A stretch of DNA of 64,000 bases from Zeus faber (lineage: Eukaryota; Chordata; Actinopteri; Zeiformes; Zeidae), in assembly GCA_960531495.1 (NCBI GenBank), contig OY482850.1:6725653-6789652 (forward strand), read 5' to 3'. The notes beneath the pieces are model-generated. The model made no database searches and had not been told where the DNA came from. It was given only the letters and a program-made list of their open reading frames with translations. The translations under genes were made by a program, and so were the position numbers. Positions within the stretch are counted from its first letter, which is position 1, and each line of letters opens with the position of its first letter. Below, one piece after another: positions 1 to 64,000 of this stretch.

Positions 1-159
1 GTCTAAGGTCAGATCCACCCTCAACTTCTCCTCATTTGTTTTTAGTTCATTGTCAATGTCTTGCCGTTGCTGTCCTCAGATTAAGTTAAGCTGATCTAAG
101 CTCACTTAAGGTGGTGATGTCACTCACTCACGCGGGACTCTCGACGTGGCAGTGATGTC

Positions 160-1230
160 CGGGTGCAATATTGGGGTACAAGAGAGGTTCAGGAAAGAGG
201 TCCCGCAAGGATTACATATACACTGCCATGGTCACAGACTTAACCTTGTTTTAGTGGATGTTGTGAGCAATCTACAACGAGCGGGTGAGATTTTTTGAAA
301 CTGTGCCGCTGCTTTACAACTTCTTTTCAAACTCTGTGGCCCACGATCTTTTAATGAAGGAACAGAGAGAACTGGAATCAACTGTACAGCCCGTGGAGTT
401 TAAGAAATTGTCAGATACATGCTGGGCATACCAGTATACAGCTTTGTGGGTTATAAAGAAATCACTCCCTGCCTTTCGAACTACACTACAGGATATTATG
501 GCTCAACCAAATGCATGGAGGAAAACAGAGGCCAGAGCTGTAAATGGACTGATTGACGAGCAGTTTGCTTTACTTCTCACGTCTGCACCCTCAGCAAGCA
601 GGGAGAATCATGGAGTGAAATTCAGGCGAGAGCTAGCCTGCATGATTTTGTTGTTGAGGCCCAAACCGAATGCACACCTGTCACGTCCTCTGATGACCTT
701 CGCAGCACTGCTTCTATCCGGTTATAGACCGACTTCCGAGTGAAATGAAAAGACGGTTCTCAATTGAGACTGGGGGTGTTCTGACTGGATTCTCAGCATT
801 GAGTCCCAAACATAAGCTCTTCCTAGACAAGAATTGTCTTTAGTCAATGGCCCAATACCAAGGAGTGACTGAAGTGAACCTGACTGCAGATTCGGCGTCT
901 GCTGGAAACAAAAAAAAAAAGCAAGTACAGACAGTAAATGACACAGTGGAATTTCTATCTCTAATGAGACCCTACCGCGATGCATTTATAGATTTATACA
1001 AACTAATCTGCATATCACTGACTCTGCCTGTGACATCTGCCTCATGCAAACCAAGTTTCTCTTGCCTCGGAAGCCTTAAAAACTACCTAAGGAATAGCAG
1101 CGGCGATGCTTGCACCAGCAACTTGGCCCTGATGGCCATAAACAGCTGGAGGACCAAGGCACTTGACATCCAGAAAATCATTAATGCTTTCGCCACCAAT
1201 CACAACAACAGACGGATTGTGCTTCTATGA
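160..1230 (+). pseudogene. Decayed hAT transposase, ZMYM1-like
   Basis: Broken reading frames together follow the order of a ZMYM1-like hAT transposase. From about 167 the frame reads the HCHGHRLNLVLVD-type block typical of the RNase H-like catalytic region. A 152-residue open stretch (285-743) continues it after a frameshift. The 847-1230 frame carries the C-terminal hAT dimerisation block (LPVTSASCKPSFSCL, then KNYLRNSSGD and FATNHNNRR). In the family the motif is usually SASCERSFS; here ER is replaced by KP. Frameshifts near 295 and 750-850 and the lack of an N-terminal zinc finger make this a dead, 5'-truncated copy. No TIR was recognised. A domesticated host gene is unlikely given the breaks. 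Confidence 0.75.
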
Positions 1231-2900
1231 AAACATCAATGGTGAGTGCAGTTGATTTTTTTTTAATTGGGCCTAGACTAGTGCTGGTTATAATTATTAT
1301 TTTGTGGTGGATACCCCATAGTCCCGATGTTTCCTGCAAATCCTAAAATATTACATTTACCTCTACTAAGCCTACTGGTTTTGCCTGGACTTCCAAGTGG
1401 TGATTCTGTTGATTTTTGTTTTAAATTCAGTAGCCGAATGAATTGAGGTATTGCATGGTCAGATAACGATTTGTCCAATTCCTGGTAAAGCCTTGCATAT
1501 TTTGTTTGCCTTATTAGACTTTAATAAATAATGGTGTATCGTTTGGCTATGTCTGCCTATGTAATGCTAGAGGCTGGTGTTGTGTTTTTCAGTTGAAAAG
1601 CATGCATTTGAAGCAGTGGCAGACCTTTTGATACTGACAGACTGACCTCTCTATGGAAAATCTCTCCAGATGTAATTGTGAAGACCTGGTGTGTATAAAG
1701 TATTCCACTGACGGCTGGCACATATGGAGGGAGTAAGTTGTCAAATTCCTCATGTCTGACTCTTCTATCCATGTTCCTTTAACATTTGCAAGAGTTTTTT
1801 TGCACAGCAAGTCATACAAATCTTTCGGACTCACTGCCGATATTTACTACTTTTGACGCTATCCTTTTCACACAGGCTCCAACCCCATCTGGAGCACCCC
1901 TCCCATGGGCTTGCTTAAAGTAGCTCCATGTCACACTTGTCACACTAGAAGCCCCAGGTAAATGGCACTGAACTCAAAAGGAGGCAGTTAGCTTTGTTTC
2001 TATATCGTGTAACTGGGCCATCACTTATTACATAGAGTTGCTCAAATTGTTTTCCATGTTGCTGTTGCATTTCCTCTATCAACGGTTCAATGTGAGCCCA
2101 CACATCATCATTGTGCCTCAGTGATTGGGAGACTGTTGCAAGCGCTTTTCTTAGCCTAAAAGCCTGTATTTCATTGAGTTTACAGGCTTAGTTTTCTGAA
2201 AAGTCGATATGCACTGGCTATGTTGTTTTCCTGCAGTGCAAATTAAGCTGCACTTCATCAAAATAGCAATTGGTACATGCCCTTTGCAGGTTTGGTACTC
2301 TATATTGCAAGTGATGTTAGCAGACAGGACAGACTCCTTGTTTAGGAAGCTCTAGCATAGTTTTGGCAAGAACACAATGGTGCATCTTGTGTTTTCGATC
2401 TACTGTGTCCTTCCTTCCAACCAACAGCCTGCTATTCCTGCCCCTTGATAGAAAGGCGATGACCTCCTGCTTTTTTTCAAGCTCACCAGCGGCTCTGTCT
2501 TTTCTTTAGGTAGAATTTCTATGCTAGGTTTTTATTTTTACTCCACCCATGGCTTTCATTTCATGATGTGTTAATAATGAGCCGTTATTACATTTCAGAA
2601 AAACTGGGGAGTGGTTTATTCAAATTAGCATCACGCCATGAATCCGGTGGCGATTTTGACATACATATTTGTGAATGATGCCCAATACCTTTCACCTGAC
2701 AGTCTGCCCCTGAAGTAACTAATAATAGTGCTGTATGATTTATTTTGTTATTGTTTGGGCCGTTTTTTTCAGTGTTAAAAATGTTGAGGATACTCTGTGC
2801 AATGACAATTAGTTGAATCTAATCTAATATAATCTAATTATATTATTATGACTTTTGGTCTGTATATTTTACCCGCCATATAGGAATATCTATATAATAT
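1231..2900. other. No recognisable gene
   Basis: AT-rich sequence with only short, unconvincing frames on both strands (1278-1478, 1557-1834, minus). It may include the 3' part of the upstream hAT, but no TIR or coding block could be assigned. Confidence 0.4.
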
Positions 2901-2903
2901 CGG

Positions 2904-2915
2904 GATAATAATAAT

Positions 2916-2949
<34 letters not shown>

Positions 2950-2951
2950 TA
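2904..2951. repeat. (TAA)n microsatellite
   Basis: A run of ataata units ends directly at the left end of the Tc1-like element. A short similar run (about 4495-4519) lies just past the right end, as expected if the transposon landed inside a TA-rich repeat. Confidence 0.85.
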
Positions 2952-4497
2952 CTGCGTTCCAAATTATTATGCAAACTGGATTTAAGTGTCCTAAACATTA
3001 AAATTTTTGTTTTTCAATTGAACTCATGGATGGTATTGTGTCTCAGGGCTCTTTGGATCACTGAAATCAATCTCAGACACCTGTGATAATTCGTTTGCCA
3101 GGTGAGTCCAATTAAAAGAAAACTACTTTAGAAGGACGTTCCCCATTATTAAGCAGGCCACAGGTTTCAAGCAATATGGGAAAGAAAAAGGATCTCTGCT
3201 GCCGAAAAGCATCAAATTGTGCAGTGCCTTGGACAAGGTATGAAAACATTAGATATTTCACGAAAACCTAAGCGTGATCATCGTACTGTGAAGAGATTTG
3301 TGGCTGATTCAGAGCACAGACGGTTGGTGCAGATAAAGGCAGAATGAGGAAGGTTTCTGCCAGACAAATCCATGGGATGAAGAGAGCAGCTGCTAAAATG
3401 CCGTTACAAAGCAGCAAACAGGTATTTGAAGCTGCTGGTGCCTCTGGAGTCACGCCAACCTCAAGGTGTAGGATCTCTACAAGAGGCTTGCAGTTGTGCA
3501 TAAACCTACTATTGGGCCACCCCTAACCAATGCTCACAAGCAGAAACGGTTGCAGTGAGCCCAGAAATACATGAAGACTCATTTTCAAACAGTCTTGTTT
3601 CCTGATGAGTGCCGTACAACCCTGGATGGTCCAGATGGATGGAGTAGTGGATGGTTGGTGGATGGCCACCATGCCCCAACAAGGCTGCGACGTCAGCAAG
3701 GAGGTGGCGGAGTCATGTTTTGGGCTGGAATCATGGGGAGAAAGCTGGTAGGGCCCTTTAGGGTCCCTTGAGGTGTGGAATTGACCTCGGCAAAGTATAT
3801 AGAGTTTCTGACGGACCACTTTCTTCCATGGTACAAAAAGAAGAACCGTGCCTTCCATAGCAAAATCATCTTCATGCAAGACAATGCACCATCTCATGCT
3901 GCATAGAAAACCTCTGTGTCACTGGCTGCTATGGGCATAAAAGGAGAGAAACTCATGGTGTGGCCCCCATCCTGCTCTGACCTCAACCCTATTGAGAAGC
4001 TTTGGAGCATCCTCAAGCAAAAGATCTATGAGGGTGGGAGGCAGTTGGCATCAAAACAGCAGCTCTGGGAGGCTGTTCTGACATCCTGCAAAGAAATTCA
4101 AGCAGAAACTCTCCAAAAACTCACAAGTTCAATGGATGCAAGAATTTGAAGGTGATATCAAAGAAGGGTCCTATGTTAAGATGTTGATTGAAATAGCTTT
4201 TGATTTCAGTAACTATGACCTCCTAATGCTGCACATTCAGCAAATGACCATTTACAATTCTTTAAAACCTATAAAATGTTTTGAAACTCTGTTGTGCATA
4301 ATAATTTGGAACAGTGCATTTTGAGTTTTTGTATTTTTGAAAAAAATACTGTTATCATTGGGAGGTTTGTTTCAATAACATTTGAATTATACCCTGACGG
4401 TTGATGACTTCAAAATTATGCTGACTGTCATTTGCATCCACTATTTAGGAAAATCAGAGAAAAATATCATTTGCATAATAATTTGGAACGCAATGTA
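2950..4497 (+). mobile_element. Tc1/mariner-like transposon, possible DD37E lineage
   Basis: Both ends show an inverted repeat: the left end reads ctgcgttccaaattattatg and the right end is its near-exact complement, about 25 bp each. Each end abuts TA, the Tc1/mariner target. Transposase remains lie between them on the plus strand. The length of about 1.55 kb is normal for the superfamily. The copy is dead because the transposase has several stops and frameshifts. Confidence 0.85.
3176..4149 (+). pseudogene. Tc1-like transposase, broken
   Basis: The frame opens with MGKKKDL and an N-terminal helix-turn-helix-like region, then breaks at several points. Three catalytic blocks can be read: FPDEC (first Asp, near 3601), MQDNAPSH (second Asp, near 3877) and LNPIEKLW (Glu, near 3990). 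Counting codons between the second Asp and the Glu gives 37 residues, including one in-frame stop (TAG near 3904). That spacing differs from the classic DD34E Tc1 group and fits DD37E-type elements. It is non-functional as it stands. Confidence 0.75.
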
Positions 4498-4717
4498 ATA
4501 ATAACAATAATAATAATATGAATTTTGCAGCGGATGGAGAGCTGAAATAGGATTGTTCTATTCTATAGGATAAGCGCTTGCATTTTCTGAAAAAAAATGT
4601 TTTGTCTTGGAAACACGTTAAGATATTTGGGGAATTCCCAACATAGTTCCAAGGTTACCACGGCAACCGGCATCGTGTGTGGGCAGGGCATCATCCTGTG
4701 ATCCTGTGATGTTACCA

Positions 4718-4743
4718 TGACATCACAACTCTCCCCCTATAAA
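4718..4743 (+). promoter_or_regulatory. CRE-like site plus TATA box
   Basis: TGACATCA (4718-4725) is one base from a consensus cAMP response element, and TATAAA (4738-4743) lies 13 bp further on. The start codon of the Y-box gene is 116 bp downstream of the TATA, consistent with a short 5' UTR. The same CRE-spacer-TATA block recurs at 49.6 kb with a 21-bp identical core. CRE plus TATA is an architecture found in many testis-expressed retrogenes; that link is inference. Confidence 0.6.
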
Positions 4744-4858
4744 TCTGAGCATTTGGAGGAGCTGTCGTTAAAACAAAACAAACTAGTAACTGGCGTCACT
4801 AGCACAGGAAATCACACGTGACCCCACACTGGCAAAAGCCATTTACTAACCAGCAACC

Positions 4859-5791
4859 ATGAGCAGTGACGCTGAGACACAACAGCTACCGCAGCCCACT
4901 GCCGATGCGGAGAGCCCATCCATCCCGGAGGATAAGAAGGTCATCGCAACAAAGGTCTTGGGTACAGTCAAATGGTTTAACGTCAGGAACGGATACGGTT
5001 TCATCAACAGGAATGATACAAAAGAGGACGTTTTCGTACACCAAACGGCCATAAAAAAGAACAACCCAAGGAAATACCTCCGCAGCGTTGGAGATGGGGA
5101 AACTGTTGAGTTTGATGTGGTTGAAGGTGAAAAGGGAGCAGAGGCGGCCAATGTAACTGGCCCAGGAGGCGCACCAGTTCAAGGGAGCAAGTATGCGGCC
5201 GACCGTTACAGGCGCTACCATCGCAGGAGGGGTCCACCACGCGATGGAGATGATCCAGCGAACCACCAGAGTGATGGTGAGGGAGAGCCAGAGAGCGGAG
5301 GCAGAGACAGGAGCGGCCGTGAAGGTGCAGAGAGCGACCCGGAGGGCGAGATGCAGCTTCTGCAGCGCAGGCCCTTCTACCCTGGCCGACGTATTGACCC
5401 GCCATACTTTGGAGGCGAAGGCGACGGGAGCCAAGGTGGTCCAAATCAGGTCAGCAAACCAATGAGGCAGAACTACTACAGAGGCTACAGACCAAAGTTC
5501 AGGCCAAGAGGCCCCCCCCGCCCCAGACCAGTGTGGGATGGAGAGGAGGACAAGGAGAACCATGGCTGTGAAGGTGGCGCCACCCCCGCAACATCAACCA
5601 TTACCGCAGATACCCACAGGGCGCCAGCAAACCCGTCAAGAATGGCAAGGAGGTTCACGAGGCCCAGCGAGATGGGACCCAGCGAGAGTAGGAACATCCC
5701 GTCCACCGGCACCCACCACCCTTTACCATCGTCCATTTTTTTGTCGGCAAGAAGAAAGATCAAAGATTTGAGTAATAAGAAACAGATTTAA
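4859..5791 (+). CDS. ybx1-like: Intronless Y-box binding protein (cold-shock domain)
   Basis: 310 residues in one open frame. Residues about 33-104 form a near-canonical cold-shock domain with the nucleic-acid-binding motifs GYGFINR and DVFVHQTAI and the flanks [14 protein letters not shown] and [10 protein letters not shown] basic/acidic-island tail follows, with RRRGPP, Arg-rich patches and EEDKENHG, as in YBX1. Y-box proteins bind single-stranded DNA and mRNA and control translation and splicing. Vertebrate ybx1 has introns while this copy has none, so it is probably a retrocopy. After EEDKENHG the tail leaves the family pattern; the neighbouring frame near 5580-5690 reads [11 protein letters not shown]-type sequence, so a frameshift has replaced the last basic island. 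The start has a good Kozak context (accATGa). An intact CSD, a promoter and polyA signals suggest it may be expressed. Confidence 0.85.
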
Positions 5792-5971
5792 CTTGACATT
5801 GTCAAAAGCTTGCAACACACGTTTGACCAGATTACCACCGATTGCCTGCAGATTCTATGCAGACCTGCCGTCAGTTTTTACACCGAATGGTTTTTAAAGA
5901 TAAATCTAATCGTAATTTGATATCTGGTCGTTTCAACATGTTATGTGTTTCTGTAACAAAATGCAAGCTCA

Positions 5972-5991
5972 AATAAAAGTCAAACAATAAA
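5972..5991 (+). other. Polyadenylation signals of the Y-box gene
   Basis: Two AATAAA hexamers (5972-5977 and 5986-5991) lie about 180-200 bp after the Y-box stop codon and are followed by T-rich sequence. No long A tract marks a retrocopy end. Confidence 0.6.
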
Positions 5992-6383
5992 ATGTTGTTT
6001 TATTTTTTATATGTTATGCTCTTGCTTTTGTTTTTTTTTTTATAATTTTTTGCGACCCTTTCTATGTAAAGTGTAGTTTGGTTACTTGGTCCTACCAAGT
6101 AGGATAACCAGTGTAAATTATAATTAACTTCTTGGATACCCTTGTTTATCTGGTCTCACTGCCTCTATACATGTGTGTGTGTACATGCGCCCATGCTTTC
6201 ACATACAATCCCATACTACCTCAGACTCAACCCGAAGAATCCCACACAAATTATTTCCTGCCTGAATTCCTCTTCTATTTGTTCACTTTCCCTCCGGTGT
6301 CTTCGACACCTGACTCTAACATGTAGAACCGACCTTTTCCTGACAATACTCACATTGGGCCTCATTCACAAAATTTGTGAATC

Positions 6384-6431
6384 TAAGAACATTTCTACTC
6401 ACATATTAATATGTGCGTAGAAATGTTCTTA
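6384..6431. repeat. 48-bp near-perfect palindrome
   Basis: Two 24-bp halves, starting taagaacatttctac and centred on attaat, are reverse complements except at one position. There is no loop, so it could form a cruciform. It sits in AT-rich sequence with ggcctcattcacaaa to its left, like the ends of some DNA-transposon MITEs. Confidence 0.8.
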
Positions 6432-6509
6432 CTTTGTGCACAAAAGAGGTGGATGTGCAAAGTCAGAACAGGATTTCCATTCCCGCCCATTGCAATGGCC
6501 CTTTAAATT

Positions 6510-7520
6510 CTGTGCCAATCTAAAGAGAAGGCATTTAAATTAGTGAGATAAAGCGTCTTCTAAGCAGTAAGAAATGTGTGCTAAATAGAACAAGGAGGCT
6601 GTTTCATACATGTTCTCTGCACGACAACTGCTTTGCAATGTCTAGGGTCTTGTACAGGAAACTGCCCTGAAGATAAAGAATTTGTGAGAAGTGGGAGCCC
6701 AACCCACGCCTCCAGTGGAGACTCGCAGTGCCTGAGACCGCCCGGCCATCCTGACCGCTCGTGGCCAAAACAAAGCACACTCCATCCATGAAAATAACAA
6801 GAGGAAGCCACCTTATACATACATATTCCAGTTTAACTGGACGAATACCTTATAAAAGTGAAAGCCGCTCAGTTTTTGGCCTTTTTTTAAATTCTGTCTT
6901 TCTATTTCTACCTCTTCGCAACTGGCAATACTTCCAGGACAGCTAATATTCAAAAATATAAATGTGTTGTTGTCCATGGCGTCTTCTTGCATGTAATTTC
7001 CATTTGTGCCTACTTTCTGGCAAAGCGGTATAATGTAAAAAAAAGTGCTGCTTTGACATGTAGGTCAGACAAATGCCCCAAAGCATTTGTTAAACTTGAT
7101 AAGCTGGCTGCATATAGGGGCTCCAATGCAACTATCTTTATTACTCAAAGGCTATTCAATTGCTCCAGCTTGGGAGGCCAAAATCACACCGAACATGAGT
7201 TTGGTATTTCAGTGGTAGAAATCTCTCCTGCCACGCGGGATTTCCTCTCCGGCTAATGCTGTGGCCTTTTAAAGTCTGTACCCATCTCAAAAGACATTCA
7301 AATTACGAGATAAAGCGTCTTCTAATCAGTAAGCAAAGTGTGCTGGATGGAACAAGATCTACTGTCTTGTAAATTGCCATGTTTATGCTGGCTCAAGATA
7401 CACATTTTGGGTATTGGCTACTTAAAGGATTTGTCAGAAAAGTGCTGCATTGACATGTAGCTCGGACAAAAACAATGCAACTATCTTGATTACTCAAAGG
7501 CAAACTGTTTGTCACATATT
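6510..7520. repeat. Diverged direct repeats, no gene
   Basis: Two blocks recur with substitutions: 6516-6600 matches 7276-7360 (shared gagataaagcgtcttctaa), and 7036-7170 matches about 7435-7510 (shared tgacatgtag and gcaactatctt). This suggests an old local duplication of an unidentified repeat. The open frames here are short and not convincing. Confidence 0.6.
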
Positions 7521-8159
7521 GGGAGCAGAATATTGGAGCAGAGTTAAGTAGACAGAGCGATCTTCTCTCATGAGGGGTCATTGAATGGCAGCCCATGTAT
7601 AAATTCCAGCTTTGTGAAACTCACAACATACAGTTTTGTTGAGACTGTCACAGAGAAGCCGATTCATTTCTGTTTTGGGCTTTATAGCTGAAACATATTG
7701 CTGAATCAAATTTTTATGACTGACCATCACATCAAATCACCTGTTGACCACCTCATGCAATGATAAGTCCCTAAATTAAAAAGATATGTAGGCGGCAGTA
7801 TAGAGAAAGCGATGAAGACAATTCAAAATATGAAGTCGGAGAGAACAAATGTTAAATATATATATTTAACTAATTTTAAGAGTTGATGATGATGATACAA
7901 CAATAGCGAAACATGTAGAGTTAGTCCAGGTTTGTGCAGGTAATGCAGGATGCGACACAAGCTCTGGCTTCAGCAACAGCTTTTTATTTCACCTGGCAAT
8001 GAAAAACACAAATAAACTCTGCCACACAATCCGTTTCGTCACTCCAACCCAACATCAGTTTAGAGTCTGCATCATTCCAAGAGCCTACGAAATATAACAA
8101 ATTACAAATAAAAACAACATTATCTGTCAATGTATCGATTACAATGGGCAACATTAATC
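7521..8159. other. No recognisable feature
   Basis: AT-rich, with only short frames. A small gatgatgat run near 7888 is the only visible structure. Confidence 0.4.
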
Positions 8160-8590
8160 ACAATGCAATATAAATATAAATACTAGAAACCCGTTGCATT
8201 ATATAAAGAAAATATGGGTGTTGGGGCTTTCGGCTGGATGGGCCGTTTGTGGTGGGGCGGTCCTTGCCCTTGTGTAGGCTGTGGTTGGGCATGGGGCCCC
8301 CGCTTGCTTGCTTGCAGGGTGGGTGTTTTGGGTGGGGTGTCAGTCTGTCAGCGTAGGACCTGGCCCCGGGCCTGCGGTCCGTGCTTGGTGTCCGTGTCCC
8401 GGGTTCTGCGGCTGTGTCTTGTGCCTGCACGTGGGGGTGGGTTATATGTGTGCGTCTCAGGGGTGCAGGGTCTCCTTGCGCTCTCTGGGACTCGGTTATG
8501 CTCCTTGGGCCCGGCACGAGTTTTCCTCCGCGGGCCTCCGCCTTCTCTGGGGGCTGGGGGTCTTCTGTGGCTGCAGATTTAAAATCATGG
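8160..8590 (+). repeat. GC-rich fragment resembling an L1/Tx1-like 3' UTR
   Basis: G/C-rich sequence that contrasts with its AT-rich surroundings. The part at 8480-8578 (ctctctgggac...ggggctgggggtcttctgtg) resembles 63700-63800, which follows an L1-like reverse transcriptase at 62.3-63.6 kb. It is therefore probably a truncated 3' UTR of that family. The open frames on both strands have Trp/Cys/Gly-rich composition and look non-coding. Confidence 0.45.
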
Positions 8591-9176
8591 GTGAGTTTCT
8601 TTCAAGAAGAGTAAGACGCTTGCATATAACATTTTGATTTGAACTGTACGTTACACATCAGCTGCAAACACTTAAGACTGACAGTGTCAGTATCCACCAG
8701 TAAAATACTGATTGTACTGGGGCAGCTTTCAGCTTCCACCCGTAGAACTCGGCTGGTATCAGAACAAAACAGCCCCCCCCCACTCAACCCACTCACACAC
8801 ACCCATACACACCTGTCCAGAAGGGCTATATAAGCAGGACTTGTGGCTTCTCCTCACACTTGCACCACATTTGCATATGACAAGCAAATGTGGAGTAAAT
8901 TTAATTTCTGCAAGTAAAATTGCAAAGCACCTACACAAAGAAGTATGGAGATAATAGTGCAACAAAAGATGTAAAATGATTTGATAATTCAGGATTTTTG
9001 ACCAATTTTTCTTGATTATTCAAAAACATTTTTCTGCTTGTCTGTGTTTTAGAAGGGACAAAGGGGGACAATGCCTGAGTTCAGTTCAAGAAACAACTTT
9101 CAAATCACAGGTGAGTGTTTCGTCCACGTCAAGGCTTTAGAGATTCAAAATGGTCACGTGGCAGACAAGAGTGTGT

Positions 9177-9350
9177 AGTTAAGCCACGTCTGCAAGGGAT
9201 GGGGCTTGCTTCGCCCTGTAGCGGCGCAGCTGTACCGGGTCTGCCTGATCAGCCTCCTTAGTGCTGATTGGTCGCTCCCAGCTGAGAGAGTTTCTTATAT
9301 GTTGTGCTGTCTCTCAGTGGGGATCGCGTGGTGCAGGTCAAAGAAAAACT
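9177..9350 (+). mobile_element. LTR fragment with TATA-like core
   Basis: It matches the reverse strand of about 15480-15655 over some 150 bp: aagccacgtctgca, aatcagcctc-type, gctgattggtc (CCAAT box on the opposite strand) and cttatatgttgt (TATA-like). The CCAAT/TATA layout and the second copy next to a BEL/Pao element suggest an LTR promoter. The boundaries are uncertain. Confidence 0.5.
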
Positions 9351-9583
9351 GTCGACCCATGTTACCAAAGTTCAATACAATGTATGCTGTAGCCTATATG
9401 TGCATTCATAAAATACAAAATAATGAATGAAAATGTCTGTAGTCAGTAAATGGCACATACTAACATTATGTGCAAATATATGCAGTCTGTTTGACGTAGT
9501 CACGTACACATGACGTAAAGACTTAGAGCAATGTCACAAAAGCGAATATTCTATTTATTTTCAAAACTTCCCTCTGAGTCAGC

Positions 9584-9610
<27 letters not shown>
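9584..9610. repeat. (GA)n microsatellite
   Basis: About 13 uninterrupted GA units. Confidence 0.9.
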
Positions 9611-9614
<4 letters not shown>

Positions 9615-9822
9615 AATGACAGCTGACAAGTTGACACACTGCACCTCCCAGATCTGTGCTGGTAGGCTGACAGCCACAGGGGCAGAAGCAGCTAGCTCCA
9701 CTTGGTAGCACTACTTTTCCTTCCCCGCCTCCTGAGGCTACTCAAAAGTCAGATGCAGTGTCCTTCAGACCACCAGAGAATTATGCATTCCCTGTCCAAA
9801 AATTCACCGGGGAGAGCTTCAC

Positions 9823-11540
9823 TTGCTCCTGCAAGGCCGCCTTGTTCAAAGAGGGGCAGTGGTAGTGGTAGAATACATTGCAGACGGTGACAGTATTGTG
9901 TGCGGTGTGTGCAGGTCCGCTATCAAGAGAGAGACAATCAACAGACAAGTCGGAGCCAAGGCATCCCAAAGCCCTTTTTTTGGCTTAACTGCTGACGGAA
10001 CCACAGATATCACTAGCAAAGAACAGTTCTCATGCAATATACAATTTGTAGATGACAACCTGGAAGTTCAGAATTTCTTCCTGGGCTTTTACAATGCCCC
10101 AAACACAACAGCTGAGATGCTATTTTTGTGCAATAAAGATGTCCTTTTCCCCCTTAATCTGCCCAAGGAGAGGCTGAAAGGCTACTTTTTTGAAGGAGCC
10201 AGCAATATGTTGCAATATGTATGAATATGGAGGTTCAATGGGGTACAAAGAAAAAAGAAAACGTGTCCAGACTCTGTGTTTGTCCACTGCGCAAATCACT
10301 CATTGGATTTAGTGTTGCATGAAGTGGCAAGAGAAGTGCGCCTGGTTGCTGACACGCTGAACTTGAACCACTTCCAAGTGGTTACAGTTATTATCCATGA
10401 TTCGGCAAAGAGAAAGGCCTTGTGCCAATACCTGGATGTGGAGATGTGGTATACCTGCTTGCCCTGTGCCCAACTCGATGGTGTGTCAGAGTTGTGGCAT
10501 TGTTGTGTCTGCTCGCCTGCTATGGGGAAATGTTACAGACCTTCAGGACCTTGGAGAGCGACGTGACTGTCAAGGGGGAGATGCGTGCTAAAGTGGCGGG
10601 ACTACTCACAAAGCCACCTGCTTTGCTTACCTGCGTTACTGTGTTCACTCCATGCGAAGCATTGGCACGGTCTCTTCAAAGGCACCAAAGTCACAGCCCT
10701 GGGGTTAATGGAACGACTGAGCACACTGTGATAGGATGCCACCATCGACGGCCTTGTGGCCAAGACGAAGGAATACGGCGATCGCTAAAACCTAAAAATG
10801 CCACATCCACTGCGAATCACCAAGACCCCGGTGCACTTTTGCCATACAGAGTATAATAGTAATAATAATATAATATTATGAATGAAAATAATAATACATT
10901 TTATTTATATAGCACCTTTGATACAAGAAATGCAGCTCTTACTTCAACACATGTAATACAACCTACCTTTACTCAACTATAAATGAGTAACCTACCTCTC
11001 CAAAGGAAGTGTTTAGTAACTTTAGAACACAAATCATAAAGATGTGGTGCCTGGAATTTCATATTACAGGAAATCCAAGGCTGAGGAAAAGGGAGGTGTT
11101 TGAGGCCCTGGACTCTGACACACAACTCTGACACACCATCGAGTTGGGCACAGGGCAAGCAGGTATACCACATCTCCACATCCAGGTATTGGCACAAGGC
11201 CTTTCTCTTTGCCGTTCGTTATCGAGGCGGCTCAGGGGAAAGAGGTGGATATAAAGGGCTCTCGGGAACTGACACTCTTTGTGCCTGGAGCATGGAGTTG
11301 GTCATCCTGGGAGATATGTGAAGTCACCACTCATCCAAGATGTGGTGTCCATCCTCCAGGAAGTGCAGCCACAAACCCGGAGCATGCTGCCGGAGGTGGA
11401 AAGGCTCATAGGTCCGTCGCTCTCGGAGCCCTCTTTCTTGGCCCTGTGTAGGCTGAAGACCTAGCTGCGCAACACCCTCATGCAGGAGAGACTCACCCAC
11501 TTGGCAATAATGAATGCTCACGGTGAAAGCCTTTATTAGA
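9823..11540 (+). pseudogene. Rearranged hAT transposase
   Basis: Residues in the 9823-10224 frame give FFGLTADGTTDITSKEQFS, a hAT/ZMYM-type catalytic block with its Asp, followed by LEVQNFFLGFY. At 10276-10480 comes FVHCANHSLDLVLHEVAREV, the next family block. At about 11390-11530 one frame reads SFLALCRLKTQLRNTLMQER, the C-terminal dimerisation block. Frameshifts and stops separate the blocks, and an inverted copy of an internal 94-bp piece lies between the second and third. It is dead. No TIR was identified. Confidence 0.75.
10403..11214. repeat. 94-bp inverted repeat within the hAT remnant
   Basis: The left arm (10403-10496, starting cggcaaagagaaaggcc) and the right arm (11121-11214) are reverse complements with no difference seen, separated by 624 bp. 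Because the sequence is transposase coding sequence, one arm must be an inverted duplicate. The spacer holds a (TAA)-rich tract (about 10855-10900). Confidence 0.85.
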
Positions 11541-11618
11541 AGGACAATTGAAAGAAGGTCCATTTTTGGCAATTCATGAGACTGAGACAAAGTGAGATAG
11601 CCTACACTATATGCAGCA

Positions 11619-12110
11619 GTGGGTAGAGTACTGAAAATCTTTACTCGTGGGAAAGTAGCCTCCAATTACTCAAATTTCAAATTACTCAAGTAAATGTTAA
11701 AATTACCATTTGAGAAACAAACTTAAGTAAAAGTAGAGAGGATTCTGTTAATATATCATAATCAATCCACCTGACTCAGATGTTTATACAGTTTGTAGCC
11801 AACATTTGTTCTTCATAGACTAAATACGGTTTTAACACACCTTCAATGGAAGTGAAAGCATTTCTGCCAACATGTTGCGCAATACAGGCTGCAAACCAAC
11901 GCGACCACTGGTGGCATAGTGTCTGTGCAGTACAGGATTTGAGCTACATGGGGCGCATGCACACATGACAGCTAATTTCAGTCAATGCAGGCAAAATGCA
12001 TTGTAGATAATAGACTAGTTGTAACAAAGGTATAAATGGCAAATGTAGCGAAGTAAAAAAGGCAAAAAAATACTTGAGTAAAATGTAAAAAATACAGTTC
12101 TAAAAAGTGT
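11619..12110. mobile_element. MITE-like repeat rich in ACTCAAGTA motifs
   Basis: The left part has agtgggtagagtactgaaaa and ttactcaagtaaatg; the right part has tacttgagtaaaatgtaaaa, which is partly complementary. This pattern is common in non-autonomous hAT elements of fish. The ends are approximate and no coding sequence is present. Confidence 0.5.
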
Positions 12111-13319
12111 CCAAACGTGCAAGGTTCCATGCACCTGCTGAACTAACTGCAGTCTGCACGTGCCTATTTTCTATTTTGGCCTATTTTCGTTTGGCCTCCT
12201 GTTCTGTTTCACTCGGTTTATTTTTAAGATATATAACGTTATGAAATAGCCAGCCTTCGTTCAGAAGAGGTCGCTCGTTCAAGCAGGCTACAAATACTTA
12301 CTGTATACCTCCAAGGGCCTTTGATTTGCCTAATGGCTTTTAATTTTGCCCTTTTTATTTAAGGATTTTATTAAGGTTTCATGATTGATATGAACATGCG
12401 TGATATAGGCTATGCCTCTTTGATGTGAACCATTTTTTTTAACATAATAATAAACCTCTTAAATCTTGAATCTTAAATAAAGATGTACTTTCTCGTTTTC
12501 TTAATACCTGTATACTTCTCAGATTATTTTAAATTAAAGCCTTGGGTTGGGCTCATTAATAGCTCAGTCTAATCAGCACTGCTGTGTTGCACAGCACTGT
12601 CTAGGGTGGGGCACCATGAAAGAAGTGATAACAGTGTGAGGGGTGAAGTAGTCTGTGTGCGACAGGTGAAGTAGTCCATGCCCCACACAACATTACAACA
12701 TTTGACTGCCCAGCCGCAAAATAAGGTGAGGTGAATTAAAGTTAACATATTCAATTTTGCAACATACATTTTTACCTTGGGCATGGTATGACAGGGAAAG
12801 GATTATGGTTTTGAACCATGGTTGTGTGATACCACGGTATACCTTAAAACTGTATACCGTTACATCCAAAATTACAATCGTTCCTGGATCATGCAGTGCG
12901 GACACAAAAGAAAGGGACGGTTCCTCCAAAGGCTCTTCGAACTTCCTGCGGTGCGAAAATGACTTCTGTGACTGATTATAATTTTTGTGGTTTTGTGAAA
13001 CGAAGCAAGAGTTACAATCTCAGCTTTCTTTTGCTCATCAACGCTCAACTTTGTAGGTTGAAGAGATTCTTTGAACTTTGTCATTTCATATTCTATCAGT
13101 CATTTTCTGTTTATCTGGGTCCTTCTCTTGTGCTTGCACGTTTTGATGCACATCCTTTTGCTTCCTGCTCAACTTTATCTACAACTCTATATGCTAGACT
13201 TTTTGAAGTCTTTGGCGGCACACATCCAGGCTACTGCTCTTCCTAATTTGGTCCTAATGTTGCTTGTCACCTTCGTTTTTCCAACCTCAGGATCATCATG
13301 GTGGAGAGATTCAAGAGGT
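12111..13319. other. No recognisable gene
   Basis: AT-rich, with short frames only. At 12800-12880 there is a palindromic repeat around ttgaaccatggttg and taccacggtatacc, likely a small MITE. The 12569-13246 frames carry no known motif. Confidence 0.4.
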
Positions 13320-14418
13320 TCAGGAGATTCGGGCTACTGCTCCTCTGCTTCTAAAAAGGAACTGAGGACTGTTGATCCAGTCGTTACATTTAGTGAATGC
13401 ATCTGCTGTGAGGCCGTGGGATGCATGATCAGCAGTTTTTACTCTGGTGTTAACATATCTCCATTGCCCCACATCTGATAACTCTCTGATGAACCCAACT
13501 CTATTTGCCACAAATGTTTTGAATCTTTTAGAGTGATTTCTTATGTACTTTAACACTGATGGGCTGATCAGTACAGTACATGGGCTCCTGAATCTCAAGT
13601 ATCAATTCAGTTCTTAACATTTTGTCCATATGTGACCCACCACAGCAAAACCCGCCATCTCGTGAAGTTCTAAAATCGCCAGGAGCAGTCAAATAAGTTT
13701 AAAAAACCTTTCTTGAAGGAAAATTTGATTTTCCAGATTCATGTTCCTTTGTGGGGTTTCTTTTTATCACATTAGAAGGTATTTTCAAAATCGAGTTAGA
13801 TTTATAAATAGTGGAAAAATGTTAAACCGTGGAGTTAAATATTCCCGTTAGATTACATGGTGAAACGCAGTGCACTTACCGAGACGCTGAATAATGCTGA
13901 ATAATGATGATCGATGGTTTCCTTTAAAACGACCGTCCAGGTGAAGATCATTCATCCATATTCATATATATCAGCTAAAATGTGCGTAATCGGCACGTAC
14001 TTCTAACACTGCAGCAGTCAATTCCACTCCGGGGAACGTTATTTGTTTTAAGGCACAACTCATGCTTTTTCCCAAGGAATGTGACATGTTTTTGACTTTT
14101 GACATTTGTCATCAGCAGGGAGTTTACCATTCCACAGCCTTTGTTACTTGCATCACAAAAATGATGAAGTTGGGCTTCTTCGATCTCTAACAAAAAAAAG
14201 CCTTTGGTTTGATGCATCTAGGGACATTGATTATTTTCCATTTACTTTAAACCATCTCCCCATTTCAGCCAGAGCTGATGGTAAGCGATTGGAATCTTTA
14301 ATCCCATCTTCCTCCACCCCTCCATCTTCATCTTGAACAGCTGTTGCAAGAGGTGTTTACCAGTGCCAACATATGGGGCGAGAAATATTAATGGATCGTA
14401 CACAGAGTCGATGACGGA

Positions 14419-15000
14419 TCAGATTTCCCTCTTGGTGAGTGCTTGGTTCTTTAGTGTAACTTGAAAAACGAATGCATCCTCTTCAACTTTCCAGGCCACA
14501 CCTAGGGCTCTTTCTAAAGGTAAGTGACCTCTATCAAAATAGATGTCTTTAACTTCTGCAGGAATTGAGTTAAATACTGATTTGTCATTGCTGATCCATT
14601 TGGTCAGCCTAAAACCACCTCTTTTACACAAGTTCATCAACTCATTGTATAGTGCCTTAGCTTCAAATGCAGTGGACTTTAAACAGTCGTCAACATGGAG
14701 GTTTTCCATGATCGCTGAAATGGCTTTTGGTGAGTAGATTGGAACATTGACCTCAGCAGTACTTCTTAGTGCATAGCTGGCACAACTAGCAGAGGATGTT
14801 GCTCCAAAAAGGTGAACTGTCATTCTGTATTCAACAAGAATCACAGGTAGTTGGAGTCAGATGATGTCACCATGAGTTGATGATACATGCCCTCAACATC
14901 CGCCATCATGGCCACTGGTTCTTGTCTGAATCTTAATAGGATGCCAACTAATTTACTTGTGAGGTTGGGTCCTTGCATCAACTGATCATGGACCTGGGGA
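14419..15000 (-). pseudogene. BEL/Pao reverse transcriptase domain
   Basis: The upstream frame (from about 15000) reads LMQGPNLTSKLVGILLRFRQ and MMADVEGMYHQ, which supplies the first catalytic Asp of the palm. The 14844-14419 frame reads MTVHLFGATSSASCASYAL, then ENLHVDDCLKS with the catalytic DD pair in the YVDD position, then GGFRLTKWISN. The two parts are joined by a frameshift near 14840. The family match is strong; function is lost. Confidence 0.8.
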
Positions 15001-15479
15001 GAAGCAGCTGCAGCAATAACCACAGGTAACCGCCGGCAGCTAGCTACTCCACCCAGCAGCCACTGCCGGGACCATCCAGCAGCCCAGTAGCAAGGCCCTC
15101 CAAGCAGGCCCCGCAACAGTCAAGTCTGGCTACGCCTTCACAAGCCAGCACAGCAGCCCGAGGCCCCACACTCCGAAAGGGAAGAGGAGGTAGTCTGTTG
15201 TCGCCCTGGGGGAAGAAAGCCGATAGACTGCGCTGTTCTGGGGAACTAGGTCCCCAGGAAAGGGACCGGTTGGAACCCTGTTTCAGTGTCTGTCCTTTTT
15301 AGGTAGAGTAACCCTGTGTCAGAGTCTGTATTTTAGCCATTTATTTTTCTTTTTTGTTCTCTGCTTGGTGTGGGGGGGGATAGGCTTCGGCCAGGCATTC
15401 TCCCTGGCCTCAGTTTGGTGTTGGGGGTATGTGGTGTGGGGATGATACATAATAGGCATGAGCAGAGTTTGTTTTTACT

Positions 15480-15655
15480 GGTCGTGCTCCGGACTGCAGG
15501 TGTTTCCACGTCCTGCGCCTCCGCTCCCCACTGATAGACGGAACAACATATAAGAAGACGGGTCTGACCAATCAGCGCTAAAGAGGCTGATTGGGCAAAC
15601 CCGGAAAAGCTGTGGACAAGCCAGCTCCATCCCCTGCAGACGTGGCTTGACCACA
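15480..15655 (-). mobile_element. LTR fragment, inverted copy of 9177-9350
   Basis: It lies inside the BEL/Pao remnant, between gag and RT. The reverse strand carries aagccacgtctgcagggg, gctgattggtc and cttatatgttgt like the 9.2 kb copy. Whether it is the LTR of the same element, displaced, or a separate insertion cannot be told. Confidence 0.5.
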
Positions 15656-16460
15656 ACCCCCTGCTTTTCTGCTTTGAATTCAAGAGGTTTCTGGGATTCA
15701 AGAGGCTTAATGTTTACATTTCTGTCTTTCCTTGCTGCAGCATCATTTGCCTCCAAACAATGCGTCACAGGCGATATTTGCTTGTCTTTCCACAAAATCC
15801 ACAAATTGCTTAAACTCGGCTCCTTTTCCTGTGTTTGTAATAATCATAAGAAACAGTGTGTCTTTCTCTCAGCTTATAAGGCAGTTTCGCTATGACCGTC
15901 TTCATGTGTCTTGGGCTGTTCATGTCTTGCAACATATCATCATCAGTCATCGCATTACAACAGTTTCTTAAGAACAATGAATGATCTTGAAGTCCCTTTC
16001 TATCCTCTGATTTGAGTACACTCCAATTCAAGGCTTTCTGAAAGCTGAAGTGATCAAAACATAATTTCCAAAGGTCTTTTGCAACAGTTCTTAAGCTTTT
16101 TGAACTTGAACTGTAGTGTTGTACAGAACACTGCCATTCAGCAAATACCTTAAAGAATCGCAGAGAGCATCATAAGCCTGTTCAACGATGACAACATTTG
16201 CATAATCCAACATTAACGATTCAATATTATTTGTCTTCATTGTCATTTGTTTTAATTTAGCCTTTCTTGCATGCTTTTACTGACTACGTTTTGCCTCACT
16301 AGCCCTTTCCGCCTCTTTTAGATCAACTTTCTTTATGCATGTTTGTCTCCTCTGTTCCGTTGTTTTGAGACATTGTTCTTTCATTAAGGCAATATGCTTC
16401 ACACTCTTGAAACTCAACCAAAATACAGCTTAACGTCGTATAATTACTCAATCAGTAGCT

Positions 16461-17167
16461 GTGGGACATTGAAATGACATACGCGAATAATGCAGTTTAA
16501 CACTGACTGGGGTGTCAAAGCATCCTTTTATGCGTGCATGCGCATTTCAACGGAGAATAGGTGTATATGAGCGAGTAGCAAGACGATTCAATGTGACATC
16601 CAATGCACAGCGATATTCCATTCCTCTTTAAATGATCACAAATCCAATAATGCGTTTCAACACTCAGTCTTCATTCAACAACATTTCACACAATGTACTC
16701 AATGATCAAATCCTTTCCAATCCAGTGGTGACGAAGCAAAGTCTTTGTGTTGAGAGTTGTTCTAACTTTTGTTCTGGCTTCATATGCTCCCTTTCCAATG
16801 AAGCCATACGAGACTTCCAACATGTACATTTATGTTATCTTCTTCATGTGAGATGAAGTTGCTTGTAGGTCTCGTTGTTCAGATGAAGTAAATCAGTGTT
16901 TGAATATGTTATGTCGATGTACTGTATATACCGTATCTATGGTGGCCTTACGTCAAGTTCAAATCAAAATAATTTCAGTTATTAAAGTAATTGAAGTGAT
17001 ATGATCCACTTTCTTAGTCCTACTGAGGACACAAGCAGCAGCCTTCTGAATCAACTGTTCAGCAAGGTCATCAAAAAAGGTTGCACGGTATTTAAGTGGC
17101 CTGTGAAGCACGAGATGCACGAGGGGAAGCGCTGGAGATACGAGCGTCGGGCGCGTGACCTTCAACG
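16461..17167. other. No recognisable feature
   Basis: AT-rich with only short frames and no motif. Confidence 0.35.

Positions 17168-17257
<90 letters not shown>
17168..17257. repeat. (CA)n microsatellite
   Basis: About 43 perfect CA units. The frames across it (poly-Thr-His or poly-Cys-Val) are artefacts. Confidence 0.95.
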
Positions 17258-17260
<3 letters not shown>

Positions 17261-17985
17261 TGAGGAGAACACCCCTGCGCGGCGAGTGGAGCGCCTAGCA
17301 GTCCACATAAACACATCTTAATCATTGACTGGAGAAACCTGGAGTCACCTGATCCTCCTGAAGTTCTAATATGCCTATATGGCATGCAGGATACAGGACT
17401 GAATCATTGACATTTTATTAAACTGCGACATTAAAATGTCTTAGAAAGTCTTACATTTTGAATGGGCATGTAGTAGTATAATACAATGTGATAATCAGTT
17501 GAACCTCTGAACGGCACATTGAGACGCCACGCATGGTTCAGGTTGAACAGGGATGTAGATTTATTTAATTTTTCTTATTTTCTTAGTTGTATGGAAAAAG
17601 AAAAACATGACCCATAACTAAGGGAATTAGAGTTTCTTTCTCCTCCAGACAGCGGTGTGCCGGGCACAACGCGCCGGTTTCCCTGTGTTTTTATCTTAGA
17701 TGTTTTTATTTTCGTTAGTTTCCTACTTGTATGAAACAAAAATTTCAAACACAACGAAGGGACTGTCCTGTTCTACCTTTAATCGGGACAGTGGATTGCA
17801 TAATGGAGAGGAGATGTCCACTCCGTTGGGCGTCCCCATTTCAAACAAAACTAATAAAAAAAGAGTGCGTTTTTATTTTGTTCTGTTGCTTTCCTTAGCT
17901 ATGGGACTTAATTTGGTAAAAACTGGATTTTTTTGTGTGAATACTATTTTCATGTTCCTGTAAATAATAAATCCTGCACTTCTGT
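17258..17985. other. No recognisable feature
   Basis: A frame at 17700-17963 encodes hydrophobic, low-information sequence without a known motif. Confidence 0.35.
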
Positions 17986-18160
17986 AAGGGGGGGGGGGGT
18001 GGGGAGGTGGGTGGGACTTCTCAGACAGGATCCGCAGAGCCATCGATACCCTTCCATCCCCTCTCCACTCTGCGTGTTTCTGGTGATGGAGGCTCCGCCG
18101 GCCGGATTAAATCGTCTCGCGGGGCGGACCCTGCCCGGGGCCATAGTTTGCCCATACCTG
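17986..18160. mobile_element. Poly-G tract and possible hAT 3' end
   Basis: A G run (about 17988-18010) could form a G-quadruplex. It is followed by ccggccggattaaatcgtct and ggccatagtttgcccatacc, which resembles the 3' terminus of ZBED/Charlie-like hAT elements (compare the hAT ends at 46.5 and 49.1 kb). No transposase or paired left end was found. Confidence 0.4.
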
Positions 18161-19559
18161 GCTTAGGCGCTCACTTTGATTGGTAAATGCGGGCTGTACT
18201 CTAGTCAATAAGGATGAGACAGTTTTTTTATCAGGGGACGCTCAGCTTCAGATTGACACGGCAGATTAATTTCCAAATTCATGTGCGGTATCTCCACTTG
18301 ATTATGAAATATCCCTGACCCTAACCTACTTAGGTATATGTGGGCTGTATTAGGAAGCTTTACTGTTAAGTTCATGACTCTGTATAACACTCCTTCCACT
18401 TGTCCAATCTCATTAACTACAGCGCAGTGAGCTAGGGCTTCTGCAAGCAGCAGGAGAGTCAACTTCACACCCAGACATGATCTTTATAACTCAGAGTGCT
18501 CAGCATTTAACCATGCACTGTGATCACGGCAGGCAGGTCAGTAACGGCACACATACTCTCACTCCTGGTGCGACAATCTTAACACATAAAAGTAACAACA
18601 ATCTATCATAACACATGTCTCATGGCTAACTAACACTAACAACTATTAACATTACTGTAACTAAGACCACATAAAACAATCCCTTTCCCCGACAACCCCA
18701 AAACGCACAATAACCAAAGCATGGGTAAATCTCCGCCCCACCTCTACTCCCCAACACGCTACAATATCATCCCCGTTCAATTCTGAAACCGTCCTCCAGG
18801 TAAATCACAGCAAATACCAAATGATTAGGTTTTCTTAGAAAGTATATAGCTATGCAACTGATCTTGGGCTATTGTACAATGTTGCAACTTGAATTTATTG
18901 TTAATAGCAAAGGTATTTAAAAAATAGAAGCATTGTAAGCACTAAAAATGAATAAGAATCAATTAAATCTGACTGATCAACATTCATTGTAATTAATATT
19001 GCAATAATATTTTGCTTGTGCTTGGCTTTCAAAACGCTCATGTGAGTTGGAGCACTTGAATTGACCAGGCTGATTCATTTAGCTGACATGACAATGATTA
19101 TCCTGGCTTCTCATCTTGAATTAACATTTATTTATTGCTTTGATGGCGTTTATTCCCAAATGCCAGAAAGTCCTTCCTAGCACTGGTGTCCATGATCACA
19201 CTTCCCTCGGTCTGTAAAACAGTAAGGTACAAAGAGACAGAGATAGAGATGAAATGAGAAATATGCATTTATTTGGAGAACACTCATATATAAGGTTTTC
19301 ATGAGTTATTAACTGTTTAACTATAGCACTCATACAAACATAAGCAGGTCAATGTAAATTAGATAAATGTGTTGTACATGTTGAACACAGTACAACCCAG
19401 TACAACCACTCCTCTACTGTTGGACACATGGGATCTGCAAGGGCATCTCAAGGGCAATTCAAAGTGCTTTACATAAGACAATTATTATTTGATAAAGAGA
19501 TAGTTATTTGATAAAATAAATGTTATACCTGTCAGTCAGTCTTGGGTCATCAGTTTAGA
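18161..19559. other. No recognisable gene
   Basis: The minus frame 18468-18205 (87 codons) has no known motif. The block 19220-19330 resembles 20090-20200, showing that the duplications of the exon array reach this far. Confidence 0.4.
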
Positions 19560-19830
19560 ATGCAATTGTAGATGTGAGCTTGGCAACTTAACTATGGAAG
19601 ACAATTTTGTTGTTTTGCGTAATTCAGTAAACTGGACCATGTAATGGTTGAATAAAAGAGGCCCAAGGATTGAGCCTTGGGAAACTCCACGTGACGTTAA
19701 TTGGCTGGGTTATTGCCGATGGAGACAAACAGCTCCTGTCTTGTAAATAAGACGTGAACCGATTCAAGAGCATGCACAACCGACTCATACAATCTGTTTC
19801 GTGGAATTGCGTGTGGATTAAAATTTTACC
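19560..19830 (-). pseudogene. Non-LTR reverse transcriptase fragment
   Basis: On the minus strand a broken frame reads FVSIGNNPAN and SRGVSQGSILGPLLFNHYM, the RT block just before the YADD motif. It is a truncated LINE piece and its clade cannot be assigned. Confidence 0.6.
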
Positions 19831-20277
19831 AGTCAGTCTTTAGACAAAGGTCATTAAGACATCTGTTTTCTACTGTTGTTTTCTCCACAAGGGGACGCCC
19901 AATTCCACCAGTTTTCTGCTGCTGACTTCTACTGTTCCACTGAGAGCTGCCCAGTACGGCCAGTCCTCCAATTGATACGTACCGTGTTACCGTTACTCCA
20001 AATTGGAAATTTTGTCTCTATGTACCAGTATCTTATTCTAATCACCTGTGCTGGAAAACAACTAAAGACTTATATTTTCCACATTAGAGGAAAAGAGAGG
20101 CAGAGACAAAGGACAAATATAAAAATAGTCAGTGATTGTGATAATTGGAGGACACAATAAAGTTAGTCATGAGTAATTAACAGTTAAACTTATAGACACT
20201 TATGTACACAAACATGCCAAACACAAGACTGTGTACACTCTGGAGAGTATAACGCACATTTCAAAAAATGCACTTAC

Positions 20278-20362
20278 TTTCTTGTTATACCAACGAGTCC
20301 CTCCATAAATTTGGTTCTGGTTGTGTCAGCGTTGTGCTCAGTATCTGTTGGGTTGTCTCCCC
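20278..20362 (-). pseudogene. Degenerate class B-like exon
   Basis: It is preceded by ctgtattgttaaag, like the acceptors of the class B exons, and followed by gtaagt. The sequence aligns loosely with class B (GGDN start), but its length of 85 nt breaks the symmetric phase and the NQVNVG core is gone. It is probably decayed. Confidence 0.4.
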
Positions 20363-20528
20363 CTTTAACAATACAGGCAGAAATGAAATACAGTATGAAC
20401 ACAGTAATATTTACAACGAGAGATGAGAAACACATGTTGATGATGTCATTATGTCAACATCTTAGAATTGAATCATAAATAGTGTCCATTTTGAATTTCT
20501 AAGGCCTTGATGTGGATAAAGAACTCAC

Positions 20529-20612
20529 AGCTGATTTGAATGTTGCTTCCGGGACTAATGGATCTGCCGTTGATGATAATTCCACTGTCGATGATGGTGT
20601 CTCCCGTTGTTC
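20529..20612 (-). CDS. Array exon A1 (class A, 84 nt)
   Basis: Acceptor ttttagaag and donor gtgagt, phase 1 at both ends. It reads GTTGDTIIDSG, then a PGSNIQIS core. It is the most 3' intact class A exon. The neighbouring B1 is 234 bp upstream on the minus strand. Confidence 0.7.
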
Positions 20613-20845
20613 CTTCTAAAACACAGAGCAAGCCTAGGAATGAAGAGATGTTTTGATGGACAGCCTTCCGCTGAAATCTCCTTGTCCATTTAGCATGACA
20701 TGACAATGAGTGTCCAGTGTCATTTGAGTGCAAATTATGTCTTTGATTAATACTGGCACAATTTATATTTATAATAATTTAGATAGATTGACGGATGGTT
20801 TAGAAGTTGAACTGTTAACCAGCTTTCATCCCCTATGCAGTACAC

Positions 20846-20944
20846 CTGTTGTCACGTCAGCTTCTTCCCCGGCACAGCATTCACCCGTTCCTCTGTTGCT
20901 CGTGTTAATGTTGGTCCCAACTCTCACTTGGTTTCCTCTTCCTC
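20846..20944 (-). CDS. Array exon B1 (class B, 99 nt)
   Basis: Acceptor tttgaacag and a gtgtac donor, phase 1-1. It reads GRGNQVRVGTNINTSN, then GTGECCAGEE. It lies about 180 bp downstream of a TATA box on the same strand, so it could be an early exon of its own gene copy. Confidence 0.7.
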
Positions 20945-21127
20945 CTGTTCAAATACAGGCAGAAAGGAAATGCAGCGACAGCATAAGGAAGAAACACGTA
21001 AGTCATGTTCCCTCAAATACAGACTATAAACACAATGTACCAACACTTATTTTTAGGTTGTTGCCCTCTGCTGTGAACTGAGCTTGTTGGCTTCAGATGG
21101 AGATTTAATGGGAGACAGCAGTCTCTG

Positions 21128-21136
21128 CTTATATAG
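21128..21136 (-). promoter_or_regulatory. TATA box, array promoter 1
   Basis: On the minus strand it reads CTATATAAGCAGAGACTGC, followed by atctccatctgaagccaaca. The same arrangement occurs at 35.6 kb, so it is a duplicated core promoter plus leader. Transcription would run toward B1. Confidence 0.65.
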
Positions 21137-21295
21137 AAATGTGATGAAGAATAAAGTACATGTGCCTTTTCAAAATGACCCACTAGTCGTCCATCCACTA
21201 CAAAATACGATACATCATGCAGCCCTACTGAACATGTCAGATGTGAATCTCTCTCCCTAAGCCTTGATGTGGACAAAGTGTCACTGAAGACTCAC

Positions 21296-21379
21296 CTGTG
21301 ATTCGAATGTTGCTTCCTGAACTAATGACTCTACCGTTGAAGCTGATTCCACTGCCTATGATGGTGTCTCTGCCTGTTC
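21296..21379 (-). CDS. Array exon A2 (class A, 84 nt)
   Basis: Acceptor attttagcag, donor gtgagt, phase 1-1. It reads GTGRDTIIGSGISFNGR, then SSGSNIRIT. The core has Arg where other copies have Gln (NIRIT instead of NIQIT). Confidence 0.75.
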
Positions 21380-21628
21380 CTGCTAAAATACAGACATAGG
21401 CAAACTGGCAAAAAATTGATGTTTTTATGGACGGTCTGCTATCCAGTGAAATCCTTGCGTATTTATAGAATTGTACCAAATAAATTTGACCACCATTAAG
21501 AGTATGCGTGAAATGCGATGAGGCAAAATTTGCATGTGCCATTTCAAAATGTCTCACCAGTTGGGATATTTGATCTATATAACAGCCCTACCGAACGTGT
21601 CTGATGTAAATGTGGACAAAGAACCCAC

Positions 21629-21712
21629 TCGTGATTTGAATGTTGCTTCCTGGACCAACTCGGCTGTCGCTGAAGCTGATTCCACTGCCTATGATGGTGT
21701 CTCCGCCTGTTC
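21629..21712 (-). CDS. Array exon A3 (class A, 84 nt)
   Basis: Acceptor attttagcag, donor gtgggt, phase 1-1. It reads GTGGDTIIGSGISFSDSRV, then GPGSNIQIT. One codon (Ile before GPG) is missing relative to the 87-nt copies. Confidence 0.75.
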
Positions 21713-21799
21713 CTGCTAAAATACATACACGGGCAAACATAGGAACGGGGAGAAGTTTTGATTAACAGTCTGCTATCCAGGGAACGCCTTGTGTATTCA

Positions 21800-22928
21800 T
21801 ATAATTGGACCAAATTAATTTATCCACCATTAAGAGCATGCAGCATGAATTCAAGGCTTTCCTGTAAACTGTTGAAATGTCCATGTCCATAGAACTTAAA
21901 ATTTGGTTTTTAGTGTCAATTCTTTTTTTGTGTGTGTTTATACAAGGGGGGCGTAAATCTCCCCAATCTCAGCTGAAGGAGGTGTGCAGCATCGAGTTAT
22001 GGCATTATTGCTGGGGGATATAGGATTTTTGTTCATTATGAAAAAAATACATTAAGTATTTATTTAAATAAAAACATATCTTTTTCCACTTAAAATTGTC
22101 ATTATATGAAACAAAAAACCTAGTCTGTATTTGGCACTGGGCAGTTGATAGTCTTATTATAGTATTATTATAATATATTATAGTTTTGTGGTATTGTATT
22201 ATGATATTATATCATAGAATTGTACTGTATGTCTCAGTGTCTAAAGGGAACTGATCAAGATGAAAATAAAATATTTGAGATTAACAATATTTGTGACATT
22301 GTTTGTGTAATGGCAACTGTCCAGCCTGCCGAAGTGGTCTTATCATATGTGTCTGGGCGTGAACGGATCAACTGACTGGATGTTCTTCTTGTAACTGAGT
22401 CTGGGGAACAAAAATAGTCTAGTTTATTTTACTAATTAATTGATTTTATTATTAATACAATAACAAGCAACCGGGTGGTTTTACAACAATATAATAGATA
22501 TAGAAATCAAAATTTTTGGATAAATAATTTACACTTGATGTTGCCTATTCATAGATCGGAGCCTTCATTGCCCAGAGGAAGTTGTGGCTATTCAGAAGGT
22601 TCATGTTTATGTATAGAGCTGATTAGATCCACCCCCAGTAACTGAATTAAATTTAATTTCATGTCAAATTTCCCACATTTATAACAAGCCAAATTTGATG
22701 AGATTTGGTTGGGAATTAAGCGGGTTGCTGTCAATTATGTAGAGAAGTCTACAGCACTCAATACACATTGTATTTGTTTACTAGTGGATCTTGACCGCAT
22801 CAATATGGCAACCACACAGACGCATGTCAATTTGCAAATGCGGTATGTTTCCATATCTAGCTTGCACAGGCTGGCCTTTGTTTGGTTGAACAGAACAACT
22901 TCAAACAAGTAGTTTATTTATATAGATA
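21800..22928. other. No recognisable gene
   Basis: Very AT-rich intergenic or intronic sequence. The pieces around 21900-22030 resemble 27100-27300, so they belong to the duplicated array units. Confidence 0.45.
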
Positions 22929-23210
22929 AACAGGAACTCCTCACTTTACGTCCGAGTTCCGTTCCCAGGACCAGATTGTTAAGCCAATTGGTCGATGAGC
23001 GAGGACCCACGCCGCCTTATTTCACGGTAAGGGGGCGTGGCCATTGCGAACGCTAGTGTAGTAAATACTGACAGACTGCGGGAACGAGACTGAGGCTGAG
23101 AAAGGTGATGTGCGATGAGATGCTTGACGCTGATACGCCGCGGTGTTGTACGCGGCGCACAATACAGAATGTCGTTTAACAGGTAGGATGTTAAGTGAGG
23201 AGTACCTGTA
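22929..23210. mobile_element. MITE with inverted ends
   Basis: The left end acaggaactcctcacttta and the right end, complement of taagtgaggagtacctgt, form imperfect terminal inverted repeats of about 20 bp around a 280-bp GC-richer non-coding body. Confidence 0.7.
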
Positions 23211-23264
23211 TATTCATTTGATTCATGCTGTTTATGGGCATTGTATATGTGATGTATTATTTTT

Positions 23265-23515
23265 CTGGTGGTCTCCCTGGCCTCAGTTTGGTGTTGGGGG
23301 TAGGTGGGGTGGGGATGGTGTGGTGAGCAGCCCCATCCCCACACACACTCAGGATAGAGGCCTGTGTCATGACATGTTTTATCTGCTCCTGGGCTAATTC
23401 CAGCTAGCCCACTCTCTATAATAAACTGGTGTTTACAACCCCCCGTCTTCTAAGTTTCTGTGCCGGAGGACCCTAAAACGCCACTTGGGTGGCGTGTGGT
23501 GGCGAAACTGCCACA
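23265..23515 (+). mobile_element. LTR copy, same family as 57498-57804
   Basis: It shares gtgtggggatggtgtggt-like sequence, the polyA signal with aataaactggtgt, and the end ggcgaaactgccaca with the solo LTR at 57.5 kb. The 3' end at 23515 is clear; the 5' end is approximate. Confidence 0.65.
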
Positions 23516-23574
23516 TATAGTACCAGCAGCATTGTGTGTCATTGTTTTCTGTGTTTTAGAACCTATGTATATCT

Positions 23575-23960
23575 TATTTCCTCAAATAGTGACCGGGGCC
23601 TTGATTTACATCAACTGCAGAGGGTACTAAGCCTTTATTGGGAGCAGGCTTATATTAGAGGCAGGCTTTTATATCTAATTCCCTCTGTTTAATAAGTATA
23701 TTTGAGTAAGAATTTTAAGCCAAACTTCTGTCTGGGTGCCATATATGGTGAAAAAAGAGAACGCTTGTAACGACCCTAAATATCATACTTGAGGTGGTAG
23801 CTGACGGGAGAATTACAGTTCTCCGAGTTCACCTTGAATTAACCACTTCCTGCTTGGAGAGCCGTAGTGCTCAGAGCTCAGGTATTTGCCCCAAGATACG
23901 ATCTGCTAGGTCGCTGTGTCACTACCTCTGATTTTCCTGACGTTACTGAAGACCGGCAAG
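23575..23960. mobile_element. MITE copy 1 (incomplete)
   Basis: It begins tatttcctcaaatagtgacc and matches 25131-25500 closely, but lacks the right end found in the 25.1-25.6 kb copy. Confidence 0.6.
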
Positions 23961-23999
23961 TCTGACAAGTATTAAACAGGTTTCATATAATGTCCTTAC

Positions 24000-24101
24000 T
24001 TCCTGTATTCACGACAACTTCTTCCCGGGCACAGCAATCACCCGTTCCTCTGTTGCCCGTGTTAATGTTGGTCCCAACATTTACTTGGTTTCCTTTTCCA
24101 C
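24000..24101 (-). CDS. Array exon B2 (class B, 102 nt)
   Basis: Acceptor attttaacag, donor gtaagg, phase 1-1. It reads GKGNQVNVGTNINTGN, then GTGDCCAREE. This is the copy with the clearest VNVGTN core. Confidence 0.75.
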
Positions 24102-24473
24102 CTGTTAAAATACAGGCAGAAAAGGAAATGCAGCTACAGTATAAGGAAAAACACATAAGTCATGTTCCCATCTGATAATTGACACAGACACACAGAAGAA
24201 GTTGGGGGGGGGTTGCATTCCAAATGCCTTTGCATGACTTGGATACTGGCTTTAGATGGAGATTGATGACAAGCAACGCAACGTGTGATATTGTGATGCC
24301 GATGTGAAATGCAATGACGCAAAATTTGCATGTGCCATTTCAAAATGTCTCACCAGTTGTCATATTTCATCTATTTACATATTCATATCCATTTAATATA
24401 CAAATACAAAATACGATACATCATGCAGCCCTACTGAACATGTCAGATGTGACTCTAAAGCCTGTGAACTCAC

Positions 24474-24560
24474 TCGTGATTTGAATGTTGCTTCCTGAAC
24501 CAATGACTCGACTGCCGCTGAAGTTGATTCCACTGCCTGTGATGGTGTCTCCACCTGTTC
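24474..24560 (-). CDS. Array exon A4 (class A, 87 nt)
   Basis: Acceptor attttagcag, donor gtgagt, phase 1-1. It reads GTGGDTITGSGINFSGSRV, then GSGSNIQIT. Confidence 0.75.
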
Positions 24561-24972
24561 CTGCTAAAATAGGAGTTTTGTTTACTATGAAAATAATACT
24601 TCAAGTTCAAGACTTTTCTGTAAGCTGTTGAGATGTACTTGTCCATAATACTTGGAATGCTGTTTTGTGTGCTAATGCATATTTTCCTCAATATTTACAC
24701 GAGGAAGAAGGGATACCTCGATGTGCACTAGCTGAATTGAACCACGCCCAATATCAACGGAAGGAGGTCGGCAGCGTTTCATTGCAGTATTATGCAGGCG
24801 GTCTATAGGCTTTTTGTTAATTATGAAAACAATCAAATTTTTCCCCATCCGGTTGATGGTTCTGGTGAACATTAACTGAAGCTGCTGACCTGTATCTGCA
24901 TGAATGGATGAAGGTGTAAAGGTGTTCCTAATAAAGTGATGAGTGAGTGTATACTGTATGTGTATTTGTATG

Positions 24973-25103
<131 letters not shown>

Positions 25104-25130
25104 ATGTATGTGTACATATGTGTATATAAC

Positions 25131-25637
25131 GTATTTCCTCAAATAGTGACCGGAGACGTGATTTACCTCAACTGCAGAGGGTACCAGGCCTTTATCTGAA
25201 GCAGGTTTATATTAGATGCAGGCTTTTATATCTAATTCCCTCTGTTTAATAAGTATATTTGATCACATTTAGTATGAATTTTTAATCAAACTTCCGTCTG
25301 GGTGACATGCAAACACGTACACGGTGAAACAAGAAAGAGCTCCTGGCTCCCCTAAAAGTCGTAGTTGAGGTGATAGCCACCAGAGGGAATTACAGTTTTC
25401 AGAGTTCGCCTTGAACACATCACTTTATGGTTGGAACGCTGGAGAGTCAGAGCGCTCAGAGCGGGGTATTTGCCCCAAGATGCGACCTGCTATCTGCTAG
25501 GCAGCAGTAGGACATTGAGTGAATTAGATACATCTACAATAAAAACACGCTGTTTTTATTTGCTTGCAGGCTTTTATTTGTTCGTGTAGACCTCGCCCAG
25601 CATTCATTAGAGGCCCAGTTTATATTTGATGAAATAC
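25131..25637. mobile_element. MITE copy 2 with inverted ends
   Basis: The left end cgtatttcctcaaata and the right end tatttgatgaaatacg are inverted repeats of 16 bp with one mismatch. The body is non-coding. The incomplete copy at 23.6 kb indicates that this stretch was duplicated together with exons. Confidence 0.7.
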
Positions 25638-25909
25638 GGTATATGTATGTGTGTATATGTGTGTGTGTTTGTGAACTTTGAGTATTACGTATGTTTTGCA
25701 CCTTTGAGGCTTAAGGCCCCTTCCTGCGCACTAAAGCATATATTGTTCTCTCTTATAATGCTGCAGCCTGGTCATCATTTAAATTTGGCTGTATGTAGCA
25801 TTGTGTGCGCTTCTGTTACAAGTGATAAAGTCGCTGCGTCAATACTTTTGGATTTTCCTGATGTGAAGACTGTCCAGTCTAACAAGCAGGTTTCATAAAA
25901 TGTACTTAC

Positions 25910-26008
25910 ATGTAGTCACGGCAACTTCTTCCCCGGCACAGCATTCACCCGTTCCTCTGTTGCCTATGTTAATGTTTGTCCCAAGTCCTATTTGTTTTCC
26001 TCGTCCTC
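25910..26008 (-). CDS. Array exon B3 (class B, 99 nt)
   Basis: Acceptor attttaacag, donor gtaagt, phase 1-1. It reads GRGKQIGLGTNINIGN, then GTGECCAGEE. A solo LTR sits 34 bp upstream of its acceptor. Confidence 0.75.
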
Positions 26009-26041
26009 CTGTTAAAATACAGGCAGAAAGGAAATGCAGCT

Positions 26042-26378
26042 TGTGTCGGACCAAGGGGTGTGTTTAAGCTGCGGCTGCAGACAGCAGCGTGGCTTCCTTC
26101 CCGCAGCCACAGGGAGTTTTCTTCATGTTTGTCTGTCTTGCAGAGAGGGATCAGCACACAGGGCTCGTCAGCCGAGCAGGAGCCAGAGCAAAACATCCTT
26201 CCTCCTGGGCCCAGACTGATTGTTATTAGTGATTATTATTTATCCTTTTTGCCAGCGAGTCGTTCTGTTGTTGCCTAAATAAAAAAAACTCACGCTATGT
26301 TGGCGACCCAGTGCCAGAAAGACTCTCACTCCCTCTCAGACTCTCACTTCCTAAACCCGTACGGCAGAGACTTCCACA
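26042..26378 (-). mobile_element. Solo LTR with 5-bp target duplication
   Basis: 337 bp starting TGTGTCGG and ending TTCCACA (TG...CA), flanked on both sides by CAGCT (26037-26041 and 26379-26383). It interrupts intron sequence that is continuous in other array copies. An AATAAA-like run near 26277 is present on the plus strand, so the orientation is uncertain. Confidence 0.8.
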
Positions 26379-26481
26379 CAGCTATACGGAAGAAACATGT
26401 GAGTCATGTTCAATATGATAGTTGAATAAGAAATGGTTGAATTATGAATCTCTAAATCATTGATGTGGACCAAGTTCTCAC

Positions 26482-26568
26482 CGTTGATTTGAATGCTGTT
26501 TCCTGAACCAATGGAGCTACAGCTGATACTAATTCCACTATTTATGATTCTGTGTCTCCTTATTCATC
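26482..26568 (-). pseudogene. Degenerate class A exon
   Basis: It keeps a gtgagaac donor and an NSGISIS-like reading followed by SGNSIQIN, but a 2-bp insertion near the GDT block shifts the frame and the acceptor is weak. Partial copies of the same pseudo-exon lie near 32300-32370 and 33475-33540. Confidence 0.6.
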
Positions 26569-26895
26569 CTCAAATGCAGACAAACAGAAGAAGTTGTGGG
26601 GGGGCGGGGTGCATTCCAAATGCATTTGCATGGCTTGGATGCATGGCTTCAGATGGAGATTGACGGAAGACAGAAGAAGTTACGCAAACGTGTGATATTG
26701 TGATGCCGATATGAAATGCGATTAAGAAAAATTTGCATGTGTCATTTCTAAATGTCTCACCAGTCATAATGTCTCACCGGTGATATTTTATCTATTCACA
26801 TATTTATAAACATTTAATAATACAAAATACAATACATCATGCAGCCCTATGTTAGATGTGATTCTCTCAAGTCTTGATGTGGACAAAGAACTCAC

Positions 26896-26982
26896 CCGTG
26901 ATTTGAATGTTGCTTCCTGGACCAATGACTCGGCTGCCACTGAAGCTGATTCCACTGTCTTTGACGGTGTCTCCGCCTGTTC
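26896..26982 (-). CDS. Array exon A5 (class A, 87 nt)
   Basis: Acceptor tttttgcag, donor gtgagt, phase 1-1. It reads GTGGDTVKDSGISFSGSRV, then GPGSNIQIT. Its duplicate is A6 at 32.7 kb. Confidence 0.75.
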
Positions 26983-27470
26983 CTGCAAAAATACAGACAC
27001 AGGCATACATCGGGAAAAAAAGGGATATTTTGATGCAGAGTCTGCTACTCAGTGAAATCCTTGTGTATTCATAGATTTGGATCAGCAAATGTCCATCTCC
27101 ACAATACTTACAGTTTGGTTTTTAGTGTCAATTCTATTTTTGTCTGTATTTATGCAAATGGGGGGGGGGAGCGTACCTCGATACGCACTAGCAAAATAGC
27201 TCTTCACACTAGCCGACACCCAATGAACCAGCCCCAATCCCAGCTGAAGGAGAGTTGTGCAGCATTGAGTTGTGGCATTATTGCAGGGGGTTGTGAGAGA
27301 AAAATGCATATGATCAATTCCTTGAATGATGTTTTTTACATGTTTTATATCGGACGATAGCCTTTTGTATGTTATGTAGCTTTTAAAACACATTGCCTTG
27401 GGGTTTTCATGAGTCTCTCAAAGTTCATATGAAGAGACTGTTCTTTTCCAACAATGCCTACTGTAATATA

Positions 27471-30400
27471 AGTTCAAAGTTCAAAATGTTTTATTTGTCA
27501 AGTGTACAGTACAACACAAGGTCGTTCGGTATAATGAAGTTCTTAGGGCATGACAGGCAACAACTATGTAGTGGAATATAAGGAGGAAATACATTTTTTT
27601 AAATAAAACAAGAGTCGAATATAAAAAAAAGTAAGAGTCGATGTTACAAATACAGGCCAGAGGTCGCAGTGTATGTACATACAATTAAATAAGAAATTAT
27701 TCCTAAAACGGAAACTAAAAATTGGAACATTGTAGCAGTTCCAACAGAAATAGGTCAGTCATTACACAAGATATGGATATAAATATAAAGTGAAGGAGTG
27801 CCGGTGGATATGTTCATGTAGTTGTCGTGATGTACATTTAATTTACATAGGTGACTACAGATGTTGCAGGTTGAGAAGCCTGTTGGCCTGAGGGTAAAAA
27901 CTGTTTGTGAGTCTGGTAGTCCACGCCCAGATGCTCGGGTAATGTTTACCAGACGGCAGCAGCGTGAACATTCCGGAGCCTGGGTGGCTGTAGTCCTTTA
28001 TGATTTTCAGTGATTCCTAAGGCATCGTGGGCGGTAGATGCCTTGCACAGAGGGGAGCTGGCAACCAATGATGCGCTCCGCTGTCTTCATCACCCTCTGA
28101 AGCAGCCTGCGATCAGCAGCGGAGCAGCTGCTGTACCAGGCGGTGATGCAGCCAGTGAGAATGCTCTCAATGGTGCATCGGTAGAAGCTGGTGGGAGTCC
28201 TGACAGACATGTCAAACTTCTTGAGTATCCTCAGGAAGAATAGTGCTGTTTTTAATGCCGTGTCCAATTGCCTGGACCTGGAGAGGTCATCATTGATGAA
28301 CACACTGAGGAACTTGAAGCAGGAGACTCTCTCCACTTCAGCACCGTCGATCTGGATGGGGGCGTGCCCCCCCACTGTCGTTTCCTGTAGTCCACGATAA
28401 TCTCTTTAGTCTTGCAGATGTTGAGAGAGAGGTTGTTATCCTGGCACCATGTTGCCAAGACGCTGACCTCCTCTCTGTAGGGGGACTCATCGTTGTTGGA
28501 GATGAGACCCAGGATGGTGGTGTCGTCCGCAAACGTAAGGATGGTGTTGGTGCTGCGCATGGCCACACAGTCATGTGTGAACAGTTCAGGAGGGGACTGA
28601 GTACGCAGCCCTGCGGGGCTCCGGTGCTCAAGGTCAGTGCAGAGGAGGAGAGGTTTCCCATTCTCACCACCTGGGGTCTGCTCGTTAGGAAGTCCAGGAT
28701 TCAGTTACAGAGGGAAGTGTTAAGACCGAGGATCCTGAGCTTGGGAACAAGCTTAGCGGGCATAATTGTATTGAATACTGAGCTGTGATCTACAAACAGC
28801 ATCCTCACGTATGTGTTGCTCTTGTCCAGGTGGGAGAGGGTGGTGTGCACTGCCAGGGCGATGGCGTCGTCCATAGATCTGTTCGGACGATATGCAAATT
28901 GAAAGGGGTCCAGGGTGTCAGGAAGGGAGGAGCAGATGTGAGTTCTGACTAGCCGCTCGAAGCACTTCATGATGGTAGAGCTCAGTGCTACGGGGCGATA
29001 GTCTTTTAGGCAGGTGATGGGTTGTTTCTTTTGTAGTGGGACAATGGTTGTCTGTTTGAAGCAGGTGGGGACTGTAGACGGGATCAGGGACAGGTTGAAT
29101 ATGGAGGTGAATACCTCCGCCAGCTGGTCGTCGATACTCGCCTCAAAACGTGCATAGAAGGTGTTGAGCTTGTCGGGAAGAGAAGTGGCTGGTTGGGCAT
29201 CACTCCTGTTTCTCCCTTTGTAGTCTGTGATGGTGCGCAGTCCAAACCACATGCATCTGGGGTTGGAAACTGTGGTAGTCCAACTCCAGCTTGTCTCTGT
29301 AGGCTCTTTTGGCGTCTCTGATGGCTTTCCAAAGGTCGTATCTGGACTTCCTCAAGGCCTCCAGGTCCCCAGAGCTATAGGCGGAGGACCGTGCTCTGAG
29401 CTTAGCATGGACATCACCATTTACCCAGGGCTTCTGGTTGGGGAAAGTCCTGACCTTGACTCTTGGGACGACATCATCAATGCACTTGGAGATGAAGGCT
29501 GAGACAGAGTCAATGTATGCATCAATGTCCCTAACAGCTGCAACACAGACCATCTGCCAGTCCGTGGTTTCGAAAACAGTCCTGGAGAGTGGTAGTGGAT
29601 TCTCCACTACAGCGCTGGACTGTCCGACAAACCGGCTTTCCTTGCTTTAATCGTTGTCTGTAGCTTGGTAGGAGAAGAATGGGGGTGTGATCCGCCTTAC
29701 CAAAGGCAGGGCGGGGGAGGGGTTTATAGCTGTCCCGTAGTTGTGAATAACAATGGTCGACAGTCTGATCACCCCTGTTAGGAAAGTTGATATGCTGGTG
29801 ATATTTAGGCAAAACTTTCTTCATATTAGCCCTATTGAAGTTGCCACAAACAATAGAAGCTGCCTCAGGGTGAGCATTCTCCAGTCCACCCGTAAAGGTC
29901 CTCTAACGCGCACATGTTATCCGCCTGCGGGGGTATGTAGACTGCCGTGATAATAGCGGAGCTGAATTCCCACGGGAGGTAGAAGTGACAGACTTTTATA
30001 GTTAAGAGCTCCAGGTCCGGAGAGCAGTGTTTTGAAAGTACTGATAAATCCAAACCCCAGCGAGAGTTAACCATAATGCAGACCCCACCGCCTCTGCGTT
30101 TACCTGACTCTGTGGTTCTGTCATGCCGGTAGATGAAAAATCCAGCCGGAGTAACGGCAGAGTCAGGCACCGTAGTGTCTGGCCAGGTTTCTGTGAACGC
30201 CAACACACAGCAGTTTGCGATGTCCCGCTGGAAGTTAATCCGTGAGTGTAGTTCGTCCATTTTATTGTCCAGGGATTGAACATTTGCCAGTAAAATGCTC
30301 AGTAGCAGCGGATTGCAGTACCTCGTCCGAGATCTGCATAGAATTCCAGCACGTTTGCCTTACTCCGGTAAGTTGCGAAAAAGTCCATATTAAGTGTCGA

Positions 30401-30476
30401 ACAGACGTCCAGGAGTGCTTGTCGTTCATATTGTAAGAGCAACAGTGCACTGCGTGCAAAAATAAGAACAATACAG
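27471..30476 (-). mobile_element. LINE, Rex1/L2-like non-LTR retrotransposon, broken
   Basis: On the minus strand from about 30260 an endonuclease part (NCCVLAFTETW, GGGVCIMVNSRWG) is followed by YCSQLRDSYKPLPRPAFGKAD, then by RT. The RT includes [33 protein letters not shown] and [13 protein letters not shown] (the usual FVDYSSAFNT has lost its Tyr), then [12 protein letters not shown] and [12 protein letters not shown]. The thumb block SFYRCTIESILTGCITAWY comes last. Frameshifts and an internal deletion before [11 protein letters not shown] kill it. The 3' end at 27471 is a gaactttgaactt microsatellite tail, typical of these LINEs. Flanks match an uninterrupted array copy at 33.1-33.3 kb. 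Confidence 0.85.
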
Positions 30477-30800
30477 TCCTGTAAATGACTGTTTTAGTCA
30501 TTATCTTGTTTTTTTCTAGCTCGTTAAAAGGCCACTCAATGTATGCTTTCCTGGCACCGATAGTGTTAAATGTTTTTCTTTGTTAAAACTTGTTCTCAGC
30601 TGTTACTGAAGGCATCAGCGAATCACATGGCTAGTCTCAGAATGGGACACAACCTTTCATCGGTATAAAGCCCTCTTCAACAGAAGCAAGGGCAGACCGA
30701 TCAAGACGACTCCTTTGAAGCCGCTGTTAATCTTTTCCTTTATTCTGCAGAATAAATATCTTTAATATTCTCAGTTTGTTTTCCTGTAGCAGGCAGATTA
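30477..30800. other. Array-derived flank and LTR-like sequence
   Basis: 30477-30600 matches 33304-33455. After it, 30608-30790 has ggtataaagcc (TATA-like) and gcagaataaata (polyA-like), suggesting an LTR fragment, but no partner or target duplication was found. Confidence 0.35.
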
Positions 30801-30802
30801 AC

Positions 30803-31003
30803 ATTACATTGCATTTGGCAGACGCTTTTATCCAAAGCAACTTACAATTATTCAAACACCGACGGACACAGCCATCAGGAGCGATTAGGGGTTAAGTGTC
30901 TTGCTCAAGGACACCACAGCATGCTAGCAGGAGGAGCCTGGGATCCAACCAGCAACATTTAGATTACAAGACGACCAGCTCTACCTCCTGAGCTACCATC
31001 CCC
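30803..31003 (-). mobile_element. tRNA-derived SINE
   Basis: On the minus strand the head reads gatggtagctcaggaggtag (A box), then ggttggatccc (B box). The tail contains the conserved ttggcagacgcttttatcc core on the plus strand. Related copies lie at 58.5 and 60.3 kb. Confidence 0.8.
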
Positions 31004-31059
31004 ATTAACTTCACTGACCATGCAGGATACATTTTCCAACAGGGTCTAAAGTATAGGAG

Positions 31060-31880
31060 CTTTGTTCATTCTATAAGAAATACTTCAAGTTCAACACTTT
31101 TCTGTAAGCTGTCGATATGTACTTGTCCATAATACTTGGAGTGTTGTTTTTTGTGCTAATCCATTTTTTCCTCAATATTTACGCAAGGGAGATGGGATAC
31201 CCCGATGTGCACTAGCGGAAGTGAACAACGCCCAATTTAAAGGTAAGGAGGTCGGTAGCGTTTTGTTGCAGTATTATTGCAGGCGATTCCTAGGCTTTTT
31301 GTTAACTATGAAAACAATACATGTTAAATAGATAAATCACTCCAAACAATCATTATATGAAACAAAAATATATAGTTTGTGCTCGGCACCAGACAGTTGG
31401 AATGTTTTAGTGACTGTAACGTCAGTATCAAAATGCAAGTTCTTAATCAAGGTCAATTTAATGATAGCAACTCCAATGAGATTAAAACCGTTAAAGCTGG
31501 CCTTCAGAATATCTTTCATTGAGGATCATACACCAAACAATGAACCCCACTTGTTACACGTAATGTAAAGAGTCCACTGAACTCTAGAAGTTTAAATTAG
31601 TAACTACGTTGCATTGCTGGACACACCTAAATCATGATGTCAAAGCAGATCCGACATGAAGAAAAAAATCCTCTATAAAAAGTTATAGTAGCACAACCAA
31701 ATGAGCACTAAAAAAATGTCCTTCTTAAAATACTTACATATGAAATATTACTACGGCCTGTTTTTATTCAGCAAGCTTTCCTTTGTAAAATTACAATTGT
31801 ATGTGAATATTGTCTTTTGATTGCTTCTCTCTTTTATTTTGCGTTTCTATATTGCATTTTTTTGTTGTTGATTGAAACTT
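31060..31880. repeat. Segmental duplication matching 34040-34880
   Basis: Colinear blocks share acttttctgtaagctgt, caacgcccaattt, aacaatacatgttaaatag and the stretch caccaaacaatgaacccca. They lack coding exons and appear to be array intergenic or intron DNA. Confidence 0.8.
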
Positions 31881-31901
31881 TTTGCCAATTCTGACTCTGC
31901 A

Positions 31902-33140
31902 GACAGCAGCGTGGCTTCCTTCCCGCAGCCACAGGGAGTTTTCTTCATGTTTGTCTGTCTTGCAGAGAGGGATCAGCGCACAGGGCTCGTCAGCCGAGCA
32001 GGAGCCAGAGCAAAGCATCCGTCCTCCTGGGCCCAGACTGATTGTTATTAGTGATTATTATTTATCCTTTTTGCCAGCGAGTCGTTCTGTTGTTGCCTAA
32101 ATAAAAAAAACTCACACTATGTTGGCGACCCAGTGCCAGAAAGACTCTCACTCCCTCTCAGACTCTCACTTCCTAAACCCGTACGGCAGAGACTTCCACA
32201 CAGCTATACGGAAGAAACATGTGAGTCATGTTCAATATGATAGTTGAATAAGAAATGGTTGAATTATGAATCTCTAAATCCTTGATGTGGACCAAGTTCT
32301 CACCGTTGATTTGAATCCTGTTTCCTGAACCAATGGAGCTACAGCTGATACTACTACTTATTTGTCCTCAAATGCAGACAAACAGAAGACGTTGTGGATT
32401 CCAAATGCGTTTGCATGGCTTGGATGCATGGCTTCAGATGGAGATTGACGGAAGACAGAACAAGGTACGCAACATGTGATATTGTGATGCCGATATGAAA
32501 TGCGATTAAGCAAAATTTGCATGTGTCATTTCTAAATGTCTCACCAGTCATAATAACTCACCGGTGATATTTTATCTATTCACGTATTTATATCCATTTA
32601 ACAATACAAAATACAATACATCATGCAGCCCTATTAAACATGTTAGATGTGATTCTCTCAAGCCTTGTGATGTGGACAAAGAACTCACCTGTGATTTGAA
32701 TGTTGCTTCCTGGACCAATGACTTGGCCACCGTTGAAGCTGATTCCACTGTCTTTGACGGTGTCTCCGCCCGTTCCTGCAAAAATACAAAAATGGTTTTT
32801 CGTGTCCCTTCTTTTTATTGTGTGTATTTACGCAAATGGAGGGGGCATACCACGATATGCACTAGTGAAATAGCTCCTCACACTAGCCGACACCCAATGA
32901 ACCAGCCCTAATCCCAGCTGAAGGAGAGGTGTGCAGCATTGAGTTGTGGCATTATTGCAGGGGGTTGTGGGAGAAAAATGCATATGATCAATTCCTTGAA
33001 TGTTGTTTTTTTAAACATGTTTTATATCAGACAATTGCCTTTTGCATGTTACGTAGGTTTTAAAACACATTGCCTTGGGGTTTTAATGAGTCTCTCAGAG
33101 TTTATATGAAGTGTGTTCTTTTCCAACAATGCCTACTGTA
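31902..33140. repeat. Segmental duplication, right copy
   Basis: Duplicate of 26082-27470. Its left junction falls inside the LTR, where LTR sequence is fused to gactctgcagacagcagc without the LTR's 5' end. Confidence 0.8.
32689..32775 (-). CDS. Array exon A6 (class A, 87 nt)
   Basis: Acceptor tttttgcag, donor gtgagt, phase 1-1. It reads GTGGDTVKDSGISFNGGQV, then GPGSNIQIT. It differs from A5 at only a few codons (SGSR to NGGQ). Confidence 0.75.
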
Positions 33141-33778
33141 GTGTAAGGGTTTACCAGATCACATTCCATCTTTACTCCACCTGGTGTGGGGATAAGGAAA
33201 ACCCCCATGGGGCTCAACAGAGCATTCTGGTTTGTTTTATGGCATAGTAAGACTGTACCTGTGACCTGAGAGAAACACCCGGGGATATGATTGAGGGGGT
33301 ATAGTCCTGTAAATGACTCGCTAACCAATGGTTCACAACTGCTTTTGTCGTTATCTCTTTTTTTCTGGCTTGTAAAAAGGCCATTTGTGTAAACACTCAA
33401 TGTATGCTTTCCTGGCACCGATTGTGTTCAATGTTTTTCTTTGTTAATACATGTTCTCTTTGCATGTGTCATACAGCTGATACTAATTCCACTATTTATG
33501 ATTCTGTGTCTCTTTATTTGTCCTTAAATGCAGACAAACAGAAGAAGTTGGGGGGGGTGCATTCCAAATGCGTTTGCATGGCTTGGATGCATGGCTTCAG
33601 ATGGAGATTGACGGAAGACAGAAGAAGGTATGCAAACGTGTGATATTGTGATTGCGATGAGAAATGCTATTAAGCAAAATTAGCATGTGTCATTTCTAAT
33701 TGTCTCACCAGTCATAATGTCTCAGCGTTAGATGTTAGATGTGATTCTCTTAAGTCTTGATGTGGACAAAGAACTCAC

Positions 33779-33865
33779 TCGTGATTTGAATGTTGCTTCC
33801 GGGACCAATGACTCGGCCGCCGCTGAAGCTGATTCCACTGTCTATGATGGTGTCTCCGTCTGTTC
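33779..33865 (-). CDS. Array exon A7 (class A, 87 nt)
   Basis: Acceptor attttagcag, donor gtgagt, phase 1-1. It reads GTDGDTIIDSGISFSGGRV, then GPGSNIQIT. Confidence 0.75.
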
Positions 33866-34942
33866 CTGCTAAAATACAAACACAGGCAAACATCGGAAAA
33901 AAAAAAGGGATGTTTTGATGGAGCGTCTGCTACCCAGTGAAATCCTTGTGTATTCATAGATTTGGATCAGCAAATGTCCATCTCCATAATACTTTACATT
34001 TGGTTTTTAGTGTCAATTCTTTTTTTATTTTCATTTTCATTTTCATTTTTTATTTCTAAAAGAAATACTTCAAGTTCAACACTTTTCTGTAAGCTGTTGA
34101 GATGTACTTGTCCGTAATACTTGGAGTGTTGTTTTTCGTGCTAATAAATGTATTCTTCATATCTACGCAAAGGAGATGGGATACCCCGATATGCACTAGC
34201 GGAAATGAACAACGCCCAATTTCAACAGAAGGAGGTCGGCAGCGCTTTGTTGCAGTATTATTGCCGGCGATCTATAGGCTTTTTGTTAATTATGAAAACA
34301 ATACATGTTAAATAGATAAATCACTCAAAACAATCATTATATGAAACAAAAATATATAGTTTGTGCTCGGCACCAGATAGTTGGAATGTTTTAGTGACTG
34401 TAACGTCAGTATCAAAATGCAAGTTTTTAATCAAGGTCAATAAATGATAGCAGCTCCAATGAGATTAAAACCATTATAGTTGGCAAGAATATCTTTCATT
34501 GAGGATCATACACCAAACAATGAACCCCACTTGTTACACGTAATGTAAAGAGTCCACTGAACTCTAGAAGTTTAAATTAGTAACTACGTTGCATTGCTGG
34601 ACACACCTAAATCGTGATGTGAAAGCAGATCTGACATCAATGGAAAAATCCTCCATAAAATGTAATAGTAGCACAACCAAATGATCATTAAAAAATGTTC
34701 TTCTTAAAATACTTACATATGAAATATTACTACGGCCTGTTTTTATTCAGCAAGCTTTCCTTTGTAAAAATCACAATTATATGTGAATATTGTCTTTTGA
34801 TTGCTTTTCCCTTCATTTAGCGTTTCTATATTGCATTTTTTGTTGTTGATTGACACTTTTTGCCAATTTTGACTCTGCACATCTCAGTATTGTGTTATCT
34901 AACCTCCAGGGTGGAATTCATGTCTATATCCAGTCATTTATT

Positions 34943-35012
34943 ATCAATCAATTGTGCTGGAATATAGCTAAACTAGACACATTGTATCCAAAAATCGAAA
35001 CATGGCCTGTAT
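34943..35012 (-). CDS. Possible terminal exon of the 35-kb array gene
   Basis: After B4, an acceptor (ttatacag) opens a phase-1-compatible frame reading HVSIFGYNVSSLAIFQHN and then a stop. A similar but broken sequence lies at about 20030-20080. There is no independent support for this exon. Confidence 0.3.
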
Positions 35013-35056
35013 AACACCAATTTCATAAAATAAAAAACAAAAGAGCAAAAACGTAC

Positions 35057-35143
35057 TTCCGGTATTCCCTTCAACTTCTCCAGCGACACAGCAGATTCCC
35101 ATTTTACGGTTTTTACCAATATTAACTTGGTTTCCTCGTCCCT
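35057..35143 (-). CDS. Array exon B4 (class B, 87 nt), second coding exon of the 35-kb gene
   Basis: Acceptor tttaaacag, donor gtacgt, phase 1-1. It reads GRGNQVNIGKNRKMG, then ICCVAGEVEG. It is the most diverged class B exon and keeps both the V-N-I-G-x-N core and the Cys-Cys pair. Confidence 0.75.
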
Positions 35144-35282
35144 CTGTTTAAAGAAAGACAGAAAGTAAACATAGTGATTAAGAGAGAAATTCGTGGACTA
35201 TATATCATGTTCACATCTGAGAGTCAAATAAGAAATAATTGAACTTTGAATCTCTAAATCCTTATGTGGACAAAGAACTCAC

Positions 35283-35366
35283 CGACGACTTGAAAGTTAT
35301 TTCCTCCATCTGATGCAAAATTTTTCCGGTGTATGCCTCTGCGTGTGGTGGTGTTCCCCATTGTTT
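35283..35366 (-). CDS. Array exon A8, probable first coding exon
   Basis: Acceptor ttttgatag, donor gtgagt, 84 nt. It has an in-frame start codon in good context (acaATGg), giving MGNTTTRRGIHRKNF, then DGGNNFQVV. The NFQVV core stands where other class A exons have NIQIT. It lies about 230 bp downstream of a TATA box, with a LINE 3' tail inserted between. The product would start with no signal peptide, so it would be cytosolic if this start is right. The family is not recognised; see the findings for the RHIM-like idea. Confidence 0.7.
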
Positions 35367-35439
35367 CTATCAAAATACATAGGCATATACACTTAGAAAA
35401 AAAGAGACGCATCGTCATTACAGAGTCTGTGTATGTGAC

Positions 35440-35476
35440 AAATAAAAATCTTGAATCTTGAATCTTGAATCTTGAG
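35440..35476 (+). repeat. LINE 3' tail, (TTGAATC)n
   Basis: Four copies of cttgaat after aataaaaat. The same tail ends the LINE at 44.67 kb. This is an isolated, extremely truncated insertion upstream of A8. Confidence 0.7.
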
Positions 35477-35593
35477 TCACACAAACACTACACTACCAAT
35501 TCCTTGGCCTAAGCTGCGCTGTCTTGTACTGTGCTCCGCTGTTAAGGGAGCTTGTTGGCTTCAGATGGAGATATTAGGAAAGTGCAGTCTGTC

Positions 35594-35602
35594 CTTATAT
35601 AG
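35594..35602 (-). promoter_or_regulatory. TATA box, array promoter 2
   Basis: The minus strand reads GGCTATATAAGGACAGACTGC-like sequence, then atctccatctgaagccaaca. It matches promoter 1 at 21.13 kb in core and leader, so transcription is expected toward A8. Decayed leader copies (ccatctgaagcca) also occur near 26640, 32430 and 33600. Confidence 0.7.
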
Positions 35603-35767
35603 CCGTCCTTGACAGGTGTGTCCAAGTGAGTATGAGTGTGTTTTGTTACCCGAACCAGTCTAAGCCAGAGCCGAGGTGTGTGAGAAAGTTAAACCCTTCA
35701 CATTACTCAGCCTGTTTGTGATTTATAACGTGCTTGCATGGATGTGTTTGACTGTCTTTTAAATCAT

Positions 35768-35892
35768 TCAATCAGTCTGAATGTTGAATGAACAGATTCT
35801 GGCTGTACCATTACCACCAGCAGTAACGTATTTATAGCTATCTTGTGCATTCTGTATCGATATACTGTAGGTCACGCGGTTCCCTATAGGTC
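35768..35892 (-). CDS. Phase-1 terminal exon of the next upstream array gene
   Basis: A tgtcgtag acceptor opens a phase-1 frame of 40 residues ending in TGA: GPIGNRVTYSISIQNAQ, then TAGGNGTARICSFNIQTD. Phase and Gly/Asn-rich composition match the array, which suggests the 3' end of another gene copy lying beyond 36 kb. Confidence 0.5.
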
Positions 35893-35999
35893 CTACGACA
35901 TCCAGGACACAGGAGAACAGAGATAGGTATAAAATAAGTCTCGACTTGACAAACAGGTAAAAGCACAAGTCCAACACTTGATGAGAAGAGGAGAGCTTC

Positions 36000-36443
36000 T
36001 GTGGCAGATTGGGAACTAAAATAAGAAAGTACTAAAAGAGTCTAACTGTACAAGTTCTTACCCTTGGAATTAGGTAAAGTTATCAGTTTTCTTGGCTGAC
36101 TGAAGTGCATACCCATGTACTTGCGAACCAAATCTGGTCCACGGTTTTTCAGCCAGTTGTTACAACTAGTTGGATGACTCAGCTCCAGAGAAACACAGAA
36201 GCCGCTAAAATGAAAACACTGAAGTCAGTGGCAGTAAAAGGCCCAGGAGATGGGCTTTTTCAAATAAATAGAAATACTTTCCCATGTCCCTTTACTCCTA
36301 CTCCTTTACTCATGCACACGGCTTATCAGCACTACAGTGTGTTGTGTTGTAGGGTAGCGTTGCAGTGTGTGTGAAATTTACCTTTATTGTTGACCTGTAG
36401 TAACATTACTCAAATAGACTTTGCTTTTTAAAGTTTTGCCTGT
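36000..36443. other. No recognisable feature
   Basis: Short frames only. The frame 36105-36374 carries no known motif. Confidence 0.35.
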
Positions 36444-36751
36444 TGACCTGAGCCATCCACAGATCTGTCCAGTATTTAATTAGCTCCTTGCTCTCTTCAA
36501 ATATACTAGTTAATTTGTATATGCTGTGCTGTGTACTATATAACACACCACAGCATCTTGTTAGGAGATCCTAACATGAGCGGAGTGTTTTTCACAAAGG
36601 CGAAGAAGAATATTATTTTGATTATAGCCAGACACCCTCACACACCCAGAAATCCATTTCTGTGGCTATTGCCAAGGTCATGCCTCAACACGCTCTGTTC
36701 TCTTCCACTGAATCTAAAGCTGCCCATTGAGCTGACACTGACTGCGGTGTA

Positions 36752-36861
<110 letters not shown>

Positions 36862-37489
36862 CCAACATTGTGATATTTGGCAGTTATATGATATAAAATA
36901 AACTCTTGGATTACTGATAATCCACCCGCAGACTTCCTGTTTGGAAGTCTGTGGGTGACCTAATCATTACCAGTCTGTCATGCAAAGAGCAGAGTTGTAG
37001 ATGTAGATGCAGACTCGAGGTGCGATTACATTGTGAAGGAAACCTTTAAATTCAACGACATACTGCAAGACAGAGTGTAGCGCAATCGCTACACAAGGTT
37101 CTCTCCAAAGACGTGCGACACGGGGTTTAGCCGGGTTGAAGCGCGGGCACGGCGATTCCACACTGTTTATAAAACAAGCTCCAGTGAGGATCTAGGACCT
37201 TTATGGAGGGCTTCCACCGGGACTCCGTCATATCCATCACATAGATGAAAAATTGTGATCGTGGCACTGCCCATTGTGGTCGCCTGCGTGGGTGCTCCGT
37301 GTCGACTACGCACATTTTAGTATTTTCTTTTCAGTTTTTTATTACAATGTCCGCCTAAAACTCATCAGCACTGATCTCCTACGGTCGCCATGCACTCGTG
37401 GGTATAAAAAATTCCCTGAAAGAACATCTTTAGTACTTTTTATCCGCGATTCCAGAGTGGCTGCTGGAGATTTTATGTGCCAACATTCT

Positions 37490-37519
37490 CAACAACAACA
37501 GCAACAACAACAACAACAA
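37490..37519 (+). repeat. (CAA/CAG)n tract
   Basis: About ten CAA/CAG triplets in the LINE 5' leader, repeated at 39872-39901. The poly-Gln frame across it is not supported as a protein. Confidence 0.85.
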
Positions 37520-37617
37520 TGAAGCAGCTGTTTCACGGGTGGGCCCACGGAGGAAGCACCGTGGTAAACGAGGTGGCATTCGGGTCAGAATGAGGACGCA
37601 ACCTTACCATCCTTCTT

Positions 37618-37651
37618 GACATTGGCAAGAAGCATTCTTCTTGCCAATGTC
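37618..37651 (+). repeat. 15-bp perfect hairpin in the LINE 5' coding region
   Basis: gacattggcaagaag, a 4-base catt loop, then the exact reverse complement. It is repeated at 40000-40033. A second 10-bp stem (aaggttcgcc, 8-base loop) lies at 37976-38003. Confidence 0.85.
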
Positions 37652-39110
37652 CAGTCCTTGGAGAACAGGATGGATGACCTTCGAGCGAGGATTACATTCC
37701 AACGGGATACGAGAAACTATTGTGTTCTCTGCCTGACGGAGACATGGTTGAACCTGCTGGTGTCGGACCACGCCATACGTCCAGCCGAGTCATTGTTCCG
37801 CACCGACAGGTCCGAGGAGTCAGGGGAATCCAAAGGTGGAGGTGTTTGCCTCATGATAAACAGCCACTGGTGTAACTCCAACAACACCAAGACTCTCCCC
37901 TGAACCTGGAACAGCTGACAATCTCATGCCGTCCATTCTACCTCCCCCGGGAATTCAACACGGTCATCATCACATAAGGTTCGCCTTTAACAGGGCGAAC
38001 CTTAAAAAGGTTTTGCCTAATTTCTCAATTATCAACACATCACGTATGCCACCAGGGGAGATAGAACTTTGGACCACTGTTACACACCGTACAGAAATGG
38101 ATACAAGACGTCTCGCTCCCTGCTTTCGAGAAATCAGATCACTCCGCGATTTCGCTGGTTCCTGTTTACAAGCCTTGCATCCGTGAACCGGTAGTGACGA
38201 GGGATGTAAAGCGGTAGTCGGACAAATCAGAGGCCGGGCTTGAGGACACTCTGACAGACGTCGACGGGGACATGTTCCAATCAAGTTCGAGTGACTTCAT
38301 CGAGTTTACAGAAGTAGCTGTGAGCTTCATAGCTACGTTGGCGGACAGCATCGTTCCCACGGTGAAAGTTCGGACATTTCTGAACCAGAAACCGTTTCGA
38401 TAAATCAATCCTTGGCACTCTGAATGCTCGCACAGCCGCTTACAACGACGGTCTTGTATCCAGAAACATGGACAATTACAAAGCGCTGTCGTTGCGTGCA
38501 ACATTCGGAGGGTGGTGAAGGACGCCAAACGGACTTACAGGGACACAGTGGAGTTACAGATGGCGCAACGGGGCACCCGACGCTTGTGGCAGGGGCTGCA
38601 GACTATTACCAACTACAAGAGCAGCCCTTCCCAAGCCACGAGTGTGGACGCCTCCCTAGCCAACGAACTGAACTCCTTTTATGCACAGTTTGAATCTGGC
38701 AACAACACCGCTAGCTTGCCGGCTAATTGGGGTTACACCGCTGGGGATAAGCATGCACGCTCAGTGTCTGAGCGTGACGTCAGGAGGACTCTGATGTGTG
38801 TGACCTGAGCCATCCACAGATCTGTCCAGTATTTAATTAGCTCCTTGCTCTCTTCAAATATACTAGTTAATTTGTATATGCTGTGCTGTGTACTATATAA
38901 CACACCACAGAATCTTGTTAGGAGATCCTAACATGAGCGGAGTGTTTTTCACAAAGGCGAAGAAGAAAATATTATTTTGATTATAGCCAGACACCCTCAC
39001 ACACCCAGAAATCCATTTCTGTGGCTATTGCCAAGGTCATGCCTCAACACGCTCTGTTCTCTTCCACTGAATCTAAAGCTGCCCATTGAGCTGACACTGA
39101 CTGCGGTGTA

Positions 39111-39199
<89 letters not shown>

Positions 39200-40893
39200 C
39201 ACACACACACACACACACAAACACCAACATTGTGATATTTGGCAGTTATATGATATAAAATAAACTCTTGGATTACTGATAAATTCGTGTTACCTGCACA
39301 ACACAGCCCGCAGACTTCCTGTTTGGAAGTCTGTGGGTGACCTAATCATTACCAGTCTGTCATGCAAAGAGCAGAGTTGTAGATGTAGATGCAGACTCGA
39401 GGTGCGATTACATTGTGAAGGAAACCTTTAAATTCAACGACATACTGCAAGACAGAGTGTAGCGCAATCGCTACACAAGGTTCTCTCCAAAGACGTGTGA
39501 CACGGGGTTTAGCCGGGTTGAAGCGCGGGCACGGCGATTCCACACTGTTTATAAAACAAGCTCCAGTGAGGATCTAGGACCTTTATGGAGGGCTTCCACC
39601 GGGACTCCGTCATATCCATCACATAGATGAAAAATTGTGATCGTGGCACTGCCCATTGTGGTCGCCTGCGTGGGTGCTCCGTGTCGACTACGCACATTTT
39701 AGTATTTTCTTTTCAGTTTTTTATTACAATGTCCGCCTAAAACTCATCAGCACTGATCTCCTACGGTCGCCATGCACTCGTGGGTATAAAAAATTCCCTG
39801 AAAGAACATCTTTAGTACTTTTTATCCGCGATTCCAGAGTGGCTGCTGGAGATTTTATGTGCCAACATTCTCAACAACAACAGCAACAACAACAACAACA
39901 ATGAAGCAGCTGTTTCACGGGTGGGCCCACGGAGGAAGCACCGTGGTAAACGAGGTGGCATTCGGGTCAGAATGAGGACGCAACCTTACCATCCTTCTTG
40001 ACATTGGCAAGAAGCATTCTTCTTGCCAATGTCCAGTCCTTGGAGAACAGGATGGATGACCTTCGAGCGAGGATTACATTCCAACGGGATACGAGAAACT
40101 ATTGTGTTCTCTGCCTGACGGAGACATGGTTGAACCTGCTGGTGTCGGACCACGCCATACGTCCAGCCGAGTCATTGTTCCGCACTGACAGGTCGGAGGA
40201 GTCAGGGGAATCCAAAGGTGGAGGTGTTTGCCTCATGATAAACAGCCACTGGTGTAACTCCAACAACACCAAGACTCTCCCCTGAACCTGGAACAGCTGA
40301 CAATCTCATGCCGTCCATTCTACCTCCCCCGGGAATTCAACACGGTCATCATCACATAAGGTTCGCCTTTAACAGGGCGAACCTTAAAAAAGTTTTGCCT
40401 AATTTCTCAATTATCAACACATCACGTATGCCACCAGGGGAGATAGAACTTTGGACCACTGTTACACACCGTACAGAAATGGATACAAGACGTCTCGCTC
40501 CCTGCTTTCGAGAAATCAGATCACTCCGCGATTTCGCTGGTTCCTGTTTACAAGCCTTGCATCCGTGAACCGGTGGTGACGAGGGATGTAAAGCGGGAGT
40601 CGGACAAATCAGAGGCCGGGCTTGAGGACACTCTGACAGACGTCGACGGGGACATGTTCCAATCAAGTTCGAGTGACTTCATCGAGTTTACAGAAGTAGC
40701 TGTGAGCTTCATAGCTACGTTGGCGGACAGCATCGTTCCCACGGTGAAAGTTCGGACATTTCTGAACCAGAAACCGTTTCGATAAATCAATCCTTGGCAC
40801 TCTGAATGCTCGCACAGCCGCTTACAACGACGGTCTTGTATCCGGAAACATGGACAATTACAAAGCGCTGTCGTTGCGTGCAACATTCGGAGG

Positions 40894-42362
40894 GTGGTGA
40901 AGGACGCCAAACGGACTTACAGGGACACAGTGGAGTTACAGATGGCGCAACGGGGCACCAGACGCTTGTGGCAGGGGCTGCAGACTATTACCAACTACAA
41001 GAGCAGCCCTTCCCAAGCCACGAGTGTGGACGCCTCCCTAGCCAACGAACTGAACTCCTTTTATGCACAGTTTGAATCTGGCAACAACACCGCTAGCTTG
41101 CCGGCTAATTGCGGTTACACCGCTGGGGATGAGCATGCACGCTCAGTGTCTGAGCGTGACGTCAGGAGGACTCTGATGTGTGTGAACACCAGGAAAGCTG
41201 TGGGCCCAGATGGCATATCTGGACAAGTACAGAAAACCTGTGCTAACCAGCCATCCCCAGTGCTCACTACGATAATCAATGCCTCCCTGGCTGAATCGTT
41301 GGCCCCATCCTGCTTCAGGAGGTCCACCAACGTTCTTGTCCTGAAGATCGCCTCTCCTGCCTGCCTGAATGACAACCGTCCGGTGGCCCTCACCACAAAG
41401 TGTTTCGAGAGGCTGATTAAGGATTACATCTGCGCCTCCCTCCCCCGCACCTCAGACCGGCTACAATTTGCGTACTGGCAGAACGGATCCACAGATGATG
41501 CGGTCTCCCAGGTGCTGCAGACCACGCTCACATACCTTGATGGCTGGAAGGGGGCCTATGTGAGAATGCTGTTCATCGACTACAGTTCAGCTTTCAATAC
41601 CACAGTCCCCACCAGACCGGCTGTCAAGCTGTGGGAGCTAGGACTGAACACTTCGCTGTGTGCCTGGATCCTGGACTTTCGCACAGCCTGGCCCCAGGTG
41701 GTTAGGGTGGGGAGGCACATGTCCAGCTTCCTCACTTTAAACACAAGATCCCCCCAGGGCTGCATCCTCCGCCCCCTACTGTACTCCCTGTACACACATG
41801 ACTGTGTGGCCAGGTCCAGCTCCCACACCATCATCAAGTTTGCTGACGACACCGACATGGTGGGCCTGATCAACAACGACAATGAGAAGGCCTACCGCGA
41901 GGAGGTGGCTGACCTGTCACTCTGGTGCCAGGACAACAGCCTCCTCCTGAACATCAGCAAAACTAAGGAGCTCATTCTGGACTTTCGGAGAGGATTACAA
42001 CTGAGGACGCATGCGCCGCTGGTGATTAATGGGACTTTTGTCGACAGGGTTAGCAGCTTCAAGTACCTGGGAGTCCACATCACGAAGGACCTAACATGAA
42101 TTTTACACACAGACACTCTGGTGAGAAAGGCGAGTCAGCGTCTTTACCACCTCAAGCAGCTGAAGAAATTCAGGGTCTTGGTGAGGATCCTCAAGTCCTT
42201 CTATATGGAGCAGTGGAGAGCATCTTGACAGGCAACATTGTTGCCTGGTTTGGGAACTGTACTGCTCAGGACAGGCGGGCCCTGCAGAGGGTGGTGCGTT
42301 CAGCCCAACGTACCACTGGAACTACCCTCCCCTCCCTGCAGGACTTATACACCAGGAGGTGA
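40894..42362 (+). pseudogene. LINE reverse transcriptase ORF, frameshifted at the end
   Basis: A 401-codon open frame (40894-42099) reads RKAVGPDGISGQVQK, NRPVALTTKCFERLIK, then FAYWQNGSTDDAV, the palm FIDYSSAFNTTVP (first Asp), SPQGCILRPLLYSLYTHD and IIKFADDTDMVGLI (catalytic DD), then FKYLGVHITKDL. A frameshift near 42097 moves the thumb (FYMEQWRASL-like, then VRSAQRTTGTTLPSLQDLYTRR) to the 42096-42362 frame. RT catalytic residues are intact. Upstream, the endonuclease frame is broken, so it could not act alone. Confidence 0.85.
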
Positions 42363-42775
42363 AGTAGCAGAGCCGCAGGATCATGAATGATCCTCACCAC
42401 CCCAACAACGGACTGTTCTAGCTGCTGCGGTCGGGCAAGTGCCTCCACAGTCACACAGCGAGAACAGAGTGAGATGGAGCTTCTTCCCGCAAGCCATAAG
42501 AACTGTCAACGCTGACCTCACCAGGGGTCCTCACTGAGACACACACATAGGCCCCACTGCCTTACTGTACTGTATGTAGCATACTGTACTGCATACTGTA
42601 TCACTGTTCTAGGTAACTGCATACTGTGCTGTAAGGCTGTTCTGTTCGGTGTAACTGCATTGCTGCGCAGTATTGTTGTATACTGTACTGTATATCTCCA
42701 CAGACACTACCTCACTTGATTCACATGACACTTTAATGCACATATCTGTATAAACATAATAGCCTATCCCATATA

Positions 42776-44382
42776 CAGTGGGGCAAAAAAGTATTTAGTC
42801 AGCCACCAATTGTACAAGTTCTCCCACTTAAAAAGATGAGAGAGGCCTGTAATTTTCATCATAGGTACACTTCGACTATGAGAGATAGAATGGGGGGGAA
42901 AGAATCCAGGAAATCACATTGTAGGATTTTTAATGAATTAATTGGTAAATTCCTCGGTAAAATAAGTATTTGGTCACCTACAAACAAGCAAGATTTCTGG
43001 CTTTCACAGACCTGTAACTTTTTCTTTAAGAGGCTCCTCTGTCCTCAACTCGTTACCTGTATTAATGACACCTGTTTGAACTCGTTATCAGTATAAAAGA
43101 CACCTGTCCACAACCTCAAACAGTCACACTCCAAACTCCACTATGGCCAAGACCAAAGAGCTGTCAAAGGACACCAGAAACAAAATTGTAGACCTGCACC
43201 AGGCTGGGAAGACTGAATCTGCAATAGGTCAGCAGCTTGTTGTGAAGAAATCAACTGTGGGAGCAATTATTAGAAAATGGAAGACATACAAGACCACTGA
43301 TAATCTCCCTCGATCTGGGGCTCCAAGCAAGATCTCACCGCGTGGGGTCAAAATGATCACAAGAAGGGTGAGCAAACATCCCAGAACCACACGGGGCGAC
43401 CTAGTGAATGACCTGCAGAGAGCTGGGACCAAAGTAACAAAGGCTACCATCAGTAACACATTACGCCGCCAGGGACTCAAATCCTGCCGTGCCAGACGTG
43501 TCCCCCTGCTTAAGCCAGTACATGTCCAGGCCCATCTGAAGTTTGCTAGAGAGCATTTGGATGATCCAGAAGAGGATTGGGAGAATGTCATATGGTCAGA
43601 TGAAACCAAAATAGAACTTTTTGGTAAAAACTCAACTTGTCGTGTTTGGAGGAGAAAGAAAACTGAATGGCATCCAAAGGACACCTTACCTACTGTGAAG
43701 CATGGGGGTGGAAACATCATGCTTTGGGGCTGTTTTTCTGCAAAGGGACCAGGACGACTGATCCGTGTAAAGGAAAGAATGAATGGGGCCATGTATCGTG
43801 AGATTTTGAGTGAAAACCTCCTTCCATCAGCAAGGGCATTGAAGATGAAACGTGGCTGGGTCTTTCAGCATGACAATGATCCCAAACACACCGCCCGGGC
43901 AACGAAGAAGTGGCTTCGTAAGAAGCATTTCAAGGTCCTGGAGTGGCCTAGCCAGTCTCCAGATCTCAACCCCATAGAAAATCTTTGGAGGGAGTTGAAA
44001 GTCCGTGTTGCCCAGTGACAGCCCCAAAACATCACTGCTCTAGAGGAGATCTGCATGGAGGAATGGGACAAAATACCAGCAACAGTGTGTGAAAACCTTG
44101 TGAAGACTTACAGAAAACGTTTGACCTCTGTCATTGCAAACAAAGGGTATATAACAAAGTATTGAGATGAACTTTTGTTATTGACCAAATACTTATTTTC
44201 CACCATCATTTGCAAATAAATTCTTTAAAAATCAGACAATGTGATTTTCTGGATTTTTTTTTTCCCATTTTGTCTCTCATAGTTGAGGTATACCTATGAT
44301 GAAAATAACAGGCCTCTCTCATCTTTTTAAGTGGGAGAACATGCACAATTGGTGGCTGACTAAATACTTTTTTGCCCCACTG
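42776..44382 (+). mobile_element. Tc1-like transposon with full TIRs
   Basis: 1607 bp, starting cagtggggcaaaaaagta and ending with its complement ttttttgccccactg, flanked by TA on both sides (42774-42775, 44383-44384). The TIRs are long, about 200 bp, with further matches (aagatgagagaggcctgt) inside. It sits in the 3' UTR of the LINE, so it is younger than that LINE. Confidence 0.95.
43143..44165 (+). pseudogene. Tc1 transposase with one premature stop
   Basis: A DD34E transposase acting by cut-and-paste at TA sites. The open frame gives 291 residues: N-terminal paired-like helix-turn-helix (about 1-110), first Asp at 153 (WSDETK), second Asp at 244 ([10 protein letters not shown]), Glu at 279 (NPIENLW), 34 residues between the last two. 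The frame stops at 44016-44018 (TGA after VAQ) but stays open past it to a natural stop at 44163-44165, with [14 protein letters not shown] and LVKTYRKRL. The TGA is a likely CGA-to-TGA CpG decay. The catalytic core precedes the stop. Confidence 0.95.
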
Positions 44383-44759
44383 TACATAAGTCTATTCCTT
44401 TTATTTCTATTTTGTACCCCCATTCTATATTACTTTCTGAGTTATTTTATCTTATTTTATTCTATATTATTATATGTACTTACTGCATTACATTTTAGGA
44501 ATCAGTTAGTTTCAGTTAGTTAGTCAAGTAGAAATTAGGTAGCTATTGTGTTCGGTCTAGAACATATTGTGCATAATTACCAGGTGCATTGCATTGACAT
44601 TTCACTGCATATTTTGTATGAAAGTATGTATATGTATGTGAAAAATAAACCTCTTTCATCTTGAATCTTGAACACCACTCCTGCACTGACCTATAAGTAA
44701 TAATCCCAGCTGCTGTGATTGGCCAGTCATTCAGTTGGCCACAGCTGGCACCGAGGCGG

Positions 44760-46330
44760 GGAGCGTCAGTTTACGCCTTTGACTTCCCCTGCCTCCCAAG
44801 GCCCACTCGACCTCGCCCCCGACTCTGTCACCCCCCCCCCACCGCCCGACTTAGGCCGGGGAACTGTCTGGCTGACAGCCAACCCCTACCCCTCCCCTAC
44901 CACCATCTGCGCCCCCGGCAGCTGGAGTCCAGCAAAGCTCGGTGTCTACCCCCTTGTAACCTTACCGGTACGTAATAGGCCCCTTCCGACCAGAGGAGCG
45001 GCCCGGCGTGCCGGCAATTCGGACAACCTGTCCGACCTCCATCAAAGTGCAGTCCCCGCAGCGATGGACTAGCCGCCCGCAGCGCCAGCACCCCTGTCCG
45101 AGCATCTGAGGAACCATCTGTGGGCCAAGCTGGGAAAGGGTGGGGAGAAAAAAGGGTTGGTGCTGGAAAGTGACCCGGCGTCCCGCGGTGCCGAAAAGGG
45201 GTTAGTACGGGAAAGTGATAGGGTGTCCCGCGGCACCGACGGCCCTGGTTGAGCTCCATCCAGTCTCCTCCGGGCTGCAGGGGCGGTCCACCGCCGTGGC
45301 CGGTAGCCATGTGGTCCTGGGGTTGGACGGAGTGGCGGGCCTCTGGTTGGCTTGCGGTCCTCGGCAGGGAGGCGGTCGTGGGTTGCCAGGTGGTCCTCGG
45401 CCAGGGTGACGGCCGCCTCCAGGGTGCCCGGCCAATGGCAGCCGACCCAGTTGGCCATCAGGGCTGGAATGCCCTACAGGAACCGGTCCAGGACCACGGC
45501 GTCGATGATCTGGTCGGCCGTCCTCTCCCCCGGCTGCAGGTACTGTCTGGCCACATCCCTCAGCTGCTGGGTGTAGGCGAAGGGCTGACTGGCGCTGGTA
45601 TAGGCCAGAGCTTGGAACCACTGCCGTTGTCCCTCTGGTGTAGCCCCAGCCGGTCCAGGATGGCCTTCCTCACCACCGTGTAGTCGTGGCAGGCAGCGGC
45701 CAGCTGGCTGTGGGCCGTCTTATGCGCCTCCCCCCTTAAGCAGCGGGAGCAGCCGCAGGACGGTCTCTTCATGGCAGCATGGTGGCACGGTGGCGCAGTG
45801 CATTGCACTGCTGCCTCACAGCAAGAAGGTCCTGGGTTCGATTCCCGCCTGGGGCACTGTTGGCACCGTGCTCCGGCGGGTTATCTCCCAAATAGGAGCC
45901 TTTCTGTGTGGAGTTTGCATGTTCTCCCCGTGCTCACATGGGGTTTCCTCCACCTCGCGTCAGTAAGGACCCCCCTCAAAAACATGCACCCATCATCGTC
46001 TGACCAGCGATAGTCACCTGGTCCCCAGGCATGTCTACATATGCTGCCCACTGCTCCTGGCTGTGGCCAGAGGAAGGACAAACCAGGATGGGTTAAATGC
46101 AGAGAAACCATTTCACCGGCCACCATCCAAAGCGTCTGTGTGTGTGTGCAAGCATGTGTTGTGGTGTGTTGTGTGACAAATAAAGATTTCTTCATCAGAC
46201 CACTCACCCGCTGTCGCTGATAGTTCAAACGTGGTGAGTAAGGCCTCTGTGTCCTCCTCGCCAGTCATCCGGTGCAGCGTGACCAGGGTGACCGGCAGGG
46301 AGAACTGGAGGTTATTATTATATATGTTAT
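44760..46330 (-). pseudogene. Gypsy-like gag/protease remnant
   Basis: Right to left on the minus strand: gag start (about 46320-46200, LVTLHRMTGEEDTEALLTTF), a SINE insertion, then CLRGEAHKTAHSQLAAACHD with TVVRKAILDRLGL (45765-45600), then EAAVTLAEDHLA (near 45430-45390), a partial zinc knuckle CPNCRHAG (near 45020) and RALLDSSCRG (near 44935), in the position of a retropepsin DSG motif with Gly replaced by Ser. Frames are broken in several places. GC-rich compared with its surroundings. Confidence 0.75.
45773..46188 (+). mobile_element. tRNA-derived SINE with 7-bp target duplication
   Basis: The head ggtggcgcagtg (A box) and ggttcgattcccg (B box), the central gtgtggagtttgcatgttct, and the tail gtgacaaataaaga are visible. 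TCTTCAT lies at 45766-45772 and 46189-46195. It splits Gypsy gag. Confidence 0.9.
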
Positions 46331-46641
46331 TACTTATTGATAGTGATCACAAATTATCTGCCAAGGTACTTACTCTTTGACTGGAAAACGTGTGCTGTAC
46401 TTCAGTTAGTCTGGATCAGATCGATTTTTAACAAACGGCATACAACAGTGTGTATTTGTTTCCAATTGCAGAAAGAGTTAATATGCAAGTGGAGTTAGAT
46501 TTTAATATAGTGGTCCCCAAACTAAAGCCCGCGGGCCGGATACAGCCCGGCCCCCTGAACAATACCAGAGACGCATTATGATTTTTTTTTCAGTCTGGCC
46601 ACGCGAATCCTAGACTAGCCCCTGTCAAATAGAACGGAATA

Positions 46642-48261
46642 ATGGCGAAAAGGTTAGGTAAGAGAAAAATTGATTCAGAATGCAGGGTATTTAACCTGCA
46701 GTGGTCAAACGATTATTTTTTTGTTCAATGCAAAGAAAAGGCTGTTTGTCTCATCTGTCAAGAGGCGGTGGCGGTATTCAAAGAATACAATCTGCGCCGA
46801 TACTATGAATCCTGTCACAAAGACAAGTATGATAACTTGCAAGGCCAAATGCGAGCAGACAAAGCTAAAAAGCGGACTGCTAGCTCAGCAGAATACATTT
46901 GTACGCCAAGCTCAGCTGAACCAGTCATCCATTCGGGCCAGCTTTCGGGTTACTCAACTGATAGCAAACAGCGGTAAACCTTTCACTGATGGAGAGTTGG
47001 TCAAGAAATGTTTGAATGCTGTCGCGGAAGAGGTGTGTCCCGAGAAGAACGATGTCTTTAATGCCGTGAGTCTGTCGGCGAGTACAATCACCAGACGCAT
47101 ATAAGAAATCGGGGGAAATGTATATGCCCAGCTGCAGCAGAAGACGAAATAATTTGACTTTTTTTCATTAGCACTGGATGAGAGCGCGGACGTGCAAGAC
47201 ACAGCGCAGCTGCTCATTTTTATTCGTGGAGTTAGCGCAAACTTTGAGATGTGCGAGGAGCTGGCAGCCCTCCAAAGTCTCAATGGGACTACAAAGGGGG
47301 AGGATATTTTCGGCAAATATGTCAAACCATGGAAGAGTTGGACCTAGACTGGTCAAAGCTTGCCAGCATCACGACTGACGGGGCTCCTAGTATGATGGCA
47401 CCTCGCATTTTTAACAGACGTGACAGAAATGCTGAACAGCCTTAACTTGCAGCTACAAGGCCAGGGGGAACTCATTTGCGACATGTAGAAGAAGAAAGAA
47501 GAAACAGTCTTTATTTGTCACACGACACTCCACAACACATGCTTGCACACACACACACATGCACATGCTTGATGGTGGCCGGTGAAATGGCTCCTCTGCT
47601 TTTAACCCATCCTGGCTTGTCCTTCCTCTGGGGCACAGCCAGGAGCAGTGGGCAGCATACGTGGACGCGCCCGGGGATATTTGCACATAAAAGCATTTGA
47701 GGTGAAACTTGCGCTGGTTTTGGAACAAGTGAAAAAGCACAACTTCATCCATCTCCCTGCTACCCAAAACCTCTCTGCAGAGAACCCAGCGGTCCTGTTC
47801 CCAGCTGAAAAGTGTGTGGAAGCACTGGAAATGCCGAAGGCGGAGTTCGGTGTGCGATTCCGGCAACTACATGTTAATGCAAAAGAAATCCTTCTTTTCC
47901 AGAACCCCTTTCTTGCTGACATCGATGAAGCCCAGCCTTCTTATCAGTTTGTGTTGACCGAGTTACAGAACTGTATTGTTCTGAAAGACGCATTCAAGCC
48001 CAACAGTCTCATTGACTTCTATGCCGCCCTCCCAAACGACACGTACCCTAACGTAAAAAACACACAATGAAGATGTTTACACTTTTTGGCAGCAAGTATA
48101 TCTGTGAGCAAACCTTTTCACACATGAAACACCTGAAAACTCAGATGAGATCAAGATTGACGGATGAACATTGGCATCAGTGTTTGAGACTGGCTCTGAC
48201 TAGAATGGAACCTGATATTCAACTTCTCACCCGCCAGATGCAGGCCCACAGTTCAAACTGA
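46642..48261 (+). pseudogene. hAT transposase, GTF2IRD2-like, broken
   Basis: Blocks in order: N-terminal FNLQWSNDYFF and a BED-like finger (CLIC...RRYYESCHKDKY, where one His looks changed to Tyr); AQLNQSSIRASFRVTQLIA and PFTDGELVKKCLNAVAEEVC (46780-47104); the catalytic LALDESADVQDTAQLLIFIR (near 47170), whose Asp is in the first catalytic position; KHNFIHLPATQNLSAE to NSLIDFYAALPND (47648-48050); and the C-terminal dimerisation block CEQTFSHMKHLKTQMRSRLT (48067-48261). Several stops, a SINE at 47.5-47.7 kb and an internal gap make it inactive. Confidence 0.9.
47494..47682 (-). mobile_element. SINE, truncated, inside the hAT
   Basis: Reverse complement of the 3' part of the 45.8-46.2 kb SINE (matches gtgggcagcatacgtgga and caaataaagactg on the opposite strand). 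It interrupts the hAT transposase. Confidence 0.8.
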
Positions 48262-48649
48262 TGAACATACATAGGTAAGCTCACTTTTCTGACTTGAATG
48301 AGTCATTCTGAGTACAAACAAATTTAATCATGATAAAATCTACTGGGATAAAATCCATCTCCACAACCATACTGGTAGTGAAATGTATTGTGCTGTGTAG
48401 GTGCTGTATCACTTAGTTCGGTTTCTCAGCCTGCTTGCTTTGTGGTTTTCACAGGGAAGTTGAGGAGAGCTGCAAACAGCGGTGTCTACAAGCCTACTGG
48501 AACCTACAAAGGGATTATAAGGAAGAAACACAAGAACTTTGAGGGACTGCTCATATGAGTCATTTGAGTAAGAGATTCTGCTCTGACAACTAAGCTAAAC
48601 TTTTACCTGTTAAGATTGTGCACGGCACAACAGAAAGTTAATGTTCAAT

Positions 48650-48960
48650 GGACTTTTTTTCTGTGGAGAACCCAGAGAGGGTTATTTGGTTATTATTTAT
48701 TTCATAAATAGTGTTATTATATATTTCCCGACTTTATTTTTTCTGTGAACAACCCAGAGAGGGTTATTTGGTTATTATTTATTTCACAAATAGTGTTATT
48801 TATTTCCTGACTTTTTTTCTGTGGAGATCCCAGAGAGGTTATTTGGTTATTATTTATTTAATAAAAAGTGTTATTTATTTCATTAATAGTGTTATTATTT
48901 ATTTCCTGAAATTTTTTTCTGTGAAGATCCCGGAAAGGGTTATTAATATTTGGTTATGTG
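48650..48960. repeat. Minisatellite, about four units of 75-95 bp
   Basis: The unit contains ttctgtggagaacccagaga, then gggttatttggttattattt and atttcataaatagtgtt. Units differ by small changes. It lies in the 3' non-coding part of the hAT. Confidence 0.8.
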
Positions 48961-49109
48961 TGGCTTTCTGGAAAACAATAAATCTTTACGTTTAGGCACC
49001 CCTGCGATCGTCACACTTTTTCTGTTACAAACTGACCCCGGCCCCCATCAGAGAAGGGAAAAGTTATGTGGCCCTCACAGGAAAAAGTTTGGGTACCCCT
49101 GTTTTAATA

Positions 49110-49310
49110 CATTAAGTCATTTGGCAAACACTTCTGTCCAAAGCGACTGACAATAACCCAAACGTGCATGTCTTTTTGTGGTGGGGTTAACCAGAGTATC
49201 CAGAGAAATCCCATGTGAACACAGGGAGAATATGCTGACTCCACACACAAGGCCCCTGTCATATTCAAATTCTCAACCTGAGCTATGCAATGACACAGCA
49301 CAGCAAAGAG
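49110..49310 (-). mobile_element. SINE-like repeat
   Basis: Directly next to the hAT target duplication. The plus strand shows catttggcaaacacttctgt and gtgaacacagggagaatatg, typical of fish SINE tails and cores in minus orientation. The head is diverged. Confidence 0.5.
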
Positions 49311-49614
49311 GCTTGTTGGGTTATAATTTTCTGTCACATTGTCTGATAGATGACTAATGATTTCACAACCAGGGTGTGGGGTATTTGTTCCTGCAAAAGT
49401 ATGTTTTGTTTTCGCACAGTCAATGAGTAATAAAAACAACTACAACGAACTTGAACTGCAGCTTGTGAGAGAACTCCAATGAAGCAAGGAAACTGGACAG
49501 GGCCAAAGGAGAATTTATCTGCATGAATCAGATCGCAGATGGCGTGAGGGGCGGGGCTTTATGGAGCTACCTCACATGTGTGGGGTATCGTTCTGTGATG
49601 TTGTGATGTCATCA

Positions 49615-49640
49615 CGACGTCACAACTCTCCCCCTATAAA
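49615..49640 (+). promoter_or_regulatory. Second CRE/TATA promoter
   Basis: CGACGTCA (49615-49622) with a TGATGTCA just upstream, then TATAAA (49635-49640). It shares a 21-bp identical core with the Y-box gene promoter at 4.7 kb, plus looser similarity for about 60 bp upstream. No clear gene follows. Confidence 0.55.
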
Positions 49641-49987
49641 GATGAGGGTTCGGAAGCTGGCATCATTCAAGCCTCGGACCTTGAACTTTGAGCGCATCCA
49701 GATATAAGGAACTTTTCTGACCTAATTAGTTGGAGATTTATCCACTCGGTCTTAGACCCCTTCACTTCCGAGGAGGTTTGTCGTCATTGTTTTTCATTTA
49801 ATTGTAAAAAAAAAAGACAAACTCCAGCATGATGTCCTTTCACACAGACACACACACTCACACACTGAAAGTCCATTTGTCCGGCAGCCTATTATCCCAA
49901 AAACGAACGGCCATTGCTCCAAAAATAGGGGGGGGGGGTCGGCTGAGCTGTTAGGGGTTAGGTTAGTAGTTAGCGGGTTTCAGAGCA

Positions 49988-50347
49988 ATGGGCTTTGGAG
50001 CAATGGGCTTCGGAGCAATAGCCGTTTACCTACTTATACCGAGTGACCAAACTTCGCAGGATATTTCACAGTGCCTCAAGAGTGCACCAGCACCTATGGC
50101 CACCAAATTCTCACCTCTAGTAAAGACAAGCTCGAATGTCACAAAAAAAGGAAGGACACTGCACCTGATTAGATGCGAACATAATGCATTTATGTACAAA
50201 AAAAATACAAAAGAGATAAATGATCAAAACTCAAAGCTGGGTGTTATGTCAGGTCATCTCTACCCAGTGCAGATACTCCTCGGAGCGACCACGATGGAGA
50301 AACTGCTAAATATAGCTGCTGGCAGCAATGCATGGGGTCCAGGTTAG
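49988..50347 (+). CDS. Hypothetical ORF, 119 codons
   Basis: Unrecognised. The first residues come from a 16-17-bp tandem repeat (caatgggcttyggag). It follows the CRE/TATA promoter by 350 bp, which is the only reason to list it. Chance or repeat origin is likely. Confidence 0.15.
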   Translation: MGFGAMGFGAIAVYLLIPSDQTSQDISQCLKSAPAPMATKFSPLVKTSSNVTKKGRTLHLIRCEHNAFMYKKNTKEINDQNSKLGVMSGHLYPVQILLGATTMEKLLNIAAGSNAWGPG

Positions 50348-50369
50348 TCAGTGTGTTGTGTGACGGTGT

Positions 50370-50835
50370 GACATGTGTGACAAAATTATGTACAAGTCAG
50401 TGGCAGTTTCCACCTGCCACAAACCATCCAAGTGGCATTTTCAGGGCCCTCCGGACACTGATCCTGGGCCCCAATTACCTAGACCCAGGACAGATGTGGC
50501 TGCTCACACCACACTAGCCCCACCGGCGGTGGCTGCTGTGTGGAGCAGCTAGCTGCAAGCGGTTACCCGTGGTGGTTGCTGCGGCTGCTTCTCTCCCAGT
50601 CCTCCACTGGACCCCATGGGTGCTGCAGCCGCTCGTTGACCCGCTGGTGGCTCCAGGGCGTCTTCAGGCAGCCCTTTTGTGTCCCTTCCTGTGCTGTAGA
50701 GTCCCTGTTCAGGCGACAATGTGGCAGTTTCCATCTGCCACATGCCAACCAAGTGGGGTTTTCAGGATCCTGAGCCAGAGGAGTAAAAACATCACCAGTT
50801 TATTGTGGCAAGTGGGCTAGGATGAAAAAGGTGGA
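50370..50835 (-). mobile_element. LTR fragments, inverted, of the 57.5-kb family
   Basis: Two pieces (50400-50510 and 50719-50830) each start gtggcagtttccaYctgcca and run through ccaagtgg, with the second reaching ccagtttattg. This is the reverse complement of the LTR end at 57700-57804. GC-rich sequence lies between. Confidence 0.6.
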
Positions 50836-51539
50836 ACAAGCAGCAGATGGAAAGCATGTCGTGTCAAGGGCTCATCTCCTGTTTGTGTGGCAATAGGGGT
50901 TTTACCTGTTGATGGTTACACCACAAAGCACTATTTGCAATACTGAAGAATTTATAAAGGTAAATTTTATACTATCATTAATTACAATTAATGATGACAT
51001 ACTGTATAACCGGGGCTTAATTTGTGCCGGATCCTGCCGGAACATGATCCGGGACCTTCCAGATCGGCACCTATTTGACGCACACTTGATCACATACCTG
51101 TCAACCCTCCCATTTTCCCCGGGATTCTCCCGCTGTCCTCCTGTTTAAATATTTTCCCATACAGTAAACGTCCTGTTTTTTAACCTTTCAAAAAAAAAAA
51201 AATCTCCGCTCTCCAATCTCCCTTCTCAGTGATCTCTCTGTGGGATCAGAGCAATCCTCGCGTGTCCCTGTTCCCCGTTTTCGCCAAACAAAACCAAAAA
51301 TAACATTGTTTCTATTGTAAATGTATGTATTTATTTTCCTAATTGAATGAAACATTTGATTGGCGAGCAGCCGTTGCACATGCTGCAAGTTGGCTCAAGA
51401 TGTGCCTTCTCAATAATGTCAATAATGATGGAGTGACGATTCTCGGTGCCCAATGAGTAGTCTGCAGCGTTTTTACCAATTGGAAATGATGACGGATGTG
51501 ACAAAAACATATTTTTTTACTAGCACCTCCACCAGCCAG
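50836..51539. other. No gene; MITE-like end
   Basis: 51095-51130 reads acctgtcaaccctcccattt, a sequence often found at the ends of small DNA transposons. Otherwise nothing was recognised. Confidence 0.35.
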
Positions 51540-51881
51540 CACAGCAGCCGAAGGGCCTGCGCTCCGGAAGGGGGGAGGGTGGCCCAGGGACCACGCTGTT
51601 CCAGGGAACTCGGTCTAGGTAACTGGGCCCACGGCCATGAAGCTGTATGCCTGTTGCTGGTAAGACCAATCAAATAGCAACAGTAAAAAAAAAAACACCC
51701 CCACATACACACAGGAGAGGAGCCCTTGTCATGACATGTCTTCAAGCTGCTCTGGGGTTGCTCCACCTTGCCCACTCTCTGTAATAAAACTGGAGTGTTT
51801 TCAACACCATTGCCTGTGTCTCTGTGTCGGGGGGCGCTGAAAACGTCACTTGGATGGCGTGTGGCAGGCGGATCTGCCACA
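51540..51881 (+). mobile_element. LTR fragment, 57.5-kb family
   Basis: It has aggagccc, tgtcatgacatgtc, cccactctctgtaataaaac (polyA signal) and ends in a variant of the family terminus (ggatctgccaca). The 5' end is uncertain. Confidence 0.6.
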
Positions 51882-53020
51882 TCCTTCCACTAATGTAGTC
51901 CGACAACATATCATTATACAACTATCATTCATTCATGTCCGTGGGTTCGACGGACACTTTGACCAGTTAATAATGGATCCAAACATAAACAATAGGTTTC
52001 CTGCCCTTCGGGCTGGACCCCTGATAATATAAAATACTTGTAGAGCACCATTCATACAAAATGTGCAGCTTAAAGTGCTTTACAGACATTTATGAATTAA
52101 TAATATACAGTAATCATTTAAAGTGAATGAATAGTACATTTGGGGAGAAAAACACACAAATCAAATAAATGAATTAAAGGAAAAATCAATGGTAAGAAGA
52201 ACACAATCATACCAGTTAAATGCCAGAGCAAACATATGTGTTTTCAGCTGCTTTTTAAGAATGTCCACAGAGCCTGCCTTTCTGATATTTTGTGGGATGT
52301 GTAATGTAATGTACGTAAATAACCATCACAAGTTAAAGACCTAAACAATTAACAAGAGATTGGAAAAACTCGGAAGAACAATTATGACATGTGGCCTCTT
52401 CCTGTAACGTGTAAAGATGTAATCAGGAGGGTAGCATGTGAAGGAGTATGTGAGGCAGAGGCTGACAGTGTGTGTATGTGCATTTGCACAACCTAATTAA
52501 TGCTGGGGTGTATAAGGTCAGAAACCTTTCACAGTGCCTCTGAGAAGCAAAAAGGCTCCACAGCCACCCAAAAGCTCTGCAGCTGCACAGACACCCAGCA
52601 GTCACAAGAACATTCCAAGCACAAAGCCCTGCAGCCGCAGAACCCCAAACTCACAGAAATCAAATATTGCAGCGCTTTTTATTATTCGTTCATTAAGGAC
52701 ATTTTATACCAGAACTTTGTCCCCCTATCCACCTTAAATGTGTTGTCTAGTGTTATACAGTTCTGCTGACCGAAACCATGAAATTACATTTTGTTTTTGT
52801 TTATGGACTATTGTGATCATCAATCTGTACAACGACATTGACACCTCCCACTTTCTGATGCTTTCTCTTTCTGTACCTCTTCAGGCTTTTCTTTGGAATA
52901 TTCTGAAGTTTGGACATCATAGAGAGGTTTTTGATGCAAAGTAAAGACACTACTTTAGCAGAATCGGGAACTGTCTTGCGGCTCTCTGTCATTTTGTGCC
53001 ACTGTAACGCTAATGGTTTG
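51882..53020. other. No firm gene; degenerate repeat
   Basis: 52030-52100 contains cttaaagtgctttacagaca, a common fish repeat motif, related to about 10895-10960. The frames at 52500-52770 follow a TATA-like tgtataagg and read Lys/Ser/Pro-rich sequence. They could be an upstream exon of the gene at 53 kb but no matching donor site was found. Confidence 0.35.
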
Positions 53021-53044
53021 ATTTGTTCACAGAAAGTTTCTAAA

Positions 53045-55008
53045 ATGGTAAGTTAAGTTCAGTAAGTGTTGAATTGTCAAGTAGACTGTTATATTCACAT
53101 TCTAACAATGCTCATTGAATTGACAGCATCAAGAAAGTATATTTCAAACTACAAAAATTGGTGCAAATGTGCAAACCCAGGAAGTTAAAACAACCAGAGG
53201 TACATTTCTCATTATTGTTCGTTTTTGCTGCATTCATCTTCTAATGTTATTATAGACATGCATACATTACCTTAAGAGAAAAAGCTAGGAGAGCTCACTT
53301 AAGTACACGCTAGCTATACCTGCCCAGTTGACATTTCAAATCTAAGTTTAGCTCTAAGTCCCCTTTTCTCTAAACTAGGCGTGCTGCGGAGGCATAATTT
53401 GCACTATTTATTGTCTTACTCGTTATGTTATATCTATCTTACCTTTTATTAAATTGCTATATGAATTTCCTTACAAGGTACAAGACTGGAATCTGTCAGT
53501 GTGTGATGTTTGGGCAAATTGTTGCTCTCCACACACTATATTGTACGAATGAAAATGTTAAATTTACCATGATATGTCGTTATCTGTGGGGTCTCTTAAC
53601 ATTTTCAAAATCCGTTAACGTTTGAAAAACCTTGTGGCGCGGGCAAAGCTTTAGGGAACAGTTAGAACATAATAATATTAGCTGGGTAATTAATTCATTT
53701 AATTTGTGCATTCATTTATTTAAATGTTAAAAAATTAATGTTTTGAGCACAAATATTTATTTTGAGCAGGATACAACCAAGGAGGAACCCTACATGTAGC
53801 ACCACTGCAGAAATCAATACAAAACACTGTTCTTGAACAATTCCAAGCTCTTGTGGACATGGTCGCGCGTAACAGCAGACTATTCAGACATGACAAGCAT
53901 TGAAGTCCTTTTCAAGGCAACATTTGTGAAATTACCAATCGAACACAAGTGATTTCTGAAAATAAATTTGAGAGTTCAGTTGACAGCCCTATTACGTTGT
54001 AAAACGTTCTTAATTACTTTCATACAAATTCTAGACGAGGCTGGCTACAGTGTCTTGAATCATTTTCCCAATACATATTGCTTAGTCTTTACACCCCTAT
54101 TCTTTGGGTGTCGGGCATGTAGTTGAAAATGTACATTTTTGTTGGAATTTACAGCTGGAATAGGGGATTCTAGGCCGATGAAACAGGCCCAACTCATCAA
54201 AGACAAAGCCGACATCCTGCAGGCTAAATTGGACAAACTTGAATCTGAGAATGCAAAGCTGCGTGAAGAGTTGGAGGATAAAATGAGTAAAAAGGAAGGT
54301 AAGTCTAATGTAATGCCTTATTTGAACATACATCCTCACATTGACTACTCACTGTATAGGTACTTGGCAGTACCACTGGCATTGTGATGACAATAGCGAT
54401 ATTTTGGTGTTTTACTGTGAGGTTATACCCCATAAAGCAATTATATTAATCTTACATTTCCCATGTAGCATCTTTGGATGGTGTGGATGTTAAAAGCTCT
54501 TCGGCTTCAGACGTAGGCTCAGAGTTCAGCTCTGACTCAAGCTTGAGCACATCGAGCTCGAGCATATCAAGTGAGGAGGAAAGAAGGAGGCGTAAGAAGG
54601 CCAAGAGAAAATACGAGAAGGCGCGTAGAAAAGAAAAAAAAAAGGCAAGAAGGGACAAGCGGAAAGCCCAGCAGGTGAAAAGAAACCAAGGTTAGTTGTG
54701 AAAGATATAAGATAAATGTGTGTTAGATGCAAACAGCACTCACTCTCATTCTCAAGCACTTAAATGAGCCCATAGTTGGCCATATGGTGGCACGAAAAAT
54801 TGGGCGAGAGATAAAAATGTACTCACATTTAATTTACACACTTTAACCTTCAGCGGAAAAATCACCAATCCAACTTGGCTCGATTGCCATTGACACCACA
54901 GCTATAGAAACAAAAACAGGGAAATGCACTCTTTCTCACGGGAAAAACGACACCCAAGTCATGCTTTTGGATAAACCCGCTGTTCGCTTGTCTCTTCAAA
55001 GTTTATGA
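53045..55008 (+). CDS. Spliced candidate gene: coiled coil, Ser-rich and Lys/Arg-rich protein
   Basis: Five exons join without a phase conflict: 53045-53047 (ATG just before a gtaagt donor), 53127-53199, 54155-54298, 54469-54690 and 54854-55008 (TGA at 55006-55008). That is 597 nt, 198 residues. Exon 2 reads HQESIFQTTKIGANVQTQEV. Exon 3 holds a leucine-zipper-like coiled coil (IKDKADILQAKLDKLESENA). Exon 4 has a Ser-rich acidic stretch, then a Lys/Arg-rich block (RKEKKKARRDKRKAQQ), which would suit nuclear or nucleic-acid binding. Exon 5 reads EKSPIQLGSIAIDTTAIETK and ends SLQSL. AATAAA is at 55413. The protein is unrecognised. All internal junctions after exon 2 are phase 1. No transposon motif is seen, though a DNA-transposon accessory gene is not excluded. 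Confidence 0.55.
53770..53903 (+). CDS. Alternative terminal exon of the 53-kb gene
   Basis: Acceptor tttgagcag, phase 1, compatible with the exon ending at 53199. It reads GYNQGGTLHVAPLQKSIQNT, then EQFQALVDMVARNSRLF and stops at 53901-53903, with AATAAA at 53961. Using it would give a 69-residue product lacking the coiled coil. It could also be a separate gene's last exon. Confidence 0.45.
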
Positions 55009-55412
55009 ATATTATCACCGTGCTTACTCTGGGAAACAGCAAAGGTAGTTCTGAGAGATAATATTATTTCATTCTCCACTCACAAGAAAAAGAAAGGACA
55101 AGGATGCCAAAATAAACGAGAACAACAATTAACCCTCTGGAGTCCACGCTAAATTCAGAGAAGATTTTGGTGTGATCTGATAACTATCTAAATATAACCA
55201 ACTTAACACACTCTTACTCCAAAGTGTTTGATATATCTATATAAAGGAAAATCACAGCTACATTGACGTACCATCAATAATTTGGTCAGTATCATTATGC
55301 AACTTTTAGACAGATCTTAAACACACAAGATATATAGAGTATGTTTTTGTATTTTGTGTTGCTGCCAGAAATGTTGTGGTAGCACACACTACAATATTTC
55401 GACTGTTTTGTC

Positions 55413-55418
55413 AATAAA
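55413..55418 (+). other. Polyadenylation signal after the 53-kb gene
   Basis: AATAAA about 405 bp after the stop codon in exon 5. Confidence 0.4.
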
Positions 55419-55799
55419 AAAGTTGTTCATCAAGGTCTTGGGTATACAATTAATTCAAAATAGTTGATCAAACCTGATGTCTAAATAGGTAAAAACAAGG
55501 TTTTATCACAACTTTATTTCAGTTGACCCAAGTTGGGAAATGAGTCATTAGCTAATGACCTTAAATTTCTTGACCCCCTGGTGGGGGCCATTAGAGGTGT
55601 TGAGCTGCAGCAGGCTGGGCCCTCGCGCGAAGGATTTATTGAAAATGTCAAACGATATACAAATACTCCAAAAAATGGTTTTAGGTGATAGGTGAGAAGA
55701 TCCAAGCAACTCTAGAACCAACAATCATGTTCAAGCCAAATGAAAATTTGAATTCATGAACAAAATATATATTTAGAGGATTAGGAGCATGCGGTCTTG

Positions 55800-55964
55800 G
55801 CCTGCTAGCTGGTGTAGGTGCAAGATGATTTTCTGTGGCAGCTTGTAGAGGTGCTCTCATACTGTAAAAACAAATAAAAAATAAAAAGTGTAAGGAAATG
55901 TGATATTTACATCGGATACATCTCTACAAATATGACATAGAGCTCACCAGCTTATGGACCGCAT

Positions 55965-56017
<53 letters not shown>

Positions 56018-56470
56018 GCAAATTCATTGGAAACATACCTTCGTCTGGGAAAACTGTGTGGCTGGTGTGTGACAACTTGGAGCGGGGGTGTGTTTCTCAC
56101 TGTAACCATAAGTAAAAAAAAAAAAAGGCTGTAAGGCGCAGGCAAGGGCGAAGTAGAGAGAAGAGCAGAGCTGCATAAAGGCTGCATGCTACTGTTTTCA
56201 GCTATCGCCTGGATGTGCTGTACAACGCTAAGCTTGCTTAGCAAAAGAAAAATCCCATCTCTGTACCCTGTAGCTACCGCCGGTAACACCGTTAACTGGT
56301 GTACAAGACACAGAAATAATTTAAACGTTAGCTTGTGCTAGTTAAAAAAAAAAGTTACTTACTCATCGTCAGGTTTTGGGTCCTCAGCTGGGTCAATTCT
56401 CTATTCAAAATGCTGTCTTTCTTCCTCAGTATCATGGTGATGGACATGATGATTTATCGAATCCGTCCAT
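55800..56470 (-). CDS. Possible small spliced gene, convergent with the 53-kb gene
   Basis: Three minus-strand segments join: about 56400-56365 (RIDPAEDPKPD, gtaagt donor), 56099-56039 (ttacag acceptor, gtatgt donor; EKHTPAPSCHTPATQFSQTK) and one from about 55861 (tttacag acceptor; YESTSTSCHRKSSCTYTS, then stop). The upstream part is interrupted by a stop unless another exon is used. No family is recognised; low support. Confidence 0.25.
55971..56015. repeat. (CA)n microsatellite
   Basis: About 22 CA units. Confidence 0.95.
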
Positions 56471-56919
56471 ATGTCACACTGGCGCGGGCGACCGCATCAC
56501 AGCGGGGCCCGCGGCATTATGCAAAGCAGAATCAGGGCTGGATGGAAAGGATGTGGTTTTGGAAGCCGCAAATCCATTGACGTGATAAATAGGTGTTGGT
56601 TTGGAAAGACAAGATAGAGAGAACAAATGCAAGGTCTAACTTAATGCCAAATCTAACCGAATTTAATAATTATCACATTATTCTAAAACGGAAAGTCGGA
56701 AAGTCGCGTTTCTAAGCTTTCTGGCATTTCTTTTGCTGCACGCGTATGATAAAATCCCGCGGTGGCAGAGAGAGATTTATGAACCAAAGTGATTTGGTTT
56801 TTACTTTTTCCCTGCGATCACGCGGGCGCAATTGTCGACCTCTGGGGGTTACAAGACTTGCACTCCGCACAAGCCCACTCACCTAGTGAGCAAATCTACA
56901 ATGAGATCAGGACAATTAC

Positions 56920-57830
56920 ATCTCATGTAATAATGATAATATCACCCATCAAAAGACACAATTCCTCATTCAACGAACAAGTGTGAATTATTTTGAATTC
57001 AATGACAAATCAAGGCAATTTCTTACCAATCAATTGAAACACGATTAAGAAAAAATACTTATTACAGCCATCAAAGATCCACAGGGTAGGATAACACACA
57101 CAAGACATCAATTACATATTTAGAGACTTTTATAATAAGCTATATCACTCAGATAATAAATCAACTATATCAAACATTAACTCATTCCTTGAAGATATGG
57201 ACCTCCCTAAACTTTCCACAGAGCAGGCGACCACATTAGATCAACCACATACTCTAGAAGACACTCAGGAAAGCTCTCCTCTCTATGCCGAACAATTAAT
57301 CACCTGGATCAGATGGCTACCCAGTGGAATTCGAAACACTTCTAGCCATTTATACCCCCACTATTCATCAGAATGGTTAGGGGAGTTAACTCAACCACCA
57401 ACATGCCTCCACACATGAATACTGCTCTCATTTTGGCTTTGCTCAAACCCAACAAGGACCCAACACTCACCTCCAACTATAGACCCATATGCCTAATTGT
57501 GGTGTGGGGATGGTGTGGTTTGAGCAGCCAGATCTGACCTGGGTCTAGGTAATTGGGGACCCAGGATTAGAGTGGCTGTATATCTGTTGCTCGCTGGTCT
57601 AACGAGCAACAGGTAAAACCCCCATCCCCACACACACATGAGAGGAGCCCTGTCATTACAGATGTCCAACTGCTTCTGGGCTTATTCCAACTAGCCCTCT
57701 CTCTACAATAAACTGGTGTGTCTAAAACCCTGTTGTCTGTGTCTCTGTGCTGGAGGTCCCTGAAAATGCCACTTGGTTGGTATGTGGTAGGCGAAACTGC
57801 CACACTAATTAATTGCGATTTAAAGATTAG
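56920..57830 (+). pseudogene. L1/Tx1-like LINE fragment, split by an LTR
   Basis: A broken frame reads FRDFYNKLYHSDN, then DLPKLSTEQATTLDQP and SLEEL-like sequence, then NTALILALLKPNKDPTLTSN and YRPICLI, the start of the RT domain. A solo LTR interrupts at 57498, and NCDLKI continues after it. The frame lacks a complete RT. Confidence 0.75.
57498..57804 (+). mobile_element. Solo LTR with 5-bp target duplication
   Basis: 307 bp, TGTGG...CCACA ends, flanked by CTAAT at 57493-57497 and 57805-57809. It has acaataaactggtgtg as a polyA signal. It defines the family whose pieces lie at 23.3, 50.4-50.8 and 51.5 kb. Confidence 0.9.
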
Positions 57831-58359
57831 TAAAACAGATTTTTTTTATTTTATTTTTTATTTTTTTACCTGTGCTGTCAGCATACTGGGCATACAACAA
57901 AGAGTATTTGTATGCCATTGCATCTAGGACAGATTTAGTCTGCAAGTGGAGTTCAAGTTTTCAACCTGCAATGCAACATCAAGAACTGCTGCAATAACTC
58001 TGTCCTGAGGATGACCTGTAGGATGACAAGAGCACAGTTTTTGGTGATAGAGAACCACCACCAACCCCACTCTTTGGAGAACTATTTATCATGTTTGGGT
58101 CTATAAACAACTGATCACCACTCCAAGAGGGGGAGAATCACCACGGGTGAGACAAATAAACATAGAACCAAACAACATTTACACAAAAACATAAACATTG
58201 ACGACAACATGTATTTAAAAACAATTAATTAGCTCCAGGAAAACTGGAACTACAACTGGTCACGTGGCCTCTTCCTCTCAAAGTTATCGCAGTAAATGAG
58301 AGAGGAAAGGGGAGCATTGCGACCAAGAGGGTGCTGGGGTGCACTCGAAGCAGGCTTGT
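57831..58359. other. No recognisable gene
   Basis: T-rich start (57838-57867), then sequence with only short frames. Confidence 0.4.
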
Positions 58360-58540
58360 TGGTGTGTGCGTGTGTGTGTGTGTGTGATGGGACCGCCTGT
58401 ATGTGTGTTTGTGTCCACCGGTGAGTGTACATGACTTATCCCAAGCGGTTCTGGTGTAGAAGGTCGGTATTATGTCGTGGCGCCTCCAAGCAGTGGAAAG
58501 GGCCCCAATGCCCCACCCGAGCACCCTATTTTTCTTTTCA

Positions 58541-58671
58541 AAGACCGACAGACACAGCCATCAGGGGTTAAGTGTCTTGCTCAAGGACACTACAGTATGC
58601 TAGCAGGAGGATCCTGGGATCGAACCAGCAACCTTTAGTTTACTAGATGACCACCTCCTGGGCTACCATCC
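58541..58671 (-). mobile_element. SINE, truncated
   Basis: Same family as 30803-31003 (ttaagtgtcttgctcaagga, then gcaggaggatcctgggat). It lacks the conserved tail. Confidence 0.75.
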
Positions 58672-58908
58672 AGCTGTGGAGATATCAGTTTTTGGATTGC
58701 AGCATTACAGTCCCCCCCACTGAGTGGTAAGACCGTGGTTTAAGTCCAATTTATTGAATAGTCTGAAATAGCTGAGAATTTAGATATAAGATTGAGCACC
58801 TCTGGTAGGGATGATATTGGGTTCCGTACATACAACAAGATATTTTCTGCATACAAACTGATTTTGTGAACAGAGTTTCCTGTTTGTATGCCTATGATAT
58901 TACTGTTT

Positions 58909-59320
58909 TGCACTGCTGCCTCACAGCAAGAAGGTCCTGGGTTCGATTCCCGCCTGTGGCGCTGTTGGCACTGTGCTCCGGCGAGTTATCTCCCAAATAG
59001 GAGCCTTTCTGTGTGGAGTTTGCATGTTCTCCCTGTGCTCACATGGGGTTTCCTCCACCTCACGTCAGTAAGGACCCCCACCAAAAACATGCACCCATCA
59101 TCGTCTGACCAGCAATGGACATTTATCACCAGGTCCCCGGGCGCGTCCACGTATGCTGCCCACTGCTCCTGGTTGTGGCCCCGGAGGAAGGACAAGCCAG
59201 GATGGGTCAAAAGCAGAGGATCCATTTCACCGGCCACCATCAAAGCATGTGCGTGTGTGTGTGTGCAAGCATGTGTTGTAGTGTGGTGTGTTGCGTGACG
59301 AATAAAGACTGTTTCTTCTT
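58909..59320 (+). mobile_element. SINE, 5'-truncated, inside the L1
   Basis: Same family as 45773-46188, keeping the B box ggttcgattcccg. The A-box end is missing. ACTGTTT occurs on both sides but may be partly SINE tail. Confidence 0.8.
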
Positions 59321-60256
59321 GGTTTCTTGTTGAGTGAAACGCTGTGAAGTGTAACCATTGGTGATGACAGAAGCAGATGGGGAGTTGTAGAGGATTCTGA
59401 TCCATTGAATGAGTGACTCTCCAAAGCCAAATTTGTTGAGGGTTGAAAAGAGATATGTCCAATTAACTCTGTCAAATGCTTTTTCGGCATCTGAAGAGGC
59501 AATAATAGTATTTAGGTTGTTCTTTAAGATATGCTGATCAGACTGAATAAACAACACATATTGCTGGATGAGTGTCTGCCTTTGACAAAGCCTGTTTAGT
59601 CTGGGTAAAATTCTGTTGGTTAGTGTTTTACTTATAATCTTAAGTTCGCAATAATAAGGCTTATGGGTCTATATCTGGAGGTGAGGGTTGGATCCTTATT
59701 GGGTTTGAGCAAAACCGAAATGAGAGCAGTATTCATGTGTGGAGGCATGGTGGATGTTGACTTAATCTCTGTAACCATTCTGATGAACAATGGGTATATA
59801 AGTGGCCAGAAGTGTGTATAGAATTACACTGGATAGCCATCTGATCCAGGTGATTTATTGTTGGGCATAGAGAAGAGAGCTTCCTGAGTTTTTCTAGAGT
59901 AAGTGGTTGATCTAAGGTGGTAGCCTGCAGTGTCAAAGGTTTAGGAAGGTTAATATCATCAAGGAATGAGTGAATGTTTTAAATATTCGATTCATTATCC
60001 GAGTGATGTGCGGTATGTTATCCTACCCTGTGGATCTTTGATGGCTATAGTAAGTGTGTTTTCTCCATTGCGTTTCAATTTATTGGCAAGAAATTTGTAA
60101 TTGAATTCAAAATAATTTGCTCTTGTTCATTGCGTCTTTTGATAGATGATATTATCAAGTTGAGATGTAATTGTTCAGATCTCATTTCAGATTTGCTCAG
60201 TGGGCAACTCCTTTAGTTGTTGTTCAAGTTTATTTTGGCATTGTCCTTTCTTTTTC

Positions 60257-60432
60257 ACATTACATTTACCAGACGCTTTTATCTAAAGCGACTTACACCG
60301 ACGGACGCAGCCATCAGGAGCTAAGTGTCTTGCTTAAGGACACTACAGCATGCTAGCAGGAGGAGCCTGGGACTGAACCAGCAACCGATAGATCACTAGA
60401 CCACCAGCTCTACCACCTGAGCTACCATCCCC
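60257..60432 (-). mobile_element. SINE inside the L1
   Basis: Third copy of the 30.8-kb family: tail acattacatttaccagacg and head, complement of gagctaccatcccc. It separates the L1 endonuclease from the RT. Confidence 0.8.
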
Positions 60433-61319
60433 TTTCTTGTGAGCGGAGAATGAAATAATACTACCTCTTAGAACTGCCTTAGCCGTTTCCCAGAGTAAAG
60501 ATGGTGATATTTTTCTGGGGAGTCATTCAGTTCAATGGAGGAAGTCCATTCTCTGGAAAATAAATTATTTAATTCTTTATCTGTCAAAAGTGAGGCGTTA
60601 AACTGTCACCTGCCAGGAGGGCTCTGGTTTGTTTCATTTATGAGGTTGAAACGAATCGGCCTGTGATCTGAATTAACAATAGGGTGGCTTTCAGGATTAG
60701 TGATCTTGGACTTTGTGGAGTTACTTGTCAAGAAAAGGTTGATTGTAGAGAAACTTAGCTTTGAGTTGGAGGTGCATTGATGCAGGGAGGGGTCTTTCTT
60801 GCAGTTGACAGAAGCTGGGGTTCATCCTGGTGAGGTGACTTAGGATTTTGCTGCGTTTAGCAGGTGAGCCCAAGCCTCTCACATTCCAACTAACAAACTT
60901 AATGGGTGTCTATGAAGTTAGTTAGGGGGTGATGGCACAGTGCATCCAAGGCAATAGCTATACTACCATTCCCATGCTTTCCCATCCTCCTTTACATTCC
61001 TTTTTACTGTCCTAGTATTGCAGGAAGTTTGTAGGGATACATATCTACACAAACAAATGACAAGTAGCCAAAGATAAACATAGAACATTGCAGGATCAGA
61101 CATACCTACATAAAGTGAGAGACACAGTAGAGTGAGAGTGATGGGGAGAGAGGGATTAGGATGGTGAGATGATGATAGAAGTAGGGAGGGGTGATTAGGA
61201 GGGTGAGATGATGAGAGTGAGCGATATTTTAATTCCTGACATAGATAGCATGCTAATTTTTACATCTTACAGGATATAATTACCAGAATACAAGAATACA
61301 TACGTAATGATCAAAATAA

Positions 61320-62030
61320 CCAGGGTGTGGTGGAGGAGTCTCAGAATAACAGACTGTCTACATATAATTTATCAACAACCATCGATACGCGTTTACCCTT
61401 CTGTCGGTTCTCCTTCAGAATGGGGTACAGCACCTTCCGTCGGTGGTTGATCTCCCGGGGGAATTGGTTGCTCATGCCCAGCGTGGTTCCTTTCAGCTCC
61501 CGTCCTTTGCTTTTAACCAGCTCCTTGTGCTTGAAGTGTTCAAACTTGCAATGAGGTGTCCCAGTCGGTGAACCAGGTGATCTGCTTCACGGTGTCCGTG
61601 GGAAGTTTCAGGGCGGTGCAGAGAAAATCTTTCACCATGTTTTCTGGGGACTCTGTGTTGTTTTCTGGGATCCCAGAAAAGGTTGTCCCGGATAGTCGCT
61701 TTCATTATTTTATTTTATTTTTTTACCACTTCCATCTCCGTTGTGAGACACTTCGTGGAGGTTTTTAGATCTGCATTGTCTTTTTGCATCTCGCCGACCG
61801 TGTGGTGCAGGAAATCAAGGCTGGCTTTGATCTCGGAAAGGTCTCGGTGAAGTAGACCAAGCATATCCAGCTTCTTGTTAATCTCATCCAAGCACTTACC
61901 TCTACAGCACCCGGGATGAGATCGTTGCTGAGGCCATCTTCTTCCTTTTCAAGGGATTATTGCGGTCCTGGTCATCTTCCATCACGTACTCTTATAAAAA
62001 AATCGATATAATCCTCGAGGTCCTTTCCTT
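61320..62030 (-). pseudogene. L1-like ORF1 (RNA-binding protein) remnant
   Basis: Broken minus frames read GIPENNTESPENMVKDFLCT, then LKLPTDTVKQI, then FPREINHRRKVLYPILKE, the RRM and C-terminal regions of an L1 ORF1 protein. Multiple stops. Confidence 0.7.
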
Positions 62031-62269
62031 TGCTTTTGTGCAGTGTTCCCTTTTTTTAAACTTAAATAGATAAATATTTTTGCAATTCGCTTTGTTATCT
62101 GTCTGAGTTGGAGCGGATTGTCTGTGTGTTAGTCAGTGTAGCAGGACGTCGCCATGTTGGATCTCTACTCACTTCCATCTTCTCGCAAGATCACAGCATG
62201 CTCCCATCTCTCCCTCTCCACACTAACTAACAGAATTTAAAAAGTAATTCCATTTAAAATTCACCCAGA

Positions 62270-63962
62270 CCAAACAGGTTTTGTCAAGGGCAGACACTCA
62301 TCCAGCAATATGTGCCGCTTATTCAGTCTGATCAGCGTATCTGATTAGTGACTCTCCAAAGCCAAATTTGGCTTTGGAGAGTCACTTATTCAATGGATTA
62401 GAATACTGCACAACTCACCAGCTGTTTCTTTCATCACCAATGGTTACACTTCACAGCGTTTCACTTGACAACATGGCACAAGACAAGGATTTCCACTCTC
62501 CCCTTTGCTATTTACCATCTTTATTGAACCCCTCATGGCAGCCATCCGTCAAAACATTAATATCATTGGCATACAAACGGGAAACTCTGTTCACAAAATC
62601 AGTTTATATGCAGACCATATTTGGTTATACTTAGGGAACCCAATATCATCCCTACCGGAAGTGTTCAATCTTATATCTAGATTTTCAGCCATCTCAGACT
62701 ATTGAATAAACTGGACTAAAACCACTCAGTGGGGGGGACTGAAATGCTGGAACCCAGAAACTACGTTTAATCATCACAATGGGCAAGATTAGATACCTTG
62801 GTATTGATATCTGCACAAATCTGTCAGATTTATTTACCCTTAATTTTACTCCATTGCTCAAATCCATTCAATAAGACCTCACTCGATGGAACAAACTACC
62901 CATATCACTAATTTGTAGGAAAGCAGCAATGAAAATGAATAAACTATATATTTTCAATGACCCCATTCCAACCTGCAGTAAATTGGTTTAATACTCTAGA
63001 CTCAATAATCAATAAATTATATTGGAAACACAAGAAACCAAGAATTTAATGAGCAACACTACAGAAAAAGACTGTGAAGGCCTAGCAGCCCCAAACTTCA
63101 GATACAACAATTTAGCGAATCATCTTCAATTTATAATTTATTGGTAAAAACCAGAGCAACAACTGGGCCATGGATTGCAAGACACTGAACAAACAGAATG
63201 TCAGGATTTATCAATATTTGATCTCCCATTTCTTACTGAATCAATAGAGAAACATAAATGGTTGAGAAACCCATTGATCGCAACAACTTTGTCAGCCTGG
63301 TGGAGATTCCTCAAACTCAGTGGTAACACCGTTTTGGTCCAATCTCCAAAACAAATCCACTCCAATCTGACACAACCCTGATTTTCTGTTTAAAAACACA
63401 CCAATAATATTCAGGTCTTGGATAGGACAAGGAATCACTCATCTGGAACACATTTTTGAAATCAACTCACTCAAGTGATCACTGTTTCCTGCAATTTATT
63501 CAACTACAGCATTCTATGAAAGTTAAAATCAAAATAACGCACAACATCCTACAATCACCTCTGATGATTGAACATCTTACTCGTATAGGAAAGTTAAAAA
63601 ATCATCGTGGTGATCATCATCGAGATGTCAGCTAGGGTGTCTGGCCAATTGGGATGACGCAAGCCTCGCCCTTGCGCGGGGCACTGGAGGGCGTGGGAAC
63701 GCACTCTCTGGGATCACTTTATGCTCCTCAGGGCCGGGCGTGGGTGTTGCTCTCTGGGCCTCCAGCTTCTCTCGGGGCTGGGGGGACTTCTGTGACTGCA
63801 GAGCAGGGTGCTCAGGGATTTCCTGTAGTCGTAGAGTGTCTATACCGCCGTGGGAGTTAGGGGTGGCCGCAGGGCCTTTTCTGCTGCTTGGAGGCGCTAT
63901 GATATTATACCGACCTCATACACCAGAACCAATTTGGGCAAGTCCTGTACATTCACCGGTGG

Positions 63963-63967
<5 letters not shown>
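62270..63967 (+). pseudogene. L1/Tx1-like LINE 3' half
   Basis: Frames read FIEPLMAAIRQNINIIGIQT, ISLYADHIWLY (YADD changed to YADH), LPEVFNLISRFSAISDY, then a C-terminal region to about 63620, and the 3' UTR 63640-63967 (gccttttctgctgcttggag, also found at 58.4-58.5 kb on the other strand). Frameshifts are frequent. Confidence 0.75.

Positions 63968-64000
<33 letters not shown>
63968..64000. repeat. (CA)n microsatellite, runs off the window
   Basis: CA units directly after the L1 3' end, the usual place for such a tail. Confidence 0.95.

Follow-up and report, generated by a model that had tools for sequence, protein, structure and literature searches.

Exon array and flanking elements

The window (the whole analysed stretch of 64,000 nucleotides of Zeus faber DNA) carries a tandem array of short exons on its minus strand. 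Eight class A and four class B exons had been claimed in the preliminary description, and all of them were confirmed by a check of the sequence. An AG acceptor, a GT donor, an open frame and phase 1 at both ends were found in 12 of 12 exons (A1–A8, B1–B4), although the 5' phase of A8 is nominal only because the ATG lies inside this exon. The sizes are also as described, 84 or 87 nt for A1–A8 and 99, 102, 99 and 87 nt for B1, B2, B3 and B4. The interval 20529..35366 holds for the array part, but the full feature is longer (19,149–35,623), because a promoter and a terminal exon belong with the array. On the minus strand the order is TATA promoter and non-coding exon 1, A8 with the start codon, the array and the terminal exon. 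The features of the window are as follows.

35515..35623, minus: TATA promoter (GGCTATATAAGG at 35604) and non-coding exon 1 region; exon-1 profile E 1.7e-26, this copy having helped to build the profile
35283..35366, minus: exon A8, first coding exon, ATG in AAACAATGGGG (MGNTTTRRGIHRKNFASDGGNNFQVV); aligns with MGDNITGSGINF... of the small genes
35057..35143, minus: exon B4
33779..33865, minus: exon A7
33472..33538, minus: degenerate A copy, nhmmer E 0.0058
32689..32775, minus: exon A6
32282..32354, minus: degenerate A copy, nhmmer E 1.1e-10
26896..26982, minus: exon A5
26461..26583, minus: degenerate A copy, nhmmer E 2e-19
25910..26008, minus: exon B3, ending in T at the junction
24474..24560, minus: exon A4
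24000..24101, minus: exon B2
21629..21712, minus: exon A3 (donor GTGGGT)
21296..21379, minus: exon A2
21049..21136, minus: internal promoter/exon 1 remnant, TATA at 21137; E 2.1e-16 with the profile, this copy being unused in building it
20846..20944, minus: exon B1 (donor GTGTAC)
20529..20612, minus: exon A1
20278..20362, minus: B0, degenerate B-like exon with a phase-2 donor; nhmmer E 0.0011, weak and partial
19149..19211, minus: terminal exon; TAG ends at 19177, AATAAA at 19154–19149
8805..9110, plus: second copy on the opposite strand, with TATA (8824), exon-1 region and shortened first coding exon

The class motifs were found as described. Class A carries SNIQIT, with the variants SNIRIT in A2, SNIQIS in A1 and NFQVV in A8. 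NQVNVGTNIN, KQIGLGTNIN and NQVNIGKNRK belong to B2, B3 and B4, B1 carries NQVRVGTNIN, which was missing from the earlier list, and the Cys-Cys pair is present in all four B exons. With nhmmer, the A profile recovered all A exons of the window (E 5.8e-45 to 1.2e-27) and the B profile all B exons (E 1.6e-47 to 1.5e-32), which is partly circular because the same exons built the profiles; in the reversed window the two profiles gave zero matches at E<=10. Four further A copies, all degenerate, and B0, a B-like exon that is also degenerate, were added by the search; none of them is in the earlier list. B0 has 85 nt and leaves in phase 2, which breaks the phase of the array. The donors of B1 and A3 are weak, and LINE sequence lies between A6 and A5.

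Free joining and skipping in frame was largely borne out. No stop was made at 85 of the 90 forward junctions tested, but the other five make one, and the donor phase of B0 is a further exception. The donor of the five is always B3, and the acceptors are A4, A3, A2, B1 and A1. B3 ends in T, therefore joining to any of these acceptors creates TGA (T/GA, the slash marking the junction).

A small four-exon gene family

The array is not free-standing. Sequence comparison places it within one expanded copy of a small-gene family on contig C6, a family that is defined here and was found on this one contig in our searches. The basic gene comprises a TATA promoter and four exons: exon 1 is non-coding, exon 2 is of type A and holds the ATG, exon 3 is of type B, and exon 4 is short. 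Eight tandem relatives at C6:5.30–5.38 Mb have four exons each, all eight are open, and the product is a Gly/Asn/Ser/Thr-rich protein of 67 aa with no signal peptide evident by eye. The differences between these cluster copies are mostly amino-acid changes. A further open copy was read by eye at C6:9.956 Mb, and two others, at C6:4.74 Mb and C6:10.010 Mb, seemed broken when read.

The array locus shares the TATA promoter, the non-coding exon 1 and the terminal exon of the family, and has an ATG-bearing A exon followed by a B exon in phase 1. When A8, B4 and the terminal exon are joined, a protein of 66 aa with the same plan is obtained. Homology supports the view that the repeat exons form an expandable in-frame family, the exons being multiplied exons 2 and 3 of a small-gene family that has intact relatives. 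In the genome search with promoter and exon 1, 14 places were found, all 14 on C6 and three of them within the window (E 2.4e-12, 2.1e-16 and 2.5e-15). Independent support came from the promoter of the small gene at C6:5.38 Mb, which matches C6:6761190–6761273, the array promoter, with E 2.4e-12, and also matches the internal remnant at 21049..21136 with E 2.1e-16. In the ancestral phase-1 frame the terminal exon reads (Y/N)RGKCDHGHQC and then a stop. The genome search with the terminal region at E<=1 gave 10 other matches, all 10 at family loci, of which nine run from the last codons onward and one includes the acceptor; the 9.956-Mb copy is not among the 10.

Protein queries with A and B matched C6 only, except one match on C4 with 27% identity and stops. 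A short family pattern gave 19 matches, four of them off C6, and the total of the reversed control was also four. A transposon origin was rejected, since searches at both the protein and the DNA level put the family on C6; the rejection is not absolute because the DNA search skips very common words. A coding extension beyond the A donor was rejected too: many copies resemble one another over the first ~45 bases of the intron, but the frame there is broken by indels.

The second copy in the window was located in the genome at C6:6734459–6734518 by the promoter search and at C6:6734744–6734764 by the short-pattern search. Its shortened first coding exon (9056–9110) reads MPEFSSRNNFQITG from the ATG, a degenerate A match covers 9039–9133 on the plus strand (nhmmer E 9.7e-12), and no B match was found downstream of this exon.

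Probable origin of the array by tandem duplication

First exons of the family read ACA-ATG-GGA-GAC, and internal A exons read ACA-GGC-GGA-GAC or similar, so the internal ATG has been lost. An 18-base exon-1 motif precedes five inner units, and the full exon-1 profile reaches one of the five. We favour, with a probability of roughly 0.57, that the array is an enlarged family member in which A and B exons were multiplied between surviving first and last exons and are spliced variably. The segment of exon 1, A and B would have been duplicated several times in tandem. The internal copies would then have lost the ATG, and their promoters and exon-1 copies would have decayed, while the A and B exons would have remained open and in phase 1-1, flanked by a first and a last exon that survived. 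Transcription would start near 35,570 and translation in A8, and the choice of A and B exons taken in by splicing would vary. The predicted products range from the 66-aa basic form (A8-B4-terminal) up to about 333–337 aa of repeats. Where B3 is joined to any downstream A exon or B1, translation would end, which gives 175 aa when all exons are used.

Genes that grew through tandemly duplicated symmetric exons form a known general class. The array resembles them in its tandem phase 1-1 exons, whose copy number can change without frame loss. In contrast to this class, the units here come from a 67-aa gene, as its first and its second coding exon; the inner first-coding copies lost the ATG, and exon-1 traces lie between the units.

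Selection on the exons and the possibility of a pseudogene

A less probable alternative is pseudogene decay: the array would be a dead family member whose exons look intact only through recent duplication or homogenisation. The preliminary description had named a dN/dS near 1 across copies as an outcome against its own reading of the array as an expandable family, and this was half borne out. Across the family, omega was 0.72 for A exons (2dlnL against 1 = 1.5), which is near neutral, and 0.56 for B exons (2dlnL against 1 = 4.1), which speaks against a dead gene. When the window copies were taken alone, pN/pS was 0.68 for A exons (P 0.11) and 1.28 for B exons (P 0.52), both indistinguishable from neutral. 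Selection on the A and B exons is therefore weak. Open frames alone could also be expected in a pseudogene, because the same changes placed randomly leave no stop with a chance of 0.42 for A and 0.54 for B. In contrast, both the frame and the two splice sites are kept in 12 of 12 main exons. Indels in these exons were all in multiples of three (4 of 4 by our own count, with B0 and the decayed copies left out), unlike those in introns (6 of 36, in intron segments picked by us).

Mean identity among A exons was 0.86 versus 0.60 and 0.71 in the flanks (A8 left out), and among B exons 0.86 versus 0.62 and 0.63 (B4 left out), but many of these flanks are non-homologous. Plainly homologous flanks match or exceed the exons, as expected for a pseudogene: A5–A6 exon 0.92 and downstream flank 0.97, A2–A5 exon 0.87 and flank 0.92, A5–A7 exon 0.92 and upstream flank 0.89, B2–B3 exon 0.83 and flank 0.84. 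The stops made by B3, the phase loss of B0, the four decayed A copies and the two broken-looking family copies point the same way, whereas the retained promoter and terminal exon of the array speak against a dead gene.

Comparison with known motifs and repeats

The preliminary description had linked the exons to RHIM and HET-s-like amyloid motifs. Read as amyloid signalling repeats, they would seed a death kinase or pore-forming partner. The Gly/Asn-rich phi-Q-phi and phi-x-phi-G-x-N patterns of the exons fit this idea, and templated stacking would suit repeat arrays. The link found no support and is very improbable. Pfam-A scans of the family peptides at E<=10, in which the filters discard most matches above ~0.1, gave no RHIM match; they reported no HET-s match either, as far as Pfam has such models. 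At least 15 RHIM (PF12721) matches at E<=10 were found in the genome, with 150 of 476 candidates scored, and none is at a family locus; three lie on C6, and of these the closest is ~188 kb away from the family copy at 10.010 Mb. When profiles were compared with those of three RHIMs, in a run without a positive control, the score was 8.8, equal to the shuffle median of 8.8, and 104 of 200 column-shuffled profiles were equal or better. No kinase, NACHT or pore domain was found in ten selected window frames. In the core alignment, class A reads N-phi-Q/R-phi-T/S/V and class B reads phi-x-phi-G-x-N or close to it. RHIM and the fungal PP motifs, as given in PMC7885112, share with the array short Gly/Asn/Gln-rich stretches and alternating hydrophobics, but their G-phi-Q-phi-G core is absent from the array exons, class A having N before and T/S/V after phi-Q-phi.

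Slightly less probable still is that the exons encode the N-terminal repeats of NLR-C (NLR-B30.2) genes; in zebrafish these repeats are reported to be exon-shuffled and ~30 aa long, with a single repeat in each exon (Howe et al. 2016, PMC4852459). By this published description the exon size, the one-repeat-per-exon design, the variable number, the multicopy family and the kind of host are alike, but here the repeats with a first and last exon make up the whole protein. We rejected this origin for this genome: at least 57 FISNA matches were found and none is on C6 among the matches listed, the A and B queries kept to C6 save the C4 match, and no A or B match was found at two NLR loci examined of the 57. 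Each small relative is a complete gene with a stop of its own, and the array has the terminal region of these genes, not FISNA-NACHT.

Further searches of the family peptides against Pfam gave matches below the cut-off only, the best being VWC2L_C (E 0.0043), Herpes_pp38 (0.022) and DUF1102 (0.023), and PDB sequences gave weak matches only (CsrA 0.079, avidin 0.014); all of these were judged chance. Two family proteins had no match in NCBIfam, and of 76 pattern matches in viral contigs none was confirmed. Six family motif strings were not found in the literature searched, though the family may still be published.

Predicted products of the expanded gene

Beta-roll or beta-solenoid repeats, of which YadA heads and curli are examples, have a hydrophobic rhythm with Gly/Asn turns. 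The array peptides have a similar rhythm, and joined A repeats match Hexapep weakly (E 0.73, 10.1 bits versus a cut-off of 27), but none of the peptides matched a Pfam model above its cut-off or a PDB sequence significantly. Their alternating hydrophobic and polar residues with glycine turns suggest that beta strands stack in a solenoid or cross-beta arrangement, therefore growth of the array would lengthen the beta stack or add binding sites, and the peptides may show amyloid or beta-solenoid behaviour. That the family is weakly constrained, tandem and multicopy hints at host defence or reproduction; we would guess defence. It is improbable, but somewhat less so than the RHIM link, that this is a lineage-restricted fish effector family made of beta-stacking exon units only. 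One locus would then set the length of its product by alternative splicing of its 11 internal phase-1 exons, and B3 would act as a stop switch. The products would be self-assembling rods of 66 to ~337 aa, and the system would be a metazoan defence of the functional-amyloid or beta-solenoid kind, unrelated to RHIM.

Under the favoured origin by duplication, the small relatives kept in the same genome show how a 67-aa gene can become an expandable repeat-protein gene, by loss of the start codon in inner copies of exons that were symmetric from the outset. If transcribed, the array would provide a family of fish proteins whose length can be tuned, and with it a way to test whether the repeats assemble and have a role in defence. 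The predicted start of the product is MGNTTT in A8 and MGD in the relatives; an MGD start is disfavoured by the site rule for N-myristoylation.

Exon classes and predicted products of the array

The preliminary description claimed two classes of tandem minus-strand exons with acceptors, donors and symmetric phase 1. This was borne out: eight exons of the array belong to class A (84 or 87 nt) and four to class B (87, 99, 99 and 102 nt), and all 12 are bordered by AG and GT and start and end in phase 1. The nucleotide A profile, built from the array exons, also matched three minus-strand A copies in the window that have decayed. When the reversed window was searched with the A and B nucleotide profiles as control, zero matches were obtained at E ≤ 10. 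Two further exons were matched by nucleotide profiles:

9039-9133 (+), shortened A copy
20362-20278 (-), weak B-like exon (B0)

The claim that any number of exons can be joined or skipped in frame holds for most junctions, but 5 of the 90 forward junctions tested give a stop, with B3 as the donor exon in all five. Using all exons would produce only 175 aa because the B3-A4 junction creates a stop. When spliced in silico, the A and B exons without B3 and B0 encode 333 aa, and joining B3 to B2 (A4 and B0 skipped) gives 337 aa. The shortest predicted product, A8-B4-terminal exon, would be a 66-aa protein with the plan of the small-gene family described below. The B0 donor is in phase 2, so that the terminal exon is reached outside its ancestral frame; this frame is regained once B0 is skipped. 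Weaker donors are found in B1 and A3.

The array belongs to a family of small genes on the same contig

The genome (803 Mb, 153 contigs) was searched, the window being positions 6725653-6789652 of contig OY482850.1 (C6). The joined A/B peptides found exons outside the window on C6 at 5.32–5.38 Mb, and these weak matches (E 0.145 to 2.85) were made firm by nucleotide profiles, which gave six A exons (E 5.8e-27 to 3e-25) and six B exons (2.3e-18 to 2.6e-17). One small gene, as read, consists of a TATA box, a non-coding exon 1, a type A exon 2 beginning with ATG, a 107-base intron, a type B exon 3, and an exon 4 carrying the stop, with a poly(A) signal after it. With the 67-aa protein as query, the cluster grew to eight copies (C6:5.30–5.38 Mb), all eight with an open frame of 67 aa. 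A further copy at 9.956 Mb is open by eye, its 67 aa being taken from the query length, and additional copies, most of them identified by search match, lie at 9.97, 10.00 and 10.01 Mb. Two copies appear broken: exon 3 is nearly gone at 4.74 Mb, and the ATG is missing from its usual place at 10.010 Mb. The cluster region (C6:5310001-5410000, pieces L025-L034) consists of tandem units, each about 25–27 kb long and carrying two gene copies; by eye, some units contain retrovirus-like frames.

Searched at E ≤ 0.01, the small-gene promoter with its exon 1 gave 14 genome matches. Every one is on C6, and the window contains three:

35,538-35,621, promoter/exon-1 match before A8
21,055-21,136, promoter/exon-1 match before B1
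8,807-8,866 (+), promoter/exon-1 match on the plus strand

The first coding exon, A8, contains an ATG in good context. The terminal region of the window (from 19,211, downstream of B0) had 10 other genome matches at E ≤ 1. Each falls at a family locus: the eight cluster copies and those at 4.74 and 10.010 Mb; the 9.956-Mb copy was absent. Nine of the 10 matches begin at the last codons and extend into the 3' part, and one includes the acceptor. In the window's terminal exon the ancestral phase-1 frame is preserved, with Cys-stop at its end. By homology, the promoter with exon 1 and the terminal region tie the array to the small-gene family. The exon structure, family membership, promoter and terminal region are demonstrated at the level of homology.

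Origin of the array

At the ATG position of first exons, the internal A exons have GGC, GGT, GAC or ACG. An 18-base exon-1 motif (at most one mismatch) precedes the first unit and five inner units, at 35573, 33609, 32446, 26661, 24264 and 21105. The full promoter/exon-1 profile matches only the first and last of these six sites, so four of the five inner exon-1 traces are short; the motif copies at 33609, 32446 and 26661 sit within segments duplicated among themselves. Self-comparison of the window revealed unit-sized duplications among the A5, A6 and A7 units (89–93% identity). Within its sensitivity, the terminal-region search brought up no further terminal exon in the window. Tandem duplication of symmetric exons is a known kind of process. 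The simplest history suggested by these sequences would be repeated duplication of the segment exon 1-A-B, after which the inner copies of exon 1 and their promoters would have decayed while the A and B exons survived. The small-gene family and the first coding exon turned internal repeat may be new.

Weak constraint or a dead locus

That the array locus is partly or wholly dead is a serious rival. The pooled pN/pS was 0.68 for A1-A7 (P 0.11) and 1.28 for B1-B3 (P 0.52). Neither value can be told apart from what randomly placing these changes would give. In the cluster copies, amino-acid changing differences predominate in the compared coding part (5:0, 6:1, 3:1). Mean identity is higher in exons than in flanks (A8 and B4 left out), and many flanks are non-homologous because the duplications end at different points. 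The plainly homologous flanks (downstream of A5-A6, A2-A4, A2-A5, A2-A6 and B2-B3; upstream of A5-A7) show roughly the same conservation as the exon, and the higher exon identity is therefore no evidence for constraint.

The dN/dS between exon copies, proposed as a check in the preliminary description, gave a divided answer: the window copies alone were indistinguishable from random placement, and the family codon model, in which kappa was set to its estimate and gene conversion was not modelled, put omega for A at 0.72 (12 sequences of 26 codons; lnL -506.62, compared with -507.36 when omega is 1). For B, the model put omega at 0.56 (8 sequences of 33 codons; lnL -499.91, compared with -501.98 when omega is 1). 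Indels in threes made up 4/4 in the main exons (our own count, B0 and decayed copies left out) versus 6/36 in intron segments of our choosing, which speaks for constraint on the main exons. On balance, these data are most fairly read as weak constraint.

Relation to known domains

Zebrafish NLR-C genes are described in one source as having N-terminal repeats of about 30 aa, one per exon (PMC4852459), a close analogy in design to the A and B exons. NLR-C identity is improbable, since none of at least 57 FISNA matches in the genome lies on C6. The link to RHIM drawn in the preliminary description is not supported. The family peptides had no RHIM match in a Pfam scan at E ≤ 10; none of the 15 RHIM matches in the genome is at a family locus, the best one, NASGIQIGNNNSM, being on C12; the profile comparison, run without positive control, equalled the median of 200 shuffles; and the core G-phi-Q-phi-G, as given for RHIM/PP in one source (PMC7885112), is absent from the A and B exons. 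No Pfam match of the family peptides reached its curated cut-off (VWC2L_C was best, E 0.0043; Hexapep, 0.73), the PDB sequence search gave chance-like matches only, and no relatives were confirmed in the viral contigs searched.

Proposed working of the array gene

The array gene may be transcribed and variably spliced. A beta-rich fold is suggested by the alternation of hydrophobic and polar residues together with turns of Gly/Asn, and the product is probably cytosolic, no signal peptide being evident by eye. Tandem copies together with weak constraint point to a possible defence role. The two aligned cluster promoters (L032 3380-3640), nearly identical to each other, carry an IRF-like site in the same orientation, 88–97 bases ahead of the TATA box. 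The A8 promoter (35515-35780, -) and the plus-strand promoter (8640-8930, +) also have the site there and in this orientation, with a single mismatch to ISRE; the 9.956-Mb and internal promoters lack it. Two-mismatch ISRE matches also occur elsewhere within the same promoter stretches, so these sites would lend weak support to a defence role.

Neighbouring elements in the window

LINE sequence lies between A6 and A5 (27500-30860, -), with an RVT_1 frame at 28704-29351 and a UnaL2 3' element at 30805-30858. At about 36060-36215 (-), an open segment that resembles an exon and is bounded by acceptor and donor encodes GFCVSLELSHPTSCNNWLKNRGPDLVRKYMGMHFSQPRKLITLPNSKG, which had no match in the Pfam scan. 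A tandem duplication of about 2.4 kb (36444-41185, 98.4% identical) is adjoined by a reverse-transcriptase-matching frame (40786-42096). The open 313-aa frame at 4850-5788 (+) contains a cold-shock domain (Pfam CSD) and resembles a Y-box protein; we presume it to be a retrocopy. Another open frame, of 312 aa (43080-44015, +), encodes a Tc1/Sleeping-Beauty-type transposase.
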